Shown: positions 1 to 53,333 of the stretch, piece by piece
Numbering within the stretch: position 1 is the first letter of the stretch
Layout: every line of letters starts with the position of its first letter
From: Deltaproteobacteria bacterium
Lineage (GTDB): Bacteria; Desulfobacterota; Desulfarculia; Adiutricales; Adiutricaceae
Direction: 5' to 3'
NCBI GenBank assembly: GCA_031264145.1
Contig: JAISEK010000019.1
Span: 1 to 53,333, forward strand
DNA length: 53,333 nucleotides
Notes under the pieces: generated by a model
Told to the model about the DNA's origin: nothing
Databases searched by the model: none
The model's input: only the letters and a program-made list of their open reading frames with translations
Translations under genes and position numbers: made by a program

Positions 1-169
1 CGCTGTCATTGTACTCAGCCGGAGTCAAGTCACGACCAGATAACAATTCCCAATAGCTTGATAGTCTGTACCATTCCCATGATTTAGGGATGTCAAAAAG
101 TATCTGTTCATCAATGTCAAGCCACTCACTGCCTATCTTCTCATAATAAGAGCAACAGGCAGTTTTTGA
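1..169 (-). pseudogene. Headless second hsdS (silent specificity cassette), cut by window edge
   Basis: The minus strand reads an HsdS-like target-recognition-domain start: SYYEK, then DIPKSWEWYRL and ELLSGRDLTPAEYND, continuing off the left edge. There is no start codon: in-frame stops lie just upstream, near 200-205. It has the same orientation as the expressed hsdS at 1073-2548 and is separated from it only by the recombinase gene. Homology to the second TRD of that hsdS seems to begin at the shared word TAATAAGAG (near 144 here, near 1607 there). Headless hsdS copies beside a recombinase are known reservoirs for switching type I specificity; that role is inferred because the rest lies outside the window. 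Confidence 0.7.
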
Positions 170-190
170 CCCCCGTGTAAAATGATTTAA

Positions 191-205
191 CCGTGACTAT
201 CACGG
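191..205. other. Short perfect inverted repeat upstream of the recombinase
   Basis: CCGTGA-CTA-TCACGG is a perfect 6-bp inverted repeat with a 3-bp spacer, 25 bases before the recombinase start. It could be an operator or a recombinase core site. There is no further evidence for either. Confidence 0.35.
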
Positions 206-229
206 AATCATCACACGGAGGTTTTGCTT

Positions 230-1033
230 ATGAGAGAGCAATTTGAGGCCCAACTCCGAAAGGCCAATCTTTCGGAAAACACCATCACTTCGTATATGTG
301 GACGGTAGATTTTTACCTGTCCAATTATGACGGGGTAAGCACCGAGAACTTGCTGACGTACAAAGGGTTCTTATTGGAGAAGTACAAGCCAAAGACCGTC
401 AACCTACGGATTCAGGCAATCAACAAGTATCTTGTCTTTTTAGGCGAGGACAAACTTCAGCTGAAATTCGTCAAGGTACAGCAGAAGAACTTTTTGGAGA
501 ACGTCATCAGCAATGCCGATTACACTTTTCTCAAAAAGTCGCTGAAGAAGGACGGCAATATCGAATGGTATTTCGCCGTCTGGTATCTGGCGGCGACCGG
601 GGCGCGGGTCAGCGAACTTGTGCAAATCAAGGTTGAACACGTCCACGCAGGATACTTCGACCTCTACACGAAAGGCGGCAAGTTGCGGCGGCTCTACATT
701 CCGAAAAAGCTGAAACTCGAAACCGTTAACTGGCTGGAAGAAATGAATAGGAGTTCCGGCTATCTTTTTCTCAATCGTTTTGGTCAGCGCATTACCACGC
801 GAGGCATATCACAGCAGTTGAAAAACTACGCTGAAAAATACGGACTGGACACCAAGGTTGTCTATCCCCACTCCTTCCGACATCGATTCGCTAAAAACTT
901 CCTTGAGAAGTACAACGACATCGCTCTGCTCGCTGACTTGATGGGTCATGAGAGCATCGAAACGACACGGATTTACTTACGGAGGACAGCAAGCGAACAG
1001 CAGGCTTTGGTTGACAAAATCGTCACATGGTAA
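230..1033 (+). CDS. Tyrosine recombinase/integrase associated with hsdS
   Basis: A 267-residue tyrosine recombinase. The N-terminal SAM-like DNA-binding region covers about residues 1-95 and the catalytic domain about 100-260. The catalytic set is complete: R126 (GARVSEL), K148 (TKGGK), H214-x-x-R217 (HSFRHRF), H240 (MGHES) and nucleophile Y249 (RIYLRR). The start is ATG 230 rather than the in-frame TTG at 224, because GGAGG at 217-221 sits 8 bases before it. It lies between hsdS and the headless hsdS fragment, on the opposite strand, as do enzymes that shuffle type I specificity genes. An unrelated integrase role cannot be excluded. Its lower GC than the core suggests it arrived with the island. 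Confidence 0.9.
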   Translation: MREQFEAQLRKANLSENTITSYMWTVDFYLSNYDGVSTENLLTYKGFLLEKYKPKTVNLRIQAINKYLVFLGEDKLQLKFVKVQQKNFLENVISNADYTFLKKSLKKDGNIEWYFAVWYLAATGARVSELVQIKVEHVHAGYFDLYTKGGKLRRLYIPKKLKLETVNWLEEMNRSSGYLFLNRFGQRITTRGISQQLKNYAEKYGLDTKVVYPHSFRHRFAKNFLEKYNDIALLADLMGHESIETTRIYLRRTASEQQALVDKIVTW

Positions 1034-1043
1034 AAGCACAAAA

Positions 1044-1064
1044 CACTCCGAGTATTATGGAGTG
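1044..1064. terminator. Possible bidirectional terminator between recombinase and hsdS
   Basis: CACTCC and GGAGTG form a 6-bp stem around a 9-base loop in the gap between the convergent recombinase and hsdS. On the minus strand the hairpin is followed by a T-rich run (TGTTTTGTGCTTTTA). The stem is short, so this is tentative. Confidence 0.35.
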
Positions 1065-1072
1065 CTTCACCT

Positions 1073-2548
1073 TTATACGAGCGTGGTGGCTATGCTGTCC
1101 AACTGCTCAAACGCCGTTTCAATAGCAACAACAATTCGTTTCTGTTCATCGAAAGGCGGGACAGGTATCGGGAAGCTATCCATTTCGTCTTTTCTGATTG
1201 CGGGCGAATTATCTCCACGCATATATGTGTTTATTCCAGTTATTGTATAGCTTGATGTGAGATAATGGTACATATAACTCGGGAATACAATTTCAGGCAA
1301 AGGGCGACAGACGTAAAAGCCTGTCGAAGCAATGCAATCGCTTAACTCATCGGTGACGAAGGCGATGTTTTCAAGGTATGGTCTAACCATAGAAAAGAGT
1401 GTATCTCCCGTACGAACGCCCTTTGCAGCACGACTTGGTGCGTGGTTTGTTCTAACGGTCGTTGGTTCGGTCACACTATGTCGTTTATTATCAATCGCCT
1501 CAATGTCAATATAGCGGAAAGATTCCCCTGCTGGCCGTTTTGTTTCCTGCGGTTCGCACACATCACAAATCCTTGCCACTATCCATGAGTCTGGCAAGCC
1601 TGTGTAATAAGAGTTATCACAGCCTCGAAATATGGCGCTTTCATTTTTGGATGGCTTGATTCTGCCTGCTTTGATGAGTTTTTGCCGCTCGGCGCGGATG
1701 CGTTCTAGTAGCACAGATGCTGGTTCGTCGTTCGGGTCTTGGGGGACAAGTTTGCCGCGTATAGCAAGGGAAAGAATTTTAGACTTGGCGGTAGTGACGG
1801 CGGCTTGTAGGTCGGTTTTACTACGTTCGATTTCATCTATTATCTCAAAGGCGGACTTAATGGTAGTAACAATACGGTGTTGCTCGGCCAGTGGCGGAAT
1901 AGGATAAACGAAGTATGATAATTTTTGAGCATTTATATTCGATTGATTCACTCCGTCTGTTTTGACCTGAAGGCAGATATTTCTATGATATTTACTATTC
2001 ATTATGTAGTTTAAGTAAAATGGATTTACTATTACAGGTTTTATTTTAATGATATATCCAGCAAATATAGCTGGAATTTCACCACGATAAATGGCCGTTT
2101 TACCAACCCATTCAGGACTATTAGTACGATTGAACAATAGCTCATGAGGCTTCAATTCATATTTTTTTATATCACTTTCATCAGAAGTGAATACTAAATC
2201 TGAATAATCAATTTCGCCATTTTTAATATTACCCATTCTTAAAACTGCGACTCTACCCTTTTTATCAGATTTTTGTGAAGTCCCATATTGAAAAGCTAAA
2301 CACATCTCTCCCAACCTACACCACTCCCAACCAGGCGGCAACTGCTCATAATGCGATTTATCTTCATTACGAAAAATAGTGCTGTTCTTATTGTTTGGCT
2401 TTATTTTTCCCCTTATTCTGAGCCGCTCTTTTTCGGTTCGGATGCGTTCCAGCAATACCGAAGCGGGCTCGTCTGCCGGATCTTGCGGAACGAGCTTTCC
2501 GCGAATGGCGAGATCAAGGATTTTTTGGCGGAGATGCTTTGTGTTCAC
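1073..2548 (-). CDS. hsdS: Type I restriction-modification specificity subunit HsdS
   Basis: HsdS (491 residues) chooses the bipartite DNA target of the HsdR2M2S complex. Two target-recognition domains (about residues 70-225 and 325-470) alternate with conserved helical spacers. Each TRD is preceded by a copy of a roughly 60-residue repeat (AIRGKLVPQDP, then DEPASVLLERIR), a direct repeat also visible in the DNA. TRD starts read LPPGWEW and LPDSWIV; PIPPLAEQHRIV and PVPPFDEQKRIV close them. Its ATG overlaps the hsdM stop (ATGA, 2545-2548), so the two are translationally coupled. The adjacent recombinase and headless hsdS suggest the second TRD may be exchangeable. The TRD DNA is more AT-rich than the spacers, which is usual for shuffled domains. 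Confidence 0.95.
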   Translation of the reverse strand: MNTKHLRQKILDLAIRGKLVPQDPADEPASVLLERIRTEKERLRIRGKIKPNNKNSTIFRNEDKSHYEQLPPGWEWCRLGEMCLAFQYGTSQKSDKKGRVAVLRMGNIKNGEIDYSDLVFTSDESDIKKYELKPHELLFNRTNSPEWVGKTAIYRGEIPAIFAGYIIKIKPVIVNPFYLNYIMNSKYHRNICLQVKTDGVNQSNINAQKLSYFVYPIPPLAEQHRIVTTIKSAFEIIDEIERSKTDLQAAVTTAKSKILSLAIRGKLVPQDPNDEPASVLLERIRAERQKLIKAGRIKPSKNESAIFRGCDNSYYTGLPDSWIVARICDVCEPQETKRPAGESFRYIDIEAIDNKRHSVTEPTTVRTNHAPSRAAKGVRTGDTLFSMVRPYLENIAFVTDELSDCIASTGFYVCRPLPEIVFPSYMYHYLTSSYTITGINTYMRGDNSPAIRKDEMDSFPIPVPPFDEQKRIVVAIETAFEQLDSIATTLV

Positions 2549-4032
2549 TCGTTCACCTCACCGATAAGCTGTTCCAAATTATTTATTGCCGTCGCAATGG
2601 CGGATGATTTTCCCTTGATTAAGTCAATCAACTCAGCAAGAGTATAATCGTCAGTGCTGTCTCCCGATTTTATCCAAGTGATGTCGAGACTCGTTTTGTC
2701 GCGAGAAATGATCTCGTCATAGGTAAACCTACGCCACCGCCCGCCGGGATTCTTGTCCGAATTGTAGGTCTCCATGCGGTGATGGCGATTTTCAATGTTG
2801 TAGCACTTCACGAAATCGTCAAGGTCACTTTCGCGAAGAGGATTCTTTTTCAGCGTGTGGTGTATGCCGGTGCGATAGTCGTAAATCCAGACTGCTTTCG
2901 TTTGGTGCGATGGAGCGGCGACATGGTTGTCGAAAAAAATTACATTCGCCTTGACGCCCTGGGCGTAAAAAATACCTGTGGGCAGGCGTAAGATAGTGTG
3001 CAGGTCTGTGGTTTCAAGGAGTTTTTTACGGACGATTTCACCCGCACCACCCTCAAAAAGCACATTATCTGGCACGACAACCGCCGCCGTACCTGTCGTT
3101 TTTAGGAGCGTGTGGATATGCTGGACGAAGTTAAGCTGTTTGTTGGAAGTCGTCGCCCAAAAGTCTTGGCGGCTATAGGTCAAATCCTCCCGCTCCTGCT
3201 CACCCTGCTCGTTGGTGAACGTCATGGATGATTTTTTGCCAAACGGGGGATTGGTGAGGATATAGTCAAACCTTTCGCCGGGATCGGCAAGCAGGGAATC
3301 GGCGCGTGTTATCGGCGGCGTTCCCTCGAAGTCGCTGATGTTGTGCAGGAAAAGGTTCATCAGGCATAGCCGGTAAGTGCTTTGGACGATTTCCCATCCC
3401 TTGAATGTCTTAAATTTTAAGAACTCCTTTTGGTTGCGGTCAAGTCCGGGGCCATATTCGCGTTCGATATAAAACTTTACGGCCAGCAAAAAGCCGCCGC
3501 TCCCGCAGCAAGGGTCAGCGACGGTTTTGTCTGGCTCTGGATGGACGCATCGTACCATGGCACTGATGAGTGCGCGCGGCGTAAAATACTGCCCTGCGCC
3601 GCTCTTGGTGTCGGCGGCTATTTTTTCAAGCAAATCCTCATAGATATCGCCTTTTACATCCGACGACATTGACGCCCAATTCTCGCCGTCGACCATACTG
3701 ATGACTTTGGCGAGCTGGGCGGGATTGGAGATTTTATTCTGCGCCCCTGTGTAAATCTGCTGCAAGGTTCCGGGTTGACCAGCAAGTGCCTTTAGGACCT
3801 GCTCATAATGTTTGAAAAGCTCGTCACCGCTCTTCTCGCGCAAGCTGTCCCAACCGCAATCCTTCGGTATACCGATTTGCCGATTATAGGGCGGCCTAGA
3901 ATACTCGTCCGCCATTTTCACGAACAGCAGGTAGGTAAGCTGCTCAAGATAGTCACTTTTACCAATACCATCGTCACGGAGCGCATTCGCCATTGACCAT
4001 ATTTTTTGCCCAACATTTGAAACGTCTGCCAC
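2545..4032 (-). CDS. hsdM: Type I restriction-modification methyltransferase subunit HsdM
   Basis: HsdM (495 residues) is the S-adenosylmethionine-dependent N6-adenine methyltransferase subunit. The N-terminal helical HsdM domain covers residues 1-130 (LEQLTYLLFVKM near 29-40). Motif I is DPCCGSGGF at 173-181 and catalytic motif IV is TNPPF at 260-264. Length and motif order are normal for a gamma-class HsdM. It sits between hsdR (15 bp upstream) and hsdS (4-bp overlap), in the order hsdR-hsdM-hsdS. With HsdS alone it would form the modification enzyme and with HsdR the restriction complex. It is not similar enough to the orphan HsdM at 42213-43763 to suggest a recent duplication. Confidence 0.96.
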   Translation of the reverse strand: MADVSNVGQKIWSMANALRDDGIGKSDYLEQLTYLLFVKMADEYSRPPYNRQIGIPKDCGWDSLREKSGDELFKHYEQVLKALAGQPGTLQQIYTGAQNKISNPAQLAKVISMVDGENWASMSSDVKGDIYEDLLEKIAADTKSGAGQYFTPRALISAMVRCVHPEPDKTVADPCCGSGGFLLAVKFYIEREYGPGLDRNQKEFLKFKTFKGWEIVQSTYRLCLMNLFLHNISDFEGTPPITRADSLLADPGERFDYILTNPPFGKKSSMTFTNEQGEQEREDLTYSRQDFWATTSNKQLNFVQHIHTLLKTTGTAAVVVPDNVLFEGGAGEIVRKKLLETTDLHTILRLPTGIFYAQGVKANVIFFDNHVAAPSHQTKAVWIYDYRTGIHHTLKKNPLRESDLDDFVKCYNIENRHHRMETYNSDKNPGGRWRRFTYDEIISRDKTSLDITWIKSGDSTDDYTLAELIDLIKGKSSAIATAINNLEQLIGEVNE

Positions 4033-4047
4033 TTCAAGCCTTCCATA

Positions 4048-6891
4048 TTACGCCGCTTTAAGAAGCGTGTGGTTCATTTCATTCAGGATGCTCTCATACT
4101 CGTCACCAAAAAGCTGATGAAACTTGCCAAGCCCGCCTTTTGCGTCAAAGGGCGTATAGCCGAGGTCGTCCACCGTGATGCTCATGGATGCGGCAATATG
4201 GTCGCGCACCATTTGGAGCCATTCGGTCTGCTCCTCGGTAAATTGTCCGTGTCCGGCGTTTTTGTCGAACATCCATTCACGGAAACGGACATTGACTACA
4301 TCAGAGAATAGGCGCAAGTCGTCAGTTTGTCCCAATTGGAAACGGATCAACGAGACAATGTCAGCGAGTTTATTAATGACACTTTTCTGCCTTACCTTAT
4401 CGGGACGGCGAATTGAATACGCCATCCACAGCTTTTCCGTGGTCAGATGGTAAGGTGGGTTCCACAATATCTCATAGAGTTCCTCCACCATGCGCAGGGT
4501 CAACGTGCGGTTGCGGTAGCTCTGGCTGTAGATAATTTTCAAGGCGTCAATATTGTCCTTGTTATCCTCGATAAAGCGGGCAAAGCTTTCTATAACTTCT
4601 CCGGCTTTTTTAGCGGGCTCGGAATCCCAGCCGCTGAACGTCACCTCGTCTATATTGACATTATCAATCACTTGGTCATGAGTCTTGCGAACGTTTTCAA
4701 TATAATCACGTAATTTGGGATTGTCGAATGGAACGGCAGAGGCAATCGCCATTTGCCTGCTGACGGTTTTCATTTGCTCGTCTGTTATAGCCTGCGCCTC
4801 CTCAATGTCAAACTTTTTCCGTGCGACTTCCTCGATTACGTCTTCGTCAAAGGCGTTCAGCAGGGTCTCGGCAATGGCAATAACTGAGATTTCGCCATCA
4901 AAAGGAACCTCAATACTGCCCACTATGGCTATACCGAGCGATATACATTCATCATGGCAAAGTGCAGTAAACTTCTCTTTTTCGACGGCGGTCATTACCT
5001 TGTCCAATCGCGCGAGACGGCTCGCCAGTGTGGTCAGAGTGTCGTCATCGTGCGCCCCCATTGCGACGCTCATCATTATGTCTTTCAGCGACACGGAAGG
5101 CTTGCGCTCCAATTGACGCGATGTTGTTTTTTGAGAGGTGGTTACACCCACTGCGTCCACAATAATATATCCGAGTTTCCGTTGAGTCGCTGACGGGGAA
5201 ACACGGTGCAGATTTTCATAGTCAAGCGTCCGTGTGGCACGTCCGAGCATTTGCTCAAAGTAGTTTTTACTCCGAACATCGCGCATAAATATCAGGCACT
5301 CAATTGGTTTTACGTCCGTGCCTGTGGCTATCATGTCAACCGTGACGGCAATCCGCGGATAAAAGTCGTTGCGAAACGAATTAAGGACGCTTTTAGGGTC
5401 ATCAGTGGCGTAAGTTATTTTTTTGCAAAACTCGTTGCCTTCGGAAAACACCTCACGGACAGTGTTGATTATGTCGTCAGCATGGCTGTCCGTCTTGGCG
5501 AAGATAAGCGTTTTGGGAATTTCCGTCTGACCTGGGGAGATAAGCACTCTGTCTGGAAACATCTCCGATAACGCATCACGAAACGCGCTGATTACAGCCC
5601 TTATCTGCGATGGATTGACCACATCGCGATCAAGCTGTGTCGGCGCATAGGTGAAATCGTCATCAAGTTGTTCCCAACGCTTTCTGCGAGATAAGCGGTC
5701 GCGCTTCTGCACAATCTGCTTGAGAATAACACCGCCTTTGTTTCCAGCGTTTGTTTCAATGAGATAAGTGCCTTCACGCCCGACGTTCACATCGTCCAAA
5801 ACAGCCTGTTCGTGGGTGTACTCGCTGACAATATTCTGCTTAAAATATCCGAACGTACGATTATCCGGTGTTGCGGTCAGGCCAATCAAAAAAGCGTCGA
5901 AATAATCCAAAACCTGCTGCCAGACATTGTAGATGGAACGATGGCACTCATCTATGATAACGAAATCGAAGAATTCAGGCGGGTACTCAGAATTGTAAGC
6001 GACTTCTCGGGGACTACCTATAATCCGCTGCTCGTTCATCGACGTTTCCTCAACTGAATCGTCAAGTTCCTCACCGCGCAGGATGGAGTACATACGCTGA
6101 ATCGTGCTGATGCAGACTTTCGTTTCAGGCGGGATATGCGGCGAATTGAGCCGGCGCACGTTGTACAGTTCCGCAAACAGCCGCACGTCGTCAGGCGGTC
6201 TGTATTTTAGAAATTCACCCTCCGCCTGTTCGCCGAGATTTTTGGTGTCGACTAAAAACAACACACGCCTTGCTTTGGCATACTTCAACAAACGATAGAC
6301 TGAGGTTATCGCCGTGTAGGTCTTGCCCGCTCCCGTCGCCATCTGAATAAGCGCCCGAGGTTTGTTGTCAGCAAGCGATTGTTCAAGATTCCGTATGGCA
6401 GTTACTTGGCACTTGCGGAACAACCCCTGCCCGTTGAAGCTGGGAAACGATTTCATTCTGTTTCGCAGTGTGCCGCTGTCCTTAAGCAGTTCCGACAGCG
6501 TCTCGGGACGATGAAACGAAAATACTTCCCGAGAACGGGCCTTTATATCATGGAAGTCGCAAAAATGAGTCAAAACACCAGTCGATTCATAAGTGAAACG
6601 AATATCAGGCCTTCCGGAGACATGCTTCAAGCCACTTTCAGCATAACGTTTGGACTGTTCGACTACTGTGGTGAGGGAAACTCCTTTATTTTCCGCTTTG
6701 GCTTCAAGCACGCCGATAGGGCAGCCATTAATGAACAGCAAATAATCCACGGGGCCGCTGTTGGTCGGATATTCCCTTACGGCCACGCCACAGGCAGCAG
6801 TTTTTTTGAATTCCTGGATATCCTGGACAATGTAGCCGGAGTGGTCCAGCATCTGGTCAATCTTCTGGCGGGCTTTATCTTCTGGCTTCAT
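4048..6891 (-). CDS. hsdR: Type I restriction enzyme motor/nuclease subunit HsdR
   Basis: HsdR (947 residues) supplies ATP-driven DNA translocation and cleavage. The N-terminal PD-(D/E)xK nuclease shows D49 (GPVDY), E63-A-K65 (GVLEAKAE) and the following Q-x3-Y motif (EQSKRY). The superfamily 2 motor has Walker A MATGAGKT near 184-191, the Walker B DECH box (IIDECHRSIYN) and later helicase motifs (GRATR). The C-terminal helical domain, which binds HsdM-HsdS, ends NHTLLKAA. The ATG at 6891 is preceded by GGAG about 10 bases upstream. No lesions are visible, so all three subunits appear intact. It is the first gene of the operon. Confidence 0.95.
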   Translation of the reverse strand: MKPEDKARQKIDQMLDHSGYIVQDIQEFKKTAACGVAVREYPTNSGPVDYLLFINGCPIGVLEAKAENKGVSLTTVVEQSKRYAESGLKHVSGRPDIRFTYESTGVLTHFCDFHDIKARSREVFSFHRPETLSELLKDSGTLRNRMKSFPSFNGQGLFRKCQVTAIRNLEQSLADNKPRALIQMATGAGKTYTAITSVYRLLKYAKARRVLFLVDTKNLGEQAEGEFLKYRPPDDVRLFAELYNVRRLNSPHIPPETKVCISTIQRMYSILRGEELDDSVEETSMNEQRIIGSPREVAYNSEYPPEFFDFVIIDECHRSIYNVWQQVLDYFDAFLIGLTATPDNRTFGYFKQNIVSEYTHEQAVLDDVNVGREGTYLIETNAGNKGGVILKQIVQKRDRLSRRKRWEQLDDDFTYAPTQLDRDVVNPSQIRAVISAFRDALSEMFPDRVLISPGQTEIPKTLIFAKTDSHADDIINTVREVFSEGNEFCKKITYATDDPKSVLNSFRNDFYPRIAVTVDMIATGTDVKPIECLIFMRDVRSKNYFEQMLGRATRTLDYENLHRVSPSATQRKLGYIIVDAVGVTTSQKTTSRQLERKPSVSLKDIMMSVAMGAHDDDTLTTLASRLARLDKVMTAVEKEKFTALCHDECISLGIAIVGSIEVPFDGEISVIAIAETLLNAFDEDVIEEVARKKFDIEEAQAITDEQMKTVSRQMAIASAVPFDNPKLRDYIENVRKTHDQVIDNVNIDEVTFSGWDSEPAKKAGEVIESFARFIEDNKDNIDALKIIYSQSYRNRTLTLRMVEELYEILWNPPYHLTTEKLWMAYSIRRPDKVRQKSVINKLADIVSLIRFQLGQTDDLRLFSDVVNVRFREWMFDKNAGHGQFTEEQTEWLQMVRDHIAASMSITVDDLGYTPFDAKGGLGKFHQLFGDEYESILNEMNHTLLKAA

Positions 6892-7276
6892 TGCGTTAAC
6901 GCTCCATGTTCCGTGTAGTTCGAATTATCGGAAGATGCCTCTTGAAAAGCGGACGTAAGTTACCGCCTAGTTTTGATGAATTATATTCACAACCAAAATA
7001 TAATATCAGTTCAACGGGATAAATGCCAGAATTGTAAACGGACTAACCAGACTTGAAAATAGAGAGGACACTTCGGCAGTGTGTTATTATACCCAATGCC
7101 TAAAAGATCTGCCTCCTCAAGGTACGGAAAAAGCAACGGGACGCCTACTTTATGCAACCGGGTCAAGAGTTTTATTTTTTCTCTGGAATATTAGTCATGT
7201 TATTGTTTTACTGCAAGAAGTAAAATAATCAATTATCTGATTCATGAGAGCCGGGCAAATCCAGCAATTTTACCGC
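6892..7276. other. Intergenic region upstream of hsdR
   Basis: No gene is evident here. The minus strand has a TATAAT-like -10 word (6980-6985) about 90 bases before hsdR, without a convincing -35 box. An hsd operon promoter probably lies nearby, but I cannot place it with confidence. Confidence 0.3.
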
Positions 7277-7610
7277 CTATAACTTGCTTGCCTGGGCAAG
7301 AAATGAGTGCCTGAGAGTCGTCTTCATATCGACGTGTCCCATCTGTTCCTTCACGGTGTTCAGGTCGGCACCTTTCATAAACAAGCTGGGAGGCGAATTC
7401 ATGCCGCATGTAGTGCCAGCGGGAGTTTTCGATTTCAGCCTTTTCAAGAAGGTTTTCCCACACAGTGTTTCAGTTGTCCATCACATTTCCGACCAGCGGC
7501 GAGGGGAAAAAGAAGCTGCCGGGGGAAGCATGCCTGGACTGACTGTGTTAGCTGGAGATCGCGTCGAACGCGAGGGTGTTCATCGGCGCGTAATACTGCC
7601 TGTCGTTTTC
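7277..7610 (-). pseudogene. Decayed phage-type tyrosine integrase (C-terminal remnant)
   Basis: Read across frames, the minus strand gives the C-terminal half of a phage integrase: APMNTLAFDAISS, FFFPSPLVGNVMDN, NTVWENLLEKAEIENSRW, HYMRHEFASQLV, then after a frameshift MKGADLNTVKEQMGHVDM and KTTLRHSFLAQASKL ending in TAG. At least three lesions are visible: a stop after AISS, TGA for Trp after MDN (near 7470), and a frameshift at about 7378. The catalytic tyrosine position (normally LRYAHL) reads LRHSFL. The N-terminal half is missing. It is probably a relic of the element that brought the flanking restriction genes. Confidence 0.8.
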
Positions 7611-7743
7611 ATAAGGTAGCTTCTATTTTAAGCAGACAAAGGTAATGGAGATGCTCTATTAATGTTGATAGGATGTTAAACAGGCATTTATAGTTTTATA
7701 AAATATAAACATTTATAATCAATGATAGTATAATTAAAAAATA

Positions 7744-8666
7744 TTAAAAATAGCCATTTTTTAGGATATATATCTCGTTTATATTTTCATAAGTAAGCAC
7801 AGATAAGACATTAAATATAAAACGTTGAAAAAGATCAGCATAATATGGATTTTTTTTAAGATATAACATGTAATCTTTTCGGTTTTTTTCCGACCTTGAT
7901 AAGTTGAAAAATTTTCACGTATTTTAGTGGGAATTCTTCGATCTTTTCTTAAAATTATTACTTCATCTATATCTGTTGCAGAGGAACTTATAGGTGTCAT
8001 ATCTAAAAAATCACATAAAAGGTAATATTTTGCACCCGATACTGCTAATTTTACATCATGTGCAGTCGCAGATGCTTCTTGAAACATCGTTTTATCGAGG
8101 TTAGTTTTGAGTTCTGCTACTATAAAACCAAGATTAGTTGATATACTAATAGTTTTATCTACATCAAAATTTTCACTATAGGATGATTTAAGGTAAATTT
8201 TCTTAGTCAATGCAAAGTCTTGATACTTAGTTTTTATAGCCATTCCACCACCAATCAATGGATTACTCATACTAATTTTAAATAATAATGATGAATAAGT
8301 ATCTGTTTGTGGTTCAATAGTCCAAGTATTGTTTTTAATACTTATATCTAGAGATTTACGAACGAGAATTGGTAAAAATTCTTCTAAAATAGAATTATCA
8401 AGTTTAAGTTGGCCTTTTTATCGATATAAAAAATTATTAACACTGTCAAAAATTAAATCTAAATCAATAAAATTTTTGTATATATTAAGTTCTTTAACTA
8501 ATATGTCAACAAGCTGTTGAACATTATCTCCCTTAACTGAGTTAATTCGTTCTATCCAAGATTGATACTTTTTGAAAGCAACTTCTAGGCCACGTTTATC
8601 ACTAGCTGGGAGCTTTTTGTTTTCAAGCGCAGAAATCAATTTTTGACCATGTATCCCGTAAGTCAT
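7744..8666 (-). pseudogene. Bpu10I-like type II restriction endonuclease, interrupted
   Basis: The gene would encode about 305 residues resembling the Bpu10I endonuclease family (matched from memory, not by search). The first 82 codons (start ATG 8666) end at an in-frame TAA at 8418-8420. The same frame continues with LILEEFLPILVRKSLDI-like sequence, then GFIVAELKTNLDKTMFQEA (E-x-K of the PD-(D/E)xK nuclease core), AKYYLLCDFLDMTPIS and NFSTYQG. A second lesion lies at an eight-A run (T8 at 7850-7857 on plus). Adding one base restores NPYYADLFQRFIFNVLSVLT, ENINEIYILKNG and a stop at 7744. The ATG overlaps the methyltransferase stop by 4 bp. It is either a pseudogene or homopolymer-switchable with stop suppression; sequencing error is possible. 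Confidence 0.75.
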
Positions 8667-9853
8667 TTGAAACCCTCCGATGCAAAGACCTTATGTGAAT
8701 TTTTAATGGCATCAGAAAAATAGAATCTTAATTTATCATCTATATTTATTGCAAATGACTTTGATTGTAACATATTAACTGCAATTTCTCTTGAATATAA
8801 AAGTAAATCCTGATCTAAAATTGTTACTTTATTCTTATTTTTATTAGAAAAATGCAATATATCTTCATAAATATATTGTCCAAATTTGTTTTTAAATACT
8901 CGTTGTTGTTTAAGAAGGAGTGATAGACTAAATATTCTGCTTCCTATATCAAAAATTAATTGACTATTAGAAATTGCAGAAGATAATACATTTGATTCTC
9001 TTCCAACTACAAGTATTATTCGTGCCTCTGGTTTACATACTCGTACCATTTCTTTAAGTGCTAAAGACATGTCAATACTATATTGAATAACAGTTAAAAG
9101 ACGATTTGACCGATTTTTTCTATTTGAACCAACTTCTTTTTTTGCAATATTAAGTACATCAAAGCCCAATAATTCTACTGATTTACGATAATTCTGATGA
9201 TAATTAAAGACATTGATATAAGGTGGCGATGTTATTATCAAATCAATATAATTATCACTGTAAGGAAGATTCCTGGCATCGCCAAGATAAGCTTGTATTG
9301 TTTTTTTAGTATATGGTAAATTTAAAATAATATTTTTTATTTTTCTCCATTTTGACATTAATAAAATTTTTGAAAAATTATTTTTAAAAACATCAATCAA
9401 AATAATTAAAAGAGAAAGCAAGTTTTTTATAGTATTATCTTCGCATTCACTAATATTACTAGATAGGACTTCCAACGGTTTTTCGGTTATAAGAGATTTT
9501 ATCAAAATTACCTCTACTTTTTTTAATAAATCAATTCTTTCATCTTTTAAAAACTCACAATATTCATAAATTTTTGATATATAATAAGCAGATGGATTTA
9601 ATACAACACCATAAGCTGAGATATTTTTTCTTGCGCACTCTAATAAAACTGTTCCGGAGCCTAAAAAAGGATCTGCTACAACAATAGAGCCATATGTATA
9701 TTTATTTAATAAAACTTCAATAAATTGTGGTGAAAATTGACCGTTCCACGTAAAATTATTTGAACGAGTTTTATCACTAATGTCAAGTAAAGATTGGTCA
9801 ATTTCACTGGAATTAAATTGTATAGCACTATATAATTGAGATAGGGAACTCAT
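8663..9853 (-). CDS. Type II DNA methyltransferase (probable N4-cytosine or N6-adenine)
   Basis: A 396-residue amino-methyltransferase. Motif I is DPFLGSGTVL (61-70), the SAM-binding turn. Catalytic motif IV is TSPPY (208-212), the form most typical of N4-cytosine enzymes. The roughly 140 residues between I and IV probably carry target recognition, giving an alpha-like motif order. The frame is intact and AT-rich. It is translationally coupled (ATGA) to the broken endonuclease downstream, so it is the presumed protective partner of that enzyme. Its ATG at 9853 also overlaps the TGA of the truncated IS630 transposase, so its native upstream region was lost. Whether it now acts only as an orphan methylase depends on the endonuclease lesions. 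Confidence 0.88.
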   Translation of the reverse strand: MSSLSQLYSAIQFNSSEIDQSLLDISDKTRSNNFTWNGQFSPQFIEVLLNKYTYGSIVVADPFLGSGTVLLECARKNISAYGVVLNPSAYYISKIYEYCEFLKDERIDLLKKVEVILIKSLITEKPLEVLSSNISECEDNTIKNLLSLLIILIDVFKNNFSKILLMSKWRKIKNIILNLPYTKKTIQAYLGDARNLPYSDNYIDLIITSPPYINVFNYHQNYRKSVELLGFDVLNIAKKEVGSNRKNRSNRLLTVIQYSIDMSLALKEMVRVCKPEARIILVVGRESNVLSSAISNSQLIFDIGSRIFSLSLLLKQQRVFKNKFGQYIYEDILHFSNKNKNKVTILDQDLLLYSREIAVNMLQSKSFAINIDDKLRFYFSDAIKNSHKVFASEGFK

Positions 9854-10172
9854 AATAGTATATCATTATATTTAATATAAATTAAGTCTATATTAGTTGT
9901 AATGATTAATTTATTGGACACATAAGAAGAATCTTCATCAGCTACCATAATTATAAACTTATTTTGATGATTTTTATTTACATATCTTAAGAACAGAGAC
10001 ATACTTTCAGCTTTCATATTATCTCTCATTATATAATTTAGCTGACCAGTCTTTGGTGCGATAGCACCAAAGATAAACCTATACTCGTACTCACGAACAA
10101 GAACTTTGCGAAATGTGGGCCGGTAAGGCAATGGAGCTCAACAACGTTTGGGATCTGATTCCAAAACGTCCC
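9850..10172 (-). pseudogene. IS630-family transposase remnant
   Basis: The minus strand reads an internal piece of an IS630-type DDE transposase: RPTFRKVLVREYEYRFIF, GAIAPKTGQLNYIM, then FIIMVADEDSSYVSNKL with one catalytic Asp region, ending TNIDLIYIKYNDILL. Upstream codons continue the match in broken form (SDPKRC, stop in place of Trp, APLPYRP; before that, frameshifted, GRFG). Both the N-terminus and the C-terminal acidic residue are missing. It lies exactly at the change from AT-rich island to GC-rich trpS, so the insertion sequence probably marks the island boundary. It is not functional. Confidence 0.8.
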
Positions 10173-10182
10173 TGTTAGGGCC

Positions 10183-11148
10183 TCAGTAGATGAGGCCGGT
10201 CTTCTCCCTCACTATGTCCATGGTGATGGTGGCCACCTTGCGGGCCCTCACGGCCCCGTCGGCCATGATCTGCCTCACGGTGTCCGGCCTCCTGGCCAGC
10301 TCGTGGCGCCTCTCCCGGAAGGGCGCGAAGAAGTCCCAGATGATCTCGATCAGTTCCTTCTTGACCGCGGAGTACTTGAGGCCCGGCCTCAGGTAGCGCT
10401 CCCTGAGCTCGGCCTGGTCCTCCGGGCCGACGAAGAGCCGGTAGATGCCGAAAAGGTTGCAGGCGTCGGGGTCCTTCACGTCGGAGACGGCCCTGGCGTC
10501 GGTCACGATCGACATGACCCTGTGCGCCAGCTCGTCCTTTTCCAGGAATATGTCGATGGCGTTGCCGTAGCTCTTGCTCATCTTCTGGCCATCTATCCCT
10601 GGGATGGTGGCCAGATCGTCGTCAATCCCCGGCTCCGGCAGGACGAAGGTCTCCCCGTAGGCGTGGTTGAAGGCCCCGGCGATGTCCCTGGCTATCTCCA
10701 GGTGCTGCTTCTGGTCCCGGCCGACCGGCACCAGGTTGGCCTGGTAGAGGAGGATGTCGGCGGCCATGAGGACGGGGTAGGCGAACAGGCCGTGGCTGGG
10801 CGTCAGGTTCCGGGCGATCTTGTCCTTGTAGGAGTGGCTCCTCTCCAGAAGGCCCATGGAGGTATGGTTGTGGAGTATCCAGGTCAGCTCGGCGTGCTCG
10901 GGCACGTCCCCCTGGACCCAGAAGGTGCTTTTCCCCGGGTCCAGGCCCAGGGCCAGAAAATCCATGGCCGCCTCCATGGTGTTCCTGGCCAGGAGGGCCC
11001 CGTCGGTCACGGTCGTCAGCGCATGCAGGTTCACGATGAAGCAGTAGAGCTCGCTCTTCTCCTGCCAGCCGATCATCGACCTCATCATGCCGAAGAAATT
11101 GCCTATGTGGAGGCTGCCTGACGGCTGTATGCCTGATAAGACTCTCAT
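10183..11148 (-). CDS. trpS: Tryptophanyl-tRNA synthetase
   Basis: A class I aminoacyl-tRNA synthetase of 321 residues that charges tRNA-Trp. The HIGH-type motif is HIGN at 14-17 (QPSGSLHIGNFFG) and KMSKS is intact at 189-193. GRDQKQHLEIARDIA is the typical tryptophan and ATP site region. Length is normal for bacterial TrpS. The ATG at 11148 was chosen because it gives the canonical MRVLSGIQPSG start; the frame is open much further upstream only because of the GC-rich sequence. It is the last gene of the glmU/SIS/trpS minus-strand cluster, 20 bp after the SIS gene. Its 3' end directly abuts the defence island. Confidence 0.96.
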   Translation of the reverse strand: MRVLSGIQPSGSLHIGNFFGMMRSMIGWQEKSELYCFIVNLHALTTVTDGALLARNTMEAAMDFLALGLDPGKSTFWVQGDVPEHAELTWILHNHTSMGLLERSHSYKDKIARNLTPSHGLFAYPVLMAADILLYQANLVPVGRDQKQHLEIARDIAGAFNHAYGETFVLPEPGIDDDLATIPGIDGQKMSKSYGNAIDIFLEKDELAHRVMSIVTDARAVSDVKDPDACNLFGIYRLFVGPEDQAELRERYLRPGLKYSAVKKELIEIIWDFFAPFRERRHELARRPDTVRQIMADGAVRARKVATITMDIVREKTGLIY

Positions 11149-11168
11149 TTGAGCCCATACCCCCGTTT

Positions 11169-12383
11169 CTAGCCGCGGCCCGAGAGGCCGACGGCGGGCA
11201 CGCTGGTCCCCTTGCGGCCGGCCGGCAGGCCCGGGCCGCAGCTCTGGATGTCCGGCCGCAGGGTCCCTCCCGGGCGGTCCACGTCCAGGCCCCTCAGAAA
11301 GCCCAGGTAGTAGGCCAGCAGCTGCAGCGGGATGACGGCCACCATGGGCCTGAGGCGTGACGGGACCTGCGGCAGGGGCACGAAGAAATCGGCCACGCTG
11401 GCCAGGGCCTGGTCCTTCTTGGGGCCATCCTCGGAAATCAGGATCAGGGGGGCGCTCCTGGCCTTGAGCTCGAAGGCCAGGGCCAGGCTGTCGGCCTCCT
11501 GCTCGTCGGAGAAGGAAAACATGACGATGGGCGTGGACGGGCCGGCCATGGCCAGGGGGCCGTGGCCGAACTCGCCGGCCAGATAGCCCTCGGCGTGGAT
11601 CCTGGCCACCTCCTTGAGCTTCAGGGCGCCCTCCAGGGCCATGGGCAGGAGGTGGCCCCTGGCCAGGATGAAGGCCTGCGAGTAGGGTGCCAGGAACCTG
11701 GCCACCTCCGCCACCCTGGGCTCCAGCTCCCTCTTCATCAGGGCCTCCCGTATCATCTCCGGGATCCTGGAGAAGCTCTCGATCTCCTGGCGCCACTCCT
11801 TCCGCAGGAGGCTGCGGCTCTGGGCCAGTCTCAGGCCCAGGAGGGCCAGGACCAGGGACTGGGAGGTGAAGGCCTTGGTCGAGGCCTGGGAGCGGACCTT
11901 GCCGGCCAGGGTCATGAGGGTGCCCATGGCCGCCTCGGCCAGGGGCGAGTCGGGCTCGTTGACCACGGCCAGCGTGAAGGCCCCCCTGCGCCTGGCCAGG
12001 TCCAGGGCGGCCAGGGTGTCCAGGCTCCTGCCGGACTGGGAGACCGCCACGGCCAGGGTGGCCTCGTCGACCAGGAGGTGGTGGCGGCCGCACTCGGAGG
12101 CCGGCTCGACCACGGTCGGGATCTGGGCCAGCTCCTCGATTATGTAGCGGGCGGTCATGGCCGCGTGGTAGCTGGTCCCGCAGGCGGTGATGTAGGTCTT
12201 CTTGATCTGCCTGAGGGTCTGGTCGTCCAGAGGCGGGCGACTCATCTTCAGCTGGGAGTTGTGCCCCATGTACTGGGCCAGGGTATAGGCCAGCGCGCTG
12301 GGCTGCTCGTTGATTTCCTTGAGGAAGAAGGGGCTGTCGCCATTTTTGGGTATCGTCTGGGGTTCCAATCCGTCGGTGGCCAT
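11169..12383 (-). CDS. GlmS-like double-SIS sugar-phosphate isomerase lacking the glutaminase domain
   Basis: 404 residues matching only the isomerase half of GlmS: FFLKEINEQP linker, first SIS domain with ACGTSYHA and SQSGRSLDT, ASTKAFTSQ, then the second SIS domain with LEGALKLKEVARIHAEGY and EFGHGPLA (Glu and His of the GlmS site kept). The N-terminal glutaminase (about 240 residues beginning MCGI in GlmS) is absent, and the gap upstream is too short to hold it. The GlmS tail DVDQPRNLAKSVTVE is replaced by DVDRPGGTLRPDIQS, so the lysine of the Fru6P Schiff base is not conserved. It is probably a GlmD-type glucosamine-6-phosphate deaminase/isomerase or an ammonia-using enzyme. ATG 12383 follows GAGGA by 5 bases. 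Confidence 0.8.
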   Translation of the reverse strand: MATDGLEPQTIPKNGDSPFFLKEINEQPSALAYTLAQYMGHNSQLKMSRPPLDDQTLRQIKKTYITACGTSYHAAMTARYIIEELAQIPTVVEPASECGRHHLLVDEATLAVAVSQSGRSLDTLAALDLARRRGAFTLAVVNEPDSPLAEAAMGTLMTLAGKVRSQASTKAFTSQSLVLALLGLRLAQSRSLLRKEWRQEIESFSRIPEMIREALMKRELEPRVAEVARFLAPYSQAFILARGHLLPMALEGALKLKEVARIHAEGYLAGEFGHGPLAMAGPSTPIVMFSFSDEQEADSLALAFELKARSAPLILISEDGPKKDQALASVADFFVPLPQVPSRLRPMVAVIPLQLLAYYLGFLRGLDVDRPGGTLRPDIQSCGPGLPAGRKGTSVPAVGLSGRG

Positions 12384-12635
12384 AAAGTCCTCAATCGCGC
12401 GTGTTGTTGTCGACGCCCCGTCGTGGGCGCTGGTTCTGGTGACGCTTTCTTGTCTTCGGAGGGAAAAGGGACGCCAAGGTAGCCTTATGCTAGCAAAATC
12501 CTGCCACGTTTGAAAGGGCCGCCCTGGGAAGGCGGCGCGGGCGGAGGGCCCTGGCGGGCCGGGGGAAGGGGGCGGGCTCGGCCCGTGGACTGGCCAGGCG
12601 GGATCCTCTCTGGGCCCAGGCTGCCGCGGGACGGC
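12384..12635. other. Spacer between glmU and the SIS gene
   Basis: No reading frame here resembles either the missing GlmU acetyltransferase or the missing GlmS glutaminase. A GC hairpin (GCCGCC/GGCGGC, 12518-12536) sits downstream of glmU but has no T-run, so it is at best a pause or partial terminator. Confidence 0.4.
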
Positions 12636-13823
12636 CTAGGACTTGCCCTTGCCGGGGGAAGGCCTTCTGGGGGGCTTCTCGGGGGTCCCGGCTTCCGGGG
12701 CCGACGCGCCTGGCGCGGCCCGGCGGCCGGCCCTGGTCCTGGCGGGTGCCTGGCCTGGCCCGCCCCCCTGTTTTTTGGGGACGGGGGGCGGCGTTTCAGG
12801 GACGCCGTGGCCATCGGCGCCAATGGACTGGCACGAGAGGTCGAGATGGGCCCCAAGGCTCACCCCGGGGCCGACCTCGACGTCGCGCAGGCAGCAGTAG
12901 GGGCCGACCGTGGCCCCCTGCCCTATCCTGGTCGTCCCCTGGAGGACGACGCCTGGACCGAGGGAGACGTCCCGGGCCAGCCTCACGGAGGCCTCGATGT
13001 GGGTGCTGGCCGGGTCGGCCATGGTCACCCCGGAAAGGAGCCAGCTCTCGTTGATGCGGCGGCGCAGGATCGACTGGGCGACCGAGAGCTCCAGCCGGTC
13101 GTTGACGCCCTGGATCTCCAGCGGATCGGGCCCCTCGACGGCGGCGGCCAATAGGCCCCTGGCCCTGAAATCGGCCACCACGTCGGTCAGATAGTACTCC
13201 TTTTGGTCATTGTCGGGCTTAAGGCCGAAGACCGACTCCACCAGGTCAGGCCCACTGGCGACGTAAACGCCGCTGTTTATCTCGTTGATGGCCAGCTCGG
13301 ACTCGCTGGCGTCGCGGGCCTCGACTATCCGCTCCAGCCAGCCCTTCCCGTCCCTGACCACCCGGCCGTAGGAGGCCGGGTCGGCGACCCGCACCGTGAG
13401 GACGCTCAGCCGGGCGGAGAGGACGCGGTGGGCGGCCATGAGGTCGATGAGCGTCTGGGGGGAGAGGAGGGGCACGTCCCCTGGGAGGATGACCACAGGG
13501 CCGGCGTGGCCATCAAGGGCCGGGGCGGCGCACTGGACCGCGTGGCCTGTGCCCCTGGGATCGTCCTGCCTGGCGAACGAGGCCCCGAAGGGAGCGGCCG
13601 CCGCCTCGACCAGGTCCGCCCCGTGGCCGGTGACGACTATGAGCCTGGCCGGCTCCAGATAGCGGGCCGCGTTGAGGACGTGGGCGATGATGGGCCGGCC
13701 CATGACCTGGTGGAGGACCTTGGGCAGGTCGGACCTCATGCGGGTGCCCTTGCCGGCGGCAAGGATGACCACGGCCGGCGCGGGGGGGCTTTCCGGCCGG
13801 GAGGCTTTTTTTCGGCTGGCCAT
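12636..13823 (-). CDS. glmU: UDP-GlcNAc pyrophosphorylase, GlmU N-terminal domain with truncated acetyltransferase
   Basis: 395 residues. The uridylyltransferase domain (about 15-240) is complete: VILAAGKGTRMRSDLPKVLH, PRGTGHAVQ, PGDVPL, NSGVYV and YYLTDVV. It would make UDP-GlcNAc from GlcNAc-1-P and UTP. The left-handed beta-helix begins (SVRLARDVSLGPGVVLQG, TRIGQGATVGPYC) but stops after about four hexapeptide turns, near residue 336. It is replaced by a 59-residue Pro/Gly/Arg-rich tail ending PSPGKGKS. The residues of the GlcN-1-P acetyltransferase site lie in the missing part (full GlmU is about 450 residues). No other frame restores it. The start is ATG 13823 (MASRKK); the longer frame upstream has no family similarity. 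Divergent from ppiD. Confidence 0.88.
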   Translation of the reverse strand: MASRKKASRPESPPAPAVVILAAGKGTRMRSDLPKVLHQVMGRPIIAHVLNAARYLEPARLIVVTGHGADLVEAAAAPFGASFARQDDPRGTGHAVQCAAPALDGHAGPVVILPGDVPLLSPQTLIDLMAAHRVLSARLSVLTVRVADPASYGRVVRDGKGWLERIVEARDASESELAINEINSGVYVASGPDLVESVFGLKPDNDQKEYYLTDVVADFRARGLLAAAVEGPDPLEIQGVNDRLELSVAQSILRRRINESWLLSGVTMADPASTHIEASVRLARDVSLGPGVVLQGTTRIGQGATVGPYCCLRDVEVGPGVSLGAHLDLSCQSIGADGHGVPETPPPVPKKQGGGPGQAPARTRAGRRAAPGASAPEAGTPEKPPRRPSPGKGKS

Positions 13824-14170
13824 GAAGATATCCCAAGGAAGGCAGGCTGCCGGGCCAAAGGGGCGGAGCGGGCCTGGCCGGACGCGCCTGGCCCGGGGGC
13901 CAGGGGTGGGCTTCTTGAATCCCGGTGGCCATTGTAGCAAAAACAGGGGGTAATTGGTATGACCGCCAGCCAGGCGCGCGCCAGGAGGCCGGAAAAGGGC
14001 GGCGCCAGGGCGCCGGCCTGGGCCCGTCCAGGCGGGCGGCGTCACCTTTCCGGGCACCGGGACAATTTTTTCCTTGATTTGTGTTACCGCATATTGTACA
14101 TAAAATAGGCCAAACCGGGCAGCCCTGGCGACCTGGCCCAGGGGCCCAATAAATCTCCATTGGTGCATAA
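13824..14170. other. Divergent promoter region glmU/ppiD
   Basis: No gene is seen. An AT-richer patch (14065-14115) should contain promoters for both directions. On plus, TTGATT (14074-14079) and TACATA (14097-14102) are 17 bp apart, a weak sigma-70 match for ppiD. Confidence 0.35.
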
Positions 14171-16165
14171 ATGCTCAAGTATTTTCGCAAAAGTTCAGGC
14201 GGTCTGGTCAGCGTGGTCATCATCGGGGCCATCGCCCTGGTCTTCATCTTCTGGGGCATCGGCGGCCAGGACTCCGGCACGACGGAGGACATCAAGCTTG
14301 ACGGGCAGTCGGTCAGCCTGGGCTACTACATGGAGATATTGAGCAACGTCAACGAGCGGGCAAGGCAGCAGAAGCAGGGCGCGCTGACCGACGCCGAGGA
14401 GATCCTGGCCAGGCGCCAGGCCCTGGGCCTCCTGGTGGAGCGGCAAAACCTCCTGTCCCTGGGCCGGGCCACGGGCCGGTCGGCCTCGGTCGAGGCCATA
14501 AACAGGGCCGTCAAGTCCAACCCGGCCTTCCAGGTCGAGGGCCGCTTCGACATGAAGGTCTACGAGCAGACAGCCCCGCAGATCTACAACAGCTCCCTGG
14601 TCGGCTTCGAGGCCCGCCTGGCCGACGACCTGCTGCTCGGCGAGGTGGCCTCCTTCATCCAGAGCCTCAGCTTCGTGCCCGAGGCCCTGGTCAGGGACGA
14701 GTTCCACTTCACCGAGGACAGGCTCGTCCTTGACTACGCCTATTTCCCCGACAGCGCCTTCCCCGCCGGGGAGGAGCCCTCCGAGGACCAAATCGCCGCG
14801 TTCTACCAGGACAACAGGGAGAATTGGCGCAGCCCGGCCCAGGCCAGCGTCGAGTACGTGGAGGTCGACGTGGGGGCCTTCGCCGACCAGGTCGAGGTGA
14901 CCGACGAGGATCTGGAGGACGCCTTCCTAGACGAGCGCGATTCCCTGTCCAGGCCCGAGGAGGCCCAGGTCAGCCACATCCTCTTCAGGTTCCCCAGCCT
15001 GAGCCCGACCCCGGAGGAAAAGTCCGAGGCCAGGCTCAAGGCCGAGGCGGCCCTGGAGCGCGCCCGGACCGAGGACTTCAAGGCCCTGGCCTCCGAGCTG
15101 AGCGAGGATAACGCCACGGCGGCCAGGGGAGGCTCCCTGGGGCCCATCGGGAGGGGCCAGACGCTGGCCCCGTTCGAGGAAGCCGTCTTCGGGCCCGGCA
15201 AGGACCAGATCGGGCAGGTGCTTGGCCCCATCGAGACGCTCTTCGGCTATCACCTCCTGATGGTCGATGGCTACCAGGAGGCCCACCAGCCGACCCTGGA
15301 GGAGGCCAGGGAGGAGCTCTCCAGCCTCGTCGCCGGCCGCAAGGCCAAGCGATTGGCCGTCAACAGGATAGAGGACTTGATCGACATCATGCCCACCAGG
15401 AACCTCGACGCCCAGGTCTTCGCCGAGACGGCCAGGTCCATTGGCCTTGAGCCCAAGGAAAGCCCGCTCTTCAGCGACGCATCCGGCGCCCCGTCCTTCC
15501 TGGCCGAGGAGCCCGGCCTGGTGGACGCCGCCATCCGCACGCCCCTGGGCCAGCTGGGCGATCCCGTGGACAACGCCGAGCACGTGGTCCTCTACACCCC
15601 CAAGGAAAAGCTCGACTCCTTCCTGCGCCCCCTGGAGGACGAGGCCGTGAGGCCCGAGGTGGTCGAGGCCTGGAAGGCCAGCCTGGCCCAGAGAGGGGCC
15701 CAGGAAGCTGCCCAGGCCTTTCTGGCCTCCTCACAGTCCTCCGGCTGGGACACCGGGGCCCTGCCCGAGGAGGTCGAGCGCGGCCAGACAGAGCCTTTCG
15801 CCCGCATGCAGTTCTACGCCGCCGGGGCCTTCCTGGCGGAGGCCGAGCCGGTCTCGCTTCTTTCCGAGTACTTCAAGCTCGGCAAAAGGGGCGACCTGAC
15901 GGGAAGGCCCATAAGGATCGAGGGCGGCCAGAACAGGGGCTACCTGGTCCTTCTTCTCTCGGATCTCCAGCCGGCCGACGAGGCCGCCCTGGCGGAGTCG
16001 GACCTCGCCAACCGCCAGCAGACGGCCAAGGCCGCCCTGGCCGAGTCCGGCTACGCCTTCTGGAACGCCAGCCAGAGCGCCAAGGCCAAGATCCAGCTGC
16101 CCCAGTACCTGCAGGACATGCTCATTGGCAGGGATCTGGCCGACCCGGTCCAAATGGAGCCGTGA
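14171..16165 (+). CDS. ppiD: Membrane-anchored periplasmic peptidyl-prolyl isomerase PpiD
   Basis: A 664-residue SurA/PpiD-type chaperone. A single N-terminal membrane anchor (about residues 12-31, LVSVVIIGAIALVFIFWGIG) would place the rest in the periplasm. It has SurA-N-like helical regions, then a parvulin domain near 270-375 (VSHILFRF, GGSLGPIGRGQTLAPFEEAVF, FGYHLLMVDGYQ). A second, poorly conserved parvulin-like segment and a C-terminal chaperone region follow (to 664). Length is close to the usual PpiD size. It assists folding of exported and outer-membrane proteins. It faces the start of glmU and precedes ffh by 78 bp. Confidence 0.92.
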   Translation: MLKYFRKSSGGLVSVVIIGAIALVFIFWGIGGQDSGTTEDIKLDGQSVSLGYYMEILSNVNERARQQKQGALTDAEEILARRQALGLLVERQNLLSLGRATGRSASVEAINRAVKSNPAFQVEGRFDMKVYEQTAPQIYNSSLVGFEARLADDLLLGEVASFIQSLSFVPEALVRDEFHFTEDRLVLDYAYFPDSAFPAGEEPSEDQIAAFYQDNRENWRSPAQASVEYVEVDVGAFADQVEVTDEDLEDAFLDERDSLSRPEEAQVSHILFRFPSLSPTPEEKSEARLKAEAALERARTEDFKALASELSEDNATAARGGSLGPIGRGQTLAPFEEAVFGPGKDQIGQVLGPIETLFGYHLLMVDGYQEAHQPTLEEAREELSSLVAGRKAKRLAVNRIEDLIDIMPTRNLDAQVFAETARSIGLEPKESPLFSDASGAPSFLAEEPGLVDAAIRTPLGQLGDPVDNAEHVVLYTPKEKLDSFLRPLEDEAVRPEVVEAWKASLAQRGAQEAAQAFLASSQSSGWDTGALPEEVERGQTEPFARMQFYAAGAFLAEAEPVSLLSEYFKLGKRGDLTGRPIRIEGGQNRGYLVLLLSDLQPADEAALAESDLANRQQTAKAALAESGYAFWNASQSAKAKIQLPQYLQDMLIGRDLADPVQMEP

Positions 16166-16243
16166 CCAGCCGGGTTTGAGACCACGGTTCGCCGTCCGCC
16201 GGGGCCAGGATCCCGGCCGGCCTTTTTTCGGGGGTGAGCAGAC

Positions 16244-17593
16244 ATGTTCGAAAAACTGTCAGACAAGTTCTCCAAAGTCTTCCAGAAGCTCCGCGGCCGG
16301 ACCAGGCTGAGCGAGGCCGATCTCAAGGAAACCCTCCGCGAGGTCCGCCTCTCCCTGCTGGAGGCGGACGTGAACTACAAGGTGGTCAAGGACTTCCTGG
16401 CCACACTGTCGCAGAAGACGCTGGGGATGGAGGTCCAGAGGAACCTCACCCCGAGCCAGCAGATCATCAAGGTCATCTACGATGAGCTGGCCGAAATGAT
16501 GGGCGGCGACTTCGTCGGCCTGGATCTGTCGGGGCGGCCGCCGTGGCCCATCATGCTGGTCGGCCTGCAGGGCTCAGGCAAGACGACCACGGCCGGCAAG
16601 CTGGCCCTGTACCTGAAGAAGCAGGGCCACAGCCCCTACCTGGTACCGGCCGACGTGGCCCGGCCGGCGGCAATCGCCCAGCTGGCCAAGCTGGGTCAGG
16701 ACCTGGGCATCCCGGTCCATCCCTCTGAATCTGGCATGACCCCGGTCTCCATCGCCGAGGCCTCCCTGGCCGCGGCCGGGATGGCCGGCTGCGACGCCAT
16801 CCTGCTCGACACGGCCGGCCGGCTTTCCATCGACCAGGAGCTGATGAGGGAGCTGACGGAGATAAAGGCGGTCACCAGGAGCGTCGAGATACTCCTGGTG
16901 GCCGACGCCATGACCGGCCAGGAGGCCGTGAACATAGCCTCCGAGTTCAACAAGAGGCTCGATCTGACCGGCGTGATCCTGACCAAGATGGAGGGCGACG
17001 CCAGGGGCGGTGCGGCCATGAGCATCAGGGCCGTCACCGACAAGCCCCTGAAGTTCATCGGCGTGGGCGAGAAGCCCGAGGCCCTGGAGCCCTTCCACCC
17101 CGACCGCATGGCCTCCCTGATCCTGGGCATGGGCGATGTCCTGAGCCTGATAGAGAAGGCCCAGGAGTCCATGACCGAGGAGGACGCCAACAACATAACC
17201 TCCAGGGTCATGAAAGGCAGCTTTTCCCTGGACGATTTCCGCAAGCAGCTCACCGCCCTGAGCAAGATGGGCAGCCTGGAGTCCTTCATTGGCATGATAC
17301 CCGGCCTGGGCAAGCTCAAGAAGCTGAAGGAGGCCAAGCCGGACCCGGCCCAACTGGTCAAGATAACGGCCATCATCGACTCGATGACCTTCGAGGAAAG
17401 GCGCGACCACCTCATCATCGACGCCAGCCGCCGCAGGCGCATCGCCCTGGGCAGCGGGACCACCGTCCAGGACGTCAACAAGCTTCTGAAGAACTTCGCC
17501 GACGTCGTAAAGACGATGAAGATGGCCTCCAGGTCAGGGGGGATCGAGGCCCTGGGCCGCCGGCTCTTTGGTAACGCGGACTTCCTGTCATAG
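16244..17593 (+). CDS. ffh: Signal recognition particle GTPase Ffh (SRP54)
   Basis: 449 residues with the full Ffh layout: N domain (1-95), GTPase G domain with G1 GLQGSGKTT (107-115), DTAGR, TKMEGDARGG and GVGEKPEALEPF, and a C-terminal M domain that binds SRP RNA and signal sequences (FIGMIPGLGKL, then the RRRRIALGSG motif). The methionine-rich M domain is shorter than in E. coli but complete. It works with 4.5S RNA (not found in this window) and FtsY to target membrane proteins. It is followed by a hairpin terminator and then, about 480 bp on, by rpsP. Confidence 0.98.
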   Translation: MFEKLSDKFSKVFQKLRGRTRLSEADLKETLREVRLSLLEADVNYKVVKDFLATLSQKTLGMEVQRNLTPSQQIIKVIYDELAEMMGGDFVGLDLSGRPPWPIMLVGLQGSGKTTTAGKLALYLKKQGHSPYLVPADVARPAAIAQLAKLGQDLGIPVHPSESGMTPVSIAEASLAAAGMAGCDAILLDTAGRLSIDQELMRELTEIKAVTRSVEILLVADAMTGQEAVNIASEFNKRLDLTGVILTKMEGDARGGAAMSIRAVTDKPLKFIGVGEKPEALEPFHPDRMASLILGMGDVLSLIEKAQESMTEEDANNITSRVMKGSFSLDDFRKQLTALSKMGSLESFIGMIPGLGKLKKLKEAKPDPAQLVKITAIIDSMTFEERRDHLIIDASRRRRIALGSGTTVQDVNKLLKNFADVVKTMKMASRSGGIEALGRRLFGNADFLS

Positions 17594-17599
17594 CCGGAC

Positions 17600-17625
17600 C
17601 GGCCAGGGAAATGGCGGCCGTTTTT
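17600..17625 (+). terminator. Intrinsic terminator after ffh
   Basis: CGGCC (17600-17604) pairs with GGCCG (17616-17620) around an 11-base loop and is followed at once by T5, seven bases after the ffh stop. The stem is short but GC-only. Confidence 0.5.
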
Positions 17626-17996
17626 CCAGGGCGCCGGCCAGGCGTTCCCTCGCCGGTGCCTCGGGCCCAGGAATGGCCGCTGGATTGGGGTCCATCCGTT
17701 AAATTATTTGAGCCTACCCCCAGAAAATGTTTTTCCCACTTATATCGCCAAGTTGGTCCACATAAGGCCAACCAAATCCCGCCGGCGCGGCCCTGGCTGC
17801 CCCTGGCCCAGGCCAGGTCGGCCATAATACTGGGCCAGGCCCTTGACGCGGGGGTCAAGTTGGGCTAAAAAGGTAACGGCCCTCCAGGCCCTTTTCTTTT
17901 TCCAGGTCTGCGCGCCGTCGCCACGGCGGAGACGCCGGCCGCCCCCCTGGGGGATCATCCATGGCCCTGGACGAGGGGTTATTTTTTTCCACTTCC
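17626..17996. other. ffh-rpsP intergenic region
   Basis: No coding frame has family similarity. I looked for an SRP RNA or tRNA and saw none. An AT-rich patch (17698-17745) could hold a promoter for rpsP, but no clear -35/-10 pair stands out. Confidence 0.3.
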
Positions 17997-18042
17997 CGGC
18001 CTAAATGATTTAGGCCGCCTACGGGCAGCCCCCCAGGGCTGC
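17997..18042 (+). promoter_or_regulatory. Two tandem hairpins in the rpsP leader
   Basis: A perfect 9-bp stem (CGGCCTAAA / TTTAGGCCG, loop TGA, 17997-18017) is followed after 7 bases by a perfect 7-bp stem (GCAGCCC / GGGCTGC, loop CCCA, 18025-18042). The second ends 29 bases before the rpsP ATG. There is no T-run, so neither looks like a plain terminator on plus. They may regulate or stabilise the ribosomal-protein message. Confidence 0.45.
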
Positions 18043-18071
18043 GTCCATCACAAGACAGGAGCAAAGCAATA

Positions 18072-18311
18072 ATGGCCCTCAAAGTCAGACTGGCCCGGTT
18101 GGGCGCCAAGAAGAAGCCCTATTACCGCTTGGTGGTGGCGGACAGCGCCGCCAAGCGCGACGGCCGCTTCCTGGACATCGTCGGTTTCTATGACCCCAAC
18201 AGGAATCCGGCCTTCGTGGAGATCAAGCGGGAACTTTTGGACGACTGGATGCGGAAGGGGGCCAGGCCGACCGAGACCGTGGCCAGCCTGATAAAGGCCA
18301 AGAAGGCCTGA
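18072..18311 (+). CDS. rpsP: 30S ribosomal protein S16
   Basis: 79 residues beginning MALKVRLARLGAKKKPYYRL, the family signature, with GRFLDIVGFYDP and a basic tail. Length is normal. It is a component of the small ribosomal subunit and a 16S rRNA assembly protein. AGGAG lies 9 bases upstream of the ATG. In many deltaproteobacteria a KH-domain gene follows rpsP. Here the 92-bp gap to rimM cannot encode one, so it is absent from the operon. Confidence 0.98.
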   Translation: MALKVRLARLGAKKKPYYRLVVADSAAKRDGRFLDIVGFYDPNRNPAFVEIKRELLDDWMRKGARPTETVASLIKAKKA

Positions 18312-18403
18312 CCCGCGGACGGCCCAGGGCGGTCCCCATCCCCCGGCCACATTTGGGGGGGCGGCGGCCCTCCCGCCGGCCAGCCATCCCCAATCCTAGG
18401 CCA

Positions 18404-18928
18404 ATGGAAAGCGGCAACCTCATAACGCTAGGCCGGATCGTCAGGGCCCACGGGGTCCACGGGGCGGTGCGGGTGGCCTATTACGGCCAGGACCCGGAGG
18501 GTTTCCTCGACGCCCCGCGCCTGTGGCTCATCCCCCGCGGCGGCGGGCCCGTGCCCCTTGGCGGGCACAGGGGCAAGATCGTCCCCGGCGGGCTCATCAT
18601 GAAACTTGACGGCTGCTCGTCCAGGGAGGCGGCCATGGACCTCTCCGGCTCGGAGCTAGCCGTGGCCAGGGAGGATCTTCCGGCGCCGGGGGCCGACGAG
18701 TTCTACCAGGCCGATCTGCTGGGCCTGGAGGCCGTCACCTCGGCCGGCCGCAGCCTGGGCCGGGTCACCAACCTGATGGACCACGGCCTCCTCCTGGTGC
18801 TGTCCATCACCGGCCAGGACGGCCGCGAGACCCTGGTGCCCTTCTCCGAGGACTGCGTGCCGGAGGTCGATCTGGACGCCGGCCGCCTGGTGGTCTCCGA
18901 GCTTCCTGGCCTTTTGGACCAGACATGA
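18404..18928 (+). CDS. rimM: 16S rRNA processing protein RimM
   Basis: 174 residues. The N-terminal beta-barrel RimM domain opens with LITLGRIVRAHGVHGAVRV (G-R-I-x2-x-H-G signature). The C-terminal PRC barrel follows DEFYQADLLGLEAV and ends VVSELPGLLD. It assists 30S head assembly and binds S19. ATG 18404 is preferred to the in-frame ATG at 18353 because it begins just before the conserved domain; the extra 17 residues would be Pro/Arg-rich and unlike the family. Its TGA overlaps the trmD ATG (ATGA at 18925). Confidence 0.93.
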   Translation: MESGNLITLGRIVRAHGVHGAVRVAYYGQDPEGFLDAPRLWLIPRGGGPVPLGGHRGKIVPGGLIMKLDGCSSREAAMDLSGSELAVAREDLPAPGADEFYQADLLGLEAVTSAGRSLGRVTNLMDHGLLLVLSITGQDGRETLVPFSEDCVPEVDLDAGRLVVSELPGLLDQT

Positions 18929-20049
18929 TCTTCGAGGTCCTGACCCTTTTCCCGGACATCTTCAAATCGTTCCTGGCCGAGTCCCTTCTGGCCAAGGCCC
19001 GGGCCAAGGGCCTGGTCTCCGTCGAGCTGGTCAACATCAGGGACTTTGCCCACGACCGCCACCGCACTGCCGACGACCGCCCCTACGGCGGCGGTCCAGG
19101 CATGGTCCTGAAGGCCGAGCCGGTGGCCCTGGCCCTGGAGTCCCTCCTATCGTCCGGCGGCCCCAGGCCGCTGGTCATAAACCTGACCCCCTCCGGCCGC
19201 CTCCTCGACCAGGCCCTGGTCCGGCGCCTTTCCGGCGAGAGGAGGCTGATCCTCATTTGCGGGCGCTACGAGGGCATCGACCAGAGGGTGCTGGACCGGT
19301 TCGCGGACCTTGAGCTGTCAGTCGGCGACTACGTCCTAAACGGCGGCGAGGTCCCGGCCATGGCCATCATGGAGGCCGTCTCCAGGCTGATCCCGGGTTT
19401 CCTGGGACGCCCGGAGTCGAGCGAGGACGAGAGCCACAGCTACGGCCTCTTGGAATACCCGCTCTACACCAGGCCCCGGCAGTGGCGGGGCCTGGAGGTG
19501 CCCGGGATTCTCCTCTCCGGCCACCATGCCCAGGTGGCCGCCTTCCGCCTGGCCGAGGCCGTGGCCAAGACCAGGTCCATCCGGCCCGAGCTCCTCGAGG
19601 ATCCGGACCTGGTCGAGAGGGTGGCCGAAGTCCTCGGCGCCCAGGGCTCGGCCATGGGGCCAAGAGCCAGGAAGCGCCCCGGGCCATCATCCCAGAGCCC
19701 AATCCCCCCTGGCCGGAGCGGCGGTGAGCATATGCCCCATAAGGAAATAAACGGCAAAACCTTCCCGGTCGATGACGAGGGCTTCCTCCTGGACCACGTC
19801 CTCTGGGACGAGGACTGGGTCATGATAGTCGCCGGGGAAGAGGAGATTGAGGAGTTGACCGATGATCACCGGGCCGTGCTCGAGTCGCTCCGGGCCTACC
19901 GGGACGAGCACGGCCTCCCTCCGCGGGTCAGGGACATGACCCAGGTCACCGGATTCAAGATGAAGTATATCTACGAGATGTTCCCCTCCGGTCCCGGCAA
20001 GGGGGCCTGCAAGATGGCCGGCCTCTCTAAGCCCGAGGGCTGCGTCTGA
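18925..20049 (+). CDS. trmD: TrmD tRNA (guanine-N1)-methyltransferase fused in frame to DsrC
   Basis: One uninterrupted frame of 374 codons. Residues 1-240 are TrmD (m1G37 of tRNA, SAM-dependent, trefoil knot): DDRPYGGGPGMV, ICGRYEGIDQRV, SVGDYVLNGGEVPAM, LLEYPLYTRP and LLSGHH. After a Pro/Arg/Gly/Ser-rich linker (about 241-269), residues 270-374 are a full-length DsrC: INGKTFPVDDEGFLL, ELTDDHRAVLE, TGFKMKYIYEMFPSGP and GKGACKMAGLSKPEGCV. Both swinging-arm cysteines are present, ten residues apart, the last penultimate. DsrC carries the trisulfide intermediate of dissimilatory sulfite reductase. DsrC could also start alone at ATG 19732 (GGTGAG three bases upstream). No rplS follows, unlike the usual trmD order. 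Confidence 0.9.
   Translation: MIFEVLTLFPDIFKSFLAESLLAKARAKGLVSVELVNIRDFAHDRHRTADDRPYGGGPGMVLKAEPVALALESLLSSGGPRPLVINLTPSGRLLDQALVRRLSGERRLILICGRYEGIDQRVLDRFADLELSVGDYVLNGGEVPAMAIMEAVSRLIPGFLGRPESSEDESHSYGLLEYPLYTRPRQWRGLEVPGILLSGHHAQVAAFRLAEAVAKTRSIRPELLEDPDLVERVAEVLGAQGSAMGPRARKRPGPSSQSPIPPGRSGGEHMPHKEINGKTFPVDDEGFLLDHVLWDEDWVMIVAGEEEIEELTDDHRAVLESLRAYRDEHGLPPRVRDMTQVTGFKMKYIYEMFPSGPGKGACKMAGLSKPEGCV
19732..20049 (+). CDS. dsrC: DsrC sulfur carrier, possible separate internal start
   Basis: If translated from ATG 19732 (preceded by GGTGAG, three bases away) the product is a stand-alone DsrC of 105 residues, the normal family length. It has the C-terminal C-x10-C pair of true DsrC rather than the single cysteine of TusE. 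This supports a sulfite- or sulfate-reducing, or sulfur-oxidising, metabolism. It is the same DNA as the 3' part of the trmD frame. Whether the cell makes the fusion, the short form or both cannot be read from sequence. Confidence 0.6.
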   Translation: MPHKEINGKTFPVDDEGFLLDHVLWDEDWVMIVAGEEEIEELTDDHRAVLESLRAYRDEHGLPPRVRDMTQVTGFKMKYIYEMFPSGPGKGACKMAGLSKPEGCV

Positions 20050-20137
20050 TCACCGTCCCCGCGGCACGGCCCCCGTACGGCGGGCCCCGGCCATCCTTTC
20101 CGCCCCATGGCCCCCTTCCCCCCCTGGAGGATCCAAG

Positions 20138-22450
20138 ATGAGCCCAAACCTCCGGCTTAAGCTGGAAGATCTGCGACGGTTCCGCCGAACGTTTGAGCGC
20201 GAGATGGCCGCCTTCCTGCCAGGCTACCAGGTTTCCGTGGGGCCGTTTCCCGAGGACTGGGCCCAGTGGACGGCCCAGGTTTTTTTCCGTGGCCAGGTCG
20301 CGGGCCTGGCCTCCATGAGGCTCAGGGAGGACGCCGAGCCGGCCGCCGAGGGCCTTTTCGAGGTCTGGCCCAGGCTGGTCGAGTCGGCCCTGGAAAAGGT
20401 GGCCTTCAGGAAGGCCCTCATAACCGACCCCGAGACGGGCCTCAACAACGGCCAGCGCCTGAAGGCCAGGCTGGTCGATCTCCTGAGGCCCCCCGAGACC
20501 GGCCCCAGGGCCCTTGGCCTGTGGGACAACGGCGAATCGCCGGCCCTGGTTCTGGCCCTCTCCGAGATAGGCGGCGACAGGCGCCCCTCCCGCCGGGAGA
20601 TGCTGGACATGGCCTCGGCCCTCAAGGGCATCCCAGGCCTGATATGCCTGGCGCGCCTGGGCGACCGCAGGCTGGGGGCCATCTTCCGGGCCGGCCCCAG
20701 CGAGGCCCTGGCCAGGCTGGATCAGGCCAGGGCCGCCGCCCTGTCCATGGGGCCCAATGGCCCCTACCTCTCTGGCTACGCCCTCTTTCCCCAGGATCTG
20801 GCCCTCGACCCGGCAGGCCCCTTCCTCAGGCCAAGGGACGCGGCCCAGGCCCTTCTGGACAAGGCCGAGACGGCCCTCAACTTCGCCTACGGCCGACGGC
20901 ATCCGGCCCCGGTCATCGGCTTTGGCCATCTGGTCAACTCCTACGGCCAAATCACCCAGCCGCTGCCCCAGAGCCGGGTGGTCATAAACCTGGGGAGCCC
21001 CATGGGGGCCATGCCCGGGCAAGTATTCTCCGTCATTGGCCAGGGCGGCGAGCCCAAGGGCGAGATCACCGTCTTCGAGACCGGTGAGGGCTATTCCCTG
21101 GCCCATGCCCCGGAAAGCCGCGCCGGCCGTCTGGCCGCCGGGGACAGGCTCTCCTTCTCCCGAATCGACTGGTCTGGCCACCCGGCGGCCTCTACGGTCG
21201 ACGGCAGGAAGGCCCTTGAGGCCGAGACCTTCCGCAAAAGCCTGGCCCGGCTGGCCCAGGGGCCCTTGCCGCTGGTCCTGGCCCTGGCCCGGCTGGACGA
21301 CCACGAGCGCCTCGCGGCCATGGCCGGGGAGGAGGAGCTGGCCGGCCGCCTGGACTTGGTGGCCCAGAGGGCCCAGGGCGGGACTTCCGCCCCCCCGGAA
21401 CTCTGCGCCGGCTATGGCCAGGGCACCCTGGCCATGGTCTGGACCGGGCTTTCCCAGGAGACGGCCAGGGAAGAGGCCCTGGGCCTGGTCAGGGCCCTCG
21501 GTGGCCAGGCCCCCCTGTCCATGGGCCTGGTCTGCTGGCCCAACCCCGTCCTGGCCCCCGAAGGCCTGATGAAGGCGGCCCAGGACGCCCTGCTTGAGGC
21601 TGCCATGACCGGGCCGGAGACCGTCAGCGTCTTCGGGCCCCAGACCCTGAACATCTCGGGCGATCACCTCTTCGACGAGGGCGACCTGAGGGGGGCGGTC
21701 GTGGAGTACCAGAGGGGCCTGATCCTGGATCCTGGCCACCTGAACCTCCTCAACAGCCTGGGCGTCTGCCAAGGACGCCTGGGCGACCACAGGGCGGCCA
21801 TAGCCGCCTTCGACGAGGTGCTTGGCCTCAGCCCTGACAACCTCTTCGCCCACTTCAACAAGGGCTGCTCGCTTATCCTGAGCGGCCGGCTGGAGGAGGC
21901 CGAGCAGTCCCTCATGAGGGCCCGGGAGACGGCCCCGGACAACTTCGAGGTCCTCTTCCACCTGGGCAAGACGGCCCTGGAGCTTGGCCATCTCGACCTG
22001 GCCCTGGCCACCCTTCCCAGGGCCTCGGAACTCAAGGGGCACCGCGGGGGCATCCATCGCCTCCTCGGCCAGATACGTCTCCTGACCGATGACCGGAAGG
22101 GTGCCCTGGCGGCCTTCAAGAAGGCCGTCAAGCACAACCCTGACGACGCCGACAGCCTGTCCGCCCTGGGGGCCCTGTTCCTGGAGTCAGCCAACGACCA
22201 GGAAGTGGCCCTGTCCCTCTTTTCGCGCAGCGTGGAGCTGGACCCCACCAACAGCCTCTTCCGCCAGCGCCTGGGCCGCCTCCTGTACCTCATGGGCGAC
22301 TACAAGTCGGCCGAGCACCACCTCAAGTCGGCCCTGGACTACGGCTGCCGGGCCGAGGACGTCCGCCAGCAGCTGGCCGAGCTGAGGGAAAGGCATGCAG
22401 GCCTGGCCCCCGGGTCAGGGGACCAAGCAGTAGCCGGGTTGGAGGAATAG
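20138..22450 (+). CDS. Degenerate GGDEF-like / TPR protein of unknown function
   Basis: 770 residues. The segment at about 110-270 starts DPETGLNNGQRLKARL, which resembles the opening of GGDEF domains (normally D-x-LTGLPNR). No GGDEF or GGEEF active-site word is present, so diguanylate cyclase activity is unlikely. A second similar segment may lie near 360-500. From about 510 to 740 there are at least six tetratricopeptide repeats (for example AVVEYQRGLILDPGHLNLLN, AIAAFDEVLGLSPDNLFAHF), a protein-interaction superhelix. There is no signal peptide or membrane segment, so it is cytoplasmic. Its start lies 88 bp after trmD-dsrC on the same strand, and it may be co-transcribed. Probably a scaffold or signalling adaptor; not recognised by name. 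Confidence 0.75.
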   Translation: MSPNLRLKLEDLRRFRRTFEREMAAFLPGYQVSVGPFPEDWAQWTAQVFFRGQVAGLASMRLREDAEPAAEGLFEVWPRLVESALEKVAFRKALITDPETGLNNGQRLKARLVDLLRPPETGPRALGLWDNGESPALVLALSEIGGDRRPSRREMLDMASALKGIPGLICLARLGDRRLGAIFRAGPSEALARLDQARAAALSMGPNGPYLSGYALFPQDLALDPAGPFLRPRDAAQALLDKAETALNFAYGRRHPAPVIGFGHLVNSYGQITQPLPQSRVVINLGSPMGAMPGQVFSVIGQGGEPKGEITVFETGEGYSLAHAPESRAGRLAAGDRLSFSRIDWSGHPAASTVDGRKALEAETFRKSLARLAQGPLPLVLALARLDDHERLAAMAGEEELAGRLDLVAQRAQGGTSAPPELCAGYGQGTLAMVWTGLSQETAREEALGLVRALGGQAPLSMGLVCWPNPVLAPEGLMKAAQDALLEAAMTGPETVSVFGPQTLNISGDHLFDEGDLRGAVVEYQRGLILDPGHLNLLNSLGVCQGRLGDHRAAIAAFDEVLGLSPDNLFAHFNKGCSLILSGRLEEAEQSLMRARETAPDNFEVLFHLGKTALELGHLDLALATLPRASELKGHRGGIHRLLGQIRLLTDDRKGALAAFKKAVKHNPDDADSLSALGALFLESANDQEVALSLFSRSVELDPTNSLFRQRLGRLLYLMGDYKSAEHHLKSALDYGCRAEDVRQQLAELRERHAGLAPGSGDQAVAGLEE

Positions 22451-23074
22451 CCTTCGGCCTGGCCGGAACAAGTCCCGGCCGACGAGGGCCGCGCCTGGTT
22501 ATCCATGACAGTTCCAGGGACTGACATTCCATGGACGGGATGGTGCGCCGAATTGAGGCATTTTGGGAGTAATTCCTGAAAGGCTAATTCGCTGGCCTGT
22601 TTTTACCCAGGCCTGGGCACCTGGCGATATGGCCAGGCCATGAAAAACCTGGCTTTTGGACCAGGGAAGGGCCAGACTGTACTCGCGTTGACGAAACTCC
22701 ACCGCCCTGAGAAGCGCCAAAAGTTCGATATCTATCTCTATAAACAACCCTGACTTCCGACATTTACGAAAGCAGTTCAACAGAACAAACAATATTAAAT
22801 CAAACAATATTGATCATTAACCGACAATTCGTCCCTTGGAACCAATCCCAAACCCGACCTCCTCCCAGGAGACATCGCTTTTCCAGATGATTTGAGACAC
22901 CATGACGCTCTTTGGGCAAGCCTTCGGTTTCTAGGCTTCCTGCCAACGCCAGACAATGCTGGAGCGGAAACGAGCGGCACGACTACCAATACTATCACCG
23001 CAGTGGGCCTCAACAAAGTAATACAGGCCTTCCTGTATGGATTAAAAAGCCTCCCGCCATTTCCCAAAGGCCCG
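22451..23074. other. Gene-poor interval between the TPR gene and cysK
   Basis: Short frames occur on both strands but none has a recognisable domain or consistent codon usage. The GC content drops here, with an AT-rich patch at 22760-22830. I see no RNA gene. Confidence 0.4.
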
Positions 23075-23120
23075 CAATAACAAAGCCGCCTGGACTCATC
23101 CCCAGGCGGCTTTGTTATTG
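23075..23120. terminator. Perfect 19-bp hairpin, cysK terminator
   Basis: CAATAACAAAGCCGCCTGG (23075-23093) and its exact complement (23102-23120) flank an 8-base loop, 18 bp past the cysK stop. The outer arm is A/T-rich (AATAACAAA / TTTGTTATT) and gives a U-rich tail on either strand, so it can work in both directions. Confidence 0.85.
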
Positions 23121-23138
23121 GCGATGTAAAGAGCCTGC

Positions 23139-24074
23139 TCACTCCTTGGCGAACAGCTGGGTGGAGAGGTAGCGCTCGCCGGTGTCCGGCAGGATGACAA
23201 GGACGGACTTGCCCTTGTTCTCGGGCCTCTTGGCCAGCTCCGTGGCCGCAAAGAGGGCGGCGCCCGAGGAGATGCCCACCAGCAGGCCTTCCTTGGTCCC
23301 GACCTCCCGCGAGGCCTCGAAGGCGTCCGGGGTCTTGACCCTAAAAATCTCGTCGACCACTTTGGGGTTGTAGACCTGGGGGACGAAGCCGGCCCCTATG
23401 CCCTGGATCTGGTGGGGGCCGGGCTTTTCGCCCGAAAGGACGGAACTGTCGAAGGGCTCGACGGCCACGACGCGAAGATTGGGATTGGTCTTCTTGAGTT
23501 CCTCGCCCACGCCGGTGATCGTGCCGCCAGTGCCCACGCCCCCGACTATGACGTCGACCTTGCCCCCTGTGTCCTCCAGGATCTCCTTGGCCGTGGTCAG
23601 GCGGTGGACCTCGGGGTTAGCCGGGTTGTTGAACTGCTGGGGGACGAAGGAGTTGCCAATCTGGGTCTGGAGTTCCTCGGCCTGGCGGATGGCACCCTTC
23701 ATCCCCTCGGATCCAGGCGTCAGCTTAAGCTCTGCCCCCAGGGCGTAAAGGAGCTTGCGGCGCTCCAGGCTCATGGTCTCGGGCATGACCAGGATGATCC
23801 TGTAGCCCTTGGCGGCCGCCACGAAGGCCAGGCCTATGCCGGTGTTGCCACTGGTCGGCTCTATTATGGTGGTGTTCTTGTCGATGAGGCCCTTCTTCTC
23901 GGCGTCCTCGATCATGGCCAGGGCGATGCGGTCCTTGACGCTGCCAAGGGGGTTGAAGTACTCGAGTTTGGCCAGCAGGTCGGCCAGCACCCCCCTGGCC
24001 TGGCCATAGCGGTTGAGCCTCAGGAGAGGGGTTTTGCCGATCAGATCGGTCAAACTCTCGGCAATCTTGGTCAT
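23139..24074 (-). CDS. cysK: Cysteine synthase (O-acetylserine sulfhydrylase)
   Basis: A PLP enzyme of 311 residues that makes cysteine from O-acetylserine and sulfide. The PLP lysine is K47 in [14 protein letters not shown] binds the substrate carboxylate, GGVGTGGT the PLP phosphate, and SSGA precedes the C-terminal segment. Length and motifs fit CysK/CysM A-type enzymes. ATG 24074 follows AGAGGTGAAC, a good ribosome site. It is divergent from the cystathionine synthase/lyase gene, with a roughly 230-base leader containing an attenuator-like terminator. A strong hairpin follows, so it is probably monocistronic. Confidence 0.96.
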
Positions 24075-24168
24075 TGTTCACCTCTTCGCTTTTTCCGGCG
24101 GCGGTTGCCGGCCGTTGTTGGTTTCCGGGCTCCGGCGGTGCCAGGCCTGGGGAAAACTGGCAATCGTC

Positions 24169-24206
24169 AAAAAAAAACGCCAAGGGCACCTCTCGGTACT
24201 CTTGGC
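24169..24206 (-). terminator. Intrinsic terminator inside the cysK leader
   Basis: On the minus strand GCCAAG (24201-24206) pairs with CTTGGC (24179-24184). An inner TACC/GGTG stem is capped by a GAGA tetraloop, and a run of nine T follows after one base (24177-24169). It lies between the cysK promoter and the cysK ATG, so it should stop most transcripts unless it is prevented from folding. Confidence 0.8.
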
Positions 24207-24306
24207 CTTCAGCTTAAACTGATTGGCTGTCCAAAACGTCGCCCTTGGAAGATCTCTGCCCGTTTCTGATGCCGCAGGTCACCCTCCACCTTCCGCGTCG
24301 GGACTG
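24207..24306 (-). promoter_or_regulatory. Candidate attenuator/riboswitch-like leader of cysK
   Basis: About 100 transcribed bases precede the leader terminator. Segment CCAAGGGC (24241-24248 on minus) is the exact complement of GCCCTTGG in the 3' arm of the terminator (24180-24187), so pairing would act as antiterminator. Upstream, GGAAG (24290-24294) can pair with CTTCC (24247-24251), which overlaps the antiterminator by two bases, and CTGC/GCAG can form inside. This gives a two-state switch. The word GGTGGAGGG recalls SAM-I aptamers, but the rest does not follow that consensus. I do not recognise a known class. Confidence 0.5.
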
Positions 24307-24312
24307 TGGACT

Positions 24313-24340
24313 AGTATATTCTAATGGGTCCCGGTGTCAA
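24313..24340 (-). promoter_or_regulatory. Sigma-70-type promoter for cysK
   Basis: On the minus strand TTGACA (24340-24335) and TATACT (24318-24313) are separated by 16 bp: a perfect -35 and five of six in the -10. Transcription would start near 24306 and give a leader of about 230 bases before the cysK ATG. Confidence 0.8.
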
Positions 24341-24529
24341 CCTTTTTTTTTGGGCCGAATTTTGCTAAAGTGAAAAACCTTTTTCCTGATCCGCAACGTG
24401 CAGTATTCACTTGCTTTTTCTCGTCCCATCGTCAAACAGGGACCTCTCCCAGATGTCCCGGTACCTTACCCTCTTGCGGAAACGCTACTCCCATGGCCCA
24501 GGCGTTAGCCCCGGCCCGAGACCAGGCCA

Positions 24530-25660
24530 ATGAAGCTTGACACCATCTGCGTCCACGGCGCCAGGGACAAAAACAACCATACCGGCTCTCTGGCCGTGCC
24601 CATATACCAGTCGGCCACCTATGCCCACCCGGCAGTGGGGCAGAGCACGGGCTACGACTACGCCAGGGTCCAGAACCCGACCAGGGAGGCCCTGGAGGGC
24701 CTCGTGGCCGCCATGGAACGCGGCAGGGAGGCCCTGGCCTTCTCCTGCGGCATGGCGGCCATGGACGCCGTCCTGGCCCTTTTCGGGCCCGGCGACCACA
24801 TCATCTGCGCTGACGACCTCTACGGGGGTTCCGTAAGGCTTTTGGCCTCCCTGGAAAGACGCATGGGCATTTCCGTCGACTATCTGGACGCCAACGACCG
24901 CGAGACGCTCCAGGGGGCCCTGCGCCCGGAGACCAGGGCCGTCTTCATCGAGACTCCCTCCAATCCCATGATGAAGGTGACCGACATACGGGCAGTCAGG
25001 GAAACAATAGGGCCGGCAGTAAAGCTCATCGTCGACAACACCTTCCTGACGCCCATCTTTCAGAGGCCCCTGGAGCTGGGGGCGGACATGAGCCTCCACA
25101 GCGGGACAAAGTACCTGGCCGGCCACAACGACACACTGGCCGGCTTCGTGGTCACCAACGACGCCGGGGACGCCGAGCTCCTGAGGCACGCCACCAAGAC
25201 CGTTGGCAGCGGCCTGACCCCTTTTGACAGCTTCCTGGTAATAAGGGGCCTAAAGACGCTCCCCCTGCGCATGGCCAAAAGCCAGGAGAACGCCCTGGCG
25301 CTGGCCGAATTCCTTGGCCGACACCACAGGGTGGCCAAAGTATTCTACCCTGGACTCATCGACCACCCTGGCCGAGAGATTTCCCTCCGGCAGTCCAGCG
25401 GCTTCGGGGCCATGATCTCCTTCGAGGTCGATTCCGAGGACACGGCCAAGAAGGTTCTGGAGAAGGTTGGCCTGATCCTGTACGCGGAGAGCCTCGGAGG
25501 GGTCGAGACCCTGATTACCTACCCCCTCATACAGACCCACGCCGACGTCCCGGTCGAGACCAGGGAGTCCCTTGGCATAAATGGTCGGCTCTTGAGGCTC
25601 TCCGTTGGCGTTGAGGCCCTGGAGGATCTTCTGGCCGATCTGGCCCAGGCGCTAGACTGA
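24530..25660 (+). CDS. Cystathionine gamma-synthase/lyase family PLP enzyme
   Basis: 376 residues of the Cys/Met-metabolism PLP family. Signature positions are seen: YDYARVQNPTREALE, the SCGMAAMDAVL loop, YGGS, ETPSNP, DNTF and PLP lysine K194 in SGTKYLAGHND. Members interconvert cystathionine, homocysteine and cysteine (MetB, MetC, CGL). The motifs do not separate gamma-synthase from gamma-lyase. Length is normal. It is divergent from cysK, so the pair probably forms a sulfur amino-acid unit, with one enzyme fixing sulfide as cysteine and the other moving it to or from homocysteine. A clear promoter for this strand was not found. Confidence 0.92.
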   Translation: MKLDTICVHGARDKNNHTGSLAVPIYQSATYAHPAVGQSTGYDYARVQNPTREALEGLVAAMERGREALAFSCGMAAMDAVLALFGPGDHIICADDLYGGSVRLLASLERRMGISVDYLDANDRETLQGALRPETRAVFIETPSNPMMKVTDIRAVRETIGPAVKLIVDNTFLTPIFQRPLELGADMSLHSGTKYLAGHNDTLAGFVVTNDAGDAELLRHATKTVGSGLTPFDSFLVIRGLKTLPLRMAKSQENALALAEFLGRHHRVAKVFYPGLIDHPGREISLRQSSGFGAMISFEVDSEDTAKKVLEKVGLILYAESLGGVETLITYPLIQTHADVPVETRESLGINGRLLRLSVGVEALEDLLADLAQALD

Positions 25661-25769
25661 CCCTCCAGGCAAGGCCAGCTTTGCCAAGGGCTATTCCGCG
25701 TTAATGCCGTGCCCCACTTCCCCGCCAGCAACCAAAGCCCATTCGGTCGTCCCTATTCCCGGCCAGGCC
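25661..25769. other. Start of a 1.5-kb region without intact genes
   Basis: The interval 25661-27137 contains no intact gene. It holds, in order, a chemoreceptor remnant, AT-rich blocks (26220-26345 and 26700-26880), a complete MITE-like element and one isolated element end, each listed separately. Confidence 0.5.
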
Positions 25770-25925
25770 GCGGATCCGACCCACGATGTGGCAGAGCGCG
25801 ACGCTCTGGAAACGGAAAACGCTGCCCAGGACCCCAAATCCCTGGCCGGGGCGGCCCAAAAACTGGACGGGGCCATCTCGCTCCTGGACGGCATCGTCAG
25901 CGGCACGAAGTCCACCGACATGCCC
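25770..25925 (+). pseudogene. Chemoreceptor C-terminal remnant
   Basis: The frame reads DVAERDALETENAAQDPKSL, then AGAAQKLDGAISLLDGIVSG, aligning with the last part of the intact receptor at 27138-28889 ([40 protein letters not shown]). Nothing upstream encodes the signalling domain. It is the broken tail of a second copy or paralogue, diverged well beyond a recent duplication. Confidence 0.65.
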
Positions 25926-26421
25926 CTGGCCAAGCGCCAGGCCAAACGTCAACGGCCATGGGCGATCACCGTGCCTCTCCCGCAAGCTGGAGATCAGTGC
26001 TATGGTTTTGACCCAATTGCGTTATCAGTATATATAAATACTCAATACTTCTTTCTTTTCAATCGGGACGACATGTCAATTCAGTGGGGAAATATTGGAT
26101 GCCAGTCATCCTCCAGTCTGGAAGTGTCTACCCAATGGTCCGCTCACTGCTGAAAAATATCCTGAGACCGATTCCTGAAATCCATCAATACCTCTTTCTG
26201 GTTCGTTCAAGAACAGCCAAATTATTAATGATTTGTTGATAGATTCATTACCTCAATATTCCATTCCATGATTGTTAATTTACATAATTATAGCAATTAG
26301 AATTATATATACTTTATTTATCTTTTATTAATTTTTCTTGATTGTCAGTCGATCCTGGCTTCCAGTATTGGCATTTTCATGCAGTCGAGCTTTTGGTGCC
26401 ACTGACAAGGGACATGCGGCC

Positions 26422-26566
26422 CAATGTCAACAACTTAAGCTAATCCCAGCACCAGGTCTCGGTACCCAGTCCAAAAAATCTGTCGTCTTGTTCCGCAGTT
26501 AACGAGCCATTAACGAATACCACTTTCTCATATCTGAGGATGGGACACCTTAAGTCGTTGACATTG
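26422..26566. mobile_element. MITE-like element, complete copy A
   Basis: A 145-bp non-coding element bounded by 18-bp terminal inverted repeats: CAATGTCAACAACTTAAG (26422-26439) and CTTAAGTCGTTGACATTG (26549-26566), one mismatch. A 10-bp direct repeat ACATGCGGCC (26412-26421 and 26567-26576) flanks it, as expected of a target-site duplication. No frame encodes a transposase. Copy B at 37636-37781 is similar along its length. Confidence 0.75.
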
Positions 26567-26670
26567 ACATGCGGCCGACTGAACGAAAATACCAAGCGCA
26601 CTGTCAACTATATCCCGACAACACGTCAGGTGGCAATTCTTCCTTGTCGGCAATTCCCTACTTGGCTATC

Positions 26671-26720
26671 CAATGCCAACAACTTAAGTTAATATCGCCA
26701 CAAGCCTATATATCAGGCAT
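26671..26720. repeat. Isolated left end of the MITE-like element (copy C)
   Basis: CAATGCCAACAACTTAAG at 26671-26688 matches the left terminal repeat of copy A with one difference. The matching right end is not found. Directly beyond it the sequence becomes very AT-rich. Confidence 0.6.
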
Positions 26721-27137
26721 AAAACAGAAAATATATCTATTTTTTACTAAAATAATATCAATTAATACAATTATTTATATATTTAATATTTCAATAGATT
26801 AATATTGCCTGTATATTGTAAATGTATTTATTTACTAGATATTTATTGACTTTTATCTTAAATTTAGCTTCTTGAAGCATTATAGTGAACCGTAAAACTT
26901 GTTTGGCCCAGTCCAGCCTTTCTGGCACCGTCGAGACATCCACAGTGAGTGCCAACACCCAACCAACTCGCAAGGCCATCGGTTCAATATCCCAAAATAG
27001 CTGAATAATTGTGTTGCCCAAATCAGACTGGGAAATGTATAATCAGCCCGTCATCGCCACATGGACCGTCCAAATTCGAAAAAACAGATTCCCGGCCAGA
27101 GAGGCGGCCTTTCTTTTATGCGTGGAGGCATTGAACC

Positions 27138-28889
27138 ATGAAACTAAGCTCCAAACTCATGCTGATCTGCGTCCTGGCCGGCCTGATACCGACCATGGTG
27201 GTGGCTTTGGCCGCTAACGTCGTAAGCTCCAAGATCTATGTCAGACTGGCCGACGAGTCCCTAAATTCCTACCACAACGCCCTGGATGTGGTCCTGCTTC
27301 TCTACGCATACAACATCACCGACGAGTCCAGAGTCATCCTCTCCAATCTCGAATCCCTGGAGTCCCTTGACGCCAAGACCGATCCGGAAATGGGGACATC
27401 CCTCGCGAAACTGGTCCAGAACAACAGGAACATGGACTATCTGGCCGTATTCGGCCAGGATGGCCAGATAGTCTGGTCATCCTCCTCAGGGAACGTCCCC
27501 AAGGAGCTGGACTTGGCCGTCCTCAGGGACGCCCCGGCCACCACGGATAGGGCCACCATGTCCGAAAGCCTGCCTGGTGCCCTGGACATGCGCTTCGTCT
27601 CTCCCATAACCCTAAAAGGCCAGCCCGCCGGCAAGTTGGTTACCGGCAAGTTCATCTTTGACGATGGCTTCATGGATGAGCTCAAAGAGGCCCTGGGAGT
27701 AGAGTTCACCGTCTTCAGCCATGACACCCGCTATAACACTACTTTGAAAAACAGAGGCCAGAAAGCGATCGGCACCAAGATTGACAATCCCGAGGTACTG
27801 GACAAGGTCCTTGGCTCAGGCCAGTCGCTGATCAGCAAAAGCACCATCTTTGGCCAAAACTACGACACCATCTACTGGCCGGTCCTTGATGGCGACCGCA
27901 AGCCAATCGGCATGTACTTCCTGGGCATCCCCGCAACTGACATGGAGCAGAACCAAAGGGAGTTCTTCATCTCGGTGGCCACAATCATGATTATCATGAC
28001 TTTGCTGGTCATCCTGGCCTCCAAGCTCGTCATCAACTCAATCAACAGGGCCCTGAACAACATAATGGGCGACCTCAACAACAGCTTCGATGAGGTCAAC
28101 CGCTGCTCGGACGACATCCTGCGCTCCTCCGAGACCCTCTCCCAGGGAGCCACGCAGCAGTCATCCTCCCTACAGGATACCGCCGCTGCCCTAGAGGAGA
28201 TGATGGCCATGGTCAAGAAAAGCGCTGAGAATTCCAAGCTGACCAAGGGCTCCAACACGGAGACCAACAAGCTGATCAAGGAAGGCGTCAAGCTGACGGG
28301 GGAAATGACCGACGCCATGGGGCTAATTGAGACCTCGGCCAGAAAGATCGAGGCCATAATCAAGACCATAGACGACATCGCCTTCCAGACCAACCTCCTG
28401 GCCCTAAACGCCGCCGTCGAGGCGGCCAGGGCCGGCGAGGCCGGCGCCGGCTTCGCCGTGGTGGCCGACGAGGTACGGAACCTCTCGCTGCGCTCCTCCG
28501 AGGCGGCCAAGAACACCAACGATCTGATCACCACGTCGGTCGACAGGGTCAACTATGGTGCCAGAATCGCCCACCAGCTAGACGAGTGCTTCAAGAGGAT
28601 CGAGCAAGGGGCCGACATGGTAAGCGAGCTGATAGACCAGATCAGCGTAGCCACAAGCGAGCAGACCAGGGGAGCGGCCATGGCCGAGCAGGCCGTGGAG
28701 ACGACCAACAAGGTGGCCGAGCGCAACGCGCAGGAGGCCGGCAACACGGCCATGGCCTCAAAATCCCTGACCCATGCCGCCCAGGACCTAGACGAGTCCA
28801 TCTCGCACCTCGACGTCATCATAACCGGCAAGAGGAACCATTCAGCCAACTTCCCTGGAACAAGCGGCCACCTGGAAATCAAGGGCTGA
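27138..28889 (+). CDS. Methyl-accepting chemotaxis protein
   Basis: A 583-residue receptor. Membrane segment 1 (about 7-29) is followed by a Cache-type periplasmic sensor (about 35-275, with [15 protein letters not shown] and [18 protein letters not shown]). Membrane segment 2 is at about 278-300. A short linker lacking a clear HAMP domain leads to the cytoplasmic signalling coiled coil. The highly conserved tip is intact ([38 protein letters not shown]), so it should drive CheA/CheW. The Cache domain suggests a small-molecule ligand; which one is unknown. No CheR-tethering pentapeptide is seen. It stands alone beside a decayed paralogue, with a start supported by GGAGG 10 bases upstream. Confidence 0.95.
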
Positions 28890-29601
28890 TCTGGGCGGCC
28901 CTGGCCCCCGATGGACCATGAAGGCGCCAGGCAAGGGATCATTGCCAGAGAACCTGCGGGCAGCATGCAAAGAACGCCCTCTCGCCGCCTTGCCTGGGCC
29001 TTGGTCGCCCCTCCCATGGACGGGACCGTCGCCTGCCCGCAGCCTTCGCCGCTAGACGTGGAACCGGCCTCGTTTCCCCTTGTTTTCCTGACCCGGACTG
29101 CCATCCCTGGCCAGCGGTTCCCCTGAGGCCCCCTCGGCCGCCATGGGTTTTCGCAACCAGCCACGGACAGCCGGGAGCCCCTGGAATACGCCAGGCTGGG
29201 CTGGAAATGACACTGGCGGCCTTGACGCCTAACAAACCAAATTATTAAAAATACCAACATATTATTGATTAAAAACGTTAACTATTAAATGCAATTGAAT
29301 ACGTAAAGACAACCCTGGCTCATCGCACATGCCCTCGGGTGCCTACCGAGACATCCAGGCCTGCCGACGGACATGCATGGACCACAACAGGGCCTCTCCT
29401 TTTTTTCGGCCAGACGGCCCATCGAGGAACGAGAGGCGGCCCCTCGGCGGCTAGCCCGGAAGCCTTGACCTGGCGTTGACCCAGGCGTAGAATCTGGGCC
29501 ATCGGTTCCAAAGGCCCCCTGGCCCGCGGCCAGAAATAGGGTCTGCCTTTCCCCGGCCGTGGCACCCAAGGCGCCGTCGGCCTTTCCCCACAGGATTTTC
29601 C
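28890..29601. other. Intergenic region after the chemoreceptor
   Basis: No gene recognised. The short frames present match no family I know. A small AT-rich patch (29235-29310) is the only compositional feature. Confidence 0.4.
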
Positions 29602-30774
29602 ATGGCCAGCTACGATTTCGACGAGATAATCCCAAGGAAAAACACCAACAGCATAAAATTCGACTTTGCCAGGGAAAGGGGCCTGCCCGAGGGCCTCCTG
29701 CCGATGTGGGTGGCCGACATGGACTTCAGGACCGCGCCCGAGGTCATCGCCCGCCTGGAGGAGGTGGCCAGGCATGGCATATTTGGCTACACCGAGGCCA
29801 AGGATGACTACTACCGGGCCGTACTGGGCTGGTTTGGGAGGCGCTTTGGCCACGACTTCGACAGATCCAGCGTGGTCAAGACCCCAGGCGTGGTCTATGC
29901 CCTGGCCATGGCCATCCGGGCCTTCACCGCGCCAGGCGACCCTGTCATCGTCCAGACCCCTGTCTACTACCCCTTTTCCGGAACAGTCAGGGGAAACGGC
30001 CGCCGGCTGGTCGACAACGCCCTGGTCTACCGGGATGGCCGCTACATCATGGACCTCGTGGACCTGGAGAGCAAAATCGTCTCGGAAAAGGCCAGGCTCC
30101 TTCTCCTGTGCAGCCCCCACAACCCAGTGGGGCGGGTCTGGGACATCGATGAACTGGCCGAGCTGGGACGCATATGCCTCAGGCACGGCTGCCTGATCGT
30201 CTCCGACGAGATACACTGCGACTTCGTCTTCGGCGGACGAAGACACCACCTTCTGGCCTCCGTCGATAAGGCCCTTGAGGAAATAACCATTACCCTCACG
30301 GCCCCAAGCAAGACCTTCAACCTGGCCGGCCTCCACTGCTCAAACGCATTTTTGCCGAACCCTGAGCTCAGGCGCCTCTTCAAGGACGAGATCAGCCGCT
30401 CGGGCCTCAGCCAGCTCAACGCCATGGGCCTGGCAGCCTGCCAGACGGCCTACGAGCATGGTGAACCCTGGCTGGAGGCACTTCTGGGCTACCTCGAGGG
30501 TAACATAGGGTTCTGCCATGGATTTTTCCTGGACCGGCTGCCGACGCTCCACCTGGTCGAGCCCGAGGGCACGTACCTCCTGTGGATCGACTTCGGGCCC
30601 ACGGGCCTGCGCCACGAGGAGATCTGCCGCCTGGTCATGGACAAGGCCCGCCTGTGGCTCGACGAGGGCACCATGTTCGGGGAGGCCGGCACAGGCTTCC
30701 AGAGACTGAACATGGCCTGCCCCAGATCGGTCCTGGCCGAGGCCCTGGAACGGCTGGAAAAAGCCCTGTCCTAG
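29602..30774 (+). CDS. PatB/MalY-type C-S lyase (cystathionine beta-lyase) aminotransferase fold
   Basis: 390 residues, a class I/II aminotransferase-fold PLP enzyme of the MalY/PatB branch. The branch signature LPMWVADMDF (33-42) is exact. SPHNPVGRVW (171-180) and SDEIHCDF (201-208, with the PLP aspartate D202) are present, and the PLP lysine is K237 in APSKTFNLAG. These enzymes cleave the C-S bond of cystathionine or cysteine, releasing sulfide or homocysteine with pyruvate and ammonia. With cysK and the gamma-synthase/lyase nearby, this is the third sulfur amino-acid enzyme in 8 kb, though not in one operon. A transaminase role is less likely. Confidence 0.93.
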   Translation: MASYDFDEIIPRKNTNSIKFDFARERGLPEGLLPMWVADMDFRTAPEVIARLEEVARHGIFGYTEAKDDYYRAVLGWFGRRFGHDFDRSSVVKTPGVVYALAMAIRAFTAPGDPVIVQTPVYYPFSGTVRGNGRRLVDNALVYRDGRYIMDLVDLESKIVSEKARLLLLCSPHNPVGRVWDIDELAELGRICLRHGCLIVSDEIHCDFVFGGRRHHLLASVDKALEEITITLTAPSKTFNLAGLHCSNAFLPNPELRRLFKDEISRSGLSQLNAMGLAACQTAYEHGEPWLEALLGYLEGNIGFCHGFFLDRLPTLHLVEPEGTYLLWIDFGPTGLRHEEICRLVMDKARLWLDEGTMFGEAGTGFQRLNMACPRSVLAEALERLEKALS

Positions 30775-32094
30775 GCCGACTGCCTGGCCCCGGGGTATCC
30801 GCCGACTCCCTGGGCCCAAACAAGGCTTGACCCTTGGTTGGGCCCAGCCCTTGATATTTCCCCAGCCGCCTTGGCGCCAATCTGCAGGTCGCCAGGCCGG
30901 GTGCGGCCAGGCGTACGCAATATCCCCATGGCAAATAGCAGCCAAGAGAGGCAAATCAGGATAAAGTTGAGTGAGGGCTCCCATCGAGCGAATCACCACC
31001 CTTTTGGTCGTAGGCCTGAAAGCCACCCCCAAGATGCATCCCAGCCATGGCCGAAGCGATCTGGCCGCAGGGCATAAGGGCAAAACCTACGACATTGGAA
31101 TGAATGCCGCCGAAAAGGCCCCTTTTTGACGAGACGGCGGCCAAAAACGCCATGCGACAGATTATCCTGTCCCGGCCACTCCGACCCCCATATCAATCCG
31201 TGCTCATGTCACTGGTCGTGGCAGAGGCCATGGGAGACCCAGCCGCTTTCGTTCTTTGCCAAGGCCGGCGTGCCGAAAAGATTGAATTCGGGGTTCCTTT
31301 ATGTAATCCACCAAACTGACGATTAAACAGCCAAAATAAATTTTTATAAATCACATAAAAATCAATAATTACCATCTAAAATTGGCGTCTTACTCTTTGT
31401 TTTATAGCCAAAACAGCTTTTGAACATCGAAAAACCACTCTGAAAAAGGACATCAGCTACCGCCGGCAAAAGCCGGTCGCCTGAAAGCCGTAAGGCGTCT
31501 TGCGGCTGAAGCCGCTCAAGCTTTACCACCTTTTGAATCATCAAAATAATGGTACATATTTTGGAAAAGATATCTCTTTAACAATCAAAACTAATTTAAC
31601 GTGACTGCTCCTACAAGGAAATTTGATATCACTACAATATGATAAAAACTGGAAATGTTATTTTAATGTTAATATAAAGTCATAACAACATTAATATATA
31701 TTTATGATATTTATTTATATATTTGATACCATGGCCAGGAATAACTACTAAATTTACTGGTTAAAATAACTATTTATAATCCACTAAAAGGAGAAAATAA
31801 ATCCTTATCCAATGCTATGGAGCCAAAACAATCTTCCTTGCCTCTTTTTCGCGATATTCCGGCTAAGTCACTTTACTCTTTATTTTGACGGAGGAACTTG
31901 TTATACTCTTAAGACAGAAGACCTCTCCCGGACGGGGCCGGATCATCCCGCCAGGGTCCAAAATGGAGGCCTTTTTTAGCCCGGATTTTACCCGCGGAAC
32001 CCAATGGAAGACCCTCCTTATCAGGAGAGGCTTGCCAAATTGGGTTTTTTTGCCTAATAACGCTTATACTAGCTTGAGGATAGACCCAGACGAC
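30775..32094. other. Long region before proS with an AT-rich block and hairpins
   Basis: No gene is recognised. The first half is GC-balanced with unconvincing frames. 31320-31880 is strongly AT-rich. A frame open from 31885 runs into proS, but its first 70 codons lack synthetase similarity and are treated as leader. A hairpin cluster at 31463-31515 is listed separately. Confidence 0.45.
31463..31515. repeat. Cluster of three small hairpins
   Basis: Three stems follow one another: CCGGC/GCCGG with an AAAA loop (31463-31476), CGCCT/AGGCG with a 10-base loop (31478-31497) and GCGGC/GCCGC with a TGAA loop (31502-31515). This GC-rich island sits in otherwise AT-rich DNA. It could be a palindromic repeat unit or part of a structured RNA; nothing decides between them. 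Confidence 0.4.
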
Positions 32095-33891
32095 ATGACG
32101 CAGGAAAATACCACGGACCGCCTGGAAACCAAGGTGGACGCCAGCGGTGAGGTAATAGGCCAGAGACTCTCTGCCTACCTGGCCCCGACGATGAAGGAAA
32201 CCCCGGCCGAGGCCGAGGTGGTCAGCCACAAGCTGATGATCCGGGCCGGGCTCATTCGCAAGCTGGCCGCCGGGATATACTCGTATCTGCCGCTGGGGCT
32301 GAGGAGCCTGCGGAAGGCCGAGCGGATCATTCGGGCCGAGATGAACAGGTTCAGGGCCAGGGAGGTCCTGCTGCCGGCAGTCCAGCCGGCCGAACTGTGG
32401 AAGGAGAGCGGCCGCTGGGAAAAATATGGCCCTGAGCTGCTGCGCTTTAAGGACCGCCATGACCGCGACTGCGTTATAGGACCGACCCACGAGGAGGTGG
32501 TCACCGATCTGATCAGGAGGGAGGTCAGATCATTTAGGGACCTGCCGCTCAACATCTTCCAGATACAAACCAAGTTCAGGGACGAGATAAGGCCGCGCTT
32601 CGGCCTCATGAGGGGCCGCGAGTTCATCATGAAGGACGCCTACAGCTTCGACGCCGACGACGAGGCTGCCGATCGGTCCTACCGGGACATGTACCGGGCC
32701 TATGGGAACATCTTTCGCAACTGCGGCCTCAGGTTCGCCGTGGTCGAGGCCGACAGCGGGGCCATCGGCGGCAGCTTTTCCCACGAGTTCATGGTCCTGG
32801 CCGACAGCGGCGAGGACGCCCTGGCCTTTTGCCCTGGCTGCTCCTACGCCGCCAACCTGGAGAAGGCCGAGCTGAGCGGCTACCCCTTCCACGACGCCCC
32901 CGAGGCGCCCCTGGCCAAGATCCACACGCCAGGCTGCAGGCACGTCCCCCAGCTGGCCGCCTTCCTGGGCACCCCTGAGTCGGCCATCATCAAGTCCATG
33001 CTCTTCGTGGCCGAGGAAGCGGGGCCGGTCCTGGTCCTGATTCCCGGGCACAGGGAGATTAGCCTGGTGAAGCTCAAGAACGCCCTGGGCGGGTCAGTCC
33101 CGTCCCTGGCCAGCCCCGAGGAGGCCGAAAGGATCATGGGAGTCCCCATGGGCTTCGTCACCCCTGTAGGGGCCAGGGTAAGGATCGTGGCCGACCAGGG
33201 CGTTGGCCGCATGTCAAACGGCGTGGTCGGGGCCGGCCAGGCCGACTTCCACTACGCCGGGGCCAAGCCCGGCCGGGACTTCGAGGTCGGCTCGTTCCAC
33301 GATCTGGCCGAGGTGGCCGACGGCGATCCCTGTCCCCGCTGCGGCCAGCCCATGTCCATAAAGCGGGGCATCGAGGTCGGCCACGTGTTCAAGCTGGGCA
33401 CCAAATATTCAAAGGCCCTCGGGGCCACATACGCCGCCAGGGACGGCTCGGAGAGGCCAATAATCATGGGCTGCTACGGCATCGGCCTTGGCCGGACCGT
33501 CGCGGCCTCCGTGGAGCAGAACCACGACCAGGACGGCATCATCTGGCCCATGGCCCTGGCCCCCTTCCAGGTGGCCCTCCTGCCCCTCCAGGTCCAGAAC
33601 GCCGAGGTCGTCCGGGCCACTGAGGCCCTCTACGGGGAATTGACCTCCCTGGGCGTCGAGACCCTGCTTGACGACCGCGACGAGCGGCCTGGTCTGAAAT
33701 TCAAGGACGCCGACCTCCTGGGCCTGCCGCTTAGGGTGACCATATCCGAGAAGGGCCTGGCCAGGGGCCAGGTGGAGCTCAAGAACCGCCGCGACCGCGA
33801 GGTGGCCATGCTGCCCCTGGGGACGGCGGCCGGGACACTCAGGGACATGTGCCTCGCGGCGCTGGCGCCCGAGCCGGAGAGGTCTCAATGA
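32095..33891 (+). CDS. proS: Prolyl-tRNA synthetase (bacterial type)
   Basis: 598 residues. Class II catalytic core: RLSAYLAPTMKETPAEAEVV start, motif 2 around FRDEIRPRFGLMRGREFIMKDAYSFD and motif 3 GCYGIGLGRTVAA. The editing INS domain lies between motifs 2 and 3 (about 230-400: TPESAIIKSMLF, VVGAGQADFHY). The anticodon-binding domain is C-terminal (to 598). It charges tRNA-Pro and clears mischarged Ala. ATG 32095 is the nearest start upstream of the conserved beginning; its ribosome site is poor (GAGGA 14 bases away), so a nearby GTG (32131) is possible. The stop overlaps the rel ATG (ATGA at 33888). Confidence 0.95.
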   Translation: MTQENTTDRLETKVDASGEVIGQRLSAYLAPTMKETPAEAEVVSHKLMIRAGLIRKLAAGIYSYLPLGLRSLRKAERIIRAEMNRFRAREVLLPAVQPAELWKESGRWEKYGPELLRFKDRHDRDCVIGPTHEEVVTDLIRREVRSFRDLPLNIFQIQTKFRDEIRPRFGLMRGREFIMKDAYSFDADDEAADRSYRDMYRAYGNIFRNCGLRFAVVEADSGAIGGSFSHEFMVLADSGEDALAFCPGCSYAANLEKAELSGYPFHDAPEAPLAKIHTPGCRHVPQLAAFLGTPESAIIKSMLFVAEEAGPVLVLIPGHREISLVKLKNALGGSVPSLASPEEAERIMGVPMGFVTPVGARVRIVADQGVGRMSNGVVGAGQADFHYAGAKPGRDFEVGSFHDLAEVADGDPCPRCGQPMSIKRGIEVGHVFKLGTKYSKALGATYAARDGSERPIIMGCYGIGLGRTVAASVEQNHDQDGIIWPMALAPFQVALLPLQVQNAEVVRATEALYGELTSLGVETLLDDRDERPGLKFKDADLLGLPLRVTISEKGLARGQVELKNRRDREVAMLPLGTAAGTLRDMCLAALAPEPERSQ

Positions 33892-36398
33892 TGGACAAAG
33901 ACCACAAGCCCGAGGAAGACCCCCCGATTAGGGATTTCATCCTCTCCCCCCCAGCTGACGGCACCATCCTGTCGGCCAGCGGCCCAGGCATCCTGGCCCC
34001 CCACGGGGGCCTCCCCGAGGCCCAGGCCCAGCCGCAGACGCCTTCCTCGGCCCTGACCGGCCAGGATTGGGACGTGCCCCTGACCGAGCCCACGCCTGAC
34101 CCCGACGATCCCGTCCTGGCCGACGCCCCTGGCAGGGAGGCCATGCATTGGCCGCCCAGGACCCCGGCCTCGCCGCCCAAGGCCCCCACCGGCTTCCAGC
34201 AGCTCGAGGACATCCCCTTCTACAGCAGCCGCCCGGTCCGGATCGAGGACATAATCGACTCGCTTCTCCTGACCAACCCGCAGACCGACGAGGATCTCGT
34301 CAGAAGGGCCTACGTCCGGGCGGCCATAGCCCACAGGGACATGCTCAGGCTCTCCGGCGAGCCCTACCTGAACCATCCCCTGGCCGTGGCCTCCATCCTG
34401 TGCGAGATGAAGCTGGACGCCACCACCGTGGCCGCCGGCCTCCTCCATGACACGGTGGAGGACACCCCCCTGACCATAGCCGACATCGATCACGAGTTCG
34501 GGCCCGAGGTGGCCAACATCGTCGATGGGGTCACCAAGATCGCCAAGATCAACTTTTCCTCCGAGAGCGAGCGGAGGGCCACCAACCTCCGCAAGATGTT
34601 CCTCTCCATGCTCAAGGATCTGAGGGTCATCTTCGTCAAGCTGGCCGACCGGCTCAACAACATGCGCACCCTTGGCCACATGAAGGTCAAGAAGCAGATA
34701 GCGATCTCCAGGGAGACCCTCGATTTCTTCGCCCCACTGGCCTCAAGGCTGGGCATCCACAAGATCCAGGCCGAGCTGGAGGATCTGGCCCTCTTCTACC
34801 TGAACCCCATAGAGTTCGAGACCATCAGGAGCTCCCTCTCGGTGGCCAGGGACGACCGCAAGCAGTTCGTCAACGAGGTCAAGGACTACCTGACCGAGAA
34901 GATGGCCGAGTGGAACATCCCCTGCGAGATTGAGGGAAGGCCCAAGCACATCTACAGCATCTTCAGGAAGATGACCTCCCAGAACCTCCCGCTGGAGCAA
35001 ATCTACGACCTGGTGGCCTTCCGCATCATCGTCGACAACGTCCAGCAGTGCTACACCACCCTGGGGGTCATCCACACCATCTTCAAGCCCATTCCAGGCC
35101 GCTTCAAGGACTACATCAACCTCCCCAAGAGCAACGGCTACCAGTCGATCCACACCGCGGTCATCGGCCTCCGGAACTTCCGCATGGAAATCCAGATAAG
35201 GACCAGGGCCATGCACATGTACGCCGAGGAGGGCATCGCCGCCCACTGGCGCTACAAGGAGGGAGCCGGGGCCTCGACCGAGGAGCTGGCCAGGATCGCC
35301 ACTCTCCGGAACATCATCAACTGGCAGAGCATCGAGGATCCCAACGGGTTCCTCAATACCCTCAAGGAGTCCCTGGCCTCCAACCAGTACATCTACGTCT
35401 TCACCCCCGGCGGCCGGCCCATAGAGCTGCCCAACGGGGCCACGGTCCTCGACTTCGCCTACTCGGTCCACACCGACGTCGGCAACTGCTGCCAGAGCGC
35501 CCTGGTCAACGACGCCATGTGCCCCATCCGCCACCAGCTGGAAAACGGCGACGTGGTCAAGATCAACACCGGCCCCAGGCCCAACGTCAAGGCCGATTGG
35601 CTCCGGCATGTCGTAAGCCCAAAAGCTAAGTACAAGATAAGGCAGTATCTGTCATCCCTGGAGAAGAAGAACAACATAAGGATAGGCGAGGAACTCATCA
35701 AGAACACTATGACCCGCCTGAAGCTCTCCAGGTCCAAGCTATCCAGCGTCGTCCTTGAGGGCCTGGGCTTCTCCAAGCTAGACGATCTGAACCTGGCCGT
35801 CGGCACCGGCAAGCTCAGGATCAAGACGGTCATAGACGCCATCAAGCCGGGCCTGGATCTCCCCCCCGCCCCGCCTGAGAAGCCCCTGCGCCTGCCTATC
35901 ACGCCCGTCACCCAGGACACCCGTCGCACGCCCATGATACTGGTCGACGGGCACGAGAACATCTCGGTGAACTTCCCCAAGTGCTGCTGCCCCATGCCCG
36001 GGGAGCCAATCCAAGGCTTCCTTACCCACACCAAGGGCGTCTCCATCCACTCGGAAAACTGCCCGGCCCTTGGGGGCCTCGACAAGAGCCGCTTCATAAA
36101 CGTCTCCTGGGCCGACGGCCAGCCCGAGTCGCCGACGACCGACATCTTCATCAAGGCCAAGCTCTACGACCAGAAATACCTGGCCAACGTCATCGGGGCC
36201 CTGGTGGCCCACTCGGCCAGGATCGCCGAGTTCCAGCAGAGCACCGAGCATCCCAACCAGGTCTGGTTCAAGATCCCGGTCAGGGACTACGCCCAATGCC
36301 AGGAGCTCCTCAACTCCCTGGCCGCCATGGAGTGGGAGGTGGCCCAGGTGGAGCGCTTCCAGCCGCCCTTCATGCCCTTTCCCGAGACGTCCATCTGA
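33888..36398 (+). CDS. relA: Bifunctional (p)ppGpp synthetase/hydrolase (Rel/SpoT)
   Basis: 836 residues. After an unusual 105-residue Pro/Asp-rich extension come an intact HD hydrolase domain (YLNHPLAVASIL, LLHDTVEDT), the synthetase domain (GRFKDYINLPKSNGYQSIHT), TGS (YVFTPGGRPIELPNGATVLD), the zinc-finger/helical region (CCCPMPGEPIQGF, HSENCPAL) and a C-terminal ACT domain. The RFKD motif is the RXKD form found in bifunctional enzymes. It makes and degrades the stringent-response alarmone from ATP and GTP/GDP. It is translationally coupled to proS, linking alarmone control with a tRNA synthetase. ATG 33888 (or the next codon, also ATG) was chosen over the longer frame. Confidence 0.95.
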   Translation: MMDKDHKPEEDPPIRDFILSPPADGTILSASGPGILAPHGGLPEAQAQPQTPSSALTGQDWDVPLTEPTPDPDDPVLADAPGREAMHWPPRTPASPPKAPTGFQQLEDIPFYSSRPVRIEDIIDSLLLTNPQTDEDLVRRAYVRAAIAHRDMLRLSGEPYLNHPLAVASILCEMKLDATTVAAGLLHDTVEDTPLTIADIDHEFGPEVANIVDGVTKIAKINFSSESERRATNLRKMFLSMLKDLRVIFVKLADRLNNMRTLGHMKVKKQIAISRETLDFFAPLASRLGIHKIQAELEDLALFYLNPIEFETIRSSLSVARDDRKQFVNEVKDYLTEKMAEWNIPCEIEGRPKHIYSIFRKMTSQNLPLEQIYDLVAFRIIVDNVQQCYTTLGVIHTIFKPIPGRFKDYINLPKSNGYQSIHTAVIGLRNFRMEIQIRTRAMHMYAEEGIAAHWRYKEGAGASTEELARIATLRNIINWQSIEDPNGFLNTLKESLASNQYIYVFTPGGRPIELPNGATVLDFAYSVHTDVGNCCQSALVNDAMCPIRHQLENGDVVKINTGPRPNVKADWLRHVVSPKAKYKIRQYLSSLEKKNNIRIGEELIKNTMTRLKLSRSKLSSVVLEGLGFSKLDDLNLAVGTGKLRIKTVIDAIKPGLDLPPAPPEKPLRLPITPVTQDTRRTPMILVDGHENISVNFPKCCCPMPGEPIQGFLTHTKGVSIHSENCPALGGLDKSRFINVSWADGQPESPTTDIFIKAKLYDQKYLANVIGALVAHSARIAEFQQSTEHPNQVWFKIPVRDYAQCQELLNSLAAMEWEVAQVERFQPPFMPFPETSI

Positions 36399-36472
36399 AC
36401 CTGGCCATCCCCAACCGCTGGACAGGCCGGCCAGGCCCCCTTGGCCGCCCCGGCGCCACACGGACCCGCCGC

Positions 36473-37537
36473 ATGCCCGACCCTTCCCCTTCCGCCCCAG
36501 CAAAAATCAGGCTCAAGGATCTGAGCCCCCAGGAGATTTCCGATCTGGCGGAAAGCCTAGGCGAGAAGCCTTTCCGGGGCCGTCAAATCGCCTCCTGGCT
36601 CTTCCGCAGGGGTTGCCAGGACTTCGGGGAGATGACCGACGTCTCGAAAAGCTCGAGGCAGTCCCTGGCTCGGCTCTGCACGGTCGGGCCGCTGATGGCC
36701 CTGGCCAAGGACGAGGCCGATCCAGGGGGAGCCAGGCGCCTCCTGTGGAGGCTTTCCGACGGCCTGATGGTCGAGAGCGTCCTTCTGGCCGAGCCGGGCC
36801 ACCTCACCCTCTGCGTCTCGTCCCAGGTTGGCTGCCGGATGGGCTGCCTCTTTTGCCGCACGGGCACCCTCGGCCTCAGGCGGAACCTGAGCCAGGGGGA
36901 GATCCTGGGCCAAATCATGCAGGCCAGGCGTCTATTGCCCGAGGACGGCCCCTCCTTGACCAACGTGGTCTTCATGGGCATGGGCGAGCCCCTGGACAAC
37001 GCCGACAACGTCCTCAGGAGCCTTTCCGTCATCACCTCGCCGGACTACCTGGCCCTGGCCTCCCGGCACGTCACCCTCTCCACCGTCGGGGTCATCCCCC
37101 AAATCGAACGCATCATGGCCTCAGGCGGCCTTCGGGGCGGCCTCACGATCTCCCTGGGCTCGGCCGACGATTCCGTCCGCAGCCATCTTATGCCCTGCAA
37201 CCGGGCCTGGCCACTAGGCGAGCTCAAGAAGGTCCTGGCCGCCTTCCCGCTGCCACGAGGCCGGCGCCTGACCTTCGCCTACGTCCTTCTGGAGGGCGTC
37301 AACGATGGCCTGGACCAGGCCAGGGAGCTTTCCAGGTTTCTTTCCGGCCTCAGGGCCAAGATAAACCTCATCCCCTTCAACGCCTGGCCCGGGGCCCCCT
37401 TCAGGCGACCCTCGGCCAGGGCCGTCGAGGCCTTCAGGGATATTCTGGTCGAGAAGCGCCACACGGCCCAAATCCGCGACACCAAGGGGGCCTCCGTCAA
37501 CGCCGCCTGCGGCCTTCTGGTCGCCAGCCAAGCCTGA
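36473..37537 (+). CDS. rlmN: Dual-specificity 23S rRNA/tRNA methyltransferase RlmN (radical SAM)
   Basis: 354 residues. The radical-SAM cluster motif is GCRMGCLFCRTG (C-x3-C-x2-C), with VVFMGMGEPLDNADNV and TLSTVGVIPQI. The C-terminal cysteine that carries the methyl intermediate is kept (SVNAACGLL), so RlmN is favoured over an unrelated radical-SAM enzyme. RlmN methylates A2503 of 23S rRNA and A37 of some tRNAs. The usual SLHAPND word reads SLGSADD. ATG 36473 begins just before the conserved N-terminal domain (LKDLSPQEISDLAES); the frame is open further up but overlaps rel. It lies 74 bp after rel, probably in the same operon. Confidence 0.93.
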   Translation: MPDPSPSAPAKIRLKDLSPQEISDLAESLGEKPFRGRQIASWLFRRGCQDFGEMTDVSKSSRQSLARLCTVGPLMALAKDEADPGGARRLLWRLSDGLMVESVLLAEPGHLTLCVSSQVGCRMGCLFCRTGTLGLRRNLSQGEILGQIMQARRLLPEDGPSLTNVVFMGMGEPLDNADNVLRSLSVITSPDYLALASRHVTLSTVGVIPQIERIMASGGLRGGLTISLGSADDSVRSHLMPCNRAWPLGELKKVLAAFPLPRGRRLTFAYVLLEGVNDGLDQARELSRFLSGLRAKINLIPFNAWPGAPFRRPSARAVEAFRDILVEKRHTAQIRDTKGASVNAACGLLVASQA

Positions 37538-38233
37538 GGCGGCCGACACATGGAAAGTGACACCATCCGCCAGGCCAGGGCCCAACGCCGCGAAGTCCTG
37601 ACATCAGCCACTAAGCCCAACCTGGGGATTGGGGGCGATGCCAACAAATTAAGCCAATCCTGGCACCCAGTCTCAGTATCCGGGACAAAAAATAAGACGT
37701 GTTGCTCCTCAGTTGGCGGGCCATGGACGAGTGCCGTTTTTTCATAATCTGAGGGTTTGACACCTTAAATTGTTGATATTGACACAAATTGCATGTATTT
37801 TTTAATTATCAGTCATGTTACATATTCTGAAGACAATAGATCGCTGATAATCGAATCTAATTTTAACGTGGCGACACCTGCAATATATATTTCTAATATT
37901 TTGACATCTTTAATATATTGAAGCAAGCAATATTCTCTATTATATCATATTATTATCAAGCTATAATACCAATATACGCACCTTAACTGAACTTATTTTA
38001 TAAATATTTATTAAATAATTGGTCAATATTATCAATAAAATACTGTTAACGCTGGTTGTTTCACCCCACCCAAAAAAGACAATAAAAAAACAGCGCCTTA
38101 GTCATGAATTTATATTGCTTTTGCCCTGCTTTGGCCTGGACCAGACTTGATCGGGTAGACAGCAAAGCATATAATGAAGCATCACTGGTTATCGGGAAGG
38201 CATCTCTGAAACCGAGAGACGGGAGGAAAAACG
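37538..38233. other. Intergenic region with MITE-like copy B and an AT-rich block
   Basis: No gene recognised. It contains the element at 37636-37781, then a strongly AT-rich stretch to about 38060. The final 170 bases are of mixed composition and lead to the small two-gene unit. Confidence 0.45.
37636..37781. mobile_element. MITE-like element, complete copy B
   Basis: 146 bp bounded by CGATGCCAACAAATTAAG (37636-37653) and CTTAAATTGTTGATATTG (37764-37781), imperfect inverted repeats related to those of copy A. The interior also matches copy A in order (for example AATCCTGGCACCCAGTCTC, ATAATCTGAGGGTTTGACAC). No clear target duplication remains, so this is an older insertion. It encodes nothing. 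Confidence 0.7.
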
Positions 38234-38503
38234 ATAGCGCGCAAAACACTATCGCAACAGACCATGATGTGGCACAGGCACCTTGAATTGACTGACGAGA
38301 CGGCTTACTGCCTACCCGCGATTGACGACATCATTTCGCGGGGTTTGTGGCAAGACTGGGCCGATCTGCGGGAAGCAGTCCTGAAAGACGGGTCTGTTCT
38401 TCGTCGAGTCGAACATATCTGCAAACACTATATTGGGGATCCTTATTCACAACGTTACCACTTCTGGCATAACTATGTCCAAAAACACAAAAAAGATACC
38501 TGA
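38234..38503 (+). CDS. Small protein upstream of a nucleotidyltransferase-fold gene; possible antitoxin
   Basis: From ATG 38264 it is 79 residues (MMWHRHLELTDETAYCLPAI). The best ribosome site, GGAGG at 38222-38226, points instead to ATA 38234, seven bases away and in frame, which would add ARKTLSQQT to the N-terminus. The start is therefore either a rare ATA or a mutated ATG. The C-terminus (HICKHYIGDPYSQRYHFWHN) overlaps the next gene by 29 bp, so the two are coupled. No domain is recognised. The overlap, small size and composition unlike the core suggest the first gene of a toxin-antitoxin-like pair; this is inference. Confidence 0.6.
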   Translation: MARKTLSQQTMMWHRHLELTDETAYCLPAIDDIISRGLWQDWADLREAVLKDGSVLRRVEHICKHYIGDPYSQRYHFWHNYVQKHKKDT

Positions 38504-39170
38504 ATGGGAAGAAGTGCTGTCTTCAGCCTGCAGATTGCAAGCTATTCTGCCAGGAGCGGTTCTCGTTGGCGGGACGGCGGCAGCGATTTATGCCGAACAC
38601 CGCACGTCTCACGATGCGGACCACATCTTGACTGATTTGCGTAAAAATTTTCATGAAGTCATCGGCCTGCTTGAATCCATTGTTGGCTGGCAAACGGACA
38701 GACTCAAGGAACCTGTGCTGATTCTGGGGAGCCTGTATGGGATAGAGACAGGGGTCAGGCAGTTGATCAGGACACAGCCCCTGGAAACGGCAGCCATCGA
38801 CTGTCAAGGGATGAAGCTGACCGTGCCCACGGAAGCGGAGATACTGAGGATCAAATCGGTGCTTGTCTTAAAGCGGAACGCCACGCAGGACTATCTTGAT
38901 TTCGCCGCCCTCTCCGATCACCTGGGTCCCGGAAAATCGGCGGAAGCCTTGAGGAACCTCGATCTACTGTATCCTCAGGCAAGCGGCCAGTCCGCCTTGC
39001 AGCAACTCCTGGCCCAGCTCTCGAATCCATTGCCGCACGATCTGGACACGGTGGATCTCAAATCGTACAAGAACCTTGCGCCTAGGTGGCAGGCATGGGA
39101 GAATATGGCCGAAACGCTCAGGGATATGTCGGTCCAAGTCTTCGATCTCGTGTGCCGGGAAAAAGCCTAG
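38475..39170 (+). CDS. Nucleotidyltransferase-fold protein (AbiEii-like toxin candidate)
   Basis: 231 residues from ATG 38475. The N-terminal part shows a minimal nucleotidyltransferase pattern: AVLVGGTAAAIYAEHR followed by SHDADHIL (G-G near 27 and D-x-D near 42-44). PTEAEILRIKSVLVLKRNATQDYLDF is typical of the following helical part in AbiEii/DUF1814-type proteins, where it helps hold the nucleotide. Such proteins act as toxins or abortive-infection effectors by transferring nucleotides to tRNA or protein. It overlaps its small upstream partner and has mid-range GC unlike both neighbours, so the pair was probably acquired together. Activity is not proven. Confidence 0.65.
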   Translation: MSKNTKKIPEWEEVLSSACRLQAILPGAVLVGGTAAAIYAEHRTSHDADHILTDLRKNFHEVIGLLESIVGWQTDRLKEPVLILGSLYGIETGVRQLIRTQPLETAAIDCQGMKLTVPTEAEILRIKSVLVLKRNATQDYLDFAALSDHLGPGKSAEALRNLDLLYPQASGQSALQQLLAQLSNPLPHDLDTVDLKSYKNLAPRWQAWENMAETLRDMSVQVFDLVCREKA

Positions 39171-39686
39171 CCTTTCCGCGCCGCAAAGGGGGCCACAGTC
39201 TGGCGGGCCCCAAATCGCCTGGCGGACAGCGCCCACGGCGCTCACGACAGCCGAGACGACAAAGGCTGGGGACCCGGCCCCGCCGGTCTCCCCTACTGGC
39301 CGAAGCCATGGGCCTCTCCCGGCGTCCCCGCACGATCGGCCGAACATCCATGGCTGGAGGGCGCGTGACCAGCGGCATATTGGCCTGGGAGGCGGTAACT
39401 GGGCCGCAGCGGGACGCGGCCGGCTGCCGGAAGCTTCCCGCCATCCCAGACTCCCGTCCGCCGACAGGCCCAGGGTCTGGAACGAGACGGGCGGGACATC
39501 GCGCCGGTGCCCGACGCCCAAGGGGGGGCCCATGAGGGATCTGGCCGTGATTTCCACTTGTCCGGGCACGACATCAGACTTCTTCTGGTTTCGGGGCTGA
39601 AATGTCTTCTCATGGCCCAGGGGAGACCGGCGGCCGCTCTAATGCCATTGTCGAGATATTCTTGTCTTCCGGGAGAGTCGCTTGCC
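39171..39686. other. Non-coding interval
   Basis: Several overlapping frames are open because of the high GC, but none shows family similarity. The frame entering the next gene is open from 39507. It was cut at ATG 39687, where a GGGAGAG ribosome-like site precedes. Confidence 0.35.
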
Positions 39687-41147
39687 ATGTGGCGGTCAAA
39701 GCCGGTCATTTTCCGTCAGGGTCGTCTGGAGCTGGTCAGCCGCGATTTTTACGCGCTCAGCCCGATAATTCGCCTGAAGGTTGACGGCGAGTTCTTTTTC
39801 GCCAGCCTGCTCCAGTTCAGGAATCCCGACGACAGCCTGGAGACGGTGGGGAGGCTGGAAGCCCTGAGCCTGGCCGAGCCGGGCCTGGAAGTCTGTCTGG
39901 GCGCACACCGCCTGGATGACGGTTCCTTCTGGCTGCACTGGCTCAAATGCCAGGGCCGGCCCGATCTTACGCCCCCGCCGCCTGGCCAGGCCGTGGACAG
40001 GGCTCGGGATAAGCCGCTGGCCTGGACCGGTCTCCTCGGCCTTTTGCCCTTGCCGCCTGGCCAGGCCGTGGACAAGGCCTGGCATAAGCTGCTGGCCTGG
40101 ACTGGCCTCATGGTCGCGGCCCTGCTGGTCGCGGCCCTGCTCATTTTGGGGACCAAAACTGGCGGAACGGTCATCGTGGGCTCGCTTTTTTTGTGCGGGG
40201 CAATCTTCTGCGGCGCCATCGCCTTTGGAAGCCTGGCCGTGCTTTTGAACAAAGCCAGCCCGGAGGATAAGGCCGCCCGGCTGGGCCTGGAGTCCCTGGA
40301 GGCGGCCCTGGCCGAGGGCCACCCCTGGCAAACTTCCGGCCTGGGGCCGGCCGCAACCGACCCGCCTCCGGAGATCCCCCGAAACCTGCCGCCTGGCCTG
40401 AGCGTCAGCCGGGTTGACCATGCCCTGGTCCGCCGGGAGACCGTCCAGCGCTCCACCGGCCAGAGTCCGATCATCGTCGATTATCTGATCTACGATTTCA
40501 TGGCCGATGGGAAGCCGGTCAGCTGGCCGGTGATGGACACGACCTGCTGGCGGTCCAAAATGCCCGCCTTCCGCCGGGCCCACCCGCCGTTTCTGGCCCC
40601 CGGCGACGAGGTGCTGACCCTGGTCCGCGGTGACCTGGGCTTCTTCAAGCGGCTCGGCCTGCCGGACATCCCCCACGAGCCGGTTCTGGAGCTGTTCAAC
40701 CTCACCGACCGCAGCACCTGCCTCTCCGAGACCGACCACAGAGGTGCCCTGCCCCAGCTTTACCTGCTGGCGGTGTTGACCATTCTGTCCGCCCTGGCTC
40801 TGGGCGGGGCGGTGTCCTTTTTCTCATCGGTCAACGAGGGCTTCGTCCAGGCGGCGCTGGAGGCCTTGAAGTTCACCGGCTTTATCCTGCCCATAGGTTT
40901 CCTGACCATGGGGGTCATCGTCATGGTCGCGGAGGCCTTCATCGATTCCACCGACAGCGTCCCCGAAATAGTGGCCGGACGGAGATACTGGCGGCTACTG
41001 TCCTCCTCCCTGAAAAGAAAGACGGCCCTGGCCAGGCCAACTTGCGGGTTATGGCAGCGTTTTTCCCCCTGGCGCGTCTGGATCACCATGGCCACCATTC
41101 TCGTTTCCGCCATAATAACCACCATTCTGTTGGCCAAGGGCGGATGA
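39687..41147 (+). CDS. Multi-spanning membrane protein of unknown function
   Basis: 486 residues, not recognised. About 100 soluble N-terminal residues (VIFRQGRLELVSRDFYAL) lead to a proline-rich tandem duplication: GQAVDRARDKPLAWTGL, then GQAVDKAWHKLLAWTGL, about 75 bp each in the DNA. A hydrophobic pair follows (AALLVAALLILG, then FLCGAIFCGAIAFGSLAVLL). A soluble central domain (about 240-400) contains VDYLIYDFMADGKPVSW and PGDEVLTLVRGDLGFF. Three more hydrophobic segments end the protein (LYLLAVLTILSALALGG, GFILPIGFLTMGVIVMV, WITMATILVSAIITTILL). No signal peptide. Neighbours give no functional hint. Confidence 0.7.
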   Translation: MWRSKPVIFRQGRLELVSRDFYALSPIIRLKVDGEFFFASLLQFRNPDDSLETVGRLEALSLAEPGLEVCLGAHRLDDGSFWLHWLKCQGRPDLTPPPPGQAVDRARDKPLAWTGLLGLLPLPPGQAVDKAWHKLLAWTGLMVAALLVAALLILGTKTGGTVIVGSLFLCGAIFCGAIAFGSLAVLLNKASPEDKAARLGLESLEAALAEGHPWQTSGLGPAATDPPPEIPRNLPPGLSVSRVDHALVRRETVQRSTGQSPIIVDYLIYDFMADGKPVSWPVMDTTCWRSKMPAFRRAHPPFLAPGDEVLTLVRGDLGFFKRLGLPDIPHEPVLELFNLTDRSTCLSETDHRGALPQLYLLAVLTILSALALGGAVSFFSSVNEGFVQAALEALKFTGFILPIGFLTMGVIVMVAEAFIDSTDSVPEIVAGRRYWRLLSSSLKRKTALARPTCGLWQRFSPWRVWITMATILVSAIITTILLAKGG

Positions 41148-41350
41148 ACGCTAGCCGCGCCTATTCGGCTTAGACCCAAACAGCCCCCCTTCCCCGCGCA
41201 TGCGGCCACCGGGGCACAAGATTCAGATGCGGCTCGCCAACGGTAAGGGCGCCCCCCGCGTTCAGCCCAGCCAACCGCGGGAGGCCGGGCGATCATGGCA
41301 GTGCCGAATCTTTGGCGATCTCAACGGACAACGGATACAGGAGGAACCCC

Positions 41351-42202
41351 ATGGCCGCCATGGCCCGCAAGGGCACCATCAGCCAAGTCAGGCAAGGCCC
41401 GGAGGTGACGCCCCCGCCGCTGCCGCCGGAAATCGGGCCGGCCTTGGCTGGGGCGACGGATGCCCAGCCCTTCCGGGGACCGACGGGTGAGGAGCTCCTG
41501 GCCTGTCCCCTGCCCGTGGCCATCGAGGCGGTGATTCTGGGGCAGGAGCTCAGAAATGGCCCCCGGGGAAACAGAAGCCCGGAAGAACCTGGCCTAAAGA
41601 TCCTCATGACCAGGCGCGACCTGGAGCCCTTCCAGGGCCAGTGGGCCCTCCCGACGGCCATACTGCGGCGGGAGACGCCCCTCGGGGCCGCTGCCAGCGA
41701 ACTGGTCGAGCGGCTGAGCGGCCGGACTGGCCTCCTCGTCGAGCAGCTCCGGGCCTTCGACCGGGCGGTCGGCGGCCAGCGCCTCATCGGCCTGGCCCAT
41801 CTGGCCCTGGCCGGCCAGCTGGGCGGCGCTGACGCCGCCGGGCCGGGCCTGGCCTGGCTGGACCTGGGACTGGAGTTCGGGGGCCAGGAACCCTTCCGGA
41901 TCAGGCTGTCCCTGCCAGGCGGCCAGGAGGCCGGCCCCCCGGCCTTTGGCCACGGCGAGGCCATAACGGCAGCCATCCAGAGGCTCCGGGGCGACCTGGA
42001 CCAAGGCGGCCTCGTGGCCCGCCTCATGCCGGAGCTCTTTACCCAGACCCACCTCCAGCGCGTCTTCGAGCTCCTCCTGGGCCAGCGGCTCCCGGCCCTG
42101 GCCTTCAGGCGCAGGGTCGCCCCCAGGCTCCTGGCCAGCGGGCAGTTCGTAAGGGACAAGAGGTACAGGCCGTCGAGGCTCTTTGGCTTCAGGACGCCCT
42201 GA
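41351..42202 (+). CDS. NrtR-like regulator: degenerate Nudix domain plus winged helix
   Basis: 283 residues. The N-terminal two thirds has a Nudix fold (AIEAVILGQEL, ILMTRRDLEPFQGQWALPTA), but the Nudix box reads LGAAASELVERLSGRTGL without the REUxEE catalytic glutamates, as in NrtR regulators that bind ADP-ribose rather than hydrolyse it. The C-terminus (LFTQTHLQRVFELLLGQRLP, AFRRRVAPRLLASGQFV) matches the NrtR winged helix. NrtR represses NAD-salvage genes in other bacteria; no such gene is adjacent here. ATG 41351 is chosen because AGGAGG (41339-41344) lies six bases before it, rather than the ATG at 41312. It is convergent with the orphan hsdM, sharing a hairpin. Confidence 0.75.
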   Translation: MAAMARKGTISQVRQGPEVTPPPLPPEIGPALAGATDAQPFRGPTGEELLACPLPVAIEAVILGQELRNGPRGNRSPEEPGLKILMTRRDLEPFQGQWALPTAILRRETPLGAAASELVERLSGRTGLLVEQLRAFDRAVGGQRLIGLAHLALAGQLGGADAAGPGLAWLDLGLEFGGQEPFRIRLSLPGGQEAGPPAFGHGEAITAAIQRLRGDLDQGGLVARLMPELFTQTHLQRVFELLLGQRLPALAFRRRVAPRLLASGQFVRDKRYRPSRLFGFRTP

Positions 42203-42219
42203 GGGACGGCCCTCAGGGC
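42196..42219. terminator. Hairpin holding the stop codons of two convergent genes
   Basis: GCCCTGAGGG (42196-42205) and CCCTCAGGGC (42210-42219) form a perfect 10-bp stem with an ACGG loop. The TGA of the NrtR-like gene (42200-42202) is in the left arm. The TGA of hsdM (42213-42215 on minus) is in the right arm. No T-run follows either way. Confidence 0.65.
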
Positions 42220-43763
42220 AGGATCTTGGACAGGTTCTCCAGGATGGCCTCGTTGAGCCTCCTCTCCTCGGCCAGCTGTTCGCCGAACTCGGCCCTGAGG
42301 GCCAGAAAGCGCTCCCGAAAGTCAAAGTCCTCCTCCTCGGGGGCCAGGCCAACGTAGCGGCCGGGGGTAAGGGCGTAGTCCAGCTCCCTGATTTGCGCGA
42401 TGGGGACCGAGCGGCAGAAGCCGGCGACGTCCACGTGGCCCCCGCCGAGGTTCCGCCAGGAATGGTAGGCGGCGCTTATCCTGTCGATGTCCTCAGGTGG
42501 CAGGATCCTGTTCCGGCGGTTGATGAGCCTGCCCATGTCCCTGGCGTCGATGAAGAGGATCTCCCCGCGGCGGTCCCTCAAGCGGCCGCCGCCGCGGTCC
42601 CGGGCCAGAAACCACAGCGAGGCCGGGATCTGGGTATTGAGGAAGAGCTTCGGGGGCAGGTTCACCACGCAGTCGATGATGTTGCCCTCCTCGACCATGC
42701 GCCGCCTTATCTCGCCCTCCCCGCCGGCCCTGGAGGTCAGGGCCCCCTTGGCCAGGACTATCCCGGCCTGCCCGGTGGGCGCGAGGTGGAAGGCGAAGTG
42801 CTGCAGCCAGGCGAAGTTGGCGTTGCCGGCCGGCGGGCGCCCGTACTGCCAGCGGGGATCATCGGTCAGCAGGTGGCCGCTCCAGTCGCTGTCGTTGAAG
42901 GGCGGGTTGGCGATGACGTAGTCGGCCCTCAGGTCCGGGTGGGCGTCGCGCAGGAAGGATCCCTCGCTGTTCCACTTGACCCCAGAGCTGTCGATGCCCC
43001 TGATGGCCAGGTTCATCTTGGCCAGGCGCCAGGTGGTGAGGTTGCTTTCCTGGCCGAAGATGGAAATCCCGTGCCCCTGGGCCTGCTCCCCCTTGACGAA
43101 CTTCTCGCTCTGGACGAACATGCCACCGGACCCGCAGCAGGGGTCGAAGACCAGGCCCTCGTAGGGCTCCAGCATCTCCACCAGCAGCTCCACGATGCTC
43201 CTGGGGGTGTAGAACTGGCCGCCCTTCCGGCCCTCGCCCAGGGCGAACTGGCCAAGGAAATACTCGAAGACGTGCCCCAGGACGTCGGCGCTCGTGGCCT
43301 TGGCCTCGCCCGGGGCCAGGCAGCCGATGAGGCCGATCAGCCCGCCGATGGTGGCCGGGTCAAGGCTCTGGCGGGCGTAGACCTTCGGCAGGACGTTCCG
43401 CAGGGAGGGGTTGCCGGCCTCGATGCCCCCCATGGCCTCGTCCACCAGCCGCCCGATGTCCGGGCTCCCGGCCAAGGCCTGGATGAAGCTCCACCTGGCC
43501 CTAGGCGGCAGGAAGAAGACGTTCTTTCTCCGATACTCGCCCAGGTCCTCGGGATCAGCGCCCCCGCCCGGGCCTGTCCTGAGGAACTCGTAGAGGCTGT
43601 CGAAGGAATCGGAGATGTTCTTCAGGAAAATGAGGCCCAGGACGACGTGCTTGTACTCGGCCGCATCGATATTCTTCCTCAGCTTGTCGGCCGCCTCCCA
43701 CAGGGTCTTCTCCAGGGTGGCCTGGCTTGGCCTGGCCTCGTCGGGCGGCTTTTTTCTGGCCAT
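42213..43763 (-). CDS. hsdM: Orphan type I DNA methyltransferase subunit HsdM
   Basis: 516 residues: N-terminal HsdM helical domain (LEKTLWEAADKLRKNIDAAE, YKHVVLGLIFLKNISD), motif I FDPCCGSGGMF, motif IV IANPPFND and a C-terminal part ending NLSKILP. GQFYTPRSIVELLVEMLEPY is typical of the family. It is expected to transfer methyl groups to adenine, but needs an HsdS partner for sequence choice. Neither hsdS nor hsdR lies beside it: downstream is the convergent NrtR-like gene, upstream the response regulator. Base composition matches the core, so it has been resident a long time. ATG 43763 follows GAGGGAGAACG; the open frame further upstream has no similarity. Confidence 0.93.
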   Translation of the reverse strand: MARKKPPDEARPSQATLEKTLWEAADKLRKNIDAAEYKHVVLGLIFLKNISDSFDSLYEFLRTGPGGGADPEDLGEYRRKNVFFLPPRARWSFIQALAGSPDIGRLVDEAMGGIEAGNPSLRNVLPKVYARQSLDPATIGGLIGLIGCLAPGEAKATSADVLGHVFEYFLGQFALGEGRKGGQFYTPRSIVELLVEMLEPYEGLVFDPCCGSGGMFVQSEKFVKGEQAQGHGISIFGQESNLTTWRLAKMNLAIRGIDSSGVKWNSEGSFLRDAHPDLRADYVIANPPFNDSDWSGHLLTDDPRWQYGRPPAGNANFAWLQHFAFHLAPTGQAGIVLAKGALTSRAGGEGEIRRRMVEEGNIIDCVVNLPPKLFLNTQIPASLWFLARDRGGGRLRDRRGEILFIDARDMGRLINRRNRILPPEDIDRISAAYHSWRNLGGGHVDVAGFCRSVPIAQIRELDYALTPGRYVGLAPEEEDFDFRERFLALRAEFGEQLAEERRLNEAILENLSKILP

Positions 43764-43901
43764 CGTTCTCCCTCGCTCGGGACAGGGGCGCGCGCCGGAC
43801 CCGGATCGGCGGGTCCAGGGTGCCAGATGGGCGGCTCCACGATCGTCAGCCCATTCCCGGCCTCTTTGGCGCCCGCGGGCCAGCACCACAGCCACGTGGG
43901 C

Positions 43902-45407
43902 TCAGGCCCTAGCGACGCCGCCGTCGCCCCCCTCGCCCTTAGGCTCCTCCTCGTCCGGCTCAAAGTCGTCGCCCTCCTCGCCCTCGGGCAGGTGGCTGTC
44001 CTTGACCACCAGGAACTGGGTGAGCTTGTAGAGCTTTATCTTGTCCAGGAGGGTCTTGCGGGTGATGCCCAGAAGCTCGGCCGCCTTCTTCTTGATGCCG
44101 GAGGTGAACTCCAGGGCGTTTATGACCGCCGTCCTCTCAAGATCCTTCAGGGCCTGGGGCTGGAATGGCGCGCCTGGTTGCCGGCCCAGGCCTCTGGAGG
44201 CCCCGGTCGAGGTCACGAACTCGGGAAGATCGCTCTCGGCGACCTGGTCCGAGGTCATCATGACGACCACGTACTCCATGGCGTTCTGGAGTTCCCTGAC
44301 GTTTCCCGGCCAGGAATAGCGCTCCAGGGCCGCCAGGGCCCCGGGGGAGAAGCCGGTCACCTCCCGCCCGTTCCTCAAGGCGCAGCGCTTGAGGAAGTAG
44401 TCGGCCAGCTCCGGCAGATCCTCGGGCCTCTCCCGGAGGGAGGGGACGCGGATCTTGAAGGTGAAGCGGTGGAAGATGTCCTCCCTGAAGTTGCCCGCCT
44501 CTATCTCCCTTTCCAGGTCGACGTTGGTGGCCGCCAGGAACCTCACGTCCACCTTCTCGCACTGGTCGCTGCCCAGGGGCTGGATCTCCCCCTCCTGGAG
44601 GGCCCGGAGGAGCTTGGTCTGGAACTGGGAAGTGGTCTCGCCTATCTCGTCGAGAAAGACCGTACCGCCCTCGGCCGACTTTATCAGGCCCTGGCGGTCG
44701 GCCACCGCCCCGGTGAAGGCCCCCTTGCGGTGGCCGAACAGGGTGTCCTCGACCGTGTCCTTGCTCATGGCCGAGCAGTTGCAGGTGGCGAAGACCTGGT
44801 TGGCCCTCTGGCTCTTGCTCCAGATGAGCCTGGCGATGACCTCCTTGCCGACCCCGCTCTCCCCGGTGATCAGGACGTTGGCCAGGGTCGGGGCTATGCG
44901 CTCGACCAGCTCGCAAATCCTGGCGAAGGCCTGGCTCTGGCCGATGATCAGGTTCTGCTCCCCTATGAGGCCGGCCTCCTTGGCCTCCCTGAGCCTGAAG
45001 TGCTCCAGGGCGTTCTCTATCTTGACCCTCAGGACGTTGTAGTCTATCTCGCTCTTTATGAGGAAGTCGTAGGCCCCGTCCTTCATGGCCTTGACCGCGT
45101 CGCCCACGGTCCCGTAGCCGGTGAGCATCAGGACCGGGGTCTGGCGGTTCATGGATTCGCCCTTGAGGCCGCTGATGGCCTCGGCCCGCTCGTTGTGCTT
45201 GATGAAGGCCAGGGCCTGGAGGCCGTTTAGGCCGTCCATCTTGACGTCCATGACGATCATGTCGAAGCGTTTCCTGGAAGCCAGCCTGACAGCCTCCAGC
45301 CCGTCCTTGGCCAAGGCCAGCTCGAAGCCCCAGTCCTTGAAAATCAGGCCAAAAGCGGTCCGGTGTTCCAAATCGTCGTCGACAAGCAATATCGATGCCG
45401 TTGGCAT
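43902..45407 (-). CDS. Sigma-54-dependent response regulator (NtrC family)
   Basis: 501 residues. Receiver domain 1-135, with the acidic pocket ILLVDDD, phospho-acceptor D54 (MIVMDVKMDG), a roughly 10-residue insertion before the Thr (MLTGYG) and Lys (FLIKSE). The AAA+ domain (about 155-390) has Walker A TGESGVGKE, an intact sigma-54 contact loop GAFTGA (HRKGAFTGAVADRQG), GTVFLDEIGE and the SWPGNVREL sensor. A Fis-type helix-turn-helix (TSGIKKKAAELLGITRKTLL) follows, then a Glu/Asp-rich tail. It activates sigma-54 promoters when phosphorylated. No histidine kinase is adjacent, so its signal is unknown. ATG 45407 is preceded by GGGGGAG. Upstream lies the liv operon. Confidence 0.93.
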   Translation of the reverse strand: MPTASILLVDDDLEHRTAFGLIFKDWGFELALAKDGLEAVRLASRKRFDMIVMDVKMDGLNGLQALAFIKHNERAEAISGLKGESMNRQTPVLMLTGYGTVGDAVKAMKDGAYDFLIKSEIDYNVLRVKIENALEHFRLREAKEAGLIGEQNLIIGQSQAFARICELVERIAPTLANVLITGESGVGKEVIARLIWSKSQRANQVFATCNCSAMSKDTVEDTLFGHRKGAFTGAVADRQGLIKSAEGGTVFLDEIGETTSQFQTKLLRALQEGEIQPLGSDQCEKVDVRFLAATNVDLEREIEAGNFREDIFHRFTFKIRVPSLRERPEDLPELADYFLKRCALRNGREVTGFSPGALAALERYSWPGNVRELQNAMEYVVVMMTSDQVAESDLPEFVTSTGASRGLGRQPGAPFQPQALKDLERTAVINALEFTSGIKKKAAELLGITRKTLLDKIKLYKLTQFLVVKDSHLPEGEEGDDFEPDEEEPKGEGGDGGVARA

Positions 45408-45536
45408 AAGCTCCCCCGTCCTGGTCCTGCCAATGATGCCGGGCCTGGCCACCCGGCTCTCCCTTCCCGTTTGTTTACCGCCCCTGGGTATAGAGGGAGC
45501 CAAGACGGCGACCCCGCCGTGGTTTGGGCCCCGTCC

Positions 45537-46238
<702 letters not shown>

Positions 46239-46247
46239 CCCGGCCTC

Positions 46248-47015
46248 TCAGGCGTCCTCGTCTAGGCCCAGGTAGGCCTCGACGACCTTGGGGTTGTTCT
46301 GGATCTCCTGGGGCGTGCCCTGGGCAATCAGGATGCCGTTCTCCATGACCAGGAGCTGGTCGCAGACCGGCATGACGAAGCCCATGTCGTGCTCTATCAG
46401 CATGATGGTGACGTCCCTGTCCCGTATGGAGCCCACCAGCGCCGCCAGCTCCTGGGTCTCCTGCTCGTTCATGCCCCCCGCCGGCTCGTCCAGGATCAGG
46501 AGCCTGGGCTCGGTGGCCAGGGCCCGGGCGATCTCAAGGCGCCTCTGGTCGCCGTAGGCCAAGGACCCCGCCGTGGATCGCCACAGCCCGGCCAGGCCGA
46601 CGAACTCCAGCTCGGCCATGGCCCGCTCGATTACCAGCCGCTCCTCCCTCCTCTGGCCAGGCAGGCGCAGGAGCGAGGAGACCAGGCCGGAGCGCATGCG
46701 GCAGTGGCAGCCCGACAGGACGTTCTCCAGGACCGAGAGGCCGGGAAAGAGCCTGATGGTCTGGAAGGTGCGGGCGATGCCCAGGGCCACGATTCGGTGG
46801 GGCCTGAGGCCCCTGATTGAGTGGCCGGCGAAGAATATGTGACCGTCGTCGGGCCTGGTGGAGCCGGTAATCATGTTGAAGACAGTGGTCTTGCCGGCCC
46901 CGTTGGGGCCTATGAGGCCGACCACCGCGCCCCTGTCGACGCCGCAGGAGACACCGGCCACCGCCACCAGGCCGCCAAATGTCTTGGTTACGTTATTGAG
47001 CGACAATATCCGCAT
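46248..47015 (-). CDS. livG: Branched-chain amino-acid ABC transporter ATPase LivG
   Basis: 255 residues. Walker A GPNGAGKTT (about 37-45), GIARTFQTIRLFPGLSVLEN (LivG-typical), LAYGDQRRLEIARAL in place of the standard LSGGQ signature (SLAYGDQRR is usual for LivG), Walker B LLILDEPAGGMN and IEHDMGFVM. It ends NPKVVEAYLG, the family tail. It is the second ATPase of the importer, working at the inner face of the membrane with LivF. Only 3 bp separate it from livM. Confidence 0.96.
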   Translation of the reverse strand: MRILSLNNVTKTFGGLVAVAGVSCGVDRGAVVGLIGPNGAGKTTVFNMITGSTRPDDGHIFFAGHSIRGLRPHRIVALGIARTFQTIRLFPGLSVLENVLSGCHCRMRSGLVSSLLRLPGQRREERLVIERAMAELEFVGLAGLWRSTAGSLAYGDQRRLEIARALATEPRLLILDEPAGGMNEQETQELAALVGSIRDRDVTIMLIEHDMGFVMPVCDQLLVMENGILIAQGTPQEIQNNPKVVEAYLGLDEDA

Positions 47016-47018
47016 GGC

Positions 47019-48095
47019 TCAGGCCACAGGCCCCGGACCGTCCCCGCCAGGCAGCGGCGGGGGCTTGTCCCCGGCCTCCTGGCCGCCGTAGCGCTCGGAC
47101 AGGGTCCCGGGCAGCCGGTAGCGGGAAGGCTTGGAGGGAAGGAGGCCCTGTGGCCTGAAGATCATCATGACCACCAGGGCGGCCCCGAAGACCAGGATGC
47201 GTTTGTCCTGGAAGCCCCTGAAGAACTCCGGGAGGCCCATGACCAAAAAGGAGCCCAGAAGGACTCCCCTCTGGCTGCCCTTCCCCCCCAGGATGACGAT
47301 GGTGAAGAGGAGGACGGACTCGCTGAAGGTAAAGGACTCGGGGCTTATGGTCTTCATCCGGCTGGCGAAGATGGTCCCGGCCAGGCCGGCCCAGGCCGCC
47401 CCGATCACGAAGGCCATGAGCTTGTAGCGGGTCGTGTTCACGCCCATGCTCTCGGCGGCGACGGTGTCCTCCTTGATGAACTTGAGGGCCCGGCCGAAGC
47501 GTGAGTTCTCCAGCCAGTGGAACAAAAGGACCGTGAGCCCGACCGTCAGCCATATGAAGTAGAAGAAATGCTCGGGCTTGATCAGCGTAAAGCCGAAGAA
47601 GCTGGGCCTGGAGATGCCGTACATGCCGTTCGAGCCGCCGGTGAGACCAAAGATGTCGTTGGTGATGGCTATCCGGACGATCTCGACGATTCCTATCGTG
47701 ACTATCAGGAGGTAGTCGCCCCTGAGGTGGATGATGGGCCAGGCCACCACGGCGGCCACGAGCCCGGCGGCCAGGGCCGCCACCGGCATGGTGGCCATGA
47801 TGGACCAGCCGAAGGAAGTGTTCAGGATGGCCGTGGCATAGGCGCCTATGGCGAAAAAGGCCGCATGGCCCATGTGGAACATGCCGGCGTGGCCCAGGAT
47901 CACGTTCAGGGAAAGGGCCAGGATGGTGTACAGGCCCACGGTGTTCAGGACGTCCAGCCAGTAGGGGGCCGAGTTCCTGGAGAGGGAAAACAGAATGGAG
48001 GGCAGGAAGGCGAAGGCCAGCACGCCGACGCCCGTCAGGCAGGTCCCCCAAATGCCCCCGCCGCCGCCATTCCCATTGCCAGGCCCGGCCGTCAT
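47019..48095 (-). CDS. livM: Branched-chain amino-acid ABC transporter permease LivM
   Basis: 358 residues with about eight to ten hydrophobic segments and the family words LNVILGHAGMFHMGHAAFFA, RGDYLLIVTIGIVEIVRI and RFGRALKFIKEDTVAAESMG (the ATPase-contact EAA-like loop). ATG 48095 was chosen because it overlaps the livH stop (ATGA, 48092-48095); the frame is open for another 540 bases inside livH but that part is antisense-like and unrelated. The Gly/Asn-rich N-terminus and a Pro-rich tail (ending GDGPGPVA) are extra to the core fold. Confidence 0.94.
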   Translation of the reverse strand: MTAGPGNGNGGGGGIWGTCLTGVGVLAFAFLPSILFSLSRNSAPYWLDVLNTVGLYTILALSLNVILGHAGMFHMGHAAFFAIGAYATAILNTSFGWSIMATMPVAALAAGLVAAVVAWPIIHLRGDYLLIVTIGIVEIVRIAITNDIFGLTGGSNGMYGISRPSFFGFTLIKPEHFFYFIWLTVGLTVLLFHWLENSRFGRALKFIKEDTVAAESMGVNTTRYKLMAFVIGAAWAGLAGTIFASRMKTISPESFTFSESVLLFTIVILGGKGSQRGVLLGSFLVMGLPEFFRGFQDKRILVFGAALVVMMIFRPQGLLPSKPSRYRLPGTLSERYGGQEAGDKPPPLPGGDGPGPVA

Positions 48096-49006
48096 AGCTT
48101 CTCGGCCACCCTTTCCGGCAAGAGGCCCGTGGGCCTGAAGACCAGGATCATGATGAGGACCACGAAGGTGAAGGCGTCCTTCCAGGCCACCGAGATGTAT
48201 CCCTCGCTCAGGGTCTCCAGAAGGCCCAGCAAGAGCCCACCGACCATGGCCCCGGTGATGTTGCCGATGCCCCCTATGATGGCCGCGGTGAAGGCCTTCA
48301 GGCCGTATATCTGGCCCATGTTGAAATTTATCTGGCCATAGTACAGGCCGACCAGGAGCCCGGCCAGGCCACCCAGGGCCGGGCCGATGACGAAGACCAG
48401 GGCGATGACCCTCCTGACGTCGATGCCCATCAGCTTGGCCGCCCCCTGGTCGATGGCCGCCGCCCTTATGGCCAGGCCCAGGCTGGTGCGGTGGATGAAG
48501 ACGTGCAGGGCGGCCATGACTGCGGCGGCGGCGGCGAACACAAGGACGCGGACCAGGGGCAGGCTGAAGCTGCCGATGTGGAAGACAACGTTGGGCAGGA
48601 GCTCGGCCCCGTAGGCCCTGTACTGGGCCCCCCACTTGAGCATGATGGCGTTCTGGAGAAATATGCTGGCCCCCAGGGCCGAGACCACGGCGGCCAGGCG
48701 ATCGGAGTGGCGCAGGGGTCGGTAGGCCACCCTCTCCAGGAGGTGGCCGGCCAGGGCCACCAGCCCGACGACCATCACCATCGAAAAGCCGATGGCCAGC
48801 GGCGGCCCAAGGCTGCGGCCCAGGCCCAGGGTGACCAGGAGGGTGTAGCCGAAATAGGCCCCCAGGGTGACAAGCTCGCCGTGGGCGAAGTTGATGAGCT
48901 TCATGACCCCGTAGACCATGGTGTAGCCCAAGGCGATCAGGGCGTAGATGCTGCCTCTGGTCAGGCCGTTCGAGAGCTGCTGCAGGAAAAAATCGAAATC
49001 ATACAT
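48092..49006 (-). CDS. livH: Branched-chain amino-acid ABC transporter permease LivH
   Basis: 304 residues. It begins FLQQLSNGLTRGSIYALIAL, then GYTMVYGVMKLINFAHGEL, the signature of LivH permeases. The ATPase-contact loop is TSLGLAIRAAAIDQGAAKLM, followed by IGGIGNITGAMVGGLLLGLL. About eight transmembrane segments are expected. With LivM it forms the channel. It starts about 120 bp downstream of livJ. The ribosome site is weak, so its expression may depend on the upstream message. Confidence 0.95.
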   Translation of the reverse strand: MYDFDFFLQQLSNGLTRGSIYALIALGYTMVYGVMKLINFAHGELVTLGAYFGYTLLVTLGLGRSLGPPLAIGFSMVMVVGLVALAGHLLERVAYRPLRHSDRLAAVVSALGASIFLQNAIMLKWGAQYRAYGAELLPNVVFHIGSFSLPLVRVLVFAAAAAVMAALHVFIHRTSLGLAIRAAAIDQGAAKLMGIDVRRVIALVFVIGPALGGLAGLLVGLYYGQINFNMGQIYGLKAFTAAIIGGIGNITGAMVGGLLLGLLETLSEGYISVAWKDAFTFVVLIMILVFRPTGLLPERVAEKL

Positions 49007-49128
49007 GAGCGGATCCGAGAAAGCTCCCCCTGTCCGTCTGGTTTTGGGCCCCTGTTGCCGCCTGGGCCATGGGTGGCCCCGGCGGCGGGGGACGCCGGGC
49101 CCACTGCCGGAGGACTGGGCCCGGCTGG

Positions 49129-50250
49129 CTATTGAATCATGAACCTGCCGTCCGGCGAAACCCTGTATAGCCGGTATACCTCGCCTATGCGGTCGCCCCG
49201 CCCGTCAAAGGAGATGGGCCCGGAGAGGCCCTGGAAGTCCTTGAGATCCGTCTTCAGCCACTGGGCCATCCTCTCCGGGTCCGGCCCGACGGCCTTGACG
49301 GCCTCGGCCAAGACCAGGAAGGCGTCGCCGGCCAGGATGGCCCAGACGGAGCTGGGCTGGACGCCGTGCTTTTCCTGGTAGGTGCCCATGAACCTGACCG
49401 CGGCGTCGGTCTTAAGGTCGGCCAGGGACGGGGGACTGATGAAGTAGTACCCGTCGGCGGCCTCCTTGCCGGCTATCTCGACCAGGGAGGTGTTGTTGGT
49501 GGCGTCGCCGCCGATCATGGGCACGTTGAAGCCCAGGTCGCGCTTTTGACGCAAAAGGAGGCCCGCCTCCGGGTAATAGCCGGTGAAGACTATGACATCG
49601 GGGCCCGCCGCCTTGATCTTGGTGAGGCTCACCGTGTAGTCGCGGTCGTTGGGGACGATGGAGTCATAGTAGACCTCGCCGACACCGATGGTCTTGAAGA
49701 TCTCCCTGGTCTCGTCGGCCAGGCCCTTGGAGTAGGACGTGTTGTCGTGGACCAGGGCCACCTTGGAGAAGCCCAGGTTCTTGACGTTGTTGGCCAATAC
49801 CCGGCCCTGCTCGTCGTCGCGGGGGCAGGTCCTGAAGAACCTCGCCAGGCCCTTCTCCGAGAGGCTTATCTTGGTCGAGCCGTTGGCAACCTGGATGACC
49901 CCGCCCTCATCGTAGATGTCCTGGGAGGCCTCGGTCACGGAAGACCCGTAGGTGCCGATGACGGCCACCATGTCGGAGGTCAGCAGCTTTTGGGCCGCCA
50001 GGGCCGCGGTCTTGGGGGTGCCGTTGTCGTCGGCCACCTCGACCACCACCGGGGCACCGTTGATTCCGCCGCCGGCGTTGAGCTCGGCGGCCAGGATCTC
50101 GACGACCCGGACCATGTCCTGCCCCTCGGAGGCCCAGTCGCCGGTGACCGGGGCCATGACCCCGATCTTCACGGGGTCGGCCGCCTTGGCCGCGCCGGAC
50201 AGGAAAAGGCCGGTGGCCAGACTAAGACACACGCAAAATATCTTTCCCAC
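49129..50250 (-). CDS. livJ: Branched-chain amino-acid (or amide/urea-type) periplasmic binding protein
   Basis: 373 residues from GTG 50250. AAGGAG (50257-50262) lies six bases before this GTG, and the product then starts with a clean signal peptide (KIFCVCLSLATGLFLSGAA, cleavage near AKA-ADP). The longer ATG frame at 50286 would add 12 residues ahead of it. The mature protein is a type I periplasmic binding fold: VKIGVMAPVTGDWASEGQDM, AELNAGGGINGAPV, VIGTYGSSVTEA, FRTCPRDDEQG and VIVFTGYYPEAGLLL. It delivers substrate to LivHMGF. The exact ligand cannot be told from sequence. First gene of the operon. Confidence 0.92.
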   Translation of the reverse strand: MGKIFCVCLSLATGLFLSGAAKAADPVKIGVMAPVTGDWASEGQDMVRVVEILAAELNAGGGINGAPVVVEVADDNGTPKTAALAAQKLLTSDMVAVIGTYGSSVTEASQDIYDEGGVIQVANGSTKISLSEKGLARFFRTCPRDDEQGRVLANNVKNLGFSKVALVHDNTSYSKGLADETREIFKTIGVGEVYYDSIVPNDRDYTVSLTKIKAAGPDVIVFTGYYPEAGLLLRQKRDLGFNVPMIGGDATNNTSLVEIAGKEAADGYYFISPPSLADLKTDAAVRFMGTYQEKHGVQPSSVWAILAGDAFLVLAEAVKAVGPDPERMAQWLKTDLKDFQGLSGPISFDGRGDRIGEVYRLYRVSPDGRFMIQ

Positions 50251-50346
50251 TTGTCGCTCCTTTGGAAATGGAGATGAGATGGCCAAAGTTTGGTTTTTCT
50301 GCCCCGGACGCGCGAAACATCTGGCCCGCCTGGCCTGACGCGCGTC

Positions 50347-51765
50347 TCAGGACGAGGCCAGGAAGGCCTTCTGGGCCCTAACGTTCATGAACAAATCGGC
50401 CTTGGAGCAAATCTCGAAGGGCGAGTGCATTGACAGCACCGGCGGCCCGAAATCGACTATGGAGATGCCGTGGTAGGCCAGGAGGTGGGCCACCGTCCCG
50501 CCGCCGCCCTCCTCCTGCTTGCCCAGGAGGGTGCTCTGCCAGACGACCCCGGCCTCATCGAAAATCCTCCTGATCTGGGCCATGTACTCGGCCCTGGCCT
50601 CGGAGGCCCCGTACTTGCCTGCCCCGCCGGTATAGCGTACCAGGCAGGGGCCGTGGCCCAGCCACCCGGAGTTCAGATCGTCGTGCACCTCCTTGAAGGT
50701 CGGGTCGACCGCCGCCTCCACGTCGGCCGAGATGGCCCGGCTCCTGGCCAGAACCACCTGGACGTTGTGCCAGGAGGGCTCCAGGCCCGAGGCGGCCAGG
50801 GCCGCCGCCGCCAGCCGCATGACGAAGTTGCTCTCGGCCCCGGTGGAGCCATAGCTGCCGATCTCCTCCCGGTCGTAGATGATCAGCATGATTGGCCTTC
50901 TGGGCTTTTTCTGGGCCAAGAGGGATTTAAGGGAGCTGAAGACGCTCAGCCGGTCGTCCTGGCCGTAGCCGCCGATCATGGAGCTGTCGAAGCCCACCTC
51001 CCTGGCCGGGCCGGCCGGGACCAGCTCCAGCTCCGAGGAGATCAGGTCTTCCTCCGCTAGTCCCCAGCGCTTGGACAGAATCCCGAGGAGGGCGTCCTTG
51101 ACCCGGCCCTTGCCCTTGCCCTTGGCCAAGGGCTCGGAATTGGCGAGGACGTTCAGCCGCTCGGCCGGGAAGGCATCGGAGAGCCTCTTGTCCCTCTGGA
51201 CCTTGCGATCGAGATGGGGCAGGATGTCGGTTATGGTTAGCACCGGATCGTCGGGGCCTTCCCCCAGACGGACGTCGACGTGGCGGCCATCCTTCATGGC
51301 GCAGAACCCCCAGATGGCCAGGGGCCTGGCCAGCCACTGGAACTTCTTGAGGCCCCCGTAAAGGTTGCTCTTCAGGAGCCCCAGGCCCGAGTCCTCGTAA
51401 ACGCACTTGGGCTTGAGATCCAGCCTCGGGGCGTCGCCGTGGGCGACTATGAGGTTGAAGCCCCCAAGGGGGCCGTCCCGTCCGGGCATGAAAAGCCCCA
51501 GGAGCTTGCCGTGGTGGCGGAGCCAGCCGCCCCTCTCGACGGGCGAGCCGGCCTCAAGGTCGACGAAGCCGGCCTGGGAGACCTTCTCCAGCAGCAGATC
51601 GCTGACGGCCCTCTCGGTCTTGGCCTGGGACAGGAACCCTCGGTACTCGGTGGCCAGGGTCTCCATCTCGCGCCTGTCGGTTTCCTTGAGGGCGTCCCAG
51701 ACGGGCTTTTTCAAATCCTTCTGGTCCTTGGCCCCGGACCCGCCGTCATTTGACTTTTCCTTCAT
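50347..51765 (-). CDS. M18-family aminopeptidase
   Basis: 472 residues. Metal and catalytic positions of M18 dinuclear zinc aminopeptidases are visible: HGDAPRLDLK (His), GYGQDDRLSVFSSL (Asp), YDREEIGSYGSTGAESNF (Glu-Glu), ISADVEAAVDP (Asp) and VLSMHSPFE (His). It removes N-terminal, preferably acidic or neutral, residues from peptides in the cytoplasm as a large homo-oligomer. The peptide-derived amino acids fit the adjacent amino-acid importer, but it is a separate unit (97 bp and no overlap). ATG 51765 begins a Lys/Asp-rich segment before the conserved domain; no strong ribosome site is seen, so the start is uncertain by a few codons. Confidence 0.93.
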   Translation of the reverse strand: MKEKSNDGGSGAKDQKDLKKPVWDALKETDRREMETLATEYRGFLSQAKTERAVSDLLLEKVSQAGFVDLEAGSPVERGGWLRHHGKLLGLFMPGRDGPLGGFNLIVAHGDAPRLDLKPKCVYEDSGLGLLKSNLYGGLKKFQWLARPLAIWGFCAMKDGRHVDVRLGEGPDDPVLTITDILPHLDRKVQRDKRLSDAFPAERLNVLANSEPLAKGKGKGRVKDALLGILSKRWGLAEEDLISSELELVPAGPAREVGFDSSMIGGYGQDDRLSVFSSLKSLLAQKKPRRPIMLIIYDREEIGSYGSTGAESNFVMRLAAAALAASGLEPSWHNVQVVLARSRAISADVEAAVDPTFKEVHDDLNSGWLGHGPCLVRYTGGAGKYGASEARAEYMAQIRRIFDEAGVVWQSTLLGKQEEGGGGTVAHLLAYHGISIVDFGPPVLSMHSPFEICSKADLFMNVRAQKAFLASS

Positions 51766-52475
51766 TTGTGTGTCAGTCCGAGCAAAGCCCCGGCCCTGGG
51801 CCGAGGGAGTAAGGTGCGCCGGCCTTGCCTGGGAAAACGCACCAGGAAACTGTGCCGGCCGGACAGCGCCCCGGCCAGCCAAGAGCAGGATCCGGTGCCC
51901 TGGGACAGGACCCCTAAAATCCCTGGCCAGGGCCGCGGTGGCCATCACGGGAAAAACCGGCGGCCGGGGCCAAAGGCCCGGCCGCCCCTCATTCATCTGT
52001 CAAAGACGATGGCGTCATTTACGCTATGGGCTAGATACAAAAGACACATTAGTCTAGAGATTTTACGATAAAACTCTTCACACCATCGCAATCCATAAAG
52101 CGGCTTCATGCCTAAAGGCCAACGAAGGCGCATCCTGTCCTTGGCCAGCCAATGACTCTTCTGGATCAATACCATAAAGCGATGACGTGACTCACCAAAA
52201 CTGAATTGGGGTGGGATGATTCGGCAAGCCGCATGGACGGGGGCGCAATCGCCGGGATGGGGGCCAAGACGCCAGAACTCCACGTGGGGCCAATCCGTAG
52301 ATTTATATCATGATTCCTTCTGCAGGTCCAAATCTTTTTGGGTTATGGTTATGGTGGTTGTGGGTCGTGGTTGTCAGCCCACACGTAGAATTGACCTGAT
52401 AGATGACCTCTCGGCTAGAGACGACCACCCGGCTAATTAGGATGGAGACAGAGACAGGCAGAGGGGGGGGGTTGA
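51766..52475. other. Intergenic region after the last gene
   Basis: No gene recognised. A 96-codon minus frame (51993-52283) has no similarity I know and atypical composition. GC falls steadily toward the AT-rich end. Confidence 0.4.
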
Positions 52476-52520
52476 CAATGTCAACAATTTAAGGCAATCT
52501 CAGCATCATATCTTGGCAAC
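52476..52520. repeat. Isolated left end of the MITE-like element (copy D)
   Basis: CAATGTCAACAATTTAAG at 52476-52493 matches the copy A terminal repeat with one difference, and the next bases (GCAATCTCAGCA) follow the interior of copies A and B. It is preceded by GTTGA, making a palindrome GTTGACAATGTCAAC. No right end is found before the window ends. Confidence 0.6.
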
Positions 52521-52539
52521 AAGCACAAAAAAACAAGTC

Positions 52540-53080
52540 ATTTTATCTATCAATTAATATGATATTATCTAATATCACTTCCTTATATCTAATGATAAGA
52601 TATTTAAATTATTTATATTATGCTAGTATAAAATAAAAAATCTATTACAAACTAAACATGGTATTAATTATTATCAATATTATATACTAGTAAAAATAAA
52701 TTTATATATCAAAATTATCAGGCCTATTGTGCTAAAAATAAGTATAGACAATATACTGGTTTATTCTACATTATAGTACATAAAAATATAAATTATAGGT
52801 TAAAAATTATCTGTAGAACATAAAATAATAAATAGAAGATAAATCAGCAAATTATTAAGCTAAAAGAATTAATATATAGTATAATTAAAGCTTTTATTCA
52901 TTATTGCTGGTATTATTCAATATTTTATAATTCTTGACATGTTTATATATGCCTTATTATATAATTTTGAAATATTTAATTAAATTTTAAGCATATATAA
53001 ATACAGAATATATGATAATAATTGTATTAAACAAATTATATATCTTATAACATGTAATTTAATGGGCTATCAATGATCTA
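52540..53080. other. Extremely AT-rich gene-free block
   Basis: Over 500 bases consist almost only of A and T, with no open frame of note and no regular iteron that I can see. It resembles the smaller blocks at 26700-26880, 31320-31880 and 37780-38060. From about 53090 the composition returns toward the average, without a recognised gene up to the window end. Confidence 0.6.
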
Positions 53081-53333
53081 TATCTAAATTTTTATTACGC
53101 ACATTGGTCGAGTTATCCATAGAACAAAATTTTGCCACCTGTGCAATTGGAAGCAGAGCCAAACCAGACCCACATTGTCAGCCAACCTGAGCAAAGCCTG
53201 GGTCCACAATTGGCGAAGCCAGGAGTCACGTTCATGCCGGGATAGCGACCGAATATATAGCGGAAACAGATCCAGTATCACCACAAAATGTCGTATTTAT
53301 GTTTCAAGCGAGTAAAATAAAGCTGGACAGATT

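Follow-up and report, generated by a model that had tools for sequence, protein, structure and literature searches.

A single open reading frame joins TrmD and a two-cysteine DsrC in the Adiutricaceae: a probable gene fusion in the making

A stop-free frame that runs from the gene of a tRNA methyltransferase into that of the sulfur-carrier protein DsrC raises the question whether the two proteins have become one enzyme or whether two neighbouring genes have lost the boundary between them. The frame lies on contig JAISEK010000019.1 (assembly GCA_031264145.1) of an Adiutricaceae bacterium, in a window of 53,333 nucleotides, by which the whole stretch of DNA that was analysed is meant. A sequence-only reading had described a complete TrmD joined to a complete DsrC with both active cysteines, and this description has been confirmed by the sequence and by profile matches. 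The frame (18925-20049, plus strand) extends from ATG to TGA over 374 codons (374 amino acids) with no internal stop. Residues 1 to about 226 match TrmD over its full length (NF000648, 291.8 bits, cut-off 220; TIGR00088, 273.2 bits, cut-off 195), and residues 274-374 cover the entire profile of the DsrC/TusE family (PF04358, 97 bits; TIGR03342, 82 bits; above cut-off). The same residues are matched in sequence by the DsrC chains of solved dissimilatory sulfite reductases (2xsj, 2v4j and 3or2), and the C-terminus, ACKMAGLSKPEGCV, carries both cysteines, Cys362 and Cys373, at a spacing of 11 residues. The linker described earlier between the two domains is also present; its extent had to be corrected to about 23-40 residues. 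An AlphaFold2 model built from 76 aligned sequences (mean pLDDT 88.5) consists of two confident domains, with residues 244-266 below 50, and all the top PDB matches found for it with Foldseek are TrmD (E about 1e-26), which points to a TrmD fold. No second trmD or dsrC was found in the source genome, a draft of 198 contigs with 96% completeness. Moreover, no match among plasmid records spans 80% of the fusion, and no report of a TrmD-DsrC fusion was found in the open-access literature, which does not prove its absence.

Table 1. Coordinates of the joined frame, its parts and the surrounding operon in the window
Feature	Position	Strand	Evidence
ffh (SRP54), first gene of the conserved operon	16244..17593	+	Pfam SRP54, 232.8 bits; synteny in relatives
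rpsP (ribosomal protein S16)	18072..18311	+	Pfam Ribosomal_S16
rimM, stop overlapping the trmD start (ATGA)	18404..18928	+	TIGR02273, 122.8 bits
TrmD domain, residues 1-226, predicted tRNA m1G37 methyltransferase	18925..19602	+	NF000648 and TIGR00088 above cut-off; pLDDT mostly >85
Tail and linker, residues 227-269, stop-free in frame	19603..19731	+	residues 244-266 predicted disordered; poorly conserved among fused genomes
GGTGAG, Shine-Dalgarno-like box of dsrC, inside the frame	19723..19728	+	duplex energy; GGTGA conservation
ATG, internal start of DsrC (Met270)	19732..19734	+	start codon retained in 5/5 fused genomes
DsrC domain, 105 aa, both redox cysteines (Cys362, Cys373)	19732..20049	+	PF04358, TIGR03342; solved relatives 2xsj, 2v4j, 3or2
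770-aa protein with C-terminal TPRs, constant dsrC neighbour across the family	20138..22450	+	Pfam; synteny in relatives

Searches covered all 37 genomes of the family in the analysis, and trmD and dsrC were found on the same strand within 420 nt of each other in 19 of them. Five of the 37 have an open, in-frame joint, namely the source genome (G000) and G005 of the source genus, and G019, G027 and G030 of a second genus. The suggestion of the sequence-only reading to look for the same fusion in related genomes has therefore yielded the same stop-free arrangement in four relatives, and the two genes are not always separate in the family, though most relatives keep them so. In the unfused joints the genes lie in different frames or a stop intervenes, for example a stop followed by a gap in G003, G008, G015 and G022; overlaps in other frames amount to 19 nt (G002), 4 nt (G033) and 1 nt (G024). 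Across a spread sample of 127 genomes from elsewhere in the phylum, none of the matches listed spans TrmD and DsrC, and a joined one would be expected among the highest-scoring entries. A contig scan, which may leave out records near the window, also gave no near relative with the fusion. The fusion frame is thus true, recurrent and restricted to the family.

In an IQ-TREE phylogeny of the ffh-rpsP-rimM-trmD-dsrC proteins, in which some internal branches are weak (47-54%), the fused genomes are interspersed with unfused ones and do not form one clade, and the two genera are well separated. The unfused genomes G002, G006 and G001 are nested within the G000-G005 grade, and the unfused G024 stands beside G027 and G030, which form a supported fused pair. 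With losses counted as free, this tree implies at least two independent origins of the fusion; some four changes are needed overall.

These observations are probably best explained by a labile trmD-dsrC joint, at which the trmD stop has been lost, a 41-kDa TrmD-DsrC is made together with free DsrC from internal initiation, and the joined state is near neutral. The two genes would be transcribed together, side by side in the last part of an ffh-rpsP-rimM-trmD-dsrC-TPR operon, and the stop codon of trmD would have been lost in the source genome. Translation of trmD would then continue through the variable, disordered linker into DsrC, because dsrC stands in the same frame with no stop between, and the sequence predicts a polypeptide of 41 kDa. 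Since no in-frame signal ends TrmD, only a ribosomal frameshift would prevent synthesis of the fusion polypeptide. TrmD should still be dimeric and methylate tRNA, with DsrC as a flexible appendage. In coupled gene pairs, mutation of the stop codon is the most frequent origin of such overlaps (PMC10666635), and repeated loss of the trmD stop is the most likely course here. The joint is most likely evolutionarily labile and near neutral, reflecting turnover of the junction and not a fixed bifunctional enzyme.

Internal initiation probably yields free DsrC as well, because the old start codon and ribosome-binding box survive in frame. Its predicted mass is about 12 kDa and not roughly 11 kDa as first estimated. 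The start codon of DsrC is ATG in all five fused genomes. Just upstream of it GGTGA, part of the extended Shine-Dalgarno sequence, is found in six of the seven genomes of the source genus, both fused ones included, whether dsrC is fused to trmD, adjacent to it or kilobases away; in the window only 1.3% of ATGs have GGTGA within 13 nt upstream. The predicted pairing energy of the 19 nt upstream of the dsrC ATG in the source genome is -9.3 kcal/mol, equal to that of the TPR gene, and trmD's own is -3.0 kcal/mol. However, Shine-Dalgarno-like energies are common in this GC-rich DNA: random sites reach -9.3 or better in about 5% of cases, and 5 of 63 in-frame ATGs score better. The box of G019 is weak (-2.5), so DsrC there might arise mainly as the fusion. 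The kept start codon and GGTGA box support tight coupling with internal initiation at ATG 19732, which had been put forward as the alternative to a fusion; the two probably hold at the same time, and two products from one frame would be the most economical reading.

It has also to be considered that the products are separate only, with almost all DsrC initiated at ATG 19732 and a read-through protein that is scarce, cut within the linker or broken down. The stronger predicted box of dsrC in comparison to that of trmD would suit such a division, as would the predicted disorder of the linker, which is presumably accessible to proteases. In sulfate reducers, moreover, DsrC is abundant and TrmD is not. 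However, TrmD has no in-frame end, and each ribosome that translates trmD should enter DsrC; nor is there any known processing site, and we regard this explanation as unlikely.

A selected bifunctional protein, in which the fusion is the main product and the cell benefits from the tether between DsrC and TrmD, for instance through sulfur or redox delivery to tRNA modification, is slightly less likely still. The open frame in five genomes of at least two lineages would be expected of it, and the linkers of the fused genomes differ in length by multiples of 3 nt. DsrC also stands in a translation operon in the absence of DsrAB, and MnmA and TusA are encoded in the genome. Further, among 11 tight junctions five open in-frame joints were seen against 1.3-2.2 expected by chance from composition (P 0.006-0.05, uncorrected for shared ancestry). 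Two chance estimates were used; the null that also shuffled the coding tail is too strict and the other is fairer. These P values are not strong because the genomes share ancestry, and the slight excess of open joints is not clearly above chance. Given this excess and a linker pN/pS below 1, mild selection may nevertheless act on the joined product. Against a selected enzyme, the fused state is scattered among close relatives that are unfused, the internal start is retained, and the source genome, in which no DsrE-family protein was matched, offers no TusBCD-type relay to DsrC. The linker is also poorly conserved: identity among the fused genomes is 38-70% in the linker and 71-86% in the domains, and pN/pS in the linker is 0.3-0.5 in comparison to 0.15-0.34, which indicates weaker constraint, though some constraint may act on it. 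Codon use of the linker in the source genome (-0.14, against 0.54 with SD 0.16 for its genes) is as expected if the segment was recently non-coding, and in G030 the linker is not far from the genes of that genome.

An assembly or sequencing error that deleted a stop or shifted the frame, conceivable for a contig of a draft in 198 pieces, is very improbable and largely refuted, since the same open frame occurs in four other genomes.

The gene order around the joint is a ppiD-like gene, ffh, rpsP, rimM, trmD, dsrC and the gene of a 770-aa protein with C-terminal TPRs. The TPR gene follows dsrC in nearly every genome of the family with a long enough flank, even where dsrC is far from trmD, and its product may therefore be a functional partner of DsrC; its first ~500 residues have no Pfam family match. 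In relatives of the same order but of other families, dsrC lies elsewhere and rplS comes after trmD; a dsrC-TPR cassette has probably been relocated to a position behind trmD in the source family. In the one of these relatives examined for it, G037, the gene between trmD and rplS encodes a Tm1570-like methyltransferase (PF09936). In relatives khpA lies between rpsP and rimM; here these genes leave a gap of only 92 nt (18312-18403), too short for it. Just past the TPR gene, a cysteine synthase gene (minus strand) and a cystathionine gamma-synthase/lyase-like gene (23139-25660) place sulfur amino acid genes near the operon. At the other end, window positions 1-10000 form an AT-rich island (GC 0.38-0.47 versus 0.66). 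It encodes a type I restriction system (hsdR-hsdM-hsdS, minus strand) and, at 8663-9853, a further DNA methylase.

The real puzzle is the conserved two-cysteine DsrC that stands without DsrAB inside a translation operon. Both cysteines are kept in 36 of the 36 family genomes where dsrC was found, and DsrA (TIGR02064) was above cut-off in none of the 37 family genomes, in comparison to three of four sister-family genomes of the same order (G037, G039 and G040). The proposal that the fusion ties a translation-fidelity enzyme, or its operon, to dissimilatory sulfur metabolism therefore fails, and such a link of DsrC is rejected. Dissimilatory sulfate reduction was also not reported for Adiutricaceae in termite-gut metagenomes (PMC9137090). 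Weak DsrA hits of ~300 aa match AsrC-like siroheme proteins, below cut-off. The copy of the source genome lies on contig C113 (L168:506-12075) inside an assimilatory sulfate cluster, which comprises an ABC transporter, an AprA-like reductase (NF005331), CysD/CysN, the AsrC-like siroheme protein, TusA and a MoeB/ThiF-like protein.

A 2012 paper stated that the second DsrC cysteine occurs only alongside DsrAB and named Methylococcaceae, Marinobacter and Lawsonia as the exceptions (PMC3397948); the source family appears to be a further one. With a whole family that has a two-cysteine DsrC against the published rule, it is a good place to study other roles of DsrC. A role as TusE in a relay is unsupported: no DsrE-family protein (PF02635) was matched in the source genome, with control genomes positive, and hence no TusBCD-type relay to DsrC is available. 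Among candidates for a DsrK-like partner, a CCG-domain search returned LdhH/GlpC-like and HdrB/SdhE-like proteins, neither an evident DsrK, and another match on contig C88 (L202). That DsrC serves tRNA thiolation or assimilatory sulfur handling would be a guess. It may be speculated, as a rather remote idea, that DsrC was freed by the family's loss of DsrAB, recruited to the translation operon and tethered to TrmD in several lineages, where it would supply sulfur or redox information to tRNA modification without TusBCD or DsrEFH.

In comparison to known systems, the DsrC/DsvC proteins of sulfate reducers (PF04358, TIGR03342; 2v4j, 2xsj, 3or2) share the fold family, both C-terminal cysteines and a 100-residue match with the domain described here, whereas their defining partner is missing in this family. 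TusE of the Tus relay for tRNA 2-thiouridine belongs to the same superfamily, and MnmA and a single TusA are present in the source genome. In TusE-type proteins, however, the second cysteine is normally missing (PMC3397948); the DsrC of the source genome has two cysteines and reaches 42.1 bits with the TusE equivalog (NF008562), far under the cut-off of 191, and DsrE-family TusBCD proteins are lacking. Overlapping coupled operon pairs likewise show the same strand, short or negative spacing and a downstream start within the upstream frame (PMC10666635). Unlike in those pairs, the overlap of trmD and dsrC is in the same frame, so that a full fusion results and there is no termination event after which ribosomes could re-initiate. 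The nearest parallel is TrmD-Tm1570 (PF01746-PF09936; Calditerrivibrio nitroreducens, PDB 8b1n), which also carries a second domain on the C-terminus of TrmD; depending on the bacterium, the partner gene stands apart from trmD, lies next to it, overlaps it or is fused to it, and the fused form is an active homodimer (PMC11187310). The partner there is a second knotted RNA methyltransferase, whereas here it is a sulfur-carrier protein, and no PF09936 gene was found in the source genome. The Tm1570-like gene of G037 stands directly after trmD, in the position of dsrC in the source family. TrmD-DsrC goes through the same series in that slot with another partner, and a single family displays the two neighbours as separate, touching and overlapping genes and as one joined frame, so that a gene fusion can be watched as it forms.
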